This document shows positions 1-47,265 of a DNA stretch of 47,265 nt, in pieces. Source of the stretch: Streptosporangiales bacterium (GTDB lineage: Bacteria > Actinomycetota > Actinomycetes > Streptosporangiales > WHST01); assembly GCA_009379825.1 (NCBI GenBank), contig WHTA01000044.1:1-47265 (forward strand), written 5' to 3'. The notes under the pieces are model-generated. The model worked only from the letters and a program-made list of their open reading frames with translations. It was not told the origin of the DNA and searched no databases. Position 1 is the first letter of the stretch. Each line of letters starts with the position of its first letter. A program made the translations under genes and the position numbers.

Positions 1-35
1 CACGTGATCGTCGACCACCACATACAGTGCTGTCA

Positions 36-82
36 GGAGGGTGTTCAGTTCTTTGGTCACACATCGATCTTGAACACCCTCC
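36..82. repeat. 12-bp perfect inverted repeat
   Basis: The arms GGAGGGTGTTCA (36-47) and TGAACACCCTCC (71-82) are exact reverse complements around a 23-base centre. No T-run follows, so a simple intrinsic terminator is unlikely. It could be the end of an insertion sequence lying left of the window, or an operator. The rest of 1-180 holds no gene that I recognise. Confidence 0.55.
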
Positions 83-180
83 GCCCCACGTCTCCGCAGC
101 CGCGCCGACCACACCCTTCAAGGAATCACTCATCTAGGATCGGCGGCGGACACAAGCGGGTGCGCCGGGAAGGGGACGCG

Positions 181-308
181 GTGTCCGAGAGCAACGGTGC
201 CACCATCATGGACTTCGCCGAGCTCGATCGGCGGGTCAAGGAACGGATGGCGGCGGTCGCCGCCGAGACGCGGCAGCAGCCGCTGCCCGGCCGGCTCGAC
301 CGCGACTA
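181..308 (+). pseudogene. Possible truncated 5' end of an unidentified gene
   Basis: A GTG at 181, preceded by a GAAGGGGA ribosome-binding site, opens a frame with protein-like composition for about 43 residues (it contains ELDRRVKERMAAVAAE, a helix-like run). At about 306 it runs into the 3' end of the oppositely oriented CopD-CtaG gene. Beyond that point the frame becomes Ser/Arg/Thr-rich and looks like antisense of that gene, although it stays open to 537. The simplest reading is the start of a gene whose remainder was lost at a rearrangement junction. A short genuine gene cannot be excluded. The family is not recognised. Confidence 0.3.
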
Positions 309-2315
309 CCCAAGCGTCTGGCCGTTCTCTCGCTCCTTGGCCAGTTGCTCCGCTTCCGCGCGGTCCAGGGCGCGGTCGATCGCTGCGGCACGGCGGCGGT
401 CTGCGCGCACCCACTGCACGAACAGCGCGCCTAGCACCACGAGAACCGGGATCTCGCCGAACGCCCAGCCGATGCCGCCGCCGAGCTGCTGGTCGGCCAC
501 CAGGTCCGGCAGCCAGTCGATCTGCAGCAGCCGGTAGTACTCGCCCGCGATCGGCCGGCCGAACGACATCAGCGCCACGGAGAAGAACGCGTGCCCGGCC
601 ATCACGGCGAGCAGCAGCACCATGCGCATCGGGTACGGCAGCCGCCGCGATCCGGGGTCGATGCCGACGAGTACCCAGAAGAAGAGTCCACCGGAGAGCA
701 GGAAGTGCACCTGCATGGCCAGGTGACCCCAGTGGTCACGCATCAGCAAGTCGAACAGGCCGGTGAAGTAGACGAGGTACAGGCTGACCACGAAGATCGC
801 GCTGGCCACCAACGGGTGGGTGAGGAACCGTACGACCTTGCTCTTCAACAGGTCGAGCAGCAGCTGGCGCAGTCCCGTACGGTCCCGGTGCGCCGGCAGC
901 GCACGCAATGCCAACGTGATCGGCCCGGCGAGCACCAGCAGGATCGGCACCAGCATGTTGAACGACATGTGCTGCACCATGTGCACGCTGAACAGCACCG
1001 CCGCGTACTTGCCGACCCCGGTGCAGGTCAGTACGACGATGACCAGCAGACCGGCGTACCAGGAGACCGTGCGCCCTACCGGCCAGGCGTCGCCGCGCGC
1101 GCGCAGCACGCGCAGGCCGGTCGCGTACAACGCACCCGCGACCAGCGCGAAGGTGAGCCAGTAGCCGTCCGGGTAGATCTCCGTGACCAACCGCCACGGC
1201 TGGAACGGCGGCGGAGGCGGGAACCCGTGGATCGACTCGGCCACGGAGATCGTGCCGGAGCCGTCGTCCGGCACCGGCGGCACCGACCGGGAGATGCCCA
1301 CCGCCAGGCCGACGGTGGCCCCCATCACCGCCAGCTCGACCGCGGCCAGCCGCACGAACGGCCGCCGCGACGTCGCCAGCCGTGGCAGCGTACGCGCGCG
1401 GTGCCACCAGCCGAGCGCGCCGAGCGCCACGAGCGCGACCGTCTTGCCGATGACGAGCACGCCGTACGAGCTGGCGATCTCCGCCGGCGTGCCGAGCCGC
1501 ACCCACGCGTTGGCGAGGCCGCTGAGCCCGACGGCGACGACGCACCACAGCGCGAGCGTGCTGAACCGTCCGGCCACGGTCGCCAGCGGCGCGTCGCCGC
1601 GCCGGGCGAGCAACGCGACGCCGGCGAGCCCACCGAGCCAGAGCGTCGCGGCGCTGATGTGAACCAGCAGGCTGGCCTGCGCCAGCATGTGGTCGGACGC
1701 GCCGGCGGAGTGCCCGGACAGGGCGGGCACGGTGGCTGCGGCGACGGCGGCGAGCGCCAGGCCGCCCGCACCTCGGGTCGTACGCGCCGACGAGACGGCG
1801 AGCACGACCACGCCGAGCAGCACCAGCTGCGCCAGCAACGCCCGCCCCTGCACGATCTCCACCACGAACGAAGACAGTCCCGCGTCGGCCACCGCCGCCG
1901 TGACGGGGATGCCGAGGAAGTCCGCGTAGGTGAGGACCAGCTCGGCCGCGGCGGTGACCAGGCCGACCCCGGCCGCGACGCCAGCCGTGCGGACGAGCCG
2001 CCGGCCGGCGACGGTCAGGCCACCCGTGGTCTGCTCGCCCGGCGGCAGCAGGAGCGCCGCGGTCAGCGTCAGGCCGGCCGCGAGGACGGTCGCCACGTCG
2101 GTCAGCAGCCGCGCCCCTGGCAGCGCCCACCCGACGAACGGGCCGGGGTCCGGCAGGCCGGGCGGCGCTTCCGTCGGCGTGCCACCGCCGACCCACAGCG
2201 CGAGCGCGAGCACGCCGCCACCGAGCAGGAGCACGCCGAGCGCGTACGACCACGGCCACCACTGGCCAGGACGGGTGGCGGGTGGGCTGGTCTGCTCGGT
2301 CACATCTTCAATCAT
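306..2315 (-). CDS. CopD / CtaG (caa3-type oxidase assembly) fusion membrane protein
   Basis: The 669-residue polytopic membrane protein joins two families. The N-terminal half, roughly residues 20-340, is CopD-like (copper import across the membrane). The C-terminal half, roughly 370-640, is CtaG_caa3-like and carries the histidine motif FSVHMVQHMSFN expected of copper delivery to cytochrome oxidase. This fusion is common in actinomycetes. I chose the ATG at 2315 over a TTG at 2342 because it overlaps the stop of the upstream copC gene by only 8 bases. Together with CopC it should move periplasmic copper inward and towards oxidase assembly. The last residues lie at the apparent junction near 306, so the extreme C-terminus may not be native. 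Confidence 0.88.
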   Translation of the reverse strand: MIEDVTEQTSPPATRPGQWWPWSYALGVLLLGGGVLALALWVGGGTPTEAPPGLPDPGPFVGWALPGARLLTDVATVLAAGLTLTAALLLPPGEQTTGGLTVAGRRLVRTAGVAAGVGLVTAAAELVLTYADFLGIPVTAAVADAGLSSFVVEIVQGRALLAQLVLLGVVVLAVSSARTTRGAGGLALAAVAAATVPALSGHSAGASDHMLAQASLLVHISAATLWLGGLAGVALLARRGDAPLATVAGRFSTLALWCVVAVGLSGLANAWVRLGTPAEIASSYGVLVIGKTVALVALGALGWWHRARTLPRLATSRRPFVRLAAVELAVMGATVGLAVGISRSVPPVPDDGSGTISVAESIHGFPPPPPFQPWRLVTEIYPDGYWLTFALVAGALYATGLRVLRARGDAWPVGRTVSWYAGLLVIVVLTCTGVGKYAAVLFSVHMVQHMSFNMLVPILLVLAGPITLALRALPAHRDRTGLRQLLLDLLKSKVVRFLTHPLVASAIFVVSLYLVYFTGLFDLLMRDHWGHLAMQVHFLLSGGLFFWVLVGIDPGSRRLPYPMRMVLLLAVMAGHAFFSVALMSFGRPIAGEYYRLLQIDWLPDLVADQQLGGGIGWAFGEIPVLVVLGALFVQWVRADRRRAAAIDRALDRAEAEQLAKERENGQTLG

Positions 2316-2883
2316 GTCGCCTGCGCCGCTCCCAGATGACAACGGCCACTCCTACCACCATCACCAGGGCGCCGAGCGCGATGTGCACTGCATGGCGTTC
2401 GAGGAACGAGCCTTCGTCCTGACTGCTGACCTTGCGTGCCGCGGTGGCCGTGGCCAAGCTCGGCGTGGCCGCCGGCGACGTCGCCGACTCGGTGGCCCGC
2501 ACCGCGTCGGCGGTTGCCAGGAACGAGAAGCTGCCGGACACCGGGTGCCCGTCTGTGGAGACCGCGCGCCACCCGACGCGGTAGCGCCCGGCAGACTCGA
2601 GCGGCGTGATCGGCTGCCTGATCACCTTCCCGTCGACCGCGGGGCCGCCGTCGTTGACCTTCTCGCCGTCCGGCCCGGTCACCGCGACCCGCGCGTACCG
2701 CGCCTGCATCTCCTCGTTGAAGGTCAGCGCCACCGCCTTCCGCGGCGCGCTCACCACCGCCCGGTCGTCGGGCGACGTCTTCACCAAGCTGGCGTGCGCC
2801 ACCGCCACCTGGGGGGCGGTCAACGCTGCCACCAGCAGCGCGGCCGCGCCGGCCGCTGCCGCACGCGCGGGCCATCTCGCCAT
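2308..2883 (-). CDS. copC: CopC-domain copper-binding protein
   Basis: This is a 191-residue secreted, tail-anchored CopC protein. A signal peptide ends AVA and leaves His30 as the first mature residue (HASLVKTSPDD), which is the expected amino-terminal copper ligand. The CopC beta-sandwich follows to about residue 125 (LTFNEEM, then WRAVSTDGHPVSGSFSF with a second ligand histidine). A Ser/Ala/Thr linker then leads to a C-terminal helix (HIALGALVMVVGVAVVIW) and an arginine-rich cytoplasmic end. An AGGAAGG site precedes the ATG. It overlaps the CopD-CtaG gene and probably hands copper to it. Confidence 0.9.
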   Translation of the reverse strand: MARWPARAAAAGAAALLVAALTAPQVAVAHASLVKTSPDDRAVVSAPRKAVALTFNEEMQARYARVAVTGPDGEKVNDGGPAVDGKVIRQPITPLESAGRYRVGWRAVSTDGHPVSGSFSFLATADAVRATESATSPAATPSLATATAARKVSSQDEGSFLERHAVHIALGALVMVVGVAVVIWERRRRHD

Positions 2884-2969
2884 CGTGGAACACCTTCCTC
2901 GGCCACGTCGGCCGTCCGTTGCTGACGCTGGGCGACACAGGTCGCGAGCCGCCGCCAGCAGCGGTCAGC

Positions 2970-3506
2970 TCACGACGACGACAGCGCGGGCGGAGCGCGT
3001 TCGGCCCGCGGCAGCGCGGCGTGACTGGCAGGCGTGGCGCGCTCGACGGCTACGGCCACCGGCCGCCAGTCGCCGGCCGGCACCAGGCCCGTCGCATCGA
3101 CCAGCACGAGGAGCGGTCGCATCAGCTGCTCGGCCGCCTCGGCCAGCCGCCAGAGCACGCGCTCGCCGTACGCGAGCACGATGGCGAGCAGGACGGCCGC
3201 GGCCAGGTGCGCGACCGCCATCGTCGATTCCGCGTAGCCGACCTCCGACCCGCGGCTCGTCGACTCGAACACCGGGTGCAACACCAGCTGCCCGGCCCCG
3301 AGCAGGACGAGCAACCGGCCGAAGGTCCAACGGCGACCGGACAGCGCGTAGCTCACCCCGGCGACGACGGCCCACGCCACCAGGAAACCGGCGACCGGCG
3401 GGACCGGACCGCCCGCACCGACGTGCAGCGCCAGGGAGCTCGTCACGCAGAAAGCGGCGACCGCGGAGGCGCGAAGCCCCCGCAACGGATGCGCCACCGG
3501 ATGCAT
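2970..3506 (-). CDS. Small membrane protein of the copper cluster
   Basis: This 178-residue protein has about four hydrophobic segments (near residues 12-30, 36-55, 62-80 and 95-115) and an Ala/Pro-rich hydrophilic tail. A histidine-bearing segment (GQLVLHPVFE) and [18 protein letters not shown] are the clearest features. It lies directly upstream of copC on the same strand with an 86-base gap, so it is probably co-transcribed with the copper genes. I do not recognise a named family with certainty, and a copper role rests on context only. Confidence 0.7.
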   Translation of the reverse strand: MHPVAHPLRGLRASAVAAFCVTSSLALHVGAGGPVPPVAGFLVAWAVVAGVSYALSGRRWTFGRLLVLLGAGQLVLHPVFESTSRGSEVGYAESTMAVAHLAAAVLLAIVLAYGERVLWRLAEAAEQLMRPLLVLVDATGLVPAGDWRPVAVAVERATPASHAALPRAERAPPALSSS

Positions 3507-3558
3507 TCAGCCAGGCTAGCCAACCGGCCGGCCTGCTCCTCACCTGCCTACGGCGGAC

Positions 3559-4260
3559 TCACCAGGAGACCGGCAGCGCACCGAGCGCGCGGCGGTGTCC
3601 CTGGGTGTGTTCCTTGCGGTCGCAGCGCAGGCCGGCGAGCACGATGTCGGCGAACGCCTCGCCGGTCCGCTCCGCGCCGAACCGCGCCTGCTGGCCGAGC
3701 CCACGGTACGTCCAGGTGACCATGCCGAGGATCCCGCGCGAGGTGAGCGCCGGTTCGGCGTCCGGACAGATCAGACCGGCCTTCTGTCCCGCGCTCACCT
3801 GGCGCCGCAGGAACCTGTCCTGTCGTTCGAGGGCGGCCGTCGCCCGCTCGAGGCGCTCACCGGTGAGGGCCGAGAGGTCCCGCAGCACTACCGCCGACTT
3901 CACCGGGTCGGCGTGGACGTGGGCGACGATGTCGCAGATGAAGCCGCGCAGCTTCGCCAGCGGGTCGAGCCGCGACGAGCGCAGCCGACGCAGAACCGAC
4001 TCCATGTTTTTCAGGCGCGAGTCCACGATCTCGTAGAGCAGGTCCTCTTTCGAGTCGATGTAATAGTAGATACTTCCCTTGAGGATGCCCAGCGACTCGG
4101 CGATATCCTGAACCGACGTCGCATGGTAACCCTTTTCGGCGAATATGTTTGCGGCGACGTCGACGAGCTCCTGTCTCCTGCGACCGGATCGCGACGCGTG
4201 CAGAGTGTCCTCGACGTCCATCGAAGCTACGGTTCGGGGCCGCTGTCTTACTTGCACCAT
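3559..4260 (-). CDS. TetR/AcrR-family transcriptional repressor
   Basis: This 233-residue regulator has a TetR DNA-binding domain at residues 30-76 (FAEKGYHATSVQDIAESLGI, then KGSIYYYIDSKEDLL) and an all-helical ligand domain after it, resembling the KstR2-like TetR_C group. A GAGGGA site lies five bases before the ATG at 4260; an internal ATG at 4221 is a second possibility. It diverges from the ABC exporter genes across a 224-base intergenic region and is likely to repress them, itself, or both. Its ligand is unknown. Confidence 0.85.
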   Translation of the reverse strand: MVQVRQRPRTVASMDVEDTLHASRSGRRRQELVDVAANIFAEKGYHATSVQDIAESLGILKGSIYYYIDSKEDLLYEIVDSRLKNMESVLRRLRSSRLDPLAKLRGFICDIVAHVHADPVKSAVVLRDLSALTGERLERATAALERQDRFLRRQVSAGQKAGLICPDAEPALTSRGILGMVTWTYRGLGQQARFGAERTGEAFADIVLAGLRCDRKEHTQGHRRALGALPVSW

Positions 4261-4419
4261 GAAATCCCTCAGCTACCTGCATAGTGCGCGGTTGCAATCG
4301 CGAGCATCGTACGTCAGGCAGCTGACCGGCGACACCCGAACGCACATAACGGACCTATAAGTTCATCCAAGGCTGGTTGCATCGGAAAATGTTGAACAAA
4401 CAACCGGACGTTAGAGCGC

Positions 4420-4433
4420 TGAAAACGCTTTCG
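4420..4433. promoter_or_regulatory. Palindromic operator-like site upstream of ABC exporter
   Basis: TGAAAACGCTTTCG is a near-palindrome of the GAAAnCGnTTTC type, which resembles LacI-family operators. It lies about 50 bases before the ATPase start, in an A/T-richer stretch that probably holds the divergent promoters. No LacI-type regulator is in the window, so the local TetR may instead use this or another site here. Confidence 0.3.
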
Positions 4434-4484
4434 ATATCTTGAGTAAACAGTCTCGGCGCGCCCCACGGGAGTATCGTCGACGAC

Positions 4485-5418
4485 ATGACCACAGCTATCT
4501 CGGTTGCCGGTCTGGTCAAGACCTTCGGCCGAGTGCGTGCACTCGACGGTCTCGACCTCACCGTCGAGAGCGGGGAGGTGCACGGCTTCCTCGGCCCCAA
4601 ACGGTTCCGGCAAGACGACGACGATAAGGATCTTGCTCGGCCTGCTCCGGGCGAACTCCGGCACTGCCACCCTGCTCGGCGGTGACCCCTGGCGCGACGC
4701 CACCTGCCTGCACCGGCGGCTGGCGTACGTGCCCGGCGACGTCACGTTGTGGCCGAACCTCTCCGGCGGCGAGGTGATCGACCTGCTCGACCGGATGCGC
4801 GGCGGGCTGAACGGCAAGCGCCGGGCGGACCTGCTGCAGCGGTTCGACCTCGACCCGCGGAAGAAGGGACGTACCTACTCCAAGGGCAACAAGCAGAAGG
4901 TCGGGCTGATCGCCGCGCTGGCGTCCGACGTCGAGCTGTTGCTCCTCGACGAGCCGACCTCAGGCCTCGACCCGCTGATGGAGGAGGTCTTCCAGCAGTG
5001 CATCGCCGAGGAGAAGGCGGCCGGCCGCACGGTGCTGTTGTCCAGCCACATCCTGGCGGAGGTCGAGGCGCTGTGCGACCGGGTGAGCATCATCAGGAGC
5101 GGCCGCACCGTGGAGAGCGGCACACTCACCGACCTGCGGCACCTGACCCGCACCGCCATATCCGCCGACCTGACCACGGCACCGAACGGGCTCAGCGCCC
5201 TGCCCGGCGTACACGACCTGCAGGTCGACGGCCACCGGGTCAAGTGCGACGTGGACACCGACCAGCTGGACGAGCTGCTCAGGCAGCTGACGGCGTCCGG
5301 AGTACGTAGCCTCACCAGCCAGCCACCGACGCTGGAGGAGCTCTTCCTCAGGCACTACCACGCCGCCGCCGCGCCAGCGAAGCGACCGGCTGGCAGGCGC
5401 GCGGCAGCGAGGCGATGA
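4485..5418 (+). pseudogene. ABC exporter ATPase, frameshifted in Walker A
   Basis: Read as one gene this encodes a 310-residue drug/lipid-exporter ATPase (DrrA/CcmA-like). It starts [20 protein letters not shown] and has Walker A, the signature ([11 protein letters not shown]), Walker B ([15 protein letters not shown]) and the switch His (LLSSHIL). The frame breaks at 4599-4601: the sequence reads CCCAAACGG where CCCAACGG would give GPNGSGKTT. One extra A in AAA restores the protein if removed. The break falls exactly in the nucleotide-binding loop, so a translated product would be dead. Either the gene is decaying or this is a sequencing error. It overlaps the permease start by ATGA. Confidence 0.85.
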
Positions 5419-7016
5419 CCGCGCTCACCGGCACCCGACACCTGGTCCGGCTCGCACTGCGCAGGGACCGCGTGCTGCTGCCGCTGTGGATCGTCGTGCT
5501 CGGGCTGCTCCCCGTGCTCTACGCGTCCGCGACACACGAGCTCTACCCGACGCACGCGGGCCTGCGGCAGTACTACCTGTCGATCGTGGAGAACCCGTCG
5601 CTGATGTCCAGCATCGGCCCCGCGTTCGGGTCCAGCCTCGGTGCGCTCACCGTCTGGCGGGCCGGCATCCTGTTCGTCTTCACCGGGGTGATCAGCCTGC
5701 TCACGGTGACCAGGCACACCCGCGCGGAAGAGGACGCGGGGCGACGCGAGCTGCTCGGCTCGACGGTCGCCGGCCGGCAGGCGCCGCTCACCGCCGCGCT
5801 GCTGGTGACGGGCGGCGGCAACCTCGTGCTCGGCGCGGTCATGGCGGCCACGCTGGTCGGCTACGGCCTGCCGGCCACCGGCAGCCTCGCCGTCGGCGCC
5901 GCGTTCGCCGCGAGCGGCTCGCTGTTCGCGGCGGTCGGCGCGGTGGCGGCCCAGCTGACCCAGGGTGCAGGAGCGGCGCGTGCATCGCCCTCGGCGTCCT
6001 CGGGGTGGCCTTCGTACTGCGCGCGGCCGGCGACGCCGGCGGCGAGGACGGCGACCTGGTGTGGCTGTCGTGGTTCTCCCCCATCGGCTGGGCACAGCGC
6101 GTGCGGCCGTACGCGGACGAGCAGTGGTGGGTGCTCGCGCCGCTGGTCGGCGGCGCAGCGCTGCTCACCGGGCTCGCCGGCGCGCTGCTCGCCCGGCGGG
6201 ACGCGGGCGCCGGCGTGCTGCCGCAGCGCCTGGGGCGGCCGACGGCGTCCCACGCGCTGCGCGGCCCGTTCGGGCTGGCCTGGCGGCTGCACCGTGGGCT
6301 ACTGCTCGGCTGGTCGGTCGGGTTCGCCGCCATCGGCTTGGTGATGGGCGGCGCGGTGCGCAGCGTCGACCAGCTCACCGAGGGCAGCGACCGGCTGGGC
6401 GCGATGATCCGCCAGCTCGGCGGCGCCGCAGAGCTGAAGGACACCTACGTGACGGTGAGCCTCGGCATGCTCGCCCTCGCCGCCGGCGCGTACGCGGTGC
6501 AGGCGACGCTACGCATGCGCGCCGAGGAGACCGGCCTGCGCGCCGAGCCGCTGTTGGGCACGGCGACCGGGCGGCTGCGCTGGATGGCCAGCCATCTGTT
6601 GTTCGTCGCGCTCGGCCCGGCGGTCGCGCTCGCGGTGCTCGGCGCGTCCACCGGCCTCGCGTCCAGCGCGGCCTCGGGCAACGAGGTCGCCGACCAGGTG
6701 ACCCGCGTGCTCGCCGCCGGCGTCGTCCAGGTGCCCGCGGTGGGTGCTCGCCGGGCTGACGGTGGCGATGTTCGGCCTGCTGCCACGTGCCGCCACCGCG
6801 GTCGCCTGGGGCATGTTCGCGGCGTGCGCGTTCCTCTCCTTCCTCGGGCCGCTGCTGCAGCTCGACGACTGGGTACTCGACCTGTCACCGTACGCGCACA
6901 TCCCCGACCTGCCAGGTGGTGACGTGACGGCTGGCCCGCTGGTCACCCTGCTCGGCATCGCGGCGGCGCTCACCGTGCTCGGCCTCGCCGGGTTCCGACG
7001 CCGCGACGTCGGCTGA
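5415..7016 (+). pseudogene. ABC exporter permease with two frameshifts
   Basis: The conceptual product is a 533-residue, roughly 12-helix permease of the actinobacterial antibiotic/polyketide exporter type, starting [19 protein letters not shown]. Two compensating breaks occur. One base is missing near 5980-5982, where GCGCGTGCATCG should probably contain GGC. One base is extra in GGG at 6742-6744, after which the frame resumes as LAGLTVAMFGLLPRAATA. Repairing both gives continuous protein with no stops. The gene overlaps the ATPase stop and would form a heterodimeric exporter with it. Clustering of three breaks in one operon argues for decay, but error cannot be ruled out. Confidence 0.82.
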
Positions 7017-7087
7017 CCGCGGCCGGGGAATTCTCCGGCGGGCACGGGTCGTTGGCACCGGTAGAAGCGATCTGAGGGTGAGGTTGG

Positions 7088-7989
7088 ATGAGCCCCGACG
7101 ACCTGTACGAGATCACCGACGATGCGGTGGCCGAAGGCGCGCCGGTCCTGATTCACGCGCTGACCGGTTTCATCGACGCAGGTGAGGCGGGCAGTGGCCT
7201 CGCCGAGCACCTGCTCAACACGCTGCCGCACCGCGTCGTCGCCAGGTTCGACATCGACGAGCTCTACGACTACCGCGCCCGCCGGCCGACGGTGGTGTTC
7301 GCCGAGGATCACTTCGAGCAGTACGTCGCACCCCAGCTGACGCTCTACGCGCTGCGCGACGACGCCGACGCCGAGTTCCTCCTGCTCACCGGGCCGGAGC
7401 CGGACAACAGGTGGGAGCGGTTCAGCGAGGCGCTGATCCGGCTGGTGCGGCACTTCGGCGTCCGGTTGACGGCCGGCGCGCACGGCGTGCCGTTGACCGT
7501 CCCCCACACCAGGCCGCTGGGCGTCACCTCGCACGCCACCAGGCCCGAGCTGGTCACCGGCAGCAACCCGTGGGAGGGCGAGATCCACATGCCCGCCGGC
7601 GCAGCGACGTTGCTCGAGCTGCGGCTCGGCGAGGCCGGCCACGACGCGATGGGCTTCGCCGTACACGTACCGCACTACCTCGCCGAGAACCGCTACCCGG
7701 ACGCGATCATCACGCTCCTGCAGTCGCTGTCCAGGGTCACCGGGCTGCTGCTGCCGCTCGGCAACCTGGAGGAGGAGGCGACGTACGTGCAGACGCTCGT
7801 AGAGAGCCAGGTCGCGTCGAACGAGGCCGTGCAGAACGTCGTGCACGAGCTGGAGGCGCAGTACGACGCGCAGACCGACGGGCCGGCGCGCAAGGAGCTG
7901 CCCACACTCTCCGACGACCTGCCGACCGGCGACGAGATCGCGGCGGAGGCGGAGCGCTTCCTCGCCGACCGGGAGACCGGCGAGGACGG

Positions 7990-7993
<4 letters not shown>
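7088..7993 (+). CDS. PAC2-family protein
   Basis: This 301-residue soluble protein of the PAC2 family has GFIDAGEAGSGLAEHLL near the start, then ARFDIDELYDYRARRPTV, a GAHGVPLTVPHTRPL segment and a NPWEGEIHMPAGAATLLELRL core, as in actinobacterial proteins related to archaeal and eukaryotic proteasome-assembly chaperones. The C-terminal 70 residues are acidic and helical. Its cellular role in actinomycetes is not established. It converges with the nitrilase gene, sharing four bases at the stops. Confidence 0.85.
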
Positions 7994-8829
<836 letters not shown>

Positions 8830-9040
8830 CGGCGCCCCTTCCCACGTTCCGCAGCAGCCAGTTTGTCCGGTAACAAAACGTCCCTGTTCCGTAAGGCCAC
8901 CGCCACTTATAGTGGCGCCCACTGTGCCTCACCGACAAGGGATTGAAGTGCATACGCAGGCAATATCCCGTCGCTGCTGTTCCCGCAGCAGCTCTGGTAC
9001 TGGCCCCGTTGTTGCCTTTCCTCCGTACGGCCGACCGCTA

Positions 9041-9103
9041 GGCCGACGCAAGTCCACCAACGATCTCGCGGAGTGGACGGTCGGCGGACGCAACTTGGGC
9101 GCC
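9041..9103 (+). pseudogene. Remnant of a sodium:solute symporter
   Basis: Inside the 297-base gap between the nitrilase and amidohydrolase genes, one frame reads RRKSTNDLAEWTVGGRNLG. This matches the segment after the first helices of SSS-family transporters (the ..S..D...GGR.LG pattern). No start or flanking membrane segments survive in frame, and the frame closes at 9130, just inside the next gene. I read it as the scrap of a lost transporter that once accompanied the neighbouring hydrolases. The rest of the gap shows no gene. Confidence 0.5.
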
Positions 9104-9126
9104 GACGTACGTGGCGAAGGAGGGGC

Positions 9127-10731
9127 ATGACGACCATCACCATCTACCGCGCCGCCAATGTCATCACGTTGGACGGCGCCGACACCGAAGCGTTCGCGAC
9201 CGCGAACGGGCGCGTGCTCGCCACCGGCCTGCTCGCGGAGCTGCGTGCACAGCTGCCCGCCGCCGAGGTGGTGGATCTCGGTGCGGCCACAGTGATCCCG
9301 GGGTTCAACGACGCCCACGCGCACCCGGGCATGTGCGCGGTCGGTTCGGTCTACGTCGGCCTCAACCCGGCCGACACACCGACCGCCGACGCCGTGCGTA
9401 CCGCGCTGGCCGAGCGCGCCGCCCGAACGCCGGCCGGCGAGTGGGTGGTCGGCCACGACTTCGACGCGAAACGCACCGAAGGCGGCCAGGGGATCGACCG
9501 CGCGTTCCTCGACGCGGTGTCGAGCGACCACCCGATCCTGCTGATCCACAAGTCGTACCACAGCGCCAGCGCGAACTCCCCCGCGTTGGCGGCCGCGGGC
9601 TACGGCGAGCAGTCCCCCGACCCGGTCGGCGGCGAGCTGGTGCGCGACGGCGCGGGGAACCTCACCGGCCTGCTGCACGAGCGCGCGTGGTTCGAGGGCT
9701 TCATGGGGTTCGGCGGACGCACCCGACTGATCCCGCTCGACGACCTCGACGGCCGCGTCCAGGCGCTGAGCACGATGCTCGCGGGCATGAACGCCGCCGG
9801 CATCACGTCGGTGTGCGACGCGCTGACGCACCCGCCGGAGTGGCGGCTGTTCACCGCCGCAAGGGAACGCGGCGCGCTCACCGCGAGGATCGGCATGCTG
9901 GTGTGGTACGACCACATCGACACCCTCGCGGGGCTCGGCCTGCACGCCGGCTTCGGCGACGAGTGGCTGCGGCTGACCGGCGTGAAGATGATGTTCGACG
10001 GCGCGCTGACCACAGGCACCTGCTTCTGCAGCGAGCCGTACGCCGGTCCGGACGGGCCGACCACCGGCCTGCAGGTGCTCACCGACGCCGAGCTCGACGA
10101 CACCGTCGACCGCGTGCACTCGTCGGGCAACCGGCTGGCCATCCACACCAACGGGGACGCCGGCATCGACCGGGTGCTGCGCGCGATCGAGGCCGCGCAG
10201 GCGCGCGACCCACGGCCGACGAGGCACCGCATCGAGCACTGCTCGCTCGTCGACGACGCGATCATCGCGCGGCTGGCGGCCGCCGGTGTCGCCGCGGTGC
10301 CGTTCGGCGCGATGATCGGGTACCTCGGCGACCGGCTGATCGACCTCTACGGCGAGGACCGGGCACGGCGTGCGTGCGCGCACGGCTCGCTGCTCGCGGC
10401 CGGGGTGCCTGTCGGTGGCTCGTCCGACTACACCGTTGGGCCGTACGAACCGCTGCTTGCGATGCGGTCGATGGTCACCAGGCGCACGCCTGGAGGTGTG
10501 GTGCTCGGCCCGGAGCAACGGCTCACGGCGCGCCAGGCGCTCGGCGTCTACACGACGGGTTCGGCCGCGGCGAGCGGCGAGGAGCAGGTGAAGGGCAAGC
10601 TGGCGCCCGGCTACCTGGCCGACTTCGCCGTGCTGGCGGAGAACCCGCTCGAGGCGGACCCCGAGACGTTGCCGGACATCCCCGTGCTCTCCACCTGGAT
10701 CGGCGGCGAGCAGGTCTGGTCCGCTTCCTGA
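9127..10731 (+). CDS. Amidohydrolase, YtcJ-like (Amidohydro_3) family
   Basis: This 534-residue metal-dependent hydrolase is preceded by a strong GAAGGAGGGGC site. It has the N-terminal beta-sandwich (VITLDGADTEAFATANGRVLATG), the metal motif FNDAHAHPG (HxH), a long barrel insert, then LAIHTNGDAGIDRVL and HRIEHCSLVDD with further ligands, and SSDYTVGPYEPLLAM near the end. The closing GKLAPGYLADFAVL is the usual return to the sandwich domain. YtcJ-type enzymes deacylate or hydrolyse varied amides. It sits beside the nitrilase in divergent orientation, so the two may share a pathway. Confidence 0.88.
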   Translation: MTTITIYRAANVITLDGADTEAFATANGRVLATGLLAELRAQLPAAEVVDLGAATVIPGFNDAHAHPGMCAVGSVYVGLNPADTPTADAVRTALAERAARTPAGEWVVGHDFDAKRTEGGQGIDRAFLDAVSSDHPILLIHKSYHSASANSPALAAAGYGEQSPDPVGGELVRDGAGNLTGLLHERAWFEGFMGFGGRTRLIPLDDLDGRVQALSTMLAGMNAAGITSVCDALTHPPEWRLFTAARERGALTARIGMLVWYDHIDTLAGLGLHAGFGDEWLRLTGVKMMFDGALTTGTCFCSEPYAGPDGPTTGLQVLTDAELDDTVDRVHSSGNRLAIHTNGDAGIDRVLRAIEAAQARDPRPTRHRIEHCSLVDDAIIARLAAAGVAAVPFGAMIGYLGDRLIDLYGEDRARRACAHGSLLAAGVPVGGSSDYTVGPYEPLLAMRSMVTRRTPGGVVLGPEQRLTARQALGVYTTGSAAASGEEQVKGKLAPGYLADFAVLAENPLEADPETLPDIPVLSTWIGGEQVWSAS

Positions 10732-10737
10732 CCGGCG

Positions 10738-12537
10738 TCAGCAGTCGCCGAGCACGGCGCCGGCGCGGTCGCGCGCATGTGGCGGGATGCTGGCGAACTC
10801 GACGTCCGCGCCGCTGTCGCGGATCTGCTCGGCGACTCCGCGCAGGACGTACAGCCCGGTGAGGTCGAGCCGGCCGAGCCGGTGCAGGTCGATGGAGACG
10901 CGGGTGGCGTCCGGGTTGTCGGCGAGCAGCGCGCGCAGCCGCGTCTCCAGTGCCGGCGCCGAGCCGAAGTAGAGCACGCCCTGCGGGCGGACGTGCAGGG
11001 TGTCGCCGTCGCGCCAGGAGTCGACGTCCAGCCTGGACTCCCGCCACAGGTGCACGGCCATGGCGAGCACGACGCCGATCAGCAGCCCGCGCTCCACCCG
11101 CGGCGCCGACACGAGCGTCGCGACGAACGTCGGCACGGCCACCAGGAACTGGGCCCGTGAGTGGTACCAGTAGTCCCGGAAGGCGGAGATCTCCACCAGT
11201 GAGATCGCCGCGACGATGACCAGCCCGGCGAGCACCGCCTTCGGCAGGGCACCGAGCACGCCGACGAACGGCAGCACGCCGAGCACGACCGCCCCGGTGA
11301 TCGCGCCGCTCCAGCGCGTACGGGCGCCGGCCAGCCGGTTGAGCGCCGACCGGGAGAACGACCCACCCGCCGGGTAACCGCCGGCCAGGCCGGCGCCGAT
11401 GTTCGCCAGCCCCTGCCCGACGAACTCGAGGTGCGGGTTCCACGGCCGGCGGTCGGCGGCCGCGTACTTGCGTGCGATCGAGGCGGGCTCGGCGAACCCG
11501 ACCACGGCGATCACGACGGCCGCCAGCGCCATGTCGGGCACCGCGTGCCACGGCAGCCCCAGCGTGATCGACGGCAACCCACTCGGGATGTCACCGACGA
11601 CCGGCACCCGTACCAGGCCGAACGCACTGACCGCCAGCCCGGCGACGGTGGCCAGCAGCATCCACGGGAACACCACGCTGATCTTCCGGCCGAGTACGAC
11701 GACCGCCACGGTCACAAGCCCGATCAGGATGGCGCCCAGCTGCCAGTGCTGCGGCTGGGTCAGCACGTCGGCGGCGGCCACCGCAGGGCTGAGCGCGTCC
11801 GAACCCGCGCCGACCAAACTGGGCACCTGCGACGCGACGATGAGGATCGCCGCGGCCGCCGTGAATCCGGTGACCACGGGCAGCGACATCAGGTACGCCA
11901 CCGCACCCCACCGCAGCAGGCCGAGCAGCAGCCGCGCCACCCCCACGAGCAACGCGAGCAACGCCGCATGGCTGGCGAACGCCACCGACCCGGCAGGAAC
12001 GATCGGCGCCAACGCCCCGAACGTCAACAGGCTGGTCAACGCGACCGGCCCGGTCTGCAGGTACGGCGAGGACCCGACCAACGCCGCCGCAATCGGCGCC
12101 GCCGCGGCGGCGTACAGCCCATGCACCGGCGGCACCCCGGCAAGCTCCGCGTAAGCAAGCGCCTGCGGCACCAACACGAGCGCCACACTCACCCCGGCAA
12201 CCAGATCCCCCCGCGTAGGCGGCACCGGCCGCAGCGACCGCAACGCCCCGACCGCCCGCCTCTTCAGCGCACCCCCACCACCGGCCGCCGGTCCGCCACC
12301 GGGTTTCGCACCGCCATCGGGTGCCGACCCACCACTGGCTGGCGCTCCGCCACCGGATGCCGCTGCGCCACCGGGTGCCGCCCCACCCCTGGCTGGCGCT
12401 GCGCCACCGGATGCCGCACTCCCCCACGCGGGCGTCCCCCTGCCGGCCACCTCTCCGCGCGACCGCCACGGCAACCACGCCCGGGCGCGGCGGCCTGGGG
12501 GTTCGCGGCGTTGGCGGCCTGTTCCTGGGTTGTTCAT
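10738..12537 (-). CDS. SulP-family inorganic anion transporter with STAS domain
   Basis: This 599-residue transporter has a SulP core starting at about residue 108 (RGDLVAGVSVALVLVPQALAYAELAG), about 12 membrane segments, AEPASIARKYAA in the middle, and a C-terminal STAS domain (about 490-599, with VSIDLHRLGRLDLTGLYVL). The first 95 residues are an unusual Gly/Ala/Pro/Ser tract built from an 18-residue repeat. SulP proteins carry sulfate, bicarbonate or dicarboxylates. Its place beside selA, on the same strand, makes sulfate or a selenium oxyanion worth testing, but that is inference from position. The ATG at 12537 has a weak ribosome-binding site, so a later start is possible. Confidence 0.87.
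   Translation of the reverse strand: MNNPGTGRQRREPPGRRARAWLPWRSRGEVAGRGTPAWGSAASGGAAPARGGAAPGGAAASGGGAPASGGSAPDGGAKPGGGPAAGGGGALKRRAVGALRSLRPVPPTRGDLVAGVSVALVLVPQALAYAELAGVPPVHGLYAAAAAPIAAALVGSSPYLQTGPVALTSLLTFGALAPIVPAGSVAFASHAALLALLVGVARLLLGLLRWGAVAYLMSLPVVTGFTAAAAILIVASQVPSLVGAGSDALSPAVAAADVLTQPQHWQLGAILIGLVTVAVVVLGRKISVVFPWMLLATVAGLAVSAFGLVRVPVVGDIPSGLPSITLGLPWHAVPDMALAAVVIAVVGFAEPASIARKYAAADRRPWNPHLEFVGQGLANIGAGLAGGYPAGGSFSRSALNRLAGARTRWSGAITGAVVLGVLPFVGVLGALPKAVLAGLVIVAAISLVEISAFRDYWYHSRAQFLVAVPTFVATLVSAPRVERGLLIGVVLAMAVHLWRESRLDVDSWRDGDTLHVRPQGVLYFGSAPALETRLRALLADNPDATRVSIDLHRLGRLDLTGLYVLRGVAEQIRDSGADVEFASIPPHARDRAGAVLGDC
12311..12418. repeat. 54-bp tandem repeat encoding an 18-residue Gly/Ala unit
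   Basis: Two adjacent 54-base copies (12311-12364 and 12365-12418) differ at only a few positions. Both contain CTGGCTGGCGCT and CACCGGATGCCGC. In the SulP frame they encode 18-residue units beginning AASGGAAPARGG and AASGGGAPASGG. A more degenerate partial copy lies at 12285-12310. The repeat expands a cytoplasmic low-complexity leader and probably varies in copy number. Confidence 0.7.
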
Positions 12538-12702
12538 CTGTGGTCAGCCCTCTGACCACTTAGCGGAATACGTGCTGGGCGCATGCTCGTAACCTTTCCC
12601 GGCCAGCTCGGCACGGGCAGACACGCGCAGCCGCTACCTAGGCCTTATTACCCACAAAGTACTGGAGAATGAGCCGGGGCGCTGTGCCAGACCTCACATC
12701 CG

Positions 12703-14004
12703 TTACCGGTCGACTCCGGCGGTACGCACCGCGCAGTAGAGCGCGTCGTCGTCCGTCGGGGGCACCGTGCGCAGGTCGAGCAGGCAACGGCCCTGCTCCA
12801 CGCGGCCGACCACCGGCGGCGCGGCGAGCCGCAGGGCTTCGGCGTACGACGCCGGCAGGCTCACCGCCGCGCTCGGTACGGTCACGCCCGGAGCGCCACC
12901 GCCGCCGACGACGGACTCCGACGTCACCGCGAGCACGTCCGGCAGCCCCGCCTCGGTCAGCCGGCCCACCAGCCGGTCGACCCGCGCGCGCACGTCCGCG
13001 ACCGGCGCCTCGAGCTGCGCGCGCACCGGCACCGGTGGCCCTTCGAGGGTGGCTTCGACGGCGGCCAGCGTCAACTTGTCCACCCGCAACGCGCGCGCCG
13101 ACGGGTGCCTGCGCAGCCGCTCCACCAGGGCGGCGTCGCCGAGCAGCAGGCCCGCCTGCGGTCCGCCGAGCAGCTTGTCGCCGCTCGCCGTCACCAGCGC
13201 CGCGCCGGCACGCAGCACGGTCGTGGCGTCCGGCTCGTCCGGCAGCATCGGGTGCGGCGCGAGCAGGCCGGAGCCGATGTCCACGACGACGGGGACGTCC
13301 AGACCCACCAGCTCGGGCACGTCCACCCCGGACGTGAACCCCGACACCTGGAAGTTGGACGGGTGCACCTTGAGCACGAACGCCGTACGCGGGCCGACGG
13401 CGTCGGCGTAGTCGCGCAGCGAGGTGCGGTTCGTGGTGCCCACCTCGCGCAGCCGCGCGCCTGTGCTGGCCAGCAGTTCGGGGATCCTGAACCCGTCGCC
13501 GATCTCCACCAGCTCGCCGCGGCTCACCACGATCTCGCCGTCCTGCGCGAGCACGAGTGCGCACAGCAGCAGCGCGGCCGCGTTGTTGTTCACCACGTGC
13601 ACGCCACCTGCGGCCGGCACGGCGGCGGCGAGTGCGGCCAACGCGCCCGCACCACGGCGCGCACGCCGTCCGGTGCGCAGGTCGAACTCCACGTCGGTCG
13701 GGCCGGTCACCGCGGCCATCGCGTCGCGCGCCGCGGCGGACAACGGTGCGCGCCCCAGGTTCGTGTGCACGAGCACGCCGGTGGCGTTGATCACCGGCTG
13801 CATCGCCGTCGCGTGCCCTGGCAACGCGGCGAACGCCAGCTCGGGCACCGACTCCGGGCTCACCTCACCGTGCCTGGCACGTTCCTGCATCGCCGCGACG
13901 GTCCGCTTCACCGCGGTACGCCCTAGCCGCACGGCGGCTTCGACGAACTCCGGTCGTGCCAGCACCTCGTCGGTGGCGGGAATGCGGCGCCGCGCGTCCG
14001 TCAT
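12703..14004 (-). CDS. selA: L-seryl-tRNA(Sec) selenium transferase
   Basis: SelA is a PLP enzyme that converts seryl-tRNA(Sec) to selenocysteyl-tRNA(Sec) using selenophosphate. The 433-residue product has the SelA N-terminal helical region, INATGVLVHTNLGRAPLS (about 70-88), the NNNAAALLL motif, EIGDGFRIPELL, VVVDIGSGLL, and the PLP-lysine motif SGDKLLGGPQAG, so it looks complete. It diverges from selD with a 34-base gap, as often seen for paired selenium genes, and implies that the host makes selenoproteins. One such gene lies 3 kb away. Confidence 0.93.
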   Translation of the reverse strand: MTDARRRIPATDEVLARPEFVEAAVRLGRTAVKRTVAAMQERARHGEVSPESVPELAFAALPGHATAMQPVINATGVLVHTNLGRAPLSAAARDAMAAVTGPTDVEFDLRTGRRARRGAGALAALAAAVPAAGGVHVVNNNAAALLLCALVLAQDGEIVVSRGELVEIGDGFRIPELLASTGARLREVGTTNRTSLRDYADAVGPRTAFVLKVHPSNFQVSGFTSGVDVPELVGLDVPVVVDIGSGLLAPHPMLPDEPDATTVLRAGAALVTASGDKLLGGPQAGLLLGDAALVERLRRHPSARALRVDKLTLAAVEATLEGPPVPVRAQLEAPVADVRARVDRLVGRLTEAGLPDVLAVTSESVVGGGGAPGVTVPSAAVSLPASYAEALRLAAPPVVGRVEQGRCLLDLRTVPPTDDDALYCAVRTAGVDR

Positions 14005-14038
14005 GGTCGAAGACTACGTGATCGGCGATACTCGGACG

Positions 14039-15055
14039 ATGGCCGGAAGCGAACTGTCCACCGCCCCGCGTCTGACGCAGTACGCCCACGGCGGTGGTTG
14101 CGCCTGCAAGATCCCGCCGGACGAGCTGGAGGGCATGGTCGCCGGCCTCACCGCCGGCACCCCGACGGGCGCCTTCGGTGAGCTACTCGTCGGCCTGGAC
14201 ACCGGCGACGACGCCGCGGTCATCCGGCCACCGGACGGCGGGCCTGCGCTGGTGCTGACGACCGACTTCTTCACGCCCGTCGTCGACGACCCGTACGACT
14301 GGGGTCGCATCGCCGCCACCAACGCGCTCTCCGACGTCTACGCGATGGGCGGCCGCCCGGTGGGTGCGGTCAACCTGCTCGGCTGGCCGCGCGACACGCT
14401 GCCGATGGACCTCGCCACCGAGGTGCTGCGCGGCGGGCTCGACGTCACCCGCGCCGCCGGCTGCCACCTCGCCGGCGGACACAGCGTCGACGACGTCGAG
14501 CCGAAGTACGGCCTCGCGGTCACCGGCCTGGTCGACCCCGACCTGATGCTGCGCAACGACGCCGGCCGTCCCGGCCTGCCGCTGTCGCTGACCAAGCCGC
14601 TTGGCATCGGCGTGCTCAACACCCGGCACAAGGCGACCGGCGAGGTCAGCGCCGCGGCAATCGAGGCGATGACCACGCTGAACGCGGCCGCTGCCCGCGC
14701 GGCGGTCGAAGCCGGCGTACGGTGCGCCACCGACGTGACCGGCTTCGGCCTGCTCGGCCACCTGCTGAAGCTGGTGCGGGCCAGCAACGTCGGCGCGGAG
14801 ATCGACGCGTCCGCCGTGCCGTACCTGGCTGGCGCACGCGAGGCGCTCGGCGCGGGCTACGTCAGCGGTGGCACCAAACGGAACCTGGACTGGGTACGCC
14901 CGCACGTCGACCGCTCCGCCGTGGACGAGGACGAGGCGCTGCTGCTCGCCGACGCGCAGACGTCCGGCGGCCTGCTCGTCGCCGGCGAGCTCCCGGGCGC
15001 GCCGGTCATCGGCCGGCTCACCGAACCGGGCGACGTGGCGATCACCGTGCGCTGA
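14039..15055 (+). CDS. selD: Selenide, water dikinase (selenophosphate synthetase)
   Basis: SelD makes selenophosphate from selenide and ATP, the selenium donor for SelA. The 338-residue product starts MAGSELSTAPRLTQYAHGGG and has the active-site loop GGGCACKIPPDEL, with cysteine where some SelD proteins carry selenocysteine. GDDAAVI, TTDFFTPVVDDPYDWGRIAA and LAGGHSVDD are ATP/Mg motifs of the AIRS-like fold, and ADAQTSGGLL lies near the end. Earlier in-frame starts at 14003 and 14018 exist, but 14039 gives the standard N-terminus and leaves room for a divergent promoter with selA. Confidence 0.93.
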   Translation: MAGSELSTAPRLTQYAHGGGCACKIPPDELEGMVAGLTAGTPTGAFGELLVGLDTGDDAAVIRPPDGGPALVLTTDFFTPVVDDPYDWGRIAATNALSDVYAMGGRPVGAVNLLGWPRDTLPMDLATEVLRGGLDVTRAAGCHLAGGHSVDDVEPKYGLAVTGLVDPDLMLRNDAGRPGLPLSLTKPLGIGVLNTRHKATGEVSAAAIEAMTTLNAAAARAAVEAGVRCATDVTGFGLLGHLLKLVRASNVGAEIDASAVPYLAGAREALGAGYVSGGTKRNLDWVRPHVDRSAVDEDEALLLADAQTSGGLLVAGELPGAPVIGRLTEPGDVAITVR

Positions 15056-15060
15056 CCGCA

Positions 15061-15966
15061 CTACCTGCCTGGCAGCGACTCGACCAACCGGCCAGGGGTG
15101 CCGGCGATCACCTGCCGCAGGTCGTCTTTCGGCATGCCGAGCGCCTGCAGACCACCGAGGGCTGCCGCCAGCCCGTCGACGGGCGCCGGGTTGTGCGGCT
15201 GACCGAGGTCGGAGGCGAGGTAGCACGAGCTCGCTCCCACGGCGTCGATGTCGTGCTTGATCCTGGCCAGCTCGATCGGCTCGTGGAACAGGCACGACAC
15301 GTAACAGTGCTCGATGAGCGCACCGTCAGCCGCGAGCTCGCGCTGCAGCTCCACCGGCATGGCGATGAACCCGATCGACGCGTGCGTAACGACCCTGCGC
15401 TCGATGCCGCGGCGGCTCGCCTCCGCGAACAACGCCTGCGTCTCCGGTGGGCTGAGGTGACCGGACGCCAGCACGACGTCGCGGCCGTCGAGCACGTCGA
15501 GCACGTCGTGTACGGCCGGCAGCAGCTCGCCCGCGTCGTCGAGCACGGTCAGCGCCGCCGCGCCACGGGGCAGCAGCCACGCGGTCTCGGCCGGGTCGGC
15601 GGCGTGTTCCACGAACCAGGCCGACGTCACCGTCGGCGGGAACACCCACTGCACCCCCGCTGCCAGCGCGGCCTCCACGTGCACCGGGTTCAACCCGCCG
15701 GACGGCGTGTTCAGCGCGCACGAGGCGATACAACGGAAGTCGTCGTACCACTTCTCGAGCACGTAGCCACGCCCGACGGTCGGCAGGAAGTGGTCCTTCA
15801 GCAACGCGCCCGCCATGCCGGCGGCACGGTAGTGCTCCACCAGGTCGACGACGTCCATCCGCCGCGGTCGCACGTCGGGGGCGGCGTGCACGTGCAGGTC
15901 GTACCCGCCGTGCAGCAGCTCCTCGATCCCGCTGTCGTCGACCTCGTGTGGTGGCTGCCAGCTCAT
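15061..15966 (-). CDS. DUF6282-type metal-dependent hydrolase-like protein
   Basis: This 301-residue protein looks like an amidohydrolase-fold enzyme. It has an HxH motif (GGYDLHVHAAPDVRPRRMD), LLKDHFLPTVGRGY, VVLASGHLSPPET, a THASIGF segment and SDLGQPHNPAPVDGL near the end, as in the DUF6282 family. The histidines and aspartate would bind metal. Its reaction is not known. It is the last gene of the four-gene selenoprotein operon and its ATG overlaps the Ldh-type stop (ATGA), so it should act on a product or relative of the same substrate. Confidence 0.75.
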   Translation of the reverse strand: MSWQPPHEVDDSGIEELLHGGYDLHVHAAPDVRPRRMDVVDLVEHYRAAGMAGALLKDHFLPTVGRGYVLEKWYDDFRCIASCALNTPSGGLNPVHVEAALAAGVQWVFPPTVTSAWFVEHAADPAETAWLLPRGAAALTVLDDAGELLPAVHDVLDVLDGRDVVLASGHLSPPETQALFAEASRRGIERRVVTHASIGFIAMPVELQRELAADGALIEHCYVSCLFHEPIELARIKHDIDAVGASSCYLASDLGQPHNPAPVDGLAAALGGLQALGMPKDDLRQVIAGTPGRLVESLPGR

Positions 15967-17009
15967 TCCGCCTCCGTTAACCACGTCGGTACGTGGACGC
16001 CGCACTCGGCCGCGGTTGCCCGTAGCCGCACGGTGAGCGCGTCCGACAACGGTATCCCCTCTGCCGTCCGCTGCGCCTCGACCAGCTCCTCGGGGTCGCC
16101 TGGCACCCGCACCGCGTCGACGCCTGGCGCAGTCCTGCTCCCCCGCAGCCGTTCGGCGATCGCGCCGACCTGCTGCCGGTACTCGTCGGCCGGCCCGAAC
16201 GCCTCCGCCGCCAGCGCGAGGAAGAGGTGCCCCTGGTCGCCGACGCGGCCGGCGTCGGTCAGCACCCCGACGTCGGGTCCGGTGCTGCTGCCGGCGAGCG
16301 CGCCGGTGAGCAGGTCGACGACGAGCGCGATGCCGTAACCCTTGTGCCCGCCGATCGGTTCGAGCAAGCCGTCGATAGCCGCCGCAGGATCGGTCGTCGG
16401 CCGGCCGTCGAGGTCGCGCGCCCAACCCGACGGCATGGGCTCGCCGCGCTCCTTCAGCTGCCGCACCTTGCCGAGCGCGGCGACGCTGGTCGCCATGTCC
16501 ACGACCACCGGCCGGTCGTCACCGGGCACGGCGACGCTCCACGGGTTGTTGCCCAGCAACGGCTCCGCACCACCGGTCGGCGCGATCCGCGGACTTGCGT
16601 TCGTCGCCACGATGCCGATGACACCGTCCTCGGCGGCACGCATGGTGTACGCGGCGAGCGCGCCGAGATGGTTGCCGTGCCGCACTGCGACCGCACCGAC
16701 CCCGAAGCGGTGCGCCCGTTCCACGGCAGTCTCCATGGCGCGCTCGCCGACGACCTGACCGGCACCGTGACCACCGTCGAGCACCACGACAGCGCTGTGG
16801 TCACGCACCACCCTCAGCTCGGCGGGACTACGGATGCCGCCTGCGCGCACCCGTTGCGCGTAGACCGGCAGCCTCGTGATGCCGTGCGAGTCCACACCGC
16901 GCAGGCTGGCCACGCCGAGATGCCTTGCCACGACACGGCTCTCGGACGTCTCCATGCCCGCGGCCGCGAGCACCTCCGCGGCGAAGTCGGTCAGCGCCGA
17001 CACCAGCAC
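15963..17009 (-). CDS. Ldh-family (malate/lactate/ureidoglycolate type) NAD(P) dehydrogenase
   Basis: This 348-residue oxidoreductase of the Ldh_2 family oxidises 2-hydroxy acids with NAD(P). Visible motifs are LRGVDSHGITRLPVYAQRV with the catalytic His, VRHGNHLGALAAYTMRAA, TNASPRIAPTGG, LLGNNPWSVAVP and GGHKGYGIALVVDLL near the end. The GTG at 17009 has AGGGA at good spacing; GTG codons at 17024 and 17003 are alternatives. It sits between the selenoprotein and the DUF6282 gene, so it may oxidise a hydroxy acid formed by, or fed to, the selenoprotein step. Substrate unknown. Confidence 0.85.
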   Translation of the reverse strand: MLVSALTDFAAEVLAAAGMETSESRVVARHLGVASLRGVDSHGITRLPVYAQRVRAGGIRSPAELRVVRDHSAVVVLDGGHGAGQVVGERAMETAVERAHRFGVGAVAVRHGNHLGALAAYTMRAAEDGVIGIVATNASPRIAPTGGAEPLLGNNPWSVAVPGDDRPVVVDMATSVAALGKVRQLKERGEPMPSGWARDLDGRPTTDPAAAIDGLLEPIGGHKGYGIALVVDLLTGALAGSSTGPDVGVLTDAGRVGDQGHLFLALAAEAFGPADEYRQQVGAIAERLRGSRTAPGVDAVRVPGDPEELVEAQRTAEGIPLSDALTVRLRATAAECGVHVPTWLTEAE

Positions 17010-17027
17010 ACATCGTCCCTGCACCTG

Positions 17028-17567
17028 TCACCCAACCTCGGTCAACGCAGCGGCCACGTCGGCGAAGACCGCGGAGGCAATCTCCTCGAGCTGTTCCTCG
17101 GTACGGTCCGCCAACGGGTGCTGCACAACGGCGATACGCAACTGCGGCATGCCCAACGCCGCCGCGCGGGCACGTGCGTACCCCTCGAACGGCGTCGTCA
17201 CGAACGTGACGGTCGGGATTCCTGCGCGTTCCAGGACAACGGAGTCGTGGACACTCCACGACGTGCACGAGCCTCAGTCGCCGGACGCGTTGAGCACGGC
17301 CGTCTCGCACGCGATGACCGACAGCGCAAGCACCTCTGGCATCGGTCCGGCCGCGCCGATCCCCTCGCCCTTCTGGTACAGCCGGGCCTTGGCCGAGTAC
17401 ACCCGCTCGAACCTGTCACCGAGCAGGCTCAGCAGCACCGCAGCGTTCGGCTTGCTGTTGTCGAGCAAGCCGATGCGCGCATCGGTCAACGTGGTCAACC
17501 GCGGCGCCACCGTGCCGGCGTCGGGCTCGGGCGCAAGGCCCGTGGGATCGAGGAACTCGATCGTCAT
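17028..17567 (-). CDS. UGSC-family selenoprotein with in-frame UGA (Sec98)
   Basis: Translation from the ATG at 17567 runs 97 residues to a UGA at 17276-17274, then continues in the same frame without interruption for 81 more codons to a second UGA at 17030-17028. The product is 179 residues with selenocysteine at 98 in the motif D-U-G-S-C-T, the signature of the UGSC (seleno)protein family. Before it lie RIGLLDNSKPNAAVLL and GAAGPMPEVLALSVIACETA. After it lie SVVLERAGIPTVTFVTTPFEGYARARAA and a helical end. Eleven bases after the UGA comes a SECIS-like hairpin, and selA/selD are 3 kb away. An AAGGAGGT site and ATGA overlap tie it to the upstream partner gene. Its reaction is unknown; the U-x-x-C pair suggests thiol/selenol redox chemistry. 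Confidence 0.88.
17244..17262 (-). promoter_or_regulatory. Bacterial SECIS-like hairpin
   Basis: On the minus strand, 11 bases after the UGA, GTCGTGGA pairs perfectly over 8 bp with TCCACGAC around the loop GTG. The loop begins 20 bases after the UGA and its first base is G. Stem length, distance and loop G fit what is known of bacterial SECIS elements bound by SelB. The hairpin lies inside the coding sequence, as bacterial SECIS elements do. Confidence 0.8.
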
Positions 17568-18628
17568 GGCACCTCCTTACCGTCGAGCCTTCGGGTCACC
17601 GTGCGGCTGGCGCCGAACGTGGGCACCACCATGGAGTGCCGCCCAGGACCACCCGTCACCGTGACGACGACGTTGTCCGCGGACGCGACGATCGGCACCA
17701 GGTCGTCGTCGGCCGCCGTCGCGAACGGGTCCGGCCTGATCCTGGCGAACCGCGCCCGGTTCTCCGGTGCGAGCTCCCCCGCCCGCACTCGAGCAAGCTC
17801 GAAGAGCTGCTGTGCCACCGCATCCTTGGTCAGCCCGTCCCGCGCGCACAGGGCCGCGTGTTCCGGCCCGAGCAGCACGAGCACGTCGCCGCCGAGGTAG
17901 ATGTTGTTGTTGCCCAACGTCCGCATGGTGCCGGCGACGGTGACGAGCACGCCGCGGCCGTCGGTGCTGCCGTGGTCGTTGACGTTGTGCGGCGCCTCGG
18001 CCGCGAACACGGTGACCGCACTCGCGTCGGCGTCGACCTCGTGGTCGACCCGCAGCGGCGGCCACGGGCTGGTGTCCTCGTTCTCACCGGCGACGTAGGT
18101 GAACTTGCCCGGCTGCCCGAAGGTGGCCTCGTCGCCGGTGCCCGGGATGCCCTCGCCCACGTTCAGCAGCACCAACCGCACGGCACGGCCGATCACCGCG
18201 TTGGCGCGGGTGCCCGGCCCGAAGACGCCGGCGCCGCAGTTGATGCCGAGCGCATCGACGACGGGTCCGCCGAAGACGGCAAGCGGTGCGCACGGGTGCG
18301 TCGTCGCCTGCACACCGGCGAGGTTGAAGGCGGGTTCGAGCACGGCGCGGAGGGTGGCGAGCACGGCCGGGAAGTGCGCCGGCCGGCACCCGGCGAGTAC
18401 GGCGTTGACGGCCACGCTCTGCACGTCGGCGATCCGTCCGCTCACCGGCACCGGGCCGATCCGTGTGTCGGCGGGTTCGCCGGCCGCCGCGCCCATGGCG
18501 GCGACCCGTTCGCCGGTGGGCGCGACGACGGGCAAGCCATCGCTCCAGCCGTGCGCGGCGGCGAAGTCGTCGACCTCTTCAGCAGTAGCACCCACCTGGT
18601 GCACCCGCTGGAGGTCGAGGGTAGTCAT
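17564..18628 (-). CDS. Conserved protein paired with the UGSC selenoprotein, function unknown
   Basis: This 354-residue soluble protein has no signal peptide or membrane segment. Features include VDDFAAAHGWSDGLPVVAPTGE, a Cys-containing VNAVLAGCRPAHFPAVLATL, THPCAPLAVFGGPVVDALGINCGAGVFGPGTRANAVIGRA, APHNVNDHGSTDG and a late GGPGRHSMVVPTFG. The cysteines in GCRP, HPCAP and INCGAG are candidate redox or metal ligands. It is the first gene of the selenoprotein operon and overlaps the UGSC gene by ATGA, so the two proteins probably form one complex or act in sequence. I cannot name the fold; resemblance to large UGSC partner proteins is from memory of neighbourhoods and not verified. Confidence 0.7.
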   Translation of the reverse strand: MTTLDLQRVHQVGATAEEVDDFAAAHGWSDGLPVVAPTGERVAAMGAAAGEPADTRIGPVPVSGRIADVQSVAVNAVLAGCRPAHFPAVLATLRAVLEPAFNLAGVQATTHPCAPLAVFGGPVVDALGINCGAGVFGPGTRANAVIGRAVRLVLLNVGEGIPGTGDEATFGQPGKFTYVAGENEDTSPWPPLRVDHEVDADASAVTVFAAEAPHNVNDHGSTDGRGVLVTVAGTMRTLGNNNIYLGGDVLVLLGPEHAALCARDGLTKDAVAQQLFELARVRAGELAPENRARFARIRPDPFATAADDDLVPIVASADNVVVTVTGGPGRHSMVVPTFGASRTVTRRLDGKEVP

Positions 18629-18645
18629 GCGCCGCCCTTAGCACT

Positions 18646-18681
18646 TGTACGGTATCCGTACACTTGTACGTGTACCGTATG
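18646..18681. promoter_or_regulatory. Tandem 17-bp operators of the selenoprotein operon
   Basis: Two palindrome-like sites lie 19 bp apart: TGTACGGTATCCGTACA at 18646-18662 (a perfect TGTACG-N5-CGTACA inverted repeat) and TGTACGTGTACCGTATG at 18665-18681. They begin two bases downstream of the predicted -10 box and so cover the transcription start, as expected for a repressor. The same pair arrangement occurs at 19930, 29258 and 29381. Confidence 0.75.
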
Positions 18682-18683
18682 CG

Positions 18684-18712
18684 AACCTACCGACGGCGGT
18701 TACGGCTGTCAA
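18684..18712 (-). promoter_or_regulatory. Sigma70-type promoter of the selenoprotein operon
   Basis: On the minus strand TTGACA (18712-18707) is followed after 17 bases by TAGGTT (18689-18684). It overlaps the 3' end of the MFS gene and points at the four-gene selenoprotein operon. The tandem operators start right after the -10 box. Confidence 0.6.
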
Positions 18713-19895
18713 TGCGACCGAGGCCGGGCAGCACGCCGGCCGAGACCAGCAGGCCGCCCATCATCCAGAAAGCCGCACCCACGCCGACACCGGCCGCGAC
18801 CAGCCCCACGAGTGCGGGGATGGCCACCTGGCCGACGCGGTTGGCCACCATGCGCAGCCCCATCGCGGTACCCCGCAGCTCCGCCGACGTGCGTTGCGCG
18901 ATCTCGGACATGGTCAGCGGCTGCCCTACGCCGAGCGGGAACCCGGCCAGCGCCATCGCCGCGACGAGCAACACCGGCGTGTGCAGCCACGGCACCGCGG
19001 TGAGCACCACGCCGGCCACCAACACACTCAACCGCACGAGCACGGTCCTGCCGACCGCGCGCACCAACAGCGGCAGGCACAGCCGGGACAGCATGGTGCA
19101 ACCTGCCCGCACACCGAGCAGCAGGCCCACCATCCGTGCGTCGACGCCGTTCTCCTCCGCGTACGCCGGCAGGAACACGGCGATCAGGTCGACGGCGATG
19201 AACAGCGCCATGCCGACGTAGATGTACGCGGACACCCCGCGCCTGGTGAGCACGCGCCTGATCCCCGCGCCCTGGCCGACGCGCGTCTTGGCGGCGCCCG
19301 CGAGCCGCTGCCGCGGGTCGGCGGTGCGCATGCCGACCGTCGACAACGCCGCGGCGACCGCCAGCAGGCCCGCGATCACGAAGCCCGGCGCAGTGCTGAG
19401 CTGACCACTGCCGCCCGGCACTCCGGCTGCCACGGCCGTACCGACGATCGGCCCGATGATCTGGCCGAGCGAGGTGAAGATGGTGAACAGCCCGTACCTG
19501 GCGTCCTGCCGCGCAGGTGGGGAGTTGTTCGCGATGTGCGTCTGCAGTCCCATCATGGCGAGCACCTGGCCGAGACCCGTGACCGCGCACCCGATGGCGA
19601 GCGACCAGAGGTTCACCGACCAGACCATCGGCACCACGCCGACGACGAACAGCGCCGCGCCGAAGCGGACCACAGGAGGTTCGCGCCTGCGGTCCAACCA
19701 GCGCCCGGCCGGCAACGCGATGGCGACGGGCAGCAGCGAGAAGCTCGCGGCGATGACACCGACCTCGAACGAGCCGCCGTCGAGCTGCAGCACCCGGTAC
19801 GTCACCAACGGGCGTGCGACGTTGGCCGAGAACTGGATCGCGAGCGCTACGAACGCCATCCGCGCGAGCCAGCCTGGCCAGGATCGGGTCACCAT
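18687..19895 (-). CDS. MFS transporter
   Basis: This 402-residue major facilitator protein has about 12 membrane helices in two halves. The loop between helices 2 and 3 has ALPAGRWLDRRREPPVVRF, close to the MFS signature, and the second half begins near RRVLTRRGVSAYIYVGMALF. The start is the ATG at 19895 with an adjacent GTG at 19898. It diverges from the CoA-transferase genes across a region holding the shared tandem operators, so it is probably co-regulated with the catabolic island and may import a substrate or export a product. Confidence 0.85.
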   Translation of the reverse strand: MVTRSWPGWLARMAFVALAIQFSANVARPLVTYRVLQLDGGSFEVGVIAASFSLLPVAIALPAGRWLDRRREPPVVRFGAALFVVGVVPMVWSVNLWSLAIGCAVTGLGQVLAMMGLQTHIANNSPPARQDARYGLFTIFTSLGQIIGPIVGTAVAAGVPGGSGQLSTAPGFVIAGLLAVAAALSTVGMRTADPRQRLAGAAKTRVGQGAGIRRVLTRRGVSAYIYVGMALFIAVDLIAVFLPAYAEENGVDARMVGLLLGVRAGCTMLSRLCLPLLVRAVGRTVLVRLSVLVAGVVLTAVPWLHTPVLLVAAMALAGFPLGVGQPLTMSEIAQRTSAELRGTAMGLRMVANRVGQVAIPALVGLVAAGVGVGAAFWMMGGLLVSAGVLPGLGRIDSRNRRR

Positions 19896-19929
19896 CACCT
19901 CGTTGACCGGGAACAGTTGATCTCGATAG

Positions 19930-19965
19930 TGTGCGAATACTGTACTAGTGTTTGGATAGTGAACA
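19930..19965. promoter_or_regulatory. Tandem 17-bp operators between MFS and CoA-transferase genes
   Basis: TGTGCGAATACTGTACT (19930-19946) and TGTTTGGATAGTGAACA (19949-19965) stand 19 bp apart, the same period as at the selenoprotein operon. The second is an inverted repeat (TGTTT/GAACA with one mismatch). A possible rightward promoter is TTGACC at 19903-19908 with ATAGTG about 17 bases later. The sites could control both divergent genes, including the iclR gene two genes downstream. Confidence 0.6.
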
Positions 19966-19993
19966 CACATCCGAAGGACTACGAGCGGAGAAG

Positions 19994-20803
19994 ATGGCCA
20001 GGATCCGCACCCTGATCGACGGGATCGGCGAACTCGTGCGCGACGGCGACACCGTCGCACTCGAAGGTTTCACCCACCTGATCCCGACCGCCGCCGCACA
20101 CGAGGTGATCAGGCAGCGCAAGCGCGACCTGACCCTCGTCCGGATGACCCCGGACATCGTGTACGACCAGCTCATCGGCGCCGGCTGCGCGAGCGCGCTG
20201 GTGTTCTCCTGGGGCGGCAACCCCGGCGTCGGCTCGCTGCACAGGTTCAGGGACGCCATCGAGAACTCCTGGCCGCGCCCGCTCACCGTCGACGAGCACA
20301 GCCATGCCGGCATGGCGAACAGGTACGTCGCCGGGGCGAGCGGCCTGCCGTTCGCCGTACTGCGCGGCTACCTCGGCACCGGGCTGGCCGATCAGAACCC
20401 GAACATCAGGACCGTCGACTGCCCGTTCACCGGTGAGCGGCTCGCCGCCGTACCTGCCCTGCGGCCGGACGTCACCATCGTGCACGCGCAACGCGCCGAC
20501 CGCGCGGGCAACGTGCAGATGTGGGGACTCACGGGGATCCAGAAGGAGGCGGTGCTCGCCGCCGAACGCTCGCTGGTCACCGTCGAGGAGGCCGTCGACA
20601 CGCTGACCCCCATGCCGGACCAGGTGATCCTGCCTTCGTGGGCGGTGACCGCGGTCGCCGCCGCACCCGGTGGCGCGCGCCCCTCGTACGCGCACGGCTA
20701 CTACGAACGCGACAACGACGCCTACCGCGAGTGGAGCGAGATCAGCGCCGACCGCGAGCGGTTCACCGACTGGCTGCAAGCCACCGTCGGAGTCGCCACA
20801 TGA
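19994..20803 (+). CDS. CoA-transferase family I, alpha subunit
   Basis: This 269-residue subunit is of the glutaconate / 3-oxoacid CoA-transferase type. It starts MARIRTLIDGIGELVRDGDTVALEGF behind a CGGAGAAG site and has FTHLIPTAAAHEVIRQ, a VFSWGGNPGVGSLHRFRDAIE segment and VTIVHAQRADRAGNVQMWG, which is typical of alpha subunits. It overlaps the beta-subunit start (ATGA). With a working beta subunit it would move CoA from a donor such as succinyl-CoA onto an acid entering or leaving the pathway. The acid is not known. Confidence 0.85.
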   Translation: MARIRTLIDGIGELVRDGDTVALEGFTHLIPTAAAHEVIRQRKRDLTLVRMTPDIVYDQLIGAGCASALVFSWGGNPGVGSLHRFRDAIENSWPRPLTVDEHSHAGMANRYVAGASGLPFAVLRGYLGTGLADQNPNIRTVDCPFTGERLAAVPALRPDVTIVHAQRADRAGNVQMWGLTGIQKEAVLAAERSLVTVEEAVDTLTPMPDQVILPSWAVTAVAAAPGGARPSYAHGYYERDNDAYREWSEISADRERFTDWLQATVGVAT

Positions 20804-21571
20804 CCACGGAGCCACAGTGGATCGCCGACGAGATGATGTCCGTCGCCGCGGCCAGGTCACTGCGCGACGGCGCCACCTGCTTCGTCGGCATCGGGCTGCC
20901 GAGTACTGCGGCCAACCTGGCCAGGCGGCTGCACGCCCCCGACCTCACGTTGATCTACGAGGCGGGCGCACTCGGCGCCAAACCCGGTTGGCCTGCCGCT
21001 GTCCATCGGCGACGGCGTGCTCGCCGACACCGCGGACGCCGTGGTCAGCGTGCCGGAGATCTTCAACTACTGGCTCCAACCCGGCAGGCTCGAGGTCGGC
21101 TTCCTCGGCGCCGCACAGATCGACAGGTTCGCGAACATCAACACGACGGTCATCGGCGACGACTACGCCAACCCGAAGGTACGACTGCCAGGCGCCGGCG
21201 GCGCGCCGGAGATCGCCGCGTCGTGCGGCCAGGTCATCATCATCGTGCGCCAGAGCAAGCGGACCTTCGTCGAGAGCGTCGACTTCGTCACCTCCATCGG
21301 GCACGGCACCGGGCCGGGAGACCGGGACAGGCTCGGCTATCGTGGACGCGGGCCGACCAAGGTCGTCACCGATCTCGGTGTGCTGGAACCGGATCCGACG
21401 AGCTGCGAGCTCACCCTCACCCAACTCCATCCAGGTGTCGACCTCGCTACCGCACGCGAGACCGTGGGGTGGCAACTGGCGGTTGCACCGGACGTACGAG
21501 AAAGTGAACCGCCTACGGCGCACGAGCTCGCCGAGCTGCGCTCGCTCACCGCGAGCGCGAACGCACCCTGA
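20800..21571 (+). pseudogene. CoA-transferase family I, beta subunit, one frameshift
   Basis: The conceptual 256-residue beta subunit starts MTTEPQWIADEMMSVAAARSL and has FVGIGLPSTAANLA and the catalytic-glutamate loop LIYEAGALGAKPG. The frame then breaks: GGTTGGCCTGCC at 20987-20998 carries one extra C (at 20992-20993). Removing it gives GWLPLSIGDGVLADTADAVVSV and an intact remainder (FGNI-like ANINTTVIGDD, VESVDFVTSIGHG). The break lies just after the active-site loop, so the enzyme would be lost if real. Since the alpha subunit and IclR gene around it are intact, sequencing error is a strong alternative. Confidence 0.82.
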
Positions 21572-21594
21572 CCGCGTACACGAAGGAGCATCCG

Positions 21595-22404
21595 ATGGCA
21601 GCACCGGAGGATCCCTCCGAGGAGAACGCGAGCGACCCGCGAGGGGTGCACTTCATCCAGTCGCTGGAACGCGGCCTCAACGTGATCAAGGCGTTCAGCG
21701 CGGACACCCCCGAGCTGACCCTCAGCGAAGTCGCCCGCGCCACCGAGCTCACCCGGGCGGCCGCGCGCCGTTTCCTGCTCACCCTGGTCGACCTGGGCTA
21801 CGTACGCAGCGACGGCAGGCAGTTCTCGCTCACCCCGCGCGTACTCGACCTCGGCTACGCCTACCTGTCCTCGCTGTCGCTGCCCGAGGTCGCCGAACCG
21901 CACCTGGAGCGGCTGGCCGGTGAGATCAAGGAGTCTGCGTCCGTCTCCGTGCTCGACGGCGACGACATCATCTACGTCGCGCGGGTGCCCACGTCGCGCA
22001 TCATGACCGTCGCGATCAACGTCGGCACCAGGTTCCCCGCGTACGCGACGTCGATGGGCCGCGTGCTGCTGGCCGGACTGCCCGAGGCCGAGCTCGACGA
22101 CTACCTCGAGCGCACCGACCGCGGTCAGCTCACCGGCAAGACCACCACGTCCGCCAGCACCCTGCGCGGCGAACTGCGCAAGGTGCGCGACCAGGGGTGG
22201 GCGCTCGTCGACCAGGAGCTGGAGGACGGGCTGCGTTCCATCGCCGCACCGATCCACGACCACACCGGCCAGGTGATCGCGGCGGCGAACATCTCCACGG
22301 CGGCGAGCCGTACCCCGGTGGCGAAGATGCGCCGCGACCTGCTCCCGCCGCTGCTCGACGCCACCAAGCGGATCGAGAGCGACCTGCGCGCCGCCCGCGC
22401 CTAG
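21595..22404 (+). CDS. IclR-family transcriptional regulator
   Basis: This 269-residue regulator has a winged-helix domain at about 18-80 (FIQSLERGLNVIKAFSADTPELTLSEVA, then LTRAAARRFLLTLVDLGYV) and an IclR ligand domain after it (SASVSVLDGDDIIYVARVP, GTRFPAYATSMGRVLLAGL, VDQELEDGLRSIAAPI). It resembles the PcaR/PobR branch that governs aromatic and beta-ketoadipate catabolism. It follows the CoA-transferase genes with a GAAGGAG site and ends in a 4-base convergent overlap. IclR proteins bind as tetramers to paired sites, which fits the tandem operators seen at four promoters here, one of them its own operon's. Confidence 0.9.
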   Translation: MAAPEDPSEENASDPRGVHFIQSLERGLNVIKAFSADTPELTLSEVARATELTRAAARRFLLTLVDLGYVRSDGRQFSLTPRVLDLGYAYLSSLSLPEVAEPHLERLAGEIKESASVSVLDGDDIIYVARVPTSRIMTVAINVGTRFPAYATSMGRVLLAGLPEAELDDYLERTDRGQLTGKTTTSASTLRGELRKVRDQGWALVDQELEDGLRSIAAPIHDHTGQVIAAANISTAASRTPVAKMRRDLLPPLLDATKRIESDLRAARA

Positions 22405-22817
22405 GCCGGGCCGAACCGGGCGAGCGACCAGCCGGCCTCCGACGAGATCCGCAGCCGCACCCGCTGGTCGATGCGCAACTGTTGCTTCGACTCCTCGTCG
22501 TCGAACACCAGGTTGGTGATCAGCCGCGGGCCTTCGGTCAGCTCCACCACGGCGACGTAGTACGGCACCTTGTCGGCGAAGTACGCGTGGAACGCCCGGT
22601 GGTAGACGACCCAACTGATCAACATCCCCGTGCCCGCGCTCACCTCGAACCGCCAGTCGGGCAACAGGCACTGCGGGCACTCCTCCCGCGGCGGCAGCCA
22701 CGCGTGCCCGCACGACTGGCATCGCTGGAAACGCAGCTCGCCCGCGGCGAGACCGTCCCAGTACGGCTTGGTCAGGTCGGTCACCGGCGGGGCGGGGAAG
22801 TCGGCCAACGTGGTCAC
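22401..22817 (-). CDS. Zn-ribbon OB-fold (DUF35) acyl-CoA-binding protein
   Basis: This 138-residue protein has the rubredoxin-like zinc ribbon CQSCGHAWLPPREECPQC (four Cys, about residues 33-50) followed by an OB-fold (SWVVYHRAFHAYFADKVPYYVAVVELTEG). DUF35 proteins partner with thiolase-fold enzymes, for example Ltp2-type aldolases of steroid side-chain breakdown. It follows the thiolase-like gene by one base and uses a GTG start. It should stabilise that enzyme and help bind its CoA substrate. Confidence 0.88.
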   Translation of the reverse strand: MTTLADFPAPPVTDLTKPYWDGLAAGELRFQRCQSCGHAWLPPREECPQCLLPDWRFEVSAGTGMLISWVVYHRAFHAYFADKVPYYVAVVELTEGPRLITNLVFDDEESKQQLRIDQRVRLRISSEAGWSLARFGPA

Positions 22818-22818
22818 C

Positions 22819-23955
22819 TCAGTTCCCCAGGATCATCGAGGCGTGCGTGTGCATGGCGCCTCCTTGGTTGGTCACCAACGTGTGCTTTGCGCCAGGCACC
22901 TGGTTCACCGACGTGCCTCGCATCTGGCGTACGGCCTCGATCACCAGCTGCATACCCGGCGTGCCCGTCTCGGCGAGCAGCCCGCCGCTGGTGTTCACCG
23001 GCAGCTGGCCACCCAGCTCCAACGCGCCGTCCTCGACGAAGCGGCCACCGCTACCCTTCGGGCAGAACCCGTAGTCCTCCAACGTCATCAGCACGGTGAT
23101 GGTGAAGCAGTCGTACAGTTGCGCGACGTCGATGTCGGACGGCTTCAGGCCACTGGCCTCGAACACCCGCGCGCCGGCCACCGATGCGGCCGTCGTGGTG
23201 AGGTCCGGCCGCTGCGCGACCTCCCACGACGTCTGCCCGTGCCCGAACCCGAGCACGGGCACCGGAGCCGGCACCCCAAGGGCTCTCGCCCGACGCTCGG
23301 TCGTCACGACCACGGCGGCACCGGAATCCGAGATCAGGCAGCAGTCGTTGCGACGCAACGGTTCCACGACGTACGGGTCGGCCTGGTACTCATCGAGCGT
23401 CAACGGCTTGCGCAGGTGGGCGCTCGGGTTGTCCGCGCCGTGTTTGCGGCACGCCATGGCGATGGCACCGAGCTGGTCGGTCGTCGTGCCGTACTGCTGG
23501 ATGTGCCGCTGCGCGATCATCGCGTACCCGGAGAGCACGCCGAACCAGCCGTACGGCGCCTCGGCGGACGCCAGCGGGCGCTCGTAGGCGCTCCTTGTAC
23601 CAGTGCGGGGGTTGTCGCCGTAACTGACCAGCGCCACCTCGCAGTGCCCGGCCTCGATGGCCGCGGCGGCGAGACAGATCAGCGTGACGTTGGACGCGCC
23701 GCCCTGGTCCCACAGGCCGCCCATCCGCGGCTGCAGGCCGAGCGCCTCGGCGAGCTTCTGCCCGAAGAAGCGCTCGAAGCCGGAGGTGATCGACTTGGTG
23801 AAGACGGCGTCCACCGCAGACTTCTCGATGTTCGCGTCGCCCAGCGCCTCGCGGCACGCCTCCACGTTCAGCGACGTGATCGACCTGCCGGGCAGCTTGC
23901 CGTACTCGGTGTGCCCGATGCCCGCGATGACGATCCTGTCGTCGGGGCCGCTCAT
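22819..23955 (-). CDS. Thiolase-fold (SCP2/Ltp2-like) protein lacking thiolase catalytic residues
   Basis: This 378-residue thiolase-fold protein belongs to the SCPx/Ltp group (IVIAGIGHTEYGKLPGRS, then WDQGGASNVTLICLAAAAIEAG, and VNTSGGLLAETGTPGMQLV). The usual nucleophilic Cys of NCSTG-like motifs is replaced by GGAS, the GHPxGATG histidine is absent, and the C-terminal CxG Cys is missing (NQGGAMHTHASM). With its DUF35 partner it fits better as a retro-aldolase (Ltp2-like), splitting a beta-hydroxyacyl-CoA, than as a thiolase. It overlaps the CaiB-type stop by ATGA. Confidence 0.82.
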   Translation of the reverse strand: MSGPDDRIVIAGIGHTEYGKLPGRSITSLNVEACREALGDANIEKSAVDAVFTKSITSGFERFFGQKLAEALGLQPRMGGLWDQGGASNVTLICLAAAAIEAGHCEVALVSYGDNPRTGTRSAYERPLASAEAPYGWFGVLSGYAMIAQRHIQQYGTTTDQLGAIAMACRKHGADNPSAHLRKPLTLDEYQADPYVVEPLRRNDCCLISDSGAAVVVTTERRARALGVPAPVPVLGFGHGQTSWEVAQRPDLTTTAASVAGARVFEASGLKPSDIDVAQLYDCFTITVLMTLEDYGFCPKGSGGRFVEDGALELGGQLPVNTSGGLLAETGTPGMQLVIEAVRQMRGTSVNQVPGAKHTLVTNQGGAMHTHASMILGN

Positions 23956-25154
23956 ATGACCCCCGCGGCCGCGAACTCGTCGAGAGTCGTCCGGTCGAGG
24001 CCGAGCCAGTCGCCGTACACCTGCTCGTTGTCCTGGCCGAGCGCGCCGCTCGGGCGCGGCTTCTTCCTGCCGACGTCCTCGAGCAGGATCGGGCTGTGCG
24101 GCACGGTCACCGTGCCGAGCTCGGGATGCTCGATGTCCTGCAGCATGCCGCGTGCGTAGTGGTGCGGGTCCGTTGTCACCTCGCTGAGCGTCTGCACCGG
24201 GGCGACGGGCACACCCACGTCGCGCAGCTTGGCGAAGACGTCCTCCTTGCCGAGCGTGCCCACCCAGTCGCCGACCAGCTCGTCGATGGCGTCGATGTGC
24301 GCCACCCGGTCCTTGGTCTGCGCATAGCGCGGGTCGTCGACGAGGTCGTGTCTGCCCATCACCTCGAGCAGCTTGCGCCAGTGGCCGTCGCTCTCACAGA
24401 TGATGCCGACGTGCCCGTCCTTCGCGGCGTACACGTTGTACGGCACCACCGAGTAACCGCCGTGCCTGTTGCCGCTGCGGAAGCCGTCCACGCCGGAGGA
24501 GAAGAAGTGGCCCAGGTTCGACATCATCGACGCGTACACGGCCTCGTGCATGGAGATCTCCACGACCGCGCCCCCTCCGGTGCGCTCCCTGCGGTACAGC
24601 GCGGTGAGGATGCCGCCGTACAGGTGGATGCCGCCGAAGAAGTCGCAGATCGCCGGGCCGGACTTCACCGGCGGCCCGTCGGGGAAACCCGTCACGCCGA
24701 GCACGCCTGAGATCGCCTGCACAGAGAGGTCCATCGCCGGGTACTCCCGGTACGGCCCGGACCGCCCGAAGCCGGACGACTGCGCGTACACCAACCGCGG
24801 GTTGATGGCACGGAGTACGTCGGCGCCGACGCCGAGCCGCTCCATCACGCCGGGACGGTAGTTCTCGACCAGCACGTCGGCCTTCGCGACCAGCTGCTTG
24901 AGCAGGTCCTTACCGCGGTCGTCCTTCAGGTTGAGCGTGACGAAGTTCTTGTTGGAGTGCAGGTTCGCGAACGCGTACCGCGGGCCACCGACCTGCCCAC
25001 GCACCCGCAGGTGCTCGCCGTGTACGGGCTCGACCTTGATGACCGTCGCGCCGCCGAGCGCGAGCAACAGCGTCGCGTACGGTGCGGCATAGATCTGCCC
25101 GAGGTCGATCACGACCAACCCGGCGAGGGGCTCCTTGCCTTCGGTACCAGCCAA
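23952..25154 (-). CDS. CaiB/BaiF-type (family III) CoA-transferase
   Basis: This 400-residue family III CoA-transferase starts at TTG (25154) behind GGAAGG. Motifs are LAGLVVIDLGQIYAAPYATLLLALGGATVIKVEP, NKNFVTLNLKDDRGKDLLKQLVAKADVLVENYRPGVMERLG, and the catalytic aspartate in YPAMDLSVQAISGVLG. It activates an acid to its CoA thioester without ATP, taking CoA from another thioester. Lying in the seven-gene leftward operon, it probably starts degradation of the imported compound, with the family I CoA-transferase acting elsewhere in the pathway. Confidence 0.9.
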   Translation of the reverse strand: MAGTEGKEPLAGLVVIDLGQIYAAPYATLLLALGGATVIKVEPVHGEHLRVRGQVGGPRYAFANLHSNKNFVTLNLKDDRGKDLLKQLVAKADVLVENYRPGVMERLGVGADVLRAINPRLVYAQSSGFGRSGPYREYPAMDLSVQAISGVLGVTGFPDGPPVKSGPAICDFFGGIHLYGGILTALYRRERTGGGAVVEISMHEAVYASMMSNLGHFFSSGVDGFRSGNRHGGYSVVPYNVYAAKDGHVGIICESDGHWRKLLEVMGRHDLVDDPRYAQTKDRVAHIDAIDELVGDWVGTLGKEDVFAKLRDVGVPVAPVQTLSEVTTDPHHYARGMLQDIEHPELGTVTVPHSPILLEDVGRKKPRPSGALGQDNEQVYGDWLGLDRTTLDEFAAAGVI

Positions 25155-25190
25155 CGCGCTGCCAACCTTCCGTTCCTGGGGAGCCGGCGC

Positions 25191-25979
25191 TCACAGCACC
25201 GACGCCGCACCACCATCCACGTTCACGGCCGTGCCCGTGATGTAACCGCCTTCCGCGGAGACCAACAGCCGCACCAGGCCCGCCACCTCCTCCGGCTCGC
25301 CCACGCGGCCGAGCGGCACCCCGCTGCCCAGCTCGGCGTAGAACTCGTCCCTCGTGCCCAGGGTGCCGGCAGCACGCCACTTGGCGTCGTGCTGCTCGGC
25401 CTTCACCAGCCCGATGCACACGGCGTTGACCAGGATCTGGTGCGGCGCGAGCTCCTTCGAGAGCACCTTCGTGAGCGCCAGCCCGGCCGCGCGCGTGACG
25501 GCGGTGGGCGCGCTGCGCGCGCCCGGCTGCTTGCCGCCGATGGCCAGGATGTTGACGATGCGGCCCGGCTGCTGCCGGCCGACGAGATCCTTGCCCATCA
25601 ACCGCGCGAGCCGGATGGCGGAGAACAGCTTCAGGTCGAAGTCGTTGTGCCAGTCGTCGTCGGTCAGCTCGAGGAACGGCCCACGGTTGGACGTGCCGAC
25701 GTTGTTCACCAACACGTTCACCTGGCCGAACGCGTCGACCACGTCGGCGTAGAGCTTCGCCAGCTGGTCGGCGTCGCGGCAGTCGGTGGGCAACCCGATG
25801 ACCCGCCCGGTGCCGCCCGCGTCGATCTCCTCGACCGCGGCGGCCAGTGGGCCCTCGGAGCGCGCGCAGATCGCAACGCGCGCGCCCTCGCTGTGCAACC
25901 TGGCGGCGATCGCCTTGCCGATGCCGGCACTCCCGCCCGTGACGATTGCAGTGACGTCGGCCAGTGGTTGATCACTCAT
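25191..25979 (-). CDS. SDR-family oxidoreductase with altered active site
   Basis: This 262-residue Rossmann protein has TGGSAGIGKAIAARL (TGxxxGIG), the NNVG motif and the C-terminal GGYITGTAVNVDGG typical of classical SDRs. Where YxxxK is expected after the SxN strand (NILAIGGKQPGARSAPTAVTRAAGL) the sequence reads TAVTR, so neither the catalytic Tyr nor Lys is present. This is seen in some divergent SDR subgroups and suggests a different chemistry or a binding role. The ATG overlaps the thiolase stop (ATGA). In a beta-oxidation-like operon the default guess is 3-hydroxyacyl-CoA dehydrogenase, but the altered site makes that uncertain. Confidence 0.85.
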   Translation of the reverse strand: MSDQPLADVTAIVTGGSAGIGKAIAARLHSEGARVAICARSEGPLAAAVEEIDAGGTGRVIGLPTDCRDADQLAKLYADVVDAFGQVNVLVNNVGTSNRGPFLELTDDDWHNDFDLKLFSAIRLARLMGKDLVGRQQPGRIVNILAIGGKQPGARSAPTAVTRAAGLALTKVLSKELAPHQILVNAVCIGLVKAEQHDAKWRAAGTLGTRDEFYAELGSGVPLGRVGEPEEVAGLVRLLVSAEGGYITGTAVNVDGGAASVL

Positions 25980-27190
25980 GAGTGCCACCTCTCGAAGACG
26001 GCGGCGATGCCCTGGCCGCCGCCGATGCACATGGTCTCCAGCGCGTACCGTGCGTCCCTGCGGTGCATCTCGTGCAGCAGCGTCGCGAGGATCCGGGCGC
26101 CGGTCGCGCCGACCGGGTGGCCCAGCGAGATGCCGGACCCGTTGACGTTCATCCGGTCGAAGTCGTCGGCGCCGAACTGCCAGCTGCGGGTCACGGCGAG
26201 CACCTGCGCGGCGAACGCCTCGTTCAGCTCGATGAGGTCCATGTCGGTCATGGTCAGCCCGGCGCGGTCGAGCGCGGTCGCGCTCGCGGGTACCGGCCCG
26301 ATGCCCATCCGCTCGGGCTCGACACCGGAGAGCGCCCACGACCGCAGCCGCGCCATCGGCTGCAGCCCGAGCCGTTCGGCCACGGCGGGTGTGGTGACGA
26401 CGCAGAGCGCGGCGCCGTCGTTCTGGCCGCTGGCGTTGCCCGCGGTGACGGTCGCCTTCTGGTCGAGTTTCACGCGCACCGGACGCAGGCCGGCCAGCGC
26501 GTCCAGCGTAGTGTCGGCGCGCGGGTGCTCGTCCACGTCGACGGTCGTCGCCCCGCCACGGCCTGGCACCTGCACGGGCACCATCTCGTCGTCGAACCTG
26601 CCCGCCTGCTGTGCCGCCACTGCACGCTGGTGCGAGGCGAGCGCGAGCTGGTCCTGCTCCTCCCGCGGGATGCCGAACTCCGCGCGCAGGTTCTCCGCCG
26701 TCTCGAGCATGCCGCCCTCGACGACGTGGTTGACACCGCCGGCGGTCACCCGGCCACGGGCCAGCCGGTCGTGCAGCTGTACGCCAGGCGGTGGGTGCCC
26801 GAACCTGAGGCCGCCCGCGTAGTACTCGACCTGGCTCATGCTCTCCGCACCGCCGGCGAGCACCACCTCGCACGCGCCGGTCTGCACCTGCATCGCCGCC
26901 ATGAGCACCGCGTACAGCCCCGAACCGCACCGCCGGTCGACCTGGGTGCCAGGCACCTCGATCGGCAGACCCGCGTCGAGCGCCGCCACCCGACCGATGG
27001 CGGGGAACTCCCCCGACGGGTACGCGTTGCCGAGGATGACGTCGTCGACCCGGTCGGGCGCGATACCACTGCGTTCGACGACGGCACGGATGACCGTTGC
27101 CGCGAGCTCCTGTGCCGACACCTGACGAAGCGCGCCGCCGTAACGGCCCACCGGTGTGCGCAACGGGTGACAGACGACCACGTCGGACAT
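25976..27190 (-). CDS. Acetyl-CoA acetyltransferase (thiolase)
   Basis: This 404-residue thiolase II has all catalytic motifs: the acyl-carrying Cys in QVDRRCGSGLYAV, NVNGSGISLGHPVGATGARI with the GHP histidine, and the C-terminal Cys in METMCIGGGQGIA. The ATG at 27190 has AGGTGG upstream and is preferred to a GTG at 27199. It would cleave a beta-ketoacyl-CoA to acetyl-CoA and a shortened acyl-CoA, and unlike the thiolase-like protein three genes later it is equipped for that. Confidence 0.92.
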   Translation of the reverse strand: MSDVVVCHPLRTPVGRYGGALRQVSAQELAATVIRAVVERSGIAPDRVDDVILGNAYPSGEFPAIGRVAALDAGLPIEVPGTQVDRRCGSGLYAVLMAAMQVQTGACEVVLAGGAESMSQVEYYAGGLRFGHPPPGVQLHDRLARGRVTAGGVNHVVEGGMLETAENLRAEFGIPREEQDQLALASHQRAVAAQQAGRFDDEMVPVQVPGRGGATTVDVDEHPRADTTLDALAGLRPVRVKLDQKATVTAGNASGQNDGAALCVVTTPAVAERLGLQPMARLRSWALSGVEPERMGIGPVPASATALDRAGLTMTDMDLIELNEAFAAQVLAVTRSWQFGADDFDRMNVNGSGISLGHPVGATGARILATLLHEMHRRDARYALETMCIGGGQGIAAVFERWHS

Positions 27191-27199
27191 CACAACCAC

Positions 27200-28195
27200 C
27201 TACCTCTTCTCTTCCTCGCGTACTGCGAGCACGACCTTGCCGACATGGTCGCTGGCTTCAAGCACGCGGTGTGCCTCAGCCACACGCTCCCACGGCAGCA
27301 CGCGGTCGACCACCGGTGCGATCCGGCCGGCGGCGAGTGCGGGCCATATGTCACGGTCGAGTGCGCGTACCAGCTCGGCCTTCTCCGCCTCGGTACGCGG
27401 CCGCAACCTCGACCCGGTGAGCCACACGCGCTTGTGCATCACCGCCTGGATGTCCAGCATGCCTTCGGCACCCGCCATCGTGCCGATCATCACCAGCCGG
27501 CCGTCCATGGCCAGGCAGTCGACGTTGCGCCGCAGGTACGGCGCACCCACGTGGTCGAGCACCACGTCGACGCCACGCCCGTCAGTGAGCTCGCGCACCC
27601 GTTCGACGAAGTCCTCGGTGTGGTAGTCGATCCCCGCCGCCGCGCCGAGCTCGAGGCAGGCGTCGATCTTCCGCTGCGACCCGCAGGTGACGTACACCGA
27701 AGCGCCGCGTTCGCGCGCGAGCTGGATCGCCGTCGTGCCGATACCGCTGGCACCGCCGTGCACCAACAGCGTCCGACCGGCCGCCACCTCACCGCGGACG
27801 AGCACGTTGTCGTAAACCGTGAGGAACGTCTCCGGCACCGCCGCCGCCTGCGCGTAGGTCATCGAGTCGGGTATGCGCATCGCGGCCGACACGGGGATCG
27901 TCACCAGCTCGGCGTGCGCGCCGCCGGGTGTCAGCGCACACACCCGGTCGCCGGTCGACCAGCCGGTAACGTCCGCGCCGACGGCCGCGACCCGCCCGGC
28001 CAGCTCCAGGCCAAGGACGTCCGTGGATCCCGGCGGCACCGCGTACCTGCCGGCCCGCTGCAGCAGATCGGCCCGGTTGATGGCGGTGCCGACGACCTCG
28101 ACGAGCAGCTCGCCGGCGCCTGCCACCGGTGCCGGACGGTCGACGAAGCCGAGTACATCGGGCCCGCCTGGGGCAGTCGCGACAACAGCCTTCAC
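27200..28195 (-). CDS. Zinc-independent NAD(P)H:quinone oxidoreductase (MDR superfamily)
   Basis: This 331-residue medium-chain dehydrogenase/reductase of the QOR type has AINRADLLQRAGRYAVPPG, GLELAGRVAAVGADVTGW, the nucleotide-binding VHGGASGIGTTAIQLARERGA and VVLDHVGAPYLRRNVDCL. The zinc ligands of alcohol dehydrogenases are absent. Two adjacent GTG codons follow a GAGGAG site; the second, at 28195, has the better spacing. It lies between the hydroxyacid dehydrogenase and thiolase in one operon and may reduce an enone or enoyl intermediate. Confidence 0.87.
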   Translation of the reverse strand: MKAVVATAPGGPDVLGFVDRPAPVAGAGELLVEVVGTAINRADLLQRAGRYAVPPGSTDVLGLELAGRVAAVGADVTGWSTGDRVCALTPGGAHAELVTIPVSAAMRIPDSMTYAQAAAVPETFLTVYDNVLVRGEVAAGRTLLVHGGASGIGTTAIQLARERGASVYVTCGSQRKIDACLELGAAAGIDYHTEDFVERVRELTDGRGVDVVLDHVGAPYLRRNVDCLAMDGRLVMIGTMAGAEGMLDIQAVMHKRVWLTGSRLRPRTEAEKAELVRALDRDIWPALAAGRIAPVVDRVLPWERVAEAHRVLEASDHVGKVVLAVREEEKR

Positions 28196-28222
28196 CACAT
28201 GCTCCTCGCTGTCCGGCACGTT

Positions 28223-29236
28223 TCAGAAACCCTCGGCCAACCGCACCAGGTTGCGCAACGGTTCGCCGCGCTGCAGCCGACCGAGGTTGTCGCCGACGGT
28301 CGCGAGCGCGCGGTCGCGCGACTGTGCGGTGGCGCCCGAGTAGTGCGGCGTCAGCAGCGTGTTGTACTCGTGCAACGGGCGACGGCTGGGGTACCCGCGC
28401 TTGCCCTTGGTGTCCTCGCTCTCGAACGTGTCGAGCGCCGCACCTGCCAGCCGGCCGCTCGCCAACCCGTCGTACAGGGCGTCCTCGTCAACCAGTGCGC
28501 CGCGGCTGATGTTCACCAGGTACGCGCCCTGCTTCATGGCGGCGATCCGGCCGGCGTCCACGAGGTGCCTGGTCTGGTCGGTGAGCGGAATGCACAGCGC
28601 GACGTAGTCGCAGCGGCCGAGGAAGTCGTCCAGATCGCGCCAGTCGCTCACGAAGTCGAGTCCGCTGTCCGCTACGGCGTCCGGCCGGCGTACAACGGTG
28701 CCCACCCGCATGCCGAACGCGGCGGCCCTGGTGTGGATCTCGCCAGCGATGTTGCCGTAGCCGACCAGGCCGAGCGTGGCGCCGTACAGCTCGCCGCCGA
28801 GCACACCCTCGGCGCGCCGTGCGGTCAGCTCGGTGGACCAGTCGCCGCGCTCTACCAGCGAGTTGTGCAGCCGCACCGTTCTCCTGGTCAGCGCGATCAT
28901 CGCCATCAGTACGAACTCCGCCATCGGTATCGCGCAGGGGTTCGAGCGAGCCACCTGGATACCGCGCTCGCGTACCTGGGTCTTCACGTCAGGAGTCAGC
29001 AGCCCATCGACACCGTGCCCGAGCACGTGGATGAGCCGCAGCCCGGTCGCGTCGGCGAGCCGGTCGCCGGGGATCGTGCGCATGTAGCCGACCATCACGT
29101 CGACCTCGGGCAGCAGCCCGTCGAGCTCGGCAGGCGTCAGCTCGCCCATCCGCACGACCGAGCTGGCGTCCGGCCAGGTCTGCCGCATGCGATCGAGCTC
29201 GACGTCGGTCGGCTCCCAGGTCAGCAGTACGGCCAT
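28223..29236 (-). CDS. D-isomer-specific 2-hydroxyacid dehydrogenase
   Basis: This 337-residue NAD(P)-dependent dehydrogenase has the Rossmann motif GATLGLVGYGNIAGEIHTRA, NISRGALVDEDAL with the catalytic Arg, GAALDTFESED with the Glu, and LLTPHYSGATAQS with the His. It starts at ATG 29236 behind GAGGAG and heads the seven-gene leftward operon. It would interconvert a 2-oxo and a D-2-hydroxy acid. The Ldh-type enzyme in the selenoprotein operon does related chemistry, and both promoters carry the shared operators. Confidence 0.9.
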   Translation of the reverse strand: MAVLLTWEPTDVELDRMRQTWPDASSVVRMGELTPAELDGLLPEVDVMVGYMRTIPGDRLADATGLRLIHVLGHGVDGLLTPDVKTQVRERGIQVARSNPCAIPMAEFVLMAMIALTRRTVRLHNSLVERGDWSTELTARRAEGVLGGELYGATLGLVGYGNIAGEIHTRAAAFGMRVGTVVRRPDAVADSGLDFVSDWRDLDDFLGRCDYVALCIPLTDQTRHLVDAGRIAAMKQGAYLVNISRGALVDEDALYDGLASGRLAGAALDTFESEDTKGKRGYPSRRPLHEYNTLLTPHYSGATAQSRDRALATVGDNLGRLQRGEPLRNLVRLAEGF

Positions 29237-29257
29237 GTCTCCTCGCCAGCTACGCTG

Positions 29258-29293
29258 CGTGCGTTATACGTACATCTGTTCACAGAGGGAACA
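29258..29293. promoter_or_regulatory. Tandem 17-bp operators of the hydroxyacid dehydrogenase operon
   Basis: CGTGCGTTATACGTACA (29258-29274) and TGTTCACAGAGGGAACA (29277-29293) lie 19 bp apart and sit just downstream of the leftward -10 box. The second is an inverted repeat TGTTC/GAACA. They are weaker matches than the pair at 29381 but keep the same length and spacing. Confidence 0.6.
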
Positions 29294-29297
29294 CTTC

Positions 29298-29327
29298 ATC
29301 CTTGTCCGTGACCAGCGCCGCTGTCAA
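29298..29327 (-). promoter_or_regulatory. Leftward promoter of the seven-gene operon
   Basis: On the minus strand TTGACA (29327-29322) and AAGGAT (29303-29298) are separated by 18 bases. The operator pair begins four bases after the -10 box. It stands back to back with the rightward promoter at 29350. Confidence 0.55.
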
Positions 29328-29349
29328 CACAACGGACATCACGGCCGGC

Positions 29350-29379
29350 TTGACAGCGCACTGAACCGCCGTCAAGAAT
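29350..29379 (+). promoter_or_regulatory. Rightward promoter of the ABC importer operon
   Basis: TTGACA (29350-29355), an 18-base spacer and AAGAAT (29374-29379) form a good sigma70-type promoter. The tandem operators begin one base after the -10 box. Confidence 0.6.
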
Positions 29380-29380
29380 C

Positions 29381-29416
29381 TGTACTCGTACCGTACGTGT
29401 GTACGTATAGCGTACA
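29381..29416. promoter_or_regulatory. Tandem 17-bp operators of the ABC importer operon
   Basis: TGTACTCGTACCGTACG (29381-29397) and TGTACGTATAGCGTACA (29400-29416) are 19 bp apart. The second is a perfect TGTACG-N5-CGTACA repeat, matching the best site at 18646. The pair covers the expected start of transcription, so a repressor bound here would block initiation. Confidence 0.75.
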
Positions 29417-29450
29417 TTCCCACCGCGAAGAAGCGAAGAGGGCAGATGTC

Positions 29451-30569
29451 ATGAGGGTCAGCAGGTACTCCCATCCGCGCGGGGGATGCACGCCACGTCG
29501 GGTGCAGGTCGTTGGGTTGCTCGCCGCGACCGCGATGCTCGCCGGCGCCTGCGGCGGCGACGAGGCGTCAGAAGCGAGCAACAAGTTCCCCAAGCTCTAC
29601 GAGGCGGCGAAGAAAGAGGGCACGCTCAACCTCTACAGCCACGTCACCGACTCGGAGCAGATCGAGAATGTCGTGGACGCCTTCAAGGAGGCGTACCCCG
29701 ACATCGACGTCGAGATCACCAACAAGACCGGCTCGGCGATCCTGGAGACGTTCCTCAGCGAGAAGCGCGCCAACGTCAACACCGCCGACGTCATCCAGTA
29801 CCCAGGCATCGCGCCGTTCGAGGGCACGTTCCGCAAGGAGAAGTTCATCCAGCCGTTCACCCCGAGCTCGGCGGACCAGTTCCCCGAGGACTCGGTGGTC
29901 GACGGGTACGCGTATCCGTGGCTGAACTACACAATGGGCGCGATCTACAACACCGACAAGATCACCGACGCCGAGCTCGAGTGCCTGCGGAAGATCAAGT
30001 GCTGGAGCGACCCACGTTGGAAGGGACGGATCAGTGGCGGCAGCCCGGGTTCCGCGTCCATCCAGCGAGCGCTGTACCAGTGGGTCGAGAAGGACAAGAA
30101 CCTCGGCGACCAGTGGCTGGAGGACTACGCGGCTCTCGACCCGGTGACGTTCAACAGCGTGACGCCGGCCGCGGAGCGGGTCATCGCGGGTGAGTACGTG
30201 GCGAGCTTCCCGCAGATGAGCATCACCGCGGCGCGAGCTGCGCCCGACGGTGCACCGATCGGGTTCGCCGCACAGGAGTACAGCGTCGCCAACCCGGCAC
30301 TGATCGGCTTGGCGAGCAAGGCCGAACACCCGAACGCCGGGAAGCTCTTCATCGAGTGGCTGCTCAGCAACGACGGCCAGAAGGTGATGATCGAGCACGT
30401 CGCCACCGACTCGCTCAACCAGGACCTGAAGCAGAAGGCTCCGGTGACCGACGAGGACTGGTTCGACGAGCCGAAGAAGCTCGTCGTGCCCAACGACCTC
30501 GAGTTCGAGAAGCACAGCAAGTCGATCACCGACAAGTGGAACAAGCTGATCGGCCCGGCCAAGGAGTAA
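29451..30569 (+). CDS. Extracellular solute-binding lipoprotein of an ABC importer
   Basis: This 372-residue secreted protein has a basic N-terminus, a hydrophobic stretch and a lipobox-like LAGAC with the lipid-bearing Cys at residue 34. The mature part has the Fe/AfuA-like periplasmic fold (GTLNLYSHVTDSEQIENVVDAFKEAYPDIDVEI, AYPWLNYTMGAIYNTDKI, HPNAGKLFIEWLLSNDGQK). Proteins of this type bind ferric iron but also thiamine, 2-aminoethylphosphonate or carboxylates. Co-transcription with acyl-CoA genes makes an organic acid more likely than iron here. The ATG at 29451 is preceded by GAGGGCAG. Confidence 0.88.
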   Translation: MRVSRYSHPRGGCTPRRVQVVGLLAATAMLAGACGGDEASEASNKFPKLYEAAKKEGTLNLYSHVTDSEQIENVVDAFKEAYPDIDVEITNKTGSAILETFLSEKRANVNTADVIQYPGIAPFEGTFRKEKFIQPFTPSSADQFPEDSVVDGYAYPWLNYTMGAIYNTDKITDAELECLRKIKCWSDPRWKGRISGGSPGSASIQRALYQWVEKDKNLGDQWLEDYAALDPVTFNSVTPAAERVIAGEYVASFPQMSITAARAAPDGAPIGFAAQEYSVANPALIGLASKAEHPNAGKLFIEWLLSNDGQKVMIEHVATDSLNQDLKQKAPVTDEDWFDEPKKLVVPNDLEFEKHSKSITDKWNKLIGPAKE

Positions 30570-30618
30570 TCCGGCTTCGGCTCCGACAGCGTCACACGGC
30601 AACAGGTGGAGGGCAGGC

Positions 30619-32382
30619 GTGCACGACACGACAGGGCGTACATCGCTCGCCCTCCCCGACGCCGCGCCGAGGCGGCGATCGGTCGCCGACCGGATGCGGG
30701 CCAACCCTGGCACGTGGTTGGCCATCCCCTTCTACCTCATCGTGGCCGTCATGGTGGTCATGCCGCTGGGCTACCTGGTCTTCGCGGCGTTCCAGACCGG
30801 CTCCCCCAGTGACCCCAGCTCCCAGTTCACGCTGGACAACGTCAAGGCAGTGCTCGGGCGCGAGGCGTACCGCCGGGTGCTGTGGAACACGTTGCGGCTC
30901 GGTGCGATCGTCACCGTGCTTTCGTGCGCGCTCGGCGTGCTGTTCGCGTGGTTCGTCGCCCGTACGAACATGCCGGGCAAGCGGCTGCTCGAAGTACTCC
31001 TGCCGCTGCCGTTGTTCCTCTCGCCGTTCGCCGGCGGCGTGGCCTGGGTCTTCCTCGGCTCCAAGAGCGCGGGCCTGATCAACGTCGGCTACCGCGCGCT
31101 CTTCGACACCGAGAAGGCGCTGGTAAACATCTTCAGCTTCCCCGGGCTGGTGTTCGCCATGGTGTTGTTCATGACGCCGTACGCGTACCTGTTCACGCTC
31201 GGGCCGCTGCGGAACATGGACGCCTCGCTCGAAGAGGCTTCCCGCGTGCACGGCGGGTCGGCCGTACGCACCATCACGCGGATCACGCTGCCGCTCGTGC
31301 TCCCCGGTGTGCTGGCCGCGTTGCTGATGGCGTTCGTGCTGTCCGCGGAGATGTTCAGCCTGCCCGGCCTGATCGGCGTGCCCGCCGACTACTACACCCT
31401 GCCGTACTTCATCTACCAGGCGACGAACTTCTCGCCCCCGCAGTGGCCGCTGGCCGCCGCCGGTGGCCTGTTGCTGTTGGCCATCATGGCTATCGGCGTG
31501 TGGCTGCAACGTCGTGCCACCAGGGCGAGCGAGCGGTTCGTCACGGTCGGCGGTAAGGGCCCTGCGATCGTCCCGGCCAACGTCGGACGCTGGCGCTGGC
31601 TCGGTGCCGGCCTGTGCTGGACGTACCTGTCGGTCGCCATCTTCCTGCCGTTGCTGGCTCTCATCGTCGGCGCCTCGATGCGGTCCTTCACGCCGAGCCT
31701 GTCACTCGAGCTGTTCACCGTGGACAATTGGGTGCGGGTGCTGACGACGGAGAAGTTCGTCCAGTCGTTGACCAACACCCTGCTCATCGCCGTCGGCGGT
31801 CCACTGCTCGGGCTGGTCCTCGGGTTCTCCCTCACCTACCTGTGGCAGCGGCTGCGGGCGCCGTTCGGCAAAGCCGTCGAGACGGTAGCCATGCTCCCGG
31901 TCGCCATCCCCGGCATCGTGCTCGGCGTCGGGATGGTCTGGGCGTACGTCGGCACCCCGATCTACGGCACGCTCGCCATCCTCGTCATCGCCTACGTCTC
32001 CAGGTTCCTGCCCCACGTACTGCGGATCTTCTCCGCCACCCTGGTGCAGATCGACCCGGTGCTCGACGAGGCGTCGAGAGTGTCGGGCGCTGGCATCGTA
32101 AGGACGCTGCGCAACATCACGCTGCCGTTGCTGAAGCACTCCACGCTGTCCGCGTGGCTGTTGCTGTTCATGATGATGGTGCGCGAGCTGAACGTCGCGA
32201 TCATGGTGTACAGCTCCCAGACGACCGTGCTCCCCGTGATGTTGTGGAGCGAGATCGAAGGTGGCCAGTACGGCGGCGCAGCGGTCGTCGCACTCGTCGA
32301 GGTCACCATCGTCGCGGCTGCCTTCGTGGTCGCACGCAAGGTGCTCCGCGTCGACCTGGCCAAGACGATGAGCGACCGCTGA
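30619..32382 (+). CDS. ABC importer permease, two fused transport modules
   Basis: This 587-residue FbpB/ThiP-type permease has two homologous six-helix halves. Each carries the EAA loop that docks to the ATPase: EEASRVHGGSAVRTITRITL in the first half and DEASRVSGAGIVRTLRNITL in the second. The GTG start follows GGTGGAGGGCAGGC. It lies between the binding protein and the ATPase and is complete. The fused form is usual for this importer class. Confidence 0.9.
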   Translation: MHDTTGRTSLALPDAAPRRRSVADRMRANPGTWLAIPFYLIVAVMVVMPLGYLVFAAFQTGSPSDPSSQFTLDNVKAVLGREAYRRVLWNTLRLGAIVTVLSCALGVLFAWFVARTNMPGKRLLEVLLPLPLFLSPFAGGVAWVFLGSKSAGLINVGYRALFDTEKALVNIFSFPGLVFAMVLFMTPYAYLFTLGPLRNMDASLEEASRVHGGSAVRTITRITLPLVLPGVLAALLMAFVLSAEMFSLPGLIGVPADYYTLPYFIYQATNFSPPQWPLAAAGGLLLLAIMAIGVWLQRRATRASERFVTVGGKGPAIVPANVGRWRWLGAGLCWTYLSVAIFLPLLALIVGASMRSFTPSLSLELFTVDNWVRVLTTEKFVQSLTNTLLIAVGGPLLGLVLGFSLTYLWQRLRAPFGKAVETVAMLPVAIPGIVLGVGMVWAYVGTPIYGTLAILVIAYVSRFLPHVLRIFSATLVQIDPVLDEASRVSGAGIVRTLRNITLPLLKHSTLSAWLLLFMMMVRELNVAIMVYSSQTTVLPVMLWSEIEGGQYGGAAVVALVEVTIVAAAFVVARKVLRVDLAKTMSDR

Positions 32383-32401
32383 CCGAAGCTGGAGTGCAGA
32401 G

Positions 32402-33523
32402 ATGGGATTCATCGAAGTCGACCAGGTCGTCAAGAAGTACGGCGACTTCACGGCGCTGCGCGGCATCGAGCTCGGCGTGGCGGAGGGCGAGTTCCTCTGC
32501 CTGCTCGGCCCGAGCGGTTGCGGAAAGACGACGCTGATGCGGTCCATCGCCGGACTCGCGAGCATCGAGGGTGGCCGCATCTCCGTGGGCGGCAAGACGT
32601 TCTCCGAGCCCGGCTTCACGCTGCCACCGGAACGCAGACAGCTCGGCATGGTGTTCCAGTCGTACGCGCTGTGGCCGCACATGACGGTGCACGGCAACAT
32701 CGCGTACACGCTGAAGACCAACAAGTGGCCGAAGGACAAGATCGGCGACCGGGTGCGCGAGGTGCTCGAGCTCGTCGGCCTGCCCGGCATGGAGAGCCGT
32801 TATGCCGGGCAGCTCAGCGGTGGCCAGATGCAGCGGGTGGCCGTCGCGCGCAGCCTCGCCCCCGAACCGCGGCTGCTGTTGTTCGACGAGCCGCTGAGCA
32901 ACCTCGACTCCAAGCTGCGCGAGCACATGCGGTTCGAGCTCAGGCAGATCCAGCAACGCGTCGGCATCACGGCCGTCTACGTCACGCACGACCAGTCGGA
33001 GGCGATGGTCGTCGCCGACCGCATCGCGCTCATGAAGGACGGCGAGATCGTGCAGCTCGGCTCGGCGAAGGATCTCTACGAGGAGCCCCGCACACCGTTC
33101 GCAGCGGACTTCATGGGCATCACCAACTTCGTGCAGGCCAAGGTCGCCGGCACCGACGGTGACACCGTACGGCTACGGCTGCCCGGCGACGTCGCGCTCA
33201 CCGGCCGCGCCGGCACGGACGTCGGCGGCGGCGCCGACGTCACGGTGGCCATCCGGCCCGAGCACGTGAAGGTGTCCGCGCAAGCACCCGAGGCCAGCGG
33301 GAACACCGTCCGCGGCGTCGTCGACGACATCGTCTACCTCGGCAACCTGGCCGACCTCTACGTCCGCGTCGGCGAGATGACCCTGCGCTCGCAGGCCGTA
33401 CCCGACGAGCTCGACGGTTGGGCGCCCGGCATGGACGTCTGGGTGACCGTGGGGGAGTGCCGGGTGCGGACGGTGGCCGGTACCGGCGTGATCGAGGCGG
33501 CAGAGGAGAAGGCGAAGGTATGA
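32402..33523 (+). CDS. ABC importer ATP-binding protein (FbpC/PotA-like)
   Basis: This 373-residue ATPase has Walker A (LLGPSGCGKTTLM), the Q-loop (GMVFQSYALWPHMTV), the signature (YAGQLSGGQMQRVAVARSLA), Walker B (LLLFDEPLSNLDSKL) and the switch His (YVTHDQSEAM). A C-terminal TOBE domain (about 285-360) completes it, as in regulated importers. It energises the permease upstream and overlaps the acyl-CoA dehydrogenase gene by ATGA, which ties transport to catabolism. Confidence 0.93.
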   Translation: MGFIEVDQVVKKYGDFTALRGIELGVAEGEFLCLLGPSGCGKTTLMRSIAGLASIEGGRISVGGKTFSEPGFTLPPERRQLGMVFQSYALWPHMTVHGNIAYTLKTNKWPKDKIGDRVREVLELVGLPGMESRYAGQLSGGQMQRVAVARSLAPEPRLLLFDEPLSNLDSKLREHMRFELRQIQQRVGITAVYVTHDQSEAMVVADRIALMKDGEIVQLGSAKDLYEEPRTPFAADFMGITNFVQAKVAGTDGDTVRLRLPGDVALTGRAGTDVGGGADVTVAIRPEHVKVSAQAPEASGNTVRGVVDDIVYLGNLADLYVRVGEMTLRSQAVPDELDGWAPGMDVWVTVGECRVRTVAGTGVIEAAEEKAKV

Positions 33524-34701
33524 CTGCGACGACCGACGGCTGGGAGCTGCCCGACGAGCTGGTGGAGCTGCGCGACTCCGTCGCGACGTTCATGCGCCGC
33601 GAGGTGCTGCCGCTCGAGGAGCAGCTGCCTTCAGACGCGTACAAGGTGCCCGACGACCAGCTCGCCGAGCTCCATCGCAAGGCCCGCCAGTCCGGCCTGT
33701 GGTGCATGCAGACCCCCGCCGAGTACGGCGGCGCCGGTCTCAGCAACCTCGGCGAGTGCGTGGTGGCCGAGGAGGCCGCGAAGTGCCGGATGGGCGCTTA
33801 CGTACCCGCGCTCGGCGCGTTCGGCTGGGACCCGCCGAACATCATCTTCGACGGCACGAAGGAGCAGATCGAGCGCTACGCGCTGCCGGCCATCGAGCAC
33901 GGCGACCGCAAGACGTTCGTCGCCATCTCCGAGGCGAGCGGCGGCTCCGACCCCGGCCGCAGCATCAGCACACGGGCCGAACGCGACGGCGACAGCTGGG
34001 TGCTCAACGGCACCAAGCTCTGGATCTCCGGCGCGGACACCGCACGCTGGGGCATCGTCTTCGCCAGGACCAGGCCGGGGCGCGGGCGCGACGGGATCGG
34101 CTGTTTCATCGTCGACACCGACACCCCGGGCTTCAGCGCACGGCCGGTCGAGGTCATCCGCGCCTGGTCGCCCTGCGAGGTGCACTTCGAGGACTGCCGC
34201 ATCCCCTCCCAGAACCTGCTCGGCGAGGAGGGCAAGGGCTTCCAGGTGGCGGAGCGCTGGCTGCTGCACGCCCGGCCGCCGTACGCCGCAGGCACCATCG
34301 GCATCGCGCAGGCGGCGCTCGACCTCGCGGTCGACTACGCGAAGCAGCGGGAGACGTTCGGCAGCGTGCTCGCCGCGAAGCAGGCGGTGCAGTGGATGGT
34401 CGCCGACTCGGAGATCGAGCTGCGCGCCGCCCGGCTGCTGGTCTACCAGGCGGCCTGGCTCGCCGACATGGGCAAGGACTTCAAGACCGCCTCCTCGGTG
34501 GCCAAGGTCTACGCTACGGAGACCGCGGGGCGGGTCGTCGACCGCTGCATCCAGGTGCTCGGCGGCATGGGCGTCAGCAAGGAGATGCCGCTGGAGCGCT
34601 GGTACCGGGAGCTGCGGATCAAACGGATCGGCGAGGGGCCGTCCGAGGTGCACCGGATGGTGGTCGCGCGCAGCCTGCTCGGCAAGGCGATGAAGGGGTA
34701 G
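33520..34701 (+). CDS. Acyl-CoA dehydrogenase
   Basis: This 393-residue FAD enzyme of the acyl-CoA dehydrogenase family has ISEASGGSDPGRSIST (FAD/substrate loop), WVLNGTKLWISGAD, KQRETFGSVLAAKQAVQWM, IQVLGGMGVSKEMPLERWYRE and the closing GEGPSEVHRMVVARSLLG. It introduces a 2,3 double bond into an acyl-CoA. Its start overlaps the ATPase stop, and the enoyl-CoA hydratase follows after three bases, so both belong to the importer operon and probably act on the imported compound. Confidence 0.92.
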   Translation: MTATTDGWELPDELVELRDSVATFMRREVLPLEEQLPSDAYKVPDDQLAELHRKARQSGLWCMQTPAEYGGAGLSNLGECVVAEEAAKCRMGAYVPALGAFGWDPPNIIFDGTKEQIERYALPAIEHGDRKTFVAISEASGGSDPGRSISTRAERDGDSWVLNGTKLWISGADTARWGIVFARTRPGRGRDGIGCFIVDTDTPGFSARPVEVIRAWSPCEVHFEDCRIPSQNLLGEEGKGFQVAERWLLHARPPYAAGTIGIAQAALDLAVDYAKQRETFGSVLAAKQAVQWMVADSEIELRAARLLVYQAAWLADMGKDFKTASSVAKVYATETAGRVVDRCIQVLGGMGVSKEMPLERWYRELRIKRIGEGPSEVHRMVVARSLLGKAMKG

Positions 34702-34704
34702 CCA

Positions 34705-35478
34705 GTGAGCATCGACTACGAGGTCGCCGACGGCATCGCGACGATCGTGATGAACCGTCCGGAGCGGCTGAACGCACTCGACGCCGAGGCGTACACCGCA
34801 CTGTCGGCGGCCTGGCAGCGTGCACGCGACGACCAGGATGTCCGGGTCGTCATCATCACCGGCGCCGGCGAGAAGTCGTTCACGACCGGCGCGGACCTGA
34901 AGAGCTTCGTCGGCAACCCGCCGGGGCTGGAGGAGTTCTGGCTCACTCAGAAGGACCAGCTGCTCAACCGCGGGCTGGAGTTCTGGAAGCCGGTGATCGC
35001 CGCCGTCAACGGCTACTGCCTCGGCGGCGGCATGACCCTGCTGCTCGCCACCGACCTGCGCATCGCGGCGTCGCACGCCACGTTCAGCCTGGCGGAGGTC
35101 AAGCGCGGCGTGCTGCCGGCCAACGGCGGCACCCAACGGGTGGTGAAGCAGCTGCCGCACGCGATCGCCATGGAGATGCTGCTGACCGGCGACTCGATCT
35201 CGGCCGAGCGCGCGGAGCGGTGGGGGCTGGTCAACGAGGTGGTGCCCGCCGGCGACCTGATGGCCACCGCGCGGGCGTACGCCGAGCGGGTCGCGAAGAA
35301 CGCGCCGCTCGCCCTGCAGGCGATCAAGGAGCTGGCGCTACGTTCGTCCGACCTCGACCTGGCCGGCGGGCTGCGGATGGAGCAGGCGCTCAGCCGGCTG
35401 CTGAAGTTCACCGACGACGCCAAGGAGGGCCCGGCCGCCTTCCAGGAGAAGCGCCCGCCGAACTTCACCGGCCGCTGA
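34705..35478 (+). CDS. Enoyl-CoA hydratase/isomerase (crotonase family)
   Basis: This 257-residue crotonase-fold protein starts at GTG behind AAGGGG. It has the oxyanion-hole segments EKSFTTGADLKSF and GYCLGGGMTLLLATDLRIA, and the active-site stretch AEVKRGVLPANGGTQRVVKQL, in which a catalytic Glu position is retained. It would hydrate the enoyl-CoA made by the dehydrogenase. It is the last gene of the importer operon; a 280-base gap follows. Confidence 0.9.
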   Translation: MSIDYEVADGIATIVMNRPERLNALDAEAYTALSAAWQRARDDQDVRVVIITGAGEKSFTTGADLKSFVGNPPGLEEFWLTQKDQLLNRGLEFWKPVIAAVNGYCLGGGMTLLLATDLRIAASHATFSLAEVKRGVLPANGGTQRVVKQLPHAIAMEMLLTGDSISAERAERWGLVNEVVPAGDLMATARAYAERVAKNAPLALQAIKELALRSSDLDLAGGLRMEQALSRLLKFTDDAKEGPAAFQEKRPPNFTGR

Positions 35479-35505
35479 CCCACCGCGGTCGCGGCAACCG
35501 CACCC

Positions 35506-35533
35506 TTGTGTCATGGCGTTCACCGCGTAGAAT
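35506..35533 (+). promoter_or_regulatory. Candidate promoter of the formate dehydrogenase operon
   Basis: TTGTGT (35506-35511) and TAGAAT (35528-35533) are separated by 16 bases, in an otherwise gene-free gap before fdsG. The remaining 200 bases to the gene are leader with no feature I can name. Confidence 0.35.
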
Positions 35534-35759
35534 CTCGTGGCGAATGATGACGGCACCGGAGCCGGCGCCGGAAAGCTCAGTATCTGGGACTTTTCGGCTC
35601 ACGATATGGGAATCCCCTGCGCCGGCGGGGGCCGCGATGCGACTTGCGCAAAGAGTCGTGCCACGGGTCGGTGCCGGCCGTTATTCTGCAGACAATGGCG
35701 TCTCTCGCCGAAGGATGCCAGCCTGGCCGCCTGCGGTGTGAAGGTGGGTGGAAGCGGTC

Positions 35760-36242
35760 GTGACGGCCGATCGGAGCAACGAGTCATTCGACGACAGGGT
35801 ACGTGCGGTCGTCGCTGCCCACCGCGGCGAACGCGGTGCGCTGCTGCCCGTCCTGCACGGCATCCAGGACGAGTTCGGGCACGTCGACCCCGCCGTGGTG
35901 CCGATCCTCGCCGAGGAGCTCAACCTCTCCCGCGCGGACGTGCACGGAGTGGTCACCTTCTACCACGACTTCCGCGACCGCCCGCCCGGCCAGAGCACCG
36001 TACGCATCTGCCGCGCGGAGGCCTGCCAGTCGGTCGGCGCCGAGGCGCTGGTGGCGCACGCCAGGCGCTCCCTGGGCGTCGAGCTCGGTGACACCACCGC
36101 CGACGGGCGGGTGACCGTCGACCAGGTGTTCTGCCTGGGCAACTGCGCGCTCGGCCCCTCGGTACAGGTCGACGGCACCATGTACGGCCGGGTGGACGCC
36201 GCCCGCTTCGACTCCCTCGTCGGCAAGGCGGTGGCGCCATGA
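35760..36242 (+). CDS. fdsG: NAD-dependent formate dehydrogenase gamma subunit
   Basis: This 160-residue NuoE-like subunit carries one [2Fe-2S] cluster on four cysteines: CRAEAC (two Cys five apart) and CLGNC (two Cys four apart), in RICRAEACQSVGAEAL and QVFCLGNCALGPSVQV. The N-terminal helical bundle HRGERGALLPVLHGIQDEFGHVD is typical. GTG codons at 35748 and 35760 both have purine-rich leaders; I chose 35760. It passes electrons between FdsB and FdsA and overlaps fdsB by ATGA. Confidence 0.9.
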   Translation: MTADRSNESFDDRVRAVVAAHRGERGALLPVLHGIQDEFGHVDPAVVPILAEELNLSRADVHGVVTFYHDFRDRPPGQSTVRICRAEACQSVGAEALVAHARRSLGVELGDTTADGRVTVDQVFCLGNCALGPSVQVDGTMYGRVDAARFDSLVGKAVAP

Positions 36243-37804
36243 CCACGGTCTACGTCCCGCGCGACTCGTCCGCCCGCTCGGTCGGTGCCGACGAGGTCGC
36301 AGCCGCCGTCGAACGCGCCGCCGCCGCTGCCGGCCGCGACGTCAAGGTCGTACGCAACGGCAGCCGCGGCATGCTCTGGCTGGAGCCGCTGGTCGAGGTC
36401 GTCGTCGACGGCGTACGCGTCGGGTACGGCCCGGTCGCCCCCGGCGACGTGGACGACCTGGTCGCCGCGGGCATGCTCGACGGCGCCGAGCACGCACTGC
36501 GCCTCGGACCGGTCGAGGAGCTACCCTGGCTACGCGACCAGACCAGGCTCACCTTCGCCAGGGTCGGCGTCATCGACCCGCTTTCGCTGGACGACTACGT
36601 CGCCGCCGGTGGGCTCGACGGGCTCCGTACGGCACTGTCCATGGCACCGGCGGACGTGGTGGCCGCGGTGACCGACTCCGGGCTGCGCGGCCGCGGCGGT
36701 GCCGGCTTCCCCGCCGGCATCAAGTGGAAGACCGTACTCGACACCCCAGGTGAGCTGAAGTTCATCTGCTGCAACGCCGACGAGGGCGACAGCGGCACGT
36801 TCGCCGACCGGATGCTGATGGAAGGCGACCCGTTCACGCTCATCGAGGGCATGGCGATCTCCGCACACGCCGTCGGCGCCACCGAGGGCTACATCTACAT
36901 CAGGTCCGAGTACCCCGACGCCGTCGCCACACTGCAGCGGGCGATCGATATCGCGTACGCGCGCGGGGTGCTCGGCGAACGCATCCTCGACTCCGAGCTG
37001 CACTTCGACCTCTACGTACGGGTGGGCGCGGGCGCGTACATCTGCGGCGAAGAGACGTCGATGCTGGAGAGCCTCGAGGGCAAGCGCGGCATGATCAGGT
37101 ACAAGCCGCCGCTGCCCGCCATCGAGGGGTTGTTCGGCAAGCCGACAGTGGTCAACAACGTGCTGACCCTGGGCAGCGTGCCGACGATCATGGCCGAGGG
37201 TGCCGCCGCGTACGCCGAGCTCGGGGTCGAGCGTTCGCGCGGCACCCAGGTCTTCCAGCTGGCCGGCAACATCGCCCACGGCGGGGTGTTCGAGACCGCG
37301 TTCGGCATCACCCTGGGCGAGCTGGTCAACGGCTACGGCGGCGGCACCAGGTCGGGCCGGCCGGTGAAGGCCGTACAGGTCGGCGGCCCGCTCGGCTCGT
37401 ACGTGCCGACGTCGCGGTTCGACCTGCCGATGGACTACGAGGCGTTCGCCGCCGCGGACGCGATGATCGGGCACGGCGGCGTCGTGGTGTTCGACGACAC
37501 CGCCGACATGGCGAAGCAGGCGCGGTTCGCCATGGAGTTCTGCGCCGAGGAGTCGTGCGGCAAGTGCACACCGTGCCGGGTGGGCTCGGTGCGCGGTGTC
37601 GAGGTGATCGACAAGATCGTCGCCGGCGAGAACCGCGACGAGAACCTGGTGCTGCTAGACGACCTCTGCGGCCTGATGACCGAGGGGTCGCTGTGCGCGA
37701 TGGGCGGGCTCACCCCGATGCCCGTGAAGAGCGCGCTCGAGAACTTCGAGGAAGACTTCCTCGGCAACGGCCGAACCGAATCGGTGACGGAGGCCAATCC
37801 ATGA
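36239..37804 (+). CDS. fdsB: NAD-dependent formate dehydrogenase beta subunit
   Basis: This 521-residue subunit is NuoF-like. The first 110 residues are a thioredoxin-like domain. Then come GLRGRGGAGFPAGIKW (NADH/FMN loop), CNADEGDSGTFADR, GAGAYICGEETSMLESLEG and the [4Fe-4S] motif ESCGKCTPCRVGS with a fourth Cys in DDLCGLM. It holds FMN and reduces NAD with electrons from formate. It overlaps both neighbours, as expected for a tightly coupled fds operon. Confidence 0.93.
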   Translation: MTTVYVPRDSSARSVGADEVAAAVERAAAAAGRDVKVVRNGSRGMLWLEPLVEVVVDGVRVGYGPVAPGDVDDLVAAGMLDGAEHALRLGPVEELPWLRDQTRLTFARVGVIDPLSLDDYVAAGGLDGLRTALSMAPADVVAAVTDSGLRGRGGAGFPAGIKWKTVLDTPGELKFICCNADEGDSGTFADRMLMEGDPFTLIEGMAISAHAVGATEGYIYIRSEYPDAVATLQRAIDIAYARGVLGERILDSELHFDLYVRVGAGAYICGEETSMLESLEGKRGMIRYKPPLPAIEGLFGKPTVVNNVLTLGSVPTIMAEGAAAYAELGVERSRGTQVFQLAGNIAHGGVFETAFGITLGELVNGYGGGTRSGRPVKAVQVGGPLGSYVPTSRFDLPMDYEAFAAADAMIGHGGVVVFDDTADMAKQARFAMEFCAEESCGKCTPCRVGSVRGVEVIDKIVAGENRDENLVLLDDLCGLMTEGSLCAMGGLTPMPVKSALENFEEDFLGNGRTESVTEANP

Positions 37805-40620
37805 CGGTCATGAAGGACAGCGACCTCGGTACCCCGGCGAGCACCGCCGAGTCGACGGTCGAGGTGGAGATCGACGGTCGACAGGTCAGCGTGCCCGAAA
37901 GTACGTCCGTGATGCGCGCGGCCGCGCTCGCCGGTGTCGACGTGCCGAAGCTGTGTGCCACCGACTCGCTGAAGGCGTTCGGCTCCTGTCGCCTTTGCCT
38001 GGTGGAGATCGACGGCCAGCGCGGCACACCCGCGTCGTGCACCACCCCCGTACGTGACGGCATGAACGTCACCACGAAGACGTCGAAGCTCGACAAGCTC
38101 CGCCAGGGCGTGATGGAGCTGTACCTCTCCGACCACCCGGAGGACTGCTCGGGTTGCGGCGAGGGTGGCGACTGCGAGATCCAGGATCGGGCCCGCGAGG
38201 TGGGCCTGGTGAACATGCGGTACGGCCACGACGGCGAGAACCACCTGCACGACGAGGTCGACGACAGCAACCCGTACTTCACCTACGACCCGAGCAAGTG
38301 CATCGTCTGCTCCCGTTGCGTACGTGCGTGCGACGAGACCCAGGGCACGTTCGCCCTGACCATCGAGGGGCGCGGCTTCGACTCGCGGGTCGCGGCGAGC
38401 GCCGGCGACTCGTTCATGAACTCTGAGTGCGTCTCCTGCGGTGCCTGCGTGCAGGCCTGCCCCACCGACTCGCTGCTGGAGAAGTCGGTGATCGACCTCG
38501 GCATGCCCACCCGCAGCGTCGAGACCACCTGCGCGTACTGCGGTGTCGGCTGCTCGTTCCGCGCCGAGCTGCGCGGCGACGAGGTCGTCCGCATGGTGCC
38601 GTCGAAGCAGGGTGGCGCGAACGAGGGGCACTCCTGCGTCAAGGGCAGGTTCGCGTACGGCTACGCGACGCACAGCGACCGCCAGCTCGACCCGATGATG
38701 CGCGACTCGATCGACGACGAGTGGCGGCAGGTGTCCTGGGACGAGGCGATCTCGTTCGTCGCCACCAGGATGCGCGACATCCAGGACAGCTACGGCATGG
38801 GCGCCATCGGTGGCATCACCTCTTCCCGGTGCACAAACGAAGAGGTCTACGCGGTGCAGAAGATGGTTCGCGCCGCGTTCGGCAACAACAACGTGGACAC
38901 CTGTGCGCGGGTGTGCCACTCGCCGACGGGTTACGGGCTGAAGCAGACGTTCGGCACGTCCGCGGGCACGCAGGACTTCCGCTCGGTCGCCAAGGCCGAC
39001 GTCATCATGCTGATCGGCGCCAACCCGACCGACGGCCACCCGGTGTTCGCTTCCAGGATGAAGCGCCGGCTGCGCGAGGGCGCGAAGCTCATCGTCGTAG
39101 ACCCGCGCCGCATCGACCTGGTGAAGTCACCGCACGTCGAGGCCGCGCACCACCTGCCGCTGCGGCCCGGCACCAACGTCGCGGTCGTGAACGCGATCGC
39201 GCACGTCGCGGTGACCGAGGGTCTGGTCGACCGGGAGTTCGTCGAGGAGCGCTGCGAGGACTACGACACCTGGGCGGAGTTCATCGCCAGGCCGGAGAAC
39301 AGCCCGGAAGCGATCGAGGAGATCAGCGGCGTACCCGCCGCGGACCTACGGGCGGCGGCCAGGCTCTACGCCACGGCCCCGAACTCGGCGATCTACTACG
39401 GCCTCGGCGTCACCGAGCACAGCCAGGGCTCCACCATGGTGATGGGCATGGCCAACCTCGCGATGGCCACCGGCAACATCGGCAGGGAGGGCGTCGGCGT
39501 CAACCCGTTGCGCGGACAGAACAACGTGCAGGGCTCCTGCGACATGGGGTCGTTCCCGCACGAGCTGCCTGGCTACCGGCACGTCTCCGACGACTCCGTA
39601 CGAGACATCTACGAAAGCTTGTGGCACAAGGAGATCCTGCCCGAGCCTGGCCTGCGGATCCCCAACATGTTCGACGCCGCCATCGACGGCTCGTTCCGCG
39701 CGCTGTTCGTCCAGGGCGAGGACATCGCGCAGTCCGACCCGAACACCAAGCACGTCGTCGCGGCACTGTCGAACCTCGACCTGCTGGTCGTCCAGGATCT
39801 CTTCCTGAACGAGACCGCCAAGTACGCGCACGTGTTCCTACCCGGCACGTCGTTCCTGGAGAAGGACGGCACGTTCACCAACGCCGAGCGCAGGATCAAC
39901 CGGGTGCGCCCGGTGATGGCCGCAAAGTGTGGCAAGGACGAGTGGCAGGTCGCCTGCGAGATCGCACAGGCGATGGGCTACGACATGCACTATGGCCACT
40001 CGCGCGAGATCATGGACGAGATCGCCGCGACGACACCGACGTTCGCCGGCGTCTCGTTCGACAAGCTCGATCGGCTGGGTAGCGTGCAGTGGCCGTGCAA
40101 CGACAAGGCCCCAGAGGGCACCCCGGTCATGCACATCGGCGAGTTCGTCCGCGGCAAGGGGAAGTTCATCCCGACCGCGTTCGTGCCGACCGAGGAGCGC
40201 AGCACGCGGAAGTTCCCGCTGATCCTCACGACCGGGCGCATCCTGTCGCAGTACAACGTGGGCGCGCAGACCAGGCGTACGGACAACGTGACCTGGCACC
40301 ACGAAGACGTGCTGGAGATCCACCCGCACGACGCGGAGGACCGCGGCATCAACGACGGCGATCCGGTCACGCTGGCCAGCCGGGTCGGCGAGACCACGCT
40401 GCACGCGAAGATCGCGGACCGGATGCCGGTGGGCGTCGTCTACACGACCTTCCACTTCCCCGTCACCGGCGCGAACGTGGTCACGACCGAGCACTCGGAC
40501 TGGGCGACCAACTGTCCCGAGTACAAGGTGACGGCGGTGCAGGTCGGCCTCGCCAGCCCGAGAGCACAGCAGCCGGCACACGAGGCCGAGGTCGACGTGC
40601 CCGCGGCGTTGGTGGATTGA
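37801..40620 (+). CDS. fdsA: NAD-dependent formate dehydrogenase alpha subunit (Mo/W-bisMGD, Cys type)
   Basis: This 939-residue catalytic subunit begins with NuoG-like iron-sulfur domains: a [2Fe-2S] site (FGSCRLCLVEI), the His-Cys site (EDCSGCGEGGDCEIQD) and two ferredoxin-type clusters (CIVCSRCVRAC and CVSCGACVQAC). The molybdopterin domain follows with its own [4Fe-4S] site (CAYCGVGC). The metal-ligand position reads CARVCHSPTGYG with a TGC codon, so it is cysteine and not selenocysteine, although the host encodes selenoprotein machinery. NPLRGQNNVQGSCDMG is the usual formate dehydrogenase motif. It oxidises formate to CO2 in the cytoplasm. Confidence 0.94.
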   Translation: MTVMKDSDLGTPASTAESTVEVEIDGRQVSVPESTSVMRAAALAGVDVPKLCATDSLKAFGSCRLCLVEIDGQRGTPASCTTPVRDGMNVTTKTSKLDKLRQGVMELYLSDHPEDCSGCGEGGDCEIQDRAREVGLVNMRYGHDGENHLHDEVDDSNPYFTYDPSKCIVCSRCVRACDETQGTFALTIEGRGFDSRVAASAGDSFMNSECVSCGACVQACPTDSLLEKSVIDLGMPTRSVETTCAYCGVGCSFRAELRGDEVVRMVPSKQGGANEGHSCVKGRFAYGYATHSDRQLDPMMRDSIDDEWRQVSWDEAISFVATRMRDIQDSYGMGAIGGITSSRCTNEEVYAVQKMVRAAFGNNNVDTCARVCHSPTGYGLKQTFGTSAGTQDFRSVAKADVIMLIGANPTDGHPVFASRMKRRLREGAKLIVVDPRRIDLVKSPHVEAAHHLPLRPGTNVAVVNAIAHVAVTEGLVDREFVEERCEDYDTWAEFIARPENSPEAIEEISGVPAADLRAAARLYATAPNSAIYYGLGVTEHSQGSTMVMGMANLAMATGNIGREGVGVNPLRGQNNVQGSCDMGSFPHELPGYRHVSDDSVRDIYESLWHKEILPEPGLRIPNMFDAAIDGSFRALFVQGEDIAQSDPNTKHVVAALSNLDLLVVQDLFLNETAKYAHVFLPGTSFLEKDGTFTNAERRINRVRPVMAAKCGKDEWQVACEIAQAMGYDMHYGHSREIMDEIAATTPTFAGVSFDKLDRLGSVQWPCNDKAPEGTPVMHIGEFVRGKGKFIPTAFVPTEERSTRKFPLILTTGRILSQYNVGAQTRRTDNVTWHHEDVLEIHPHDAEDRGINDGDPVTLASRVGETTLHAKIADRMPVGVVYTTFHFPVTGANVVTTEHSDWATNCPEYKVTAVQVGLASPRAQQPAHEAEVDVPAALVD

Positions 40621-40627
40621 GGCCGCG

Positions 40628-40840
40628 GTGACGATCGCGACTCAGGTGCGGCTGGCAAACGACATCGCCGTCCAGTTCCACCACCTGCCCCCGGACGCGG
40701 CCGCGAAGGCGATCGCGAACCACATCAGGCAGTTCTGGGAACGCCGGATGCGCCAGCAGCTGGTCGAGCACGTAGCATCCGGCGACGTCGACGACCTCGA
40801 CCCACTAGTGGTCGACGCCGCCCGTCTGCTCGACGGCTGA
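40628..40840 (+). CDS. fdsD: Formate dehydrogenase delta subunit
   Basis: This 70-residue protein starts at GTG, eight bases after fdsA, and has the FdsD pattern: LANDIAVQFHHLPPDAAAKAIANHIRQFWERRMRQQL followed by an acidic stretch and DPLVVDAARLL. FdsD is a small accessory subunit needed for stable or fully active Fds enzymes. It closes the operon; fdsC (sulfur transfer) is not in the window. Confidence 0.88.
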   Translation: MTIATQVRLANDIAVQFHHLPPDAAAKAIANHIRQFWERRMRQQLVEHVASGDVDDLDPLVVDAARLLDG

Positions 40841-40848
40841 CCTGCCGG

Positions 40849-41103
40849 CTACTTGTGCTTGAAGTAGACGAACAGCCGGCCGTGGTTCTTGGCGTCCTTG
40901 TCCACGCGGTGGTACCTGGCCTTGACGTCCTTGCGGTCGAGGAACCGTAGGACCTTCTTCTTCAGCTGTCCCGAGCCCTTGCCGGGGATGATCTCCACGA
41001 CGGGCGCCTTCTTCTCGATCGCCTCGTCGATGATCTGCTCGAGTGCACGGTCGATCTCGTGGCCGCGGTTGTAGATGTCGTGTAGGTCGAGCTTCAGCTT
41101 CAC
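40849..41103 (-). CDS. Smr-domain protein
   Basis: This 84-residue stand-alone Smr domain has LKLDLHDIYNRGHEIDRALEQII (the LDLH element) and EIIPGKGSGQLKKKVLRFLD (the GKGSG loop of Smr nucleases). The GTG start at 41103 has GGGAGG nine bases upstream. Smr domains nick or cleave structured nucleic acids, and small actinobacterial members are widespread with unclear roles. It converges with fdsD and diverges from the methyltransferase gene. Confidence 0.85.
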   Translation of the reverse strand: MKLKLDLHDIYNRGHEIDRALEQIIDEAIEKKAPVVEIIPGKGSGQLKKKVLRFLDRKDVKARYHRVDKDAKNHGRLFVYFKHK

Positions 41104-41148
41104 CGTACGAGCCTCCCATGACGCGCCAGAACGCGCCACACTGTCGGG

Positions 41149-41823
41149 ATGACCATGCAGCCAGACACCCCGGCGCAGCGGCAGGCGGCGGCCTTCGACC
41201 AGATCGGCGCCAGGTACGACGAGGCGTTCCCCCACAAGCAGGGCCAGCTCGAGGCGGGCGACTGGCTTGCCACACAACTACCCGCCGGTGGCCGGGTGCT
41301 GGACGCCGGCTGCGGCACCGGCGTGCCCACGGCGCGGCGTCTGCACGAGGCCGGTCACGCGGTGACCGGCGTGGACATCTCCGCGGGGATGCTCGACCTG
41401 GCCAGGCAGAACGTACCTGACGCCGACTTCCGGCAGCTCGACGTGCTCGACCTGGACGCTTCGCTCGGCACCTTCGACGCGGTCGTGGCGTTCTTCGCGC
41501 TGCTCATGCTGCTCCGCGCGGACGTACCGACGGCACTGCAGCGGCTGCGCGACGTGCTCTCACCCGGCGGGCTGCTTGCGCTCGCCATGGTGGAGGCCGA
41601 CCTCGACGACGTCCCGATCCCGTTCCTCGGCAACACGTTGCGCGTCACCGGCTATCCACGCGACGAGCTGTGCGCACTGGTGACCGCGGCCGGCTTCGAC
41701 GTCCTCGACCTGCGCGAGTACGCGTACGAACCGGCCACGCCGGACGCACCGCCCGAGGTGCAGCTGTTCCTCTACTGCCGCCGCGCCGAGGCGGCCAACC
41801 GTAGCTCCAGCATGTCCACGTAG
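41149..41823 (+). CDS. Class I SAM-dependent methyltransferase
   Basis: This 224-residue methyltransferase has the SAM-binding motif GRVLDAGCGTGVPTARRLHEAG (motif I), VTGVDISAGMLDLARQN (acidic ribose contact), FRQLDVLDLDASLGTFDAVVAFFAL and LSPGGLLALAMVEADLDD. It resembles ubiquinone/menaquinone-type or small-molecule methyltransferases; the substrate cannot be read. Its end overlaps the convergent TetR gene by 52 bases. Confidence 0.87.
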   Translation: MTMQPDTPAQRQAAAFDQIGARYDEAFPHKQGQLEAGDWLATQLPAGGRVLDAGCGTGVPTARRLHEAGHAVTGVDISAGMLDLARQNVPDADFRQLDVLDLDASLGTFDAVVAFFALLMLLRADVPTALQRLRDVLSPGGLLALAMVEADLDDVPIPFLGNTLRVTGYPRDELCALVTAAGFDVLDLREYAYEPATPDAPPEVQLFLYCRRAEAANRSSSMST

Positions 41824-42377
41824 TGGTCGATCGCTGCCTGCACCGCGGTCCGGTCGCCGGTGGCGAGCAGGTCGAGCAGCAGCCCGCGGGTGACGGCGAC
41901 CTGCAGCCGTGCCTGCGCCTGCGCGGTCTCCGGGTCGAAGCCGGCGCGCTCGCACAGCTCGGTCAGCGGCGGCAGCCACGACGCCACGATCCCGTCGAGC
42001 AGCGGCGCGGCCGCCGGGTCGCCCTGCAGCGCCCGGCCGTAGAGCTCGAAGAACAGCCGCTCGTACGGCGCCTGCGACGTGTCCACGAAGCGGCGCCACA
42101 GCCTGCGCATCACGTCGAGCGGCTCCTCGTCGCCGGCCCCCTGCAGCAGCTCGGCGAACGCGGCGCGCTGCCGCTGCTCCACCGCGCGCACGACCTCGAC
42201 CAGCAACCCGTCCCGCGACCCGAAGTGGTAGATCAGCATCCGGTGGCTGGTGCCGAGCGCGGTCGCGAGCTGCCGCAGGCTTACCGCGCCGAGCCCGTGC
42301 TCGGCGACGTACGCGGTGGCGGCCGCAAGCAACCGCTCCCGCGGCGACCCGGCTGCGGAGGTAGGCATGTACCACAT
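41772..42377 (-). CDS. TetR-family repressor, BetI-like by context
   Basis: This 201-residue repressor has an N-terminal TetR helix-turn-helix (LLAAATAYVAEHGLGAVSLRQLATALG, then TSHRMLIYHFGSRDGLLVEVV) and a helical ligand domain. The starts at 42377 and 42368 are both ATG. Its start region contains the palindrome TGTACC-N4-GGTACA, which recurs twice before the SRPBCC gene beside betA, so it probably represses itself and the choline genes, as BetI does in other bacteria. BetI identity rests on neighbours, not on clear sequence kinship. Confidence 0.85.
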   Translation of the reverse strand: MWYMPTSAAGSPRERLLAAATAYVAEHGLGAVSLRQLATALGTSHRMLIYHFGSRDGLLVEVVRAVEQRQRAAFAELLQGAGDEEPLDVMRRLWRRFVDTSQAPYERLFFELYGRALQGDPAAAPLLDGIVASWLPPLTELCERAGFDPETAQAQARLQVAVTRGLLLDLLATGDRTAVQAAIDHYVDMLELRLAASARRQ

Positions 42378-42383
42378 GGTACA
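42368..42383. promoter_or_regulatory. TetR operator at its own start
   Basis: TGTACCACATGGTACA has perfect 6-bp inverted arms (TGTACC/GGTACA) around ACAT and overlaps the tetR start codons. The same 16-bp design occurs twice at 46352-46383. Confidence 0.65.
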
Positions 42384-42412
42384 GACCCGCCGGGGAACGC
42401 GGCCGGTAAGCG

Positions 42413-44449
42413 TCAGCCGATGCCTTCCCGGTGCAGCCGGGCGAACTCCAGATGCCGCTCGTACTGGTCGAGGATGTCGTCCATCAGCTGACCGTGCGTA
42501 TAGCCCATCACGTCGTAGTCTTGGCCACCCTCGGTCAGGTGCACCTCGAGCCGATAGTAGAAGTTGCTGCCGGGCTGGAACCGAACTCCGTACGACGGGA
42601 TACCGCACTTCTGCGGTGAGATCCGGTAGACGAACGGCGGTTCCTCGCCCAGGCCCGCCCGCAGCTCGACGTACGCGGCGTCCTGGTCGCCCGTCCCGTC
42701 GTGCACGGTTGCCTCGACGCCGTGCTCGCGCAGCTCGTCGGTGACCTGAGAGACCGCGGGAAGCGCGGTCGCGCCGAGGAACTGCACTGCTGCCGCATAG
42801 GTGGGGAAGTCCATGCTGCGCCGCAGTCGCCGCCGCCATTCTCCGGTGGGCGCCCGGTCGGCACCGTCGGTGCCGCGCCCGGACAGCGAGCCGGGCAGGC
42901 TGCGCTGGTGGCTGTCCGCGCGGTACCCCTCCACGCGTAGCGCCTTGTACAGACCGAGCATGACCAGCACGAGCACGAACGCGAACGGCAGGCCCATGAT
43001 GATGGTGGCGTTCTGCAGTGCCGGCACCCCTCCGACGATCAGCATCGCCAGGGTGAGCAACCCGGTGGCCGTGGCCCAGAAGATGCGCAGCGGTGGAGGA
43101 GCGTCGTCCTGCGGGGTCTTCCGGTACGAGGTGAGGTCGCCCATCACCAGCGCACCGGAGTCGGCGGACGTGACGTAGAACAACAGCCCGACGAACGTCG
43201 CCACCGAGGCGACGACTCCGAACGCCGGGTACTCGGCCAGCAGGTCGTAGAACCCACGGGCGGGGTTGTCGACCGCCGTCTCGCCGAACCCCTCGTTCCC
43301 GCCCCGCACGACCGACAGAGCGCTGTTACCGAAGATCGACACCCACATGACGATGTAGAAGAACGGGATGGTGAGCGTTCCCACGACGAACTGGCGGATG
43401 GTGCGCCCACGGGAGATACGTGCCAGGAACAGCCCCACGAAGGAGGCCCAGGCGATCCACCACGCCCAGAAGAACAGGGTCCAGGTGTTGAGCCACGCCG
43501 TGGGTTGGGTGAAGGCGAAGGTCTCCAGCGTCTTGTCGGCGAAGGTGGCGACGTAGTTGCCGATGTCTTGCACGAACGCGTTGAGCAGGAAGGCGGTACG
43601 CCCACTGACCAGAAGGAAGAGTGCCAGCACGATCGCCAGCAGTACGTTGAGCTGGGACAGGCGACGGATGCCCCGGTCGACCCCGGTCACCGCGGAGACG
43701 GTGGCCATGATGATGGCGAGGACGACGAGGCCGGTCTGCGCACCCAGGCCCTCAGGGATACCGAACAGGGCCGTCAGCCCGTAGTTGAGCAACACCACAC
43801 CGATGCCCAGCGACGTCGCGATGCCGAAGATCGTGCCGAGCACGGCGGCCAGGTCGACGCCGTGCCCGAGGGGACCGTAGATGCGCCGGCCGGCAAGCGG
43901 ATAGAGCGCCGAGCGGATGCTCAACGGCAGGTTCATGCGGTACGCGAAGTAGGCCAACGCCATCCCCATCAACGCGTACATACCCCATCCGGTGATCCCG
44001 TAGTGGAACAACGTCCACACGGTGGCCTGCCTGGCGGCCTCCACGGTCTCGCCCTGACCCGCCGGCGGGTCGAGGTACTGCGTGACGGGTTCGGCGACCG
44101 AGAAGAACATCACGTCGGTACCAATACCGGCGGCGAACAGCATGGCGGCCCAGGAGAACGTGCCGAACTCGGGTTTGGAGTGCTGTGGCCCCAGCTTCGT
44201 CTTGCCGTATCGCGAGAACGCGAGGACCAGTACGAAGACGAGGATCACCGTCGCGAGCAGGATGTAGAACCAGCCGAACCAGCGCGACGCCCAACCCACG
44301 ACGACGCCTATCGCCGCGGCAGCAGCGCTCGGGGCGACCATCGACCAGACGGCGATCGCGAGGATACCGGCCGACGAGCCGACGAAGACGACCCAGTTGA
44401 CGCGAGTGGCGGGTTCGGTGGGCGGCGCGGCCTGTTCTGTCTGGCTCAT
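42413..44449 (-). CDS. betT: BCCT-family choline/betaine transporter
   Basis: This 678-residue BetT-like transporter has about 12 membrane helices, [44 protein letters not shown], and the substrate-site tryptophan stretch [22 protein letters not shown]. The C-terminal cytoplasmic domain of roughly 160 residues ([20 protein letters not shown] onward) is the osmosensing-type extension of long BetT proteins. It overlaps the betA-like stop by ATGA, so uptake and oxidation of choline are coupled. Confidence 0.9.
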
Positions 44450-46152
44450 GACGTCGCTCCTGTGGCGGTCGCGTTGCGTGGGTCGCCGGGCGGATACAGC
44501 GGGCTGTTGTCCCGGAATCGGTAGTACGGGACGTCCACGGGCGCGGGCGGGGTGTTGCCCTGGACCAGGTCCGCCGACTTCTCGGCGAGCATCATCACCG
44601 GCGCGTAGATGTTGCCGTTGGAGATGTAGGGCATCACGGACGCGTCGACCACGCGGAGACCCTCGATGCCGTGTACCCGCATGCTGGCCGGGTCGACGAC
44701 GCTGCGCTCGTCGGTACCCATCCGCGCAGTGCAGGACGGATGCAGCGCCGTCTCCGCGTCGCGCGCCACCCAGTCGAGGATCTGCTGCTCGGTCTCGACC
44801 GAAGGGCCCGGCGAGATCTCACCGTCGTTGAACGGGTCGAACGCCGACTGGGACATGATCTGGCGCGCCGCGGTCACCATCTCGACCCACTCGCGCCGGT
44901 CGTTCTCGGTCGACAGGTAGCTGAACTGCAGCGCCGGATGCTCGAACGGGTCGGTGGAGCGCAACCGCACCGTTCCCCGGCAGTCCGAGGTCATCGGACC
45001 GATGTGTACCTGGTAGCCGTGCTCGGCAGCTGGCCTCGACCCGTCGTACCGGATGGCGACCGGCAAGAAGTGGAACATCAGGTTCGGGTAGTCGACGCGG
45101 TCATTGCTACGGACGAAGCCGCCGGCCTCGAAGTGGTTCGACGCACCCACCCCCTTCCGCATCAGCAGCCACTCCGCACCGATCCGCGGCTTGTGCCGGT
45201 GCCTGAGCCACGGCGCGAGCGACACCGGCTGCTTGGACGCGTACTGCACGTACACCTCGAGGTGGTCTTGCAGGTTCTCCCCGACGCCCGGCAGGTCCGC
45301 GACCACGTCGATGCCGAGCGCCCGGAGGTCGTTGCCGTTGCCGATGCCGGACAGCTGCAGCAGCTGCGGTGAGTTGATCGCTCCGCCGCACAGGATGACC
45401 TCGCCGGCCCGCACCGTGCGGCGCACCCGGCCGGCGCGGACGTAGTCCACTCCGACGACGCGCGTACCCTCGACGACGAGCCGCGTCGCGTGTGCCAGCG
45501 TCTCGACGCGCAGGTTGGGTCGGCCCATCACCGGGTGGAGATACGCTCGCGCGGCGCTGAGCCTGCGCCCGCGGTGCACGTTGCGGTCGAACGGCGCGAA
45601 GCCTTCCTGTCGGTACCCGTTCACGTCGTCGGTGAGCGGATATCCGGCCTGCTGGACCGCCTCGAAGAACGCACCGAACAGCGGGGTGGTCGCCGGACCG
45701 CGCTCCAGGACGAGCGGGCCGCTGCCGCCCCGCCACTGGTCCGCACCCGCCAGGCACGTCTCCATCCGTTTGAAGTAAGGCAGGCAGTGGCCATAGCCCC
45801 ACTGCTCCATGCCCGGGTCGGCGGCCCATCGCTCGAAGTCCATCGGGTTGCCCCGCTGGAAGATCATCCCGTTGATGCTGCTCGAACCGCCGAGCACCTT
45901 GCCGCGCGCGTGGTACACCCGCCGGCCACCCATGTGCGGCTCGGGCTCGGACTCGTACTTCCAGTCGTACAACCGGTTGCCGATCGGGTAGGGCAACGCG
46001 GCCGGCATGTGGACGAATGGGTCGACCTTGAAGTCACTGCGGCCGGCCTCGAGGACCAGTACCGAGGTCGACCGGTCGGCACTGAGCCTGTTCGCCAGGG
46101 CCGACCCGGCCGACCCACCACCTACGATGACGAAGTCGACGTGCCTGGTCAC
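44446..46152 (-). CDS. betA: GMC-family FAD oxidoreductase, choline dehydrogenase-like
   Basis: This 568-residue GMC oxidoreductase starts at GTG 46152 behind GGGAGG. It has the FAD motif [55 protein letters not shown], the catalytic His region [14 protein letters not shown] and the closing [14 protein letters not shown]. Choline dehydrogenases (BetA) oxidise choline to betaine aldehyde and then betaine. Co-transcription with BetT supports choline as substrate; other alcohols remain possible. Confidence 0.88.
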
Positions 46153-46351
46153 TAGAACCTCCCTCGTCCGCACCGAACCGGCTGGACGGGATGCCGAGCA
46201 GCCGGCCGAAGTGTCGTGGTCTCGGGCCTCCGCTTCACTCACCGGCCAGCCGCCGGCGGTCCGGGTCCAGTAGGCGGCGCACGCCTCGGGCGGGTCGCCT
46301 ACCCAGGATGGTAGGGCCGCCAGGGGCGTTGGGCCAGACTGCCGAACGGTG

Positions 46352-46383
46352 TGTACCATCTGGTACGTGTACCAAGAGGTACA
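46352..46383. promoter_or_regulatory. Two adjacent TetR operators before the SRPBCC gene
   Basis: TGTACCATCTGGTACG (46352-46367) and TGTACCAAGAGGTACA (46368-46383) abut each other. Both share the TGTACC-N4-GGTAC design with the site at the tetR start. They lie in the gap between the divergent betA and SRPBCC genes, 20 bases before the latter's start. Nothing else is recognised in the 250-base gap. Confidence 0.65.
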
Positions 46384-46402
46384 CACCGCTGGGAGGCCCG
46401 CG

Positions 46403-46861
46403 ATGAGAAGGCAGGAGATCGACGTCCGCGTACACACAGCCGCCACCCCGGCGACCGTGTACGCACTGCTGCGCGCCGGCGCCAGCTGGCCGACCTGGTC
46501 CCCCGTCGACAGCTACGAGTCGGAGACGCCGGTCGACGGCGACCCGGACGCCGCCGGCGCCATCCGCGTCTTCCGCACGAAGCGCTGGTCAGGCACCGTG
46601 GTGAACCGCGAGCAGGTGCTCGAGCTGGTACCGAACGAGCGCGTCAGCTACACGACCCTGTCCGGCCTACCGATCCGCGACTACCGCGCCGACATCACCC
46701 TCACCCCGGACACCAACGGCACCGCGATCCACTGGCACTCCACCTTCTATCCGAAGCTGCCAGGCACCGGCGGCATGCTCAAACGCACCCTGGGCACCTT
46801 CATCGAGACCACCGCCCGCGGCCTAGCCGCACACGCCGCCCGCAACACGCCCACACCGTGA
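46403..46861 (+). CDS. SRPBCC-family (START-like) protein
   Basis: This 152-residue helix-grip protein has [64 protein letters not shown] and a final helix with [21 protein letters not shown], the pattern of polyketide-cyclase/START-like proteins. These bind hydrophobic ligands or act as small stress proteins. A GGGAGG site precedes the ATG at 46403. Its promoter carries two TetR operators, so it is probably induced with the choline genes, though its task is unknown. Confidence 0.85.
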
Positions 46862-46901
46862 CAGCGCCCGCAGGCCAACCGGTAGCCTGGTCACCAGAGT
46901 T

Positions 46902-46974
46902 GCCCTCGTAGCTCAGGGGATAGAGCAACGGTTTCCTAAACCGTGTGTCGCAGGTTCGATTCCTGCCGGGGGCG
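46902..46974 (+). tRNA. tRNA-Arg (anticodon CCU)
   Basis: The cloverleaf is complete: acceptor arms GCCCTCG and CGGGGGC pair over 7 bp (one G-U), the D-stem is GCTC/GAGC, the anticodon stem is ACGGT/ACCGT with loop TTCCTAA, and the T-arm is GCAGG-TTCGATT-CCTGC. The anticodon CCT is at 46935-46937. The CCA end is not encoded. Confidence 0.95.
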
Positions 46975-47033
46975 CTACACAGACGGTCCCAGGTTCCCGC
47001 TTGTCGATGGCGGTTGAGCCCGTTTCGGGTCGA

Positions 47034-47264
47034 TTATCGCCGCCCATTGGTGTGGGTTGGGCGAGCGCTGTGGTGCTGGTGGCGGCGACGGTGTCGATGG
47101 TGGTGCCGGTGAGGGTGATCTTGTCGCACGGTCAGGTAGAGGATCTTCATCGCGGCCTGCTCAGTGGGGAAGTGCCCGCGACGCCGGACGGCCTGCCGGA
47201 ACCGCGAGTTCAGGCTCTCTATCCCGTTCGTGGTGTAGATCAGCTTCCTGATCGGTAGTGGAAA
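47034..47264 (-). pseudogene. IS256-family transposase, 3' fragment
   Basis: On the minus strand one frame reads IRKLIYTTNGIESLNSRFRQ, then AVRRRGHFPTEQAAMKILYLTVR, the hallmark C-terminal region of IS256/MuDR-type transposases. The fragment is cut by the window edge on its upstream side. After LTVR the frame turns into a His/Arg-rich run and lacks the usual closing WK..LN motif, so the 3' end seems lost or frameshifted. It lies about 60 bases from the tRNA. The stretch 46975-47033 holds nothing I recognise. Confidence 0.8.
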
Positions 47265-47265
47265 G

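Follow-up and report, generated by a model that had tools for sequence, protein, structure and literature searches.

The window analysed here is the whole 47,265-nt stretch of a Streptosporangiales genome, and on its minus strand it carries a tightly packed series of genes in the order MFS transporter, partner protein, UGSC family selenoprotein, Ldh_2 dehydrogenase and DUF6282 protein. The transporter ORF (18687..20060; PF07690, 130 bits), whose start codon is uncertain, is separated by 58 bp from the partner gene downstream (17564..18628, 354 aa), which in turn overlaps the start of the UGSC gene by 4 nt (ATGA). The UGSC gene (17028..17567) encodes a predicted product of 179 aa with Sec at residue 98; it starts with ATG at 17567-17565, reaches an in-frame UGA at 17276-17274 and continues for 81 sense codons up to a natural stop TGA at 17030-17028. 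Next downstream follows the gene of a malate/L-lactate/sulfolactate-type dehydrogenase (15963..17024; PF02615, 388 bits), the end of which is overlapped by 4 nt by the DUF6282 gene (15061..15966; PF19799, 186 bits). Beyond these lie selD, encoding a selenophosphate synthetase of the Cys type (GGGCACK; plus strand, about 14039..15055, read by eye from the translation and with an uncertain start), and selA, encoding selenocysteine synthase (minus strand, 12703..14004; TIGR00474, 411 bits against a cut-off of 267.9). The preliminary description of this DNA had placed both genes 3 kb away from the UGSC gene; the distances are 3.0 kb for selA and 2.0 kb for selD.

Reading frame and family assignment

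In the preliminary description the UGA was read as the Sec position of a D-U-G-S-C-T motif with the frame continuing for 81 codons beyond it, and both points were borne out. GC at the third codon position was 0.91 before the TGA and 0.81 after it. Against the same-genus gene L127 the dN/dS was 0.282 upstream of the TGA (97 codons) and 0.286 downstream of it (79 codons), with amino-acid identities of 73% and 75%, respectively. We concluded that translation and purifying selection extend beyond the UGA. The read-through protein matched the Pfam model PF24696 (UGSC) with 155.7 bits (cut-off 25 bits; E 1.6e-45) over residues 5-176, spanning the UGA, and the NCBIfam model NF041046, named 'UGSC family (seleno)protein', with 125.0 bits, a score equal to its cut-off (125).

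Homologues aligned across the UGA continued past it, with Cys or Sec at codon 98. Among 92 UGSC domains, which came from two kinds of search and in part were fetched by a Cys-containing peptide pattern, the key codon was TGA in 39, TGC in 42 and TGT in 10 (together 91 of the 92), the single ATG belonging to a divergent match; TAA or TAG was found in none of them. The UGA occurred independently at the same codon in a same-genus genome and in many others, and in surveys of the phylum and of relatives by Pfam profile every in-frame stop listed in UGSC was TGA. Positions C/U98, G99 and C101 were invariant among 37 aligned UGSC members. On the comparative evidence the gene is almost certainly a genuine selenoprotein gene, its UGA at codon 98 being decoded as Sec with the aid of the hairpin described below.

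The gene is a further member of an already-known family and not of a new one, since Zhang and Gladyshev described the family in 2008, with the same U-G-S-C motif and the same alternation of Sec and Cys as seen here (PMC2398784). Literature searches under the names 'UGSC family' and 'DUF6282' found no papers. It had been expected that a standard gene caller would split or truncate the gene; a mechanical ORF caller does stop at the UGA, but an up-to-date annotation pipeline knows the family because of the 2008 description and the Pfam and NCBIfam models, the second of which carries a (seleno)protein name. The first interpretation of the gene is supported, while the degree of surprise attached to it was overstated.

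SECIS hairpin and selenocysteine machinery

Bacterial SECIS elements are hairpins located just after the UGA and inside the coding region, with a G among the first two loop nucleotides. Directly past the UGA of the UGSC gene, and likewise within the coding sequence, we found a hairpin of this type at 17244..17262 (minus strand), GUCGUGGA-GUG-UCCACGAC, which forms a perfect 8-bp stem with the loop GUG or alternatively a 7-bp stem with the loop AGUGU. The stem begins 11 nt and the loop 19 nt from the UGA, the loop carries its G early, and nothing unusual compared with bacterial SECIS elements was seen in the hairpin sequence. The folding energy of the region was unremarkable in its context of 70% GC DNA. 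Single-sequence folding energy was uninformative as evidence for a SECIS in high-GC coding DNA, and a comparative test was used instead.

For the comparison we assembled 26 distinct UGA genes whose flanking codons specify Ser and Asp. The stem was paired at 167 of 182 positions, whereas 500 runs of synonymous-codon randomisation gave 119 on average and at most 136. Among 15 Cys genes the number of paired positions was 77 of 105, which is inside the randomised range (maximum 83). The serine codon in the loop was AGT in 24 of the 26 UGA genes but in none of the 15 Cys genes. The covariation score of the hairpin was 0.196 versus 0.073, was not reached in any of 500 shuffles, and was far higher than the scores of sliding controls. 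Of 25 sequences, two of which had been added by eye because of their pairing, 15 had C-G and 10 had G-C as the loop-closing pair, and it was broken in none; TGC went together with a G-ending codon and TGG with a C-ending one, so that codon choice on one side tracks that on the other. Counts of this kind are inflated by relatedness. Because synonymous and compensatory changes keep the pairing, the hairpin looks as if it has been selected as RNA in the UGA genes. The 8-bp hairpin with a G-starting loop at SECIS distance, noticed at first in the single sequence, is thus backed by comparative evidence for a SECIS.

The genome (6.15 Mb, 169 contigs) was searched for the remaining Sec genes. A tRNA-Sec with anticodon TCA (78.3 bits) was found on contig C101, adjoined by SelB (275 bits), so that selB and selC are both present, side by side. 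The Sec set is complete, with tRNA-Sec, SelA and SelB recognised by profile and SelD by reading the sequence. The two observations named beforehand as contrary to a selenoprotein, homologues that all end at the UGA and a genome lacking selB or selC, were thus not made. A tRNA-Sec of at least 60 bits was detected in 25 of 25 genomes with a UGA-type UGSC gene versus 10 of 20 others (Fisher P 6e-5, indicative only because the genomes were hand-chosen). A reading in which the UGA is no Sec codon but a normal stop, a mutation in a pseudogene or an error of sequencing, and in which the product consists of the first 97 residues, would agree with the mechanical ORF call and with the unremarkable folding energy taken alone, but is extremely improbable in view of the independent UGA codons in other genomes, the purifying selection past the UGA, the selection on the hairpin and the full Sec machinery.

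Similar to selA and selD in the window, the tRNA-Sec gene lies about 1.5 to 5 kb from a UGSC gene in three other genomes (G396, contig C87; G123, C39; G313, C3). A genome of the same order, G398, contained ten UGSC matches (L125, L128, L130-L137), eight of them with an in-frame TGA, an unusual expansion of a selenoprotein family.

Partner protein and gene neighbourhood

A homologue of the partner protein (~350 aa) was found, fused or nearby, at all 49 UGSC loci examined, which include three from this genome. In 24 of the 49 the partner was fused C-terminally to UGSC; otherwise it was mostly directly adjacent, upstream or downstream. Loci fetched later had the same partner cluster in nearly all cases. 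Thus in the loci examined UGSC is obligately tied to the partner by fusion or adjacency, and with high probability the two proteins act as a two-subunit unit. A fusion of UGSC to a second domain, 'Unknown_1', was already noticed in 2008 (PMC2398784); likened by description only, this is plausibly the same domain as the partner.

A Pfam/NCBIfam search with the partner and 41 homologues gave no match save for one marginal chance match. The structure model of the partner had a pLDDT of 90.6, and a structure search with it returned no convincing match; class I fumarases and Toblerone-fold hydrolases were considered and rejected (TM below 0.35, high rmsd). On comparison the partner was also found to be unrelated to GrdE.

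Four copies of the partner are present in this genome; three lie next to UGSC genes, and the fourth is divergent from the pair on contig C1. At C1:35381-38128 (L018, L153) we found another UGSC gene of the UGA type that has a partner of its own, as well as the divergent extra partner paralogue, which by eye is followed by NifU-like and isopropylmalate/tartrate-type dehydrogenase-like genes. An apparent in-frame TGA in a partner paralogue on contig C1 was on reading its natural stop.

The same-genus genome likewise has kept an Ldh_2 gene next to UGSC, and so has Tropicimonas (L050), where a fused UGSC gene is followed by Ldh_2 and a 2-hydroxyacid dehydrogenase. DUF6282 was also found near UGSC and partner at four haloarchaeal loci and one clostridial locus. 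Around other UGSC loci we observed Amidohydro_2, ADH, SDR, CoA-transferase III and acyl-CoA dehydrogenase genes together with LysR, GntR and IclR regulators; amidohydrolase-like and hydroxyacid dehydrogenase genes recur, and the neighbouring genes otherwise vary. This context suggests the catabolism of a small carboxylic-acid-type compound.

Two further gene groups were observed in the window. At 21595-25154, beside the UGSC operon, an IclR regulator, a ChsH2-like OB protein, a thiolase-like protein and a CoA-transferase III form a CoA-thioester catabolic cluster. At 36239-40620 NuoF-like and molybdopterin-type formate-dehydrogenase-like genes stand in tandem; the large formate-dehydrogenase-like gene is open without an in-frame TGA and is therefore presumably a Cys form.

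Predicted fold, relation to GrdB/PrdB and proposed reaction

The AlphaFold2 model of the UGSC protein (pLDDT 94.3, pTM 0.87) contained strand 31-36, helix 42-57, strand 60-65, helix 78-87, strand 90-96, helix 99-114, strand 119-124, helix 125-137, strand 144-148 and helix 157-176. By this order, a strictly alternating (beta-alpha)5, Sec98 would come after the third strand and just before the third helix begins. Flavodoxins, WrbA, CheY and B12-binding-type domains were the best structure matches; no single one stood out as a close relative, and there were no thioredoxins among the matches listed. When solved structures were searched by sequence with UGSC and with the partner, nothing meaningful came up. 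The thioredoxin topology, in which two adjacent strands have no helix between them, was looked for in this high-confidence model and was not present. The predicted fold is hence flavodoxin-like Rossmannoid and not that of thioredoxin, which argues against the published fold of the family: it has been listed, with no function given, among proteins with a Trx fold (PMC2398784, 2008; PMC13188914, a 2026 review).

If that listing and the U-x-x-C redox motif were taken as the guide, UGSC would be a thioredoxin- or peroxiredoxin-like thiol oxidoreductase that serves redox defence and cleaves no substrate. Such a role appears improbable to us, given the alternating fold of the model, the obligate ~350-aa partner, and neighbours of catabolic type with their regulators.

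A different relationship emerged from profile comparison. The UGSC profile was aligned by hhalign with the C-terminus of GrdB/PrdB over residues 77-178 with Sec on Sec (probability 94.6%, score 60.8). As controls, the reversed profile scored 19.0, the best of 60 column shuffles 18.4 and shuffled UGSC no more than 17.1. Masking of the Sec motif left the probability at 84%; it was 18% with residues 111-121 masked, and the signal was gone with residues 96-121 masked. The signal is about 95 residues long and leans on residues 96-121. Pfam GRDB (PF07355) did not match the UGSC protein at E up to 10; this model apparently ends at the Sec codon and so would cover only part of the shared domain. From these alignments we consider it quite likely that the UGSC domain is distantly related to the C-terminal domain of GrdB/PrdB that carries the Sec. 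Since Pfam GRDB does not match UGSC, the relation is one of probable homology and not of membership. A solved GrdB structure was sought by sequence and none was found.

The U-x-x-C motif is common to UGSC and PrdB-like proteins; canonical GrdB has U-G-T-G. GrdB and PrdB also work within multi-subunit enzymes. UGSC differs in that it is without the N-terminal domain of GrdB and has a partner unrelated to GrdE; the GrdE-type pyruvoyl partner (PF09338) had no match in the genome. A further difference from GrdB/PrdB is that UGSC extends to aerobes and haloarchaea. Sphingomonas and other aerobes, like haloarchaea, have Cys homologues, and the chemistry of the anaerobic glycine and proline reductases is not known from such organisms.

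Taken as a whole, the explanation we favour, and regard as rather probable, is an enzyme of Sec domain and partner that is related to GrdB/PrdB and acts reductively. UGSC and partner would together be a Sec/Cys reductase of two subunits that acts on small substrates of the carboxylic-acid type, in which the Sec selenolate would attack a substrate held by the partner and a C-X bond would be cleaved reductively. Sec98 would then be trapped as a Se-S bridge with Cys101 of the U-x-x-C motif and be re-reduced by a thiol system. A course of this kind is assumed for D-proline and glycine reductase. The product would feed a catabolic operon of hydroxyacid dehydrogenase/amidohydrolase type.

This reductase mechanism is a best-supported guess, and for the reductive reaction, inferred as it is, we see the chances as about even. 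Points that speak against the favoured explanation are the dependence of the GrdB/PrdB signal on residues 96-121, the missing matches to Pfam GRDB and to a GrdE-type partner, the Cys homologues of aerobes and haloarchaea, the lack of a convincing structure match for the partner and the varying gene neighbours. Its main rival is a non-reductive Sec/Cys enzyme: the same two subunits, with Sec or Cys as the covalent nucleophile of a hydrolase, lyase or racemase and no net reduction. In its favour, a nucleophile placed at a helix N-terminus of a Rossmannoid domain would suit covalent catalysis, aerobes commonly have Cys forms, amidohydrolase-type genes recur nearby, and the partner shows weak similarity both to cyclic amide hydrolases of the Toblerone fold and to class I fumarases. 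The invariant second Cys, C101, points instead to a redox pair and the fold matches of the partner are poor (TM below 0.35), which leaves this rival rather unlikely, though well ahead of the thiol oxidoreductase. We tentatively suggest, at slightly less than even odds, that the pair stands for a new class of two-subunit Sec/Cys reductases, in which the active-site domain is of the GrdB/PrdB type and the substrate subunit is non-pyruvoyl, and which would serve aerobe catabolism in actinomycetes, proteobacteria and haloarchaea.

Compared with the published family and its Trx-like fold, what is new here is the differing predicted fold, the partner at all loci examined and the probable link to GrdB/PrdB, together a first concrete lead to the job of UGSC. 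A Sec domain tied to glycine/proline reductase and joined to a partner amounts to a concrete two-protein enzyme, open to purification and assay.

A Pfam GRDB scan of the genome detected a further UGA gene, PrdB-like with the motif U-P-V-C, on contig C18:29637-30068 (L066:1249-2160, minus strand); most relatives in the phylum have U-P-x-C or U-L-x-C. Ending apparently at the Sec codon, the Pfam model would miss the C-terminus of its product, which is probably another selenoprotein of the same genome. Divergent UGA-type UGSC relatives were also found with the altered motifs U-D-G-C, U-G-S-C-M-P and U-S-T-C (L120, L136 and L137), and these could bridge UGSC to GrdB/PrdB.
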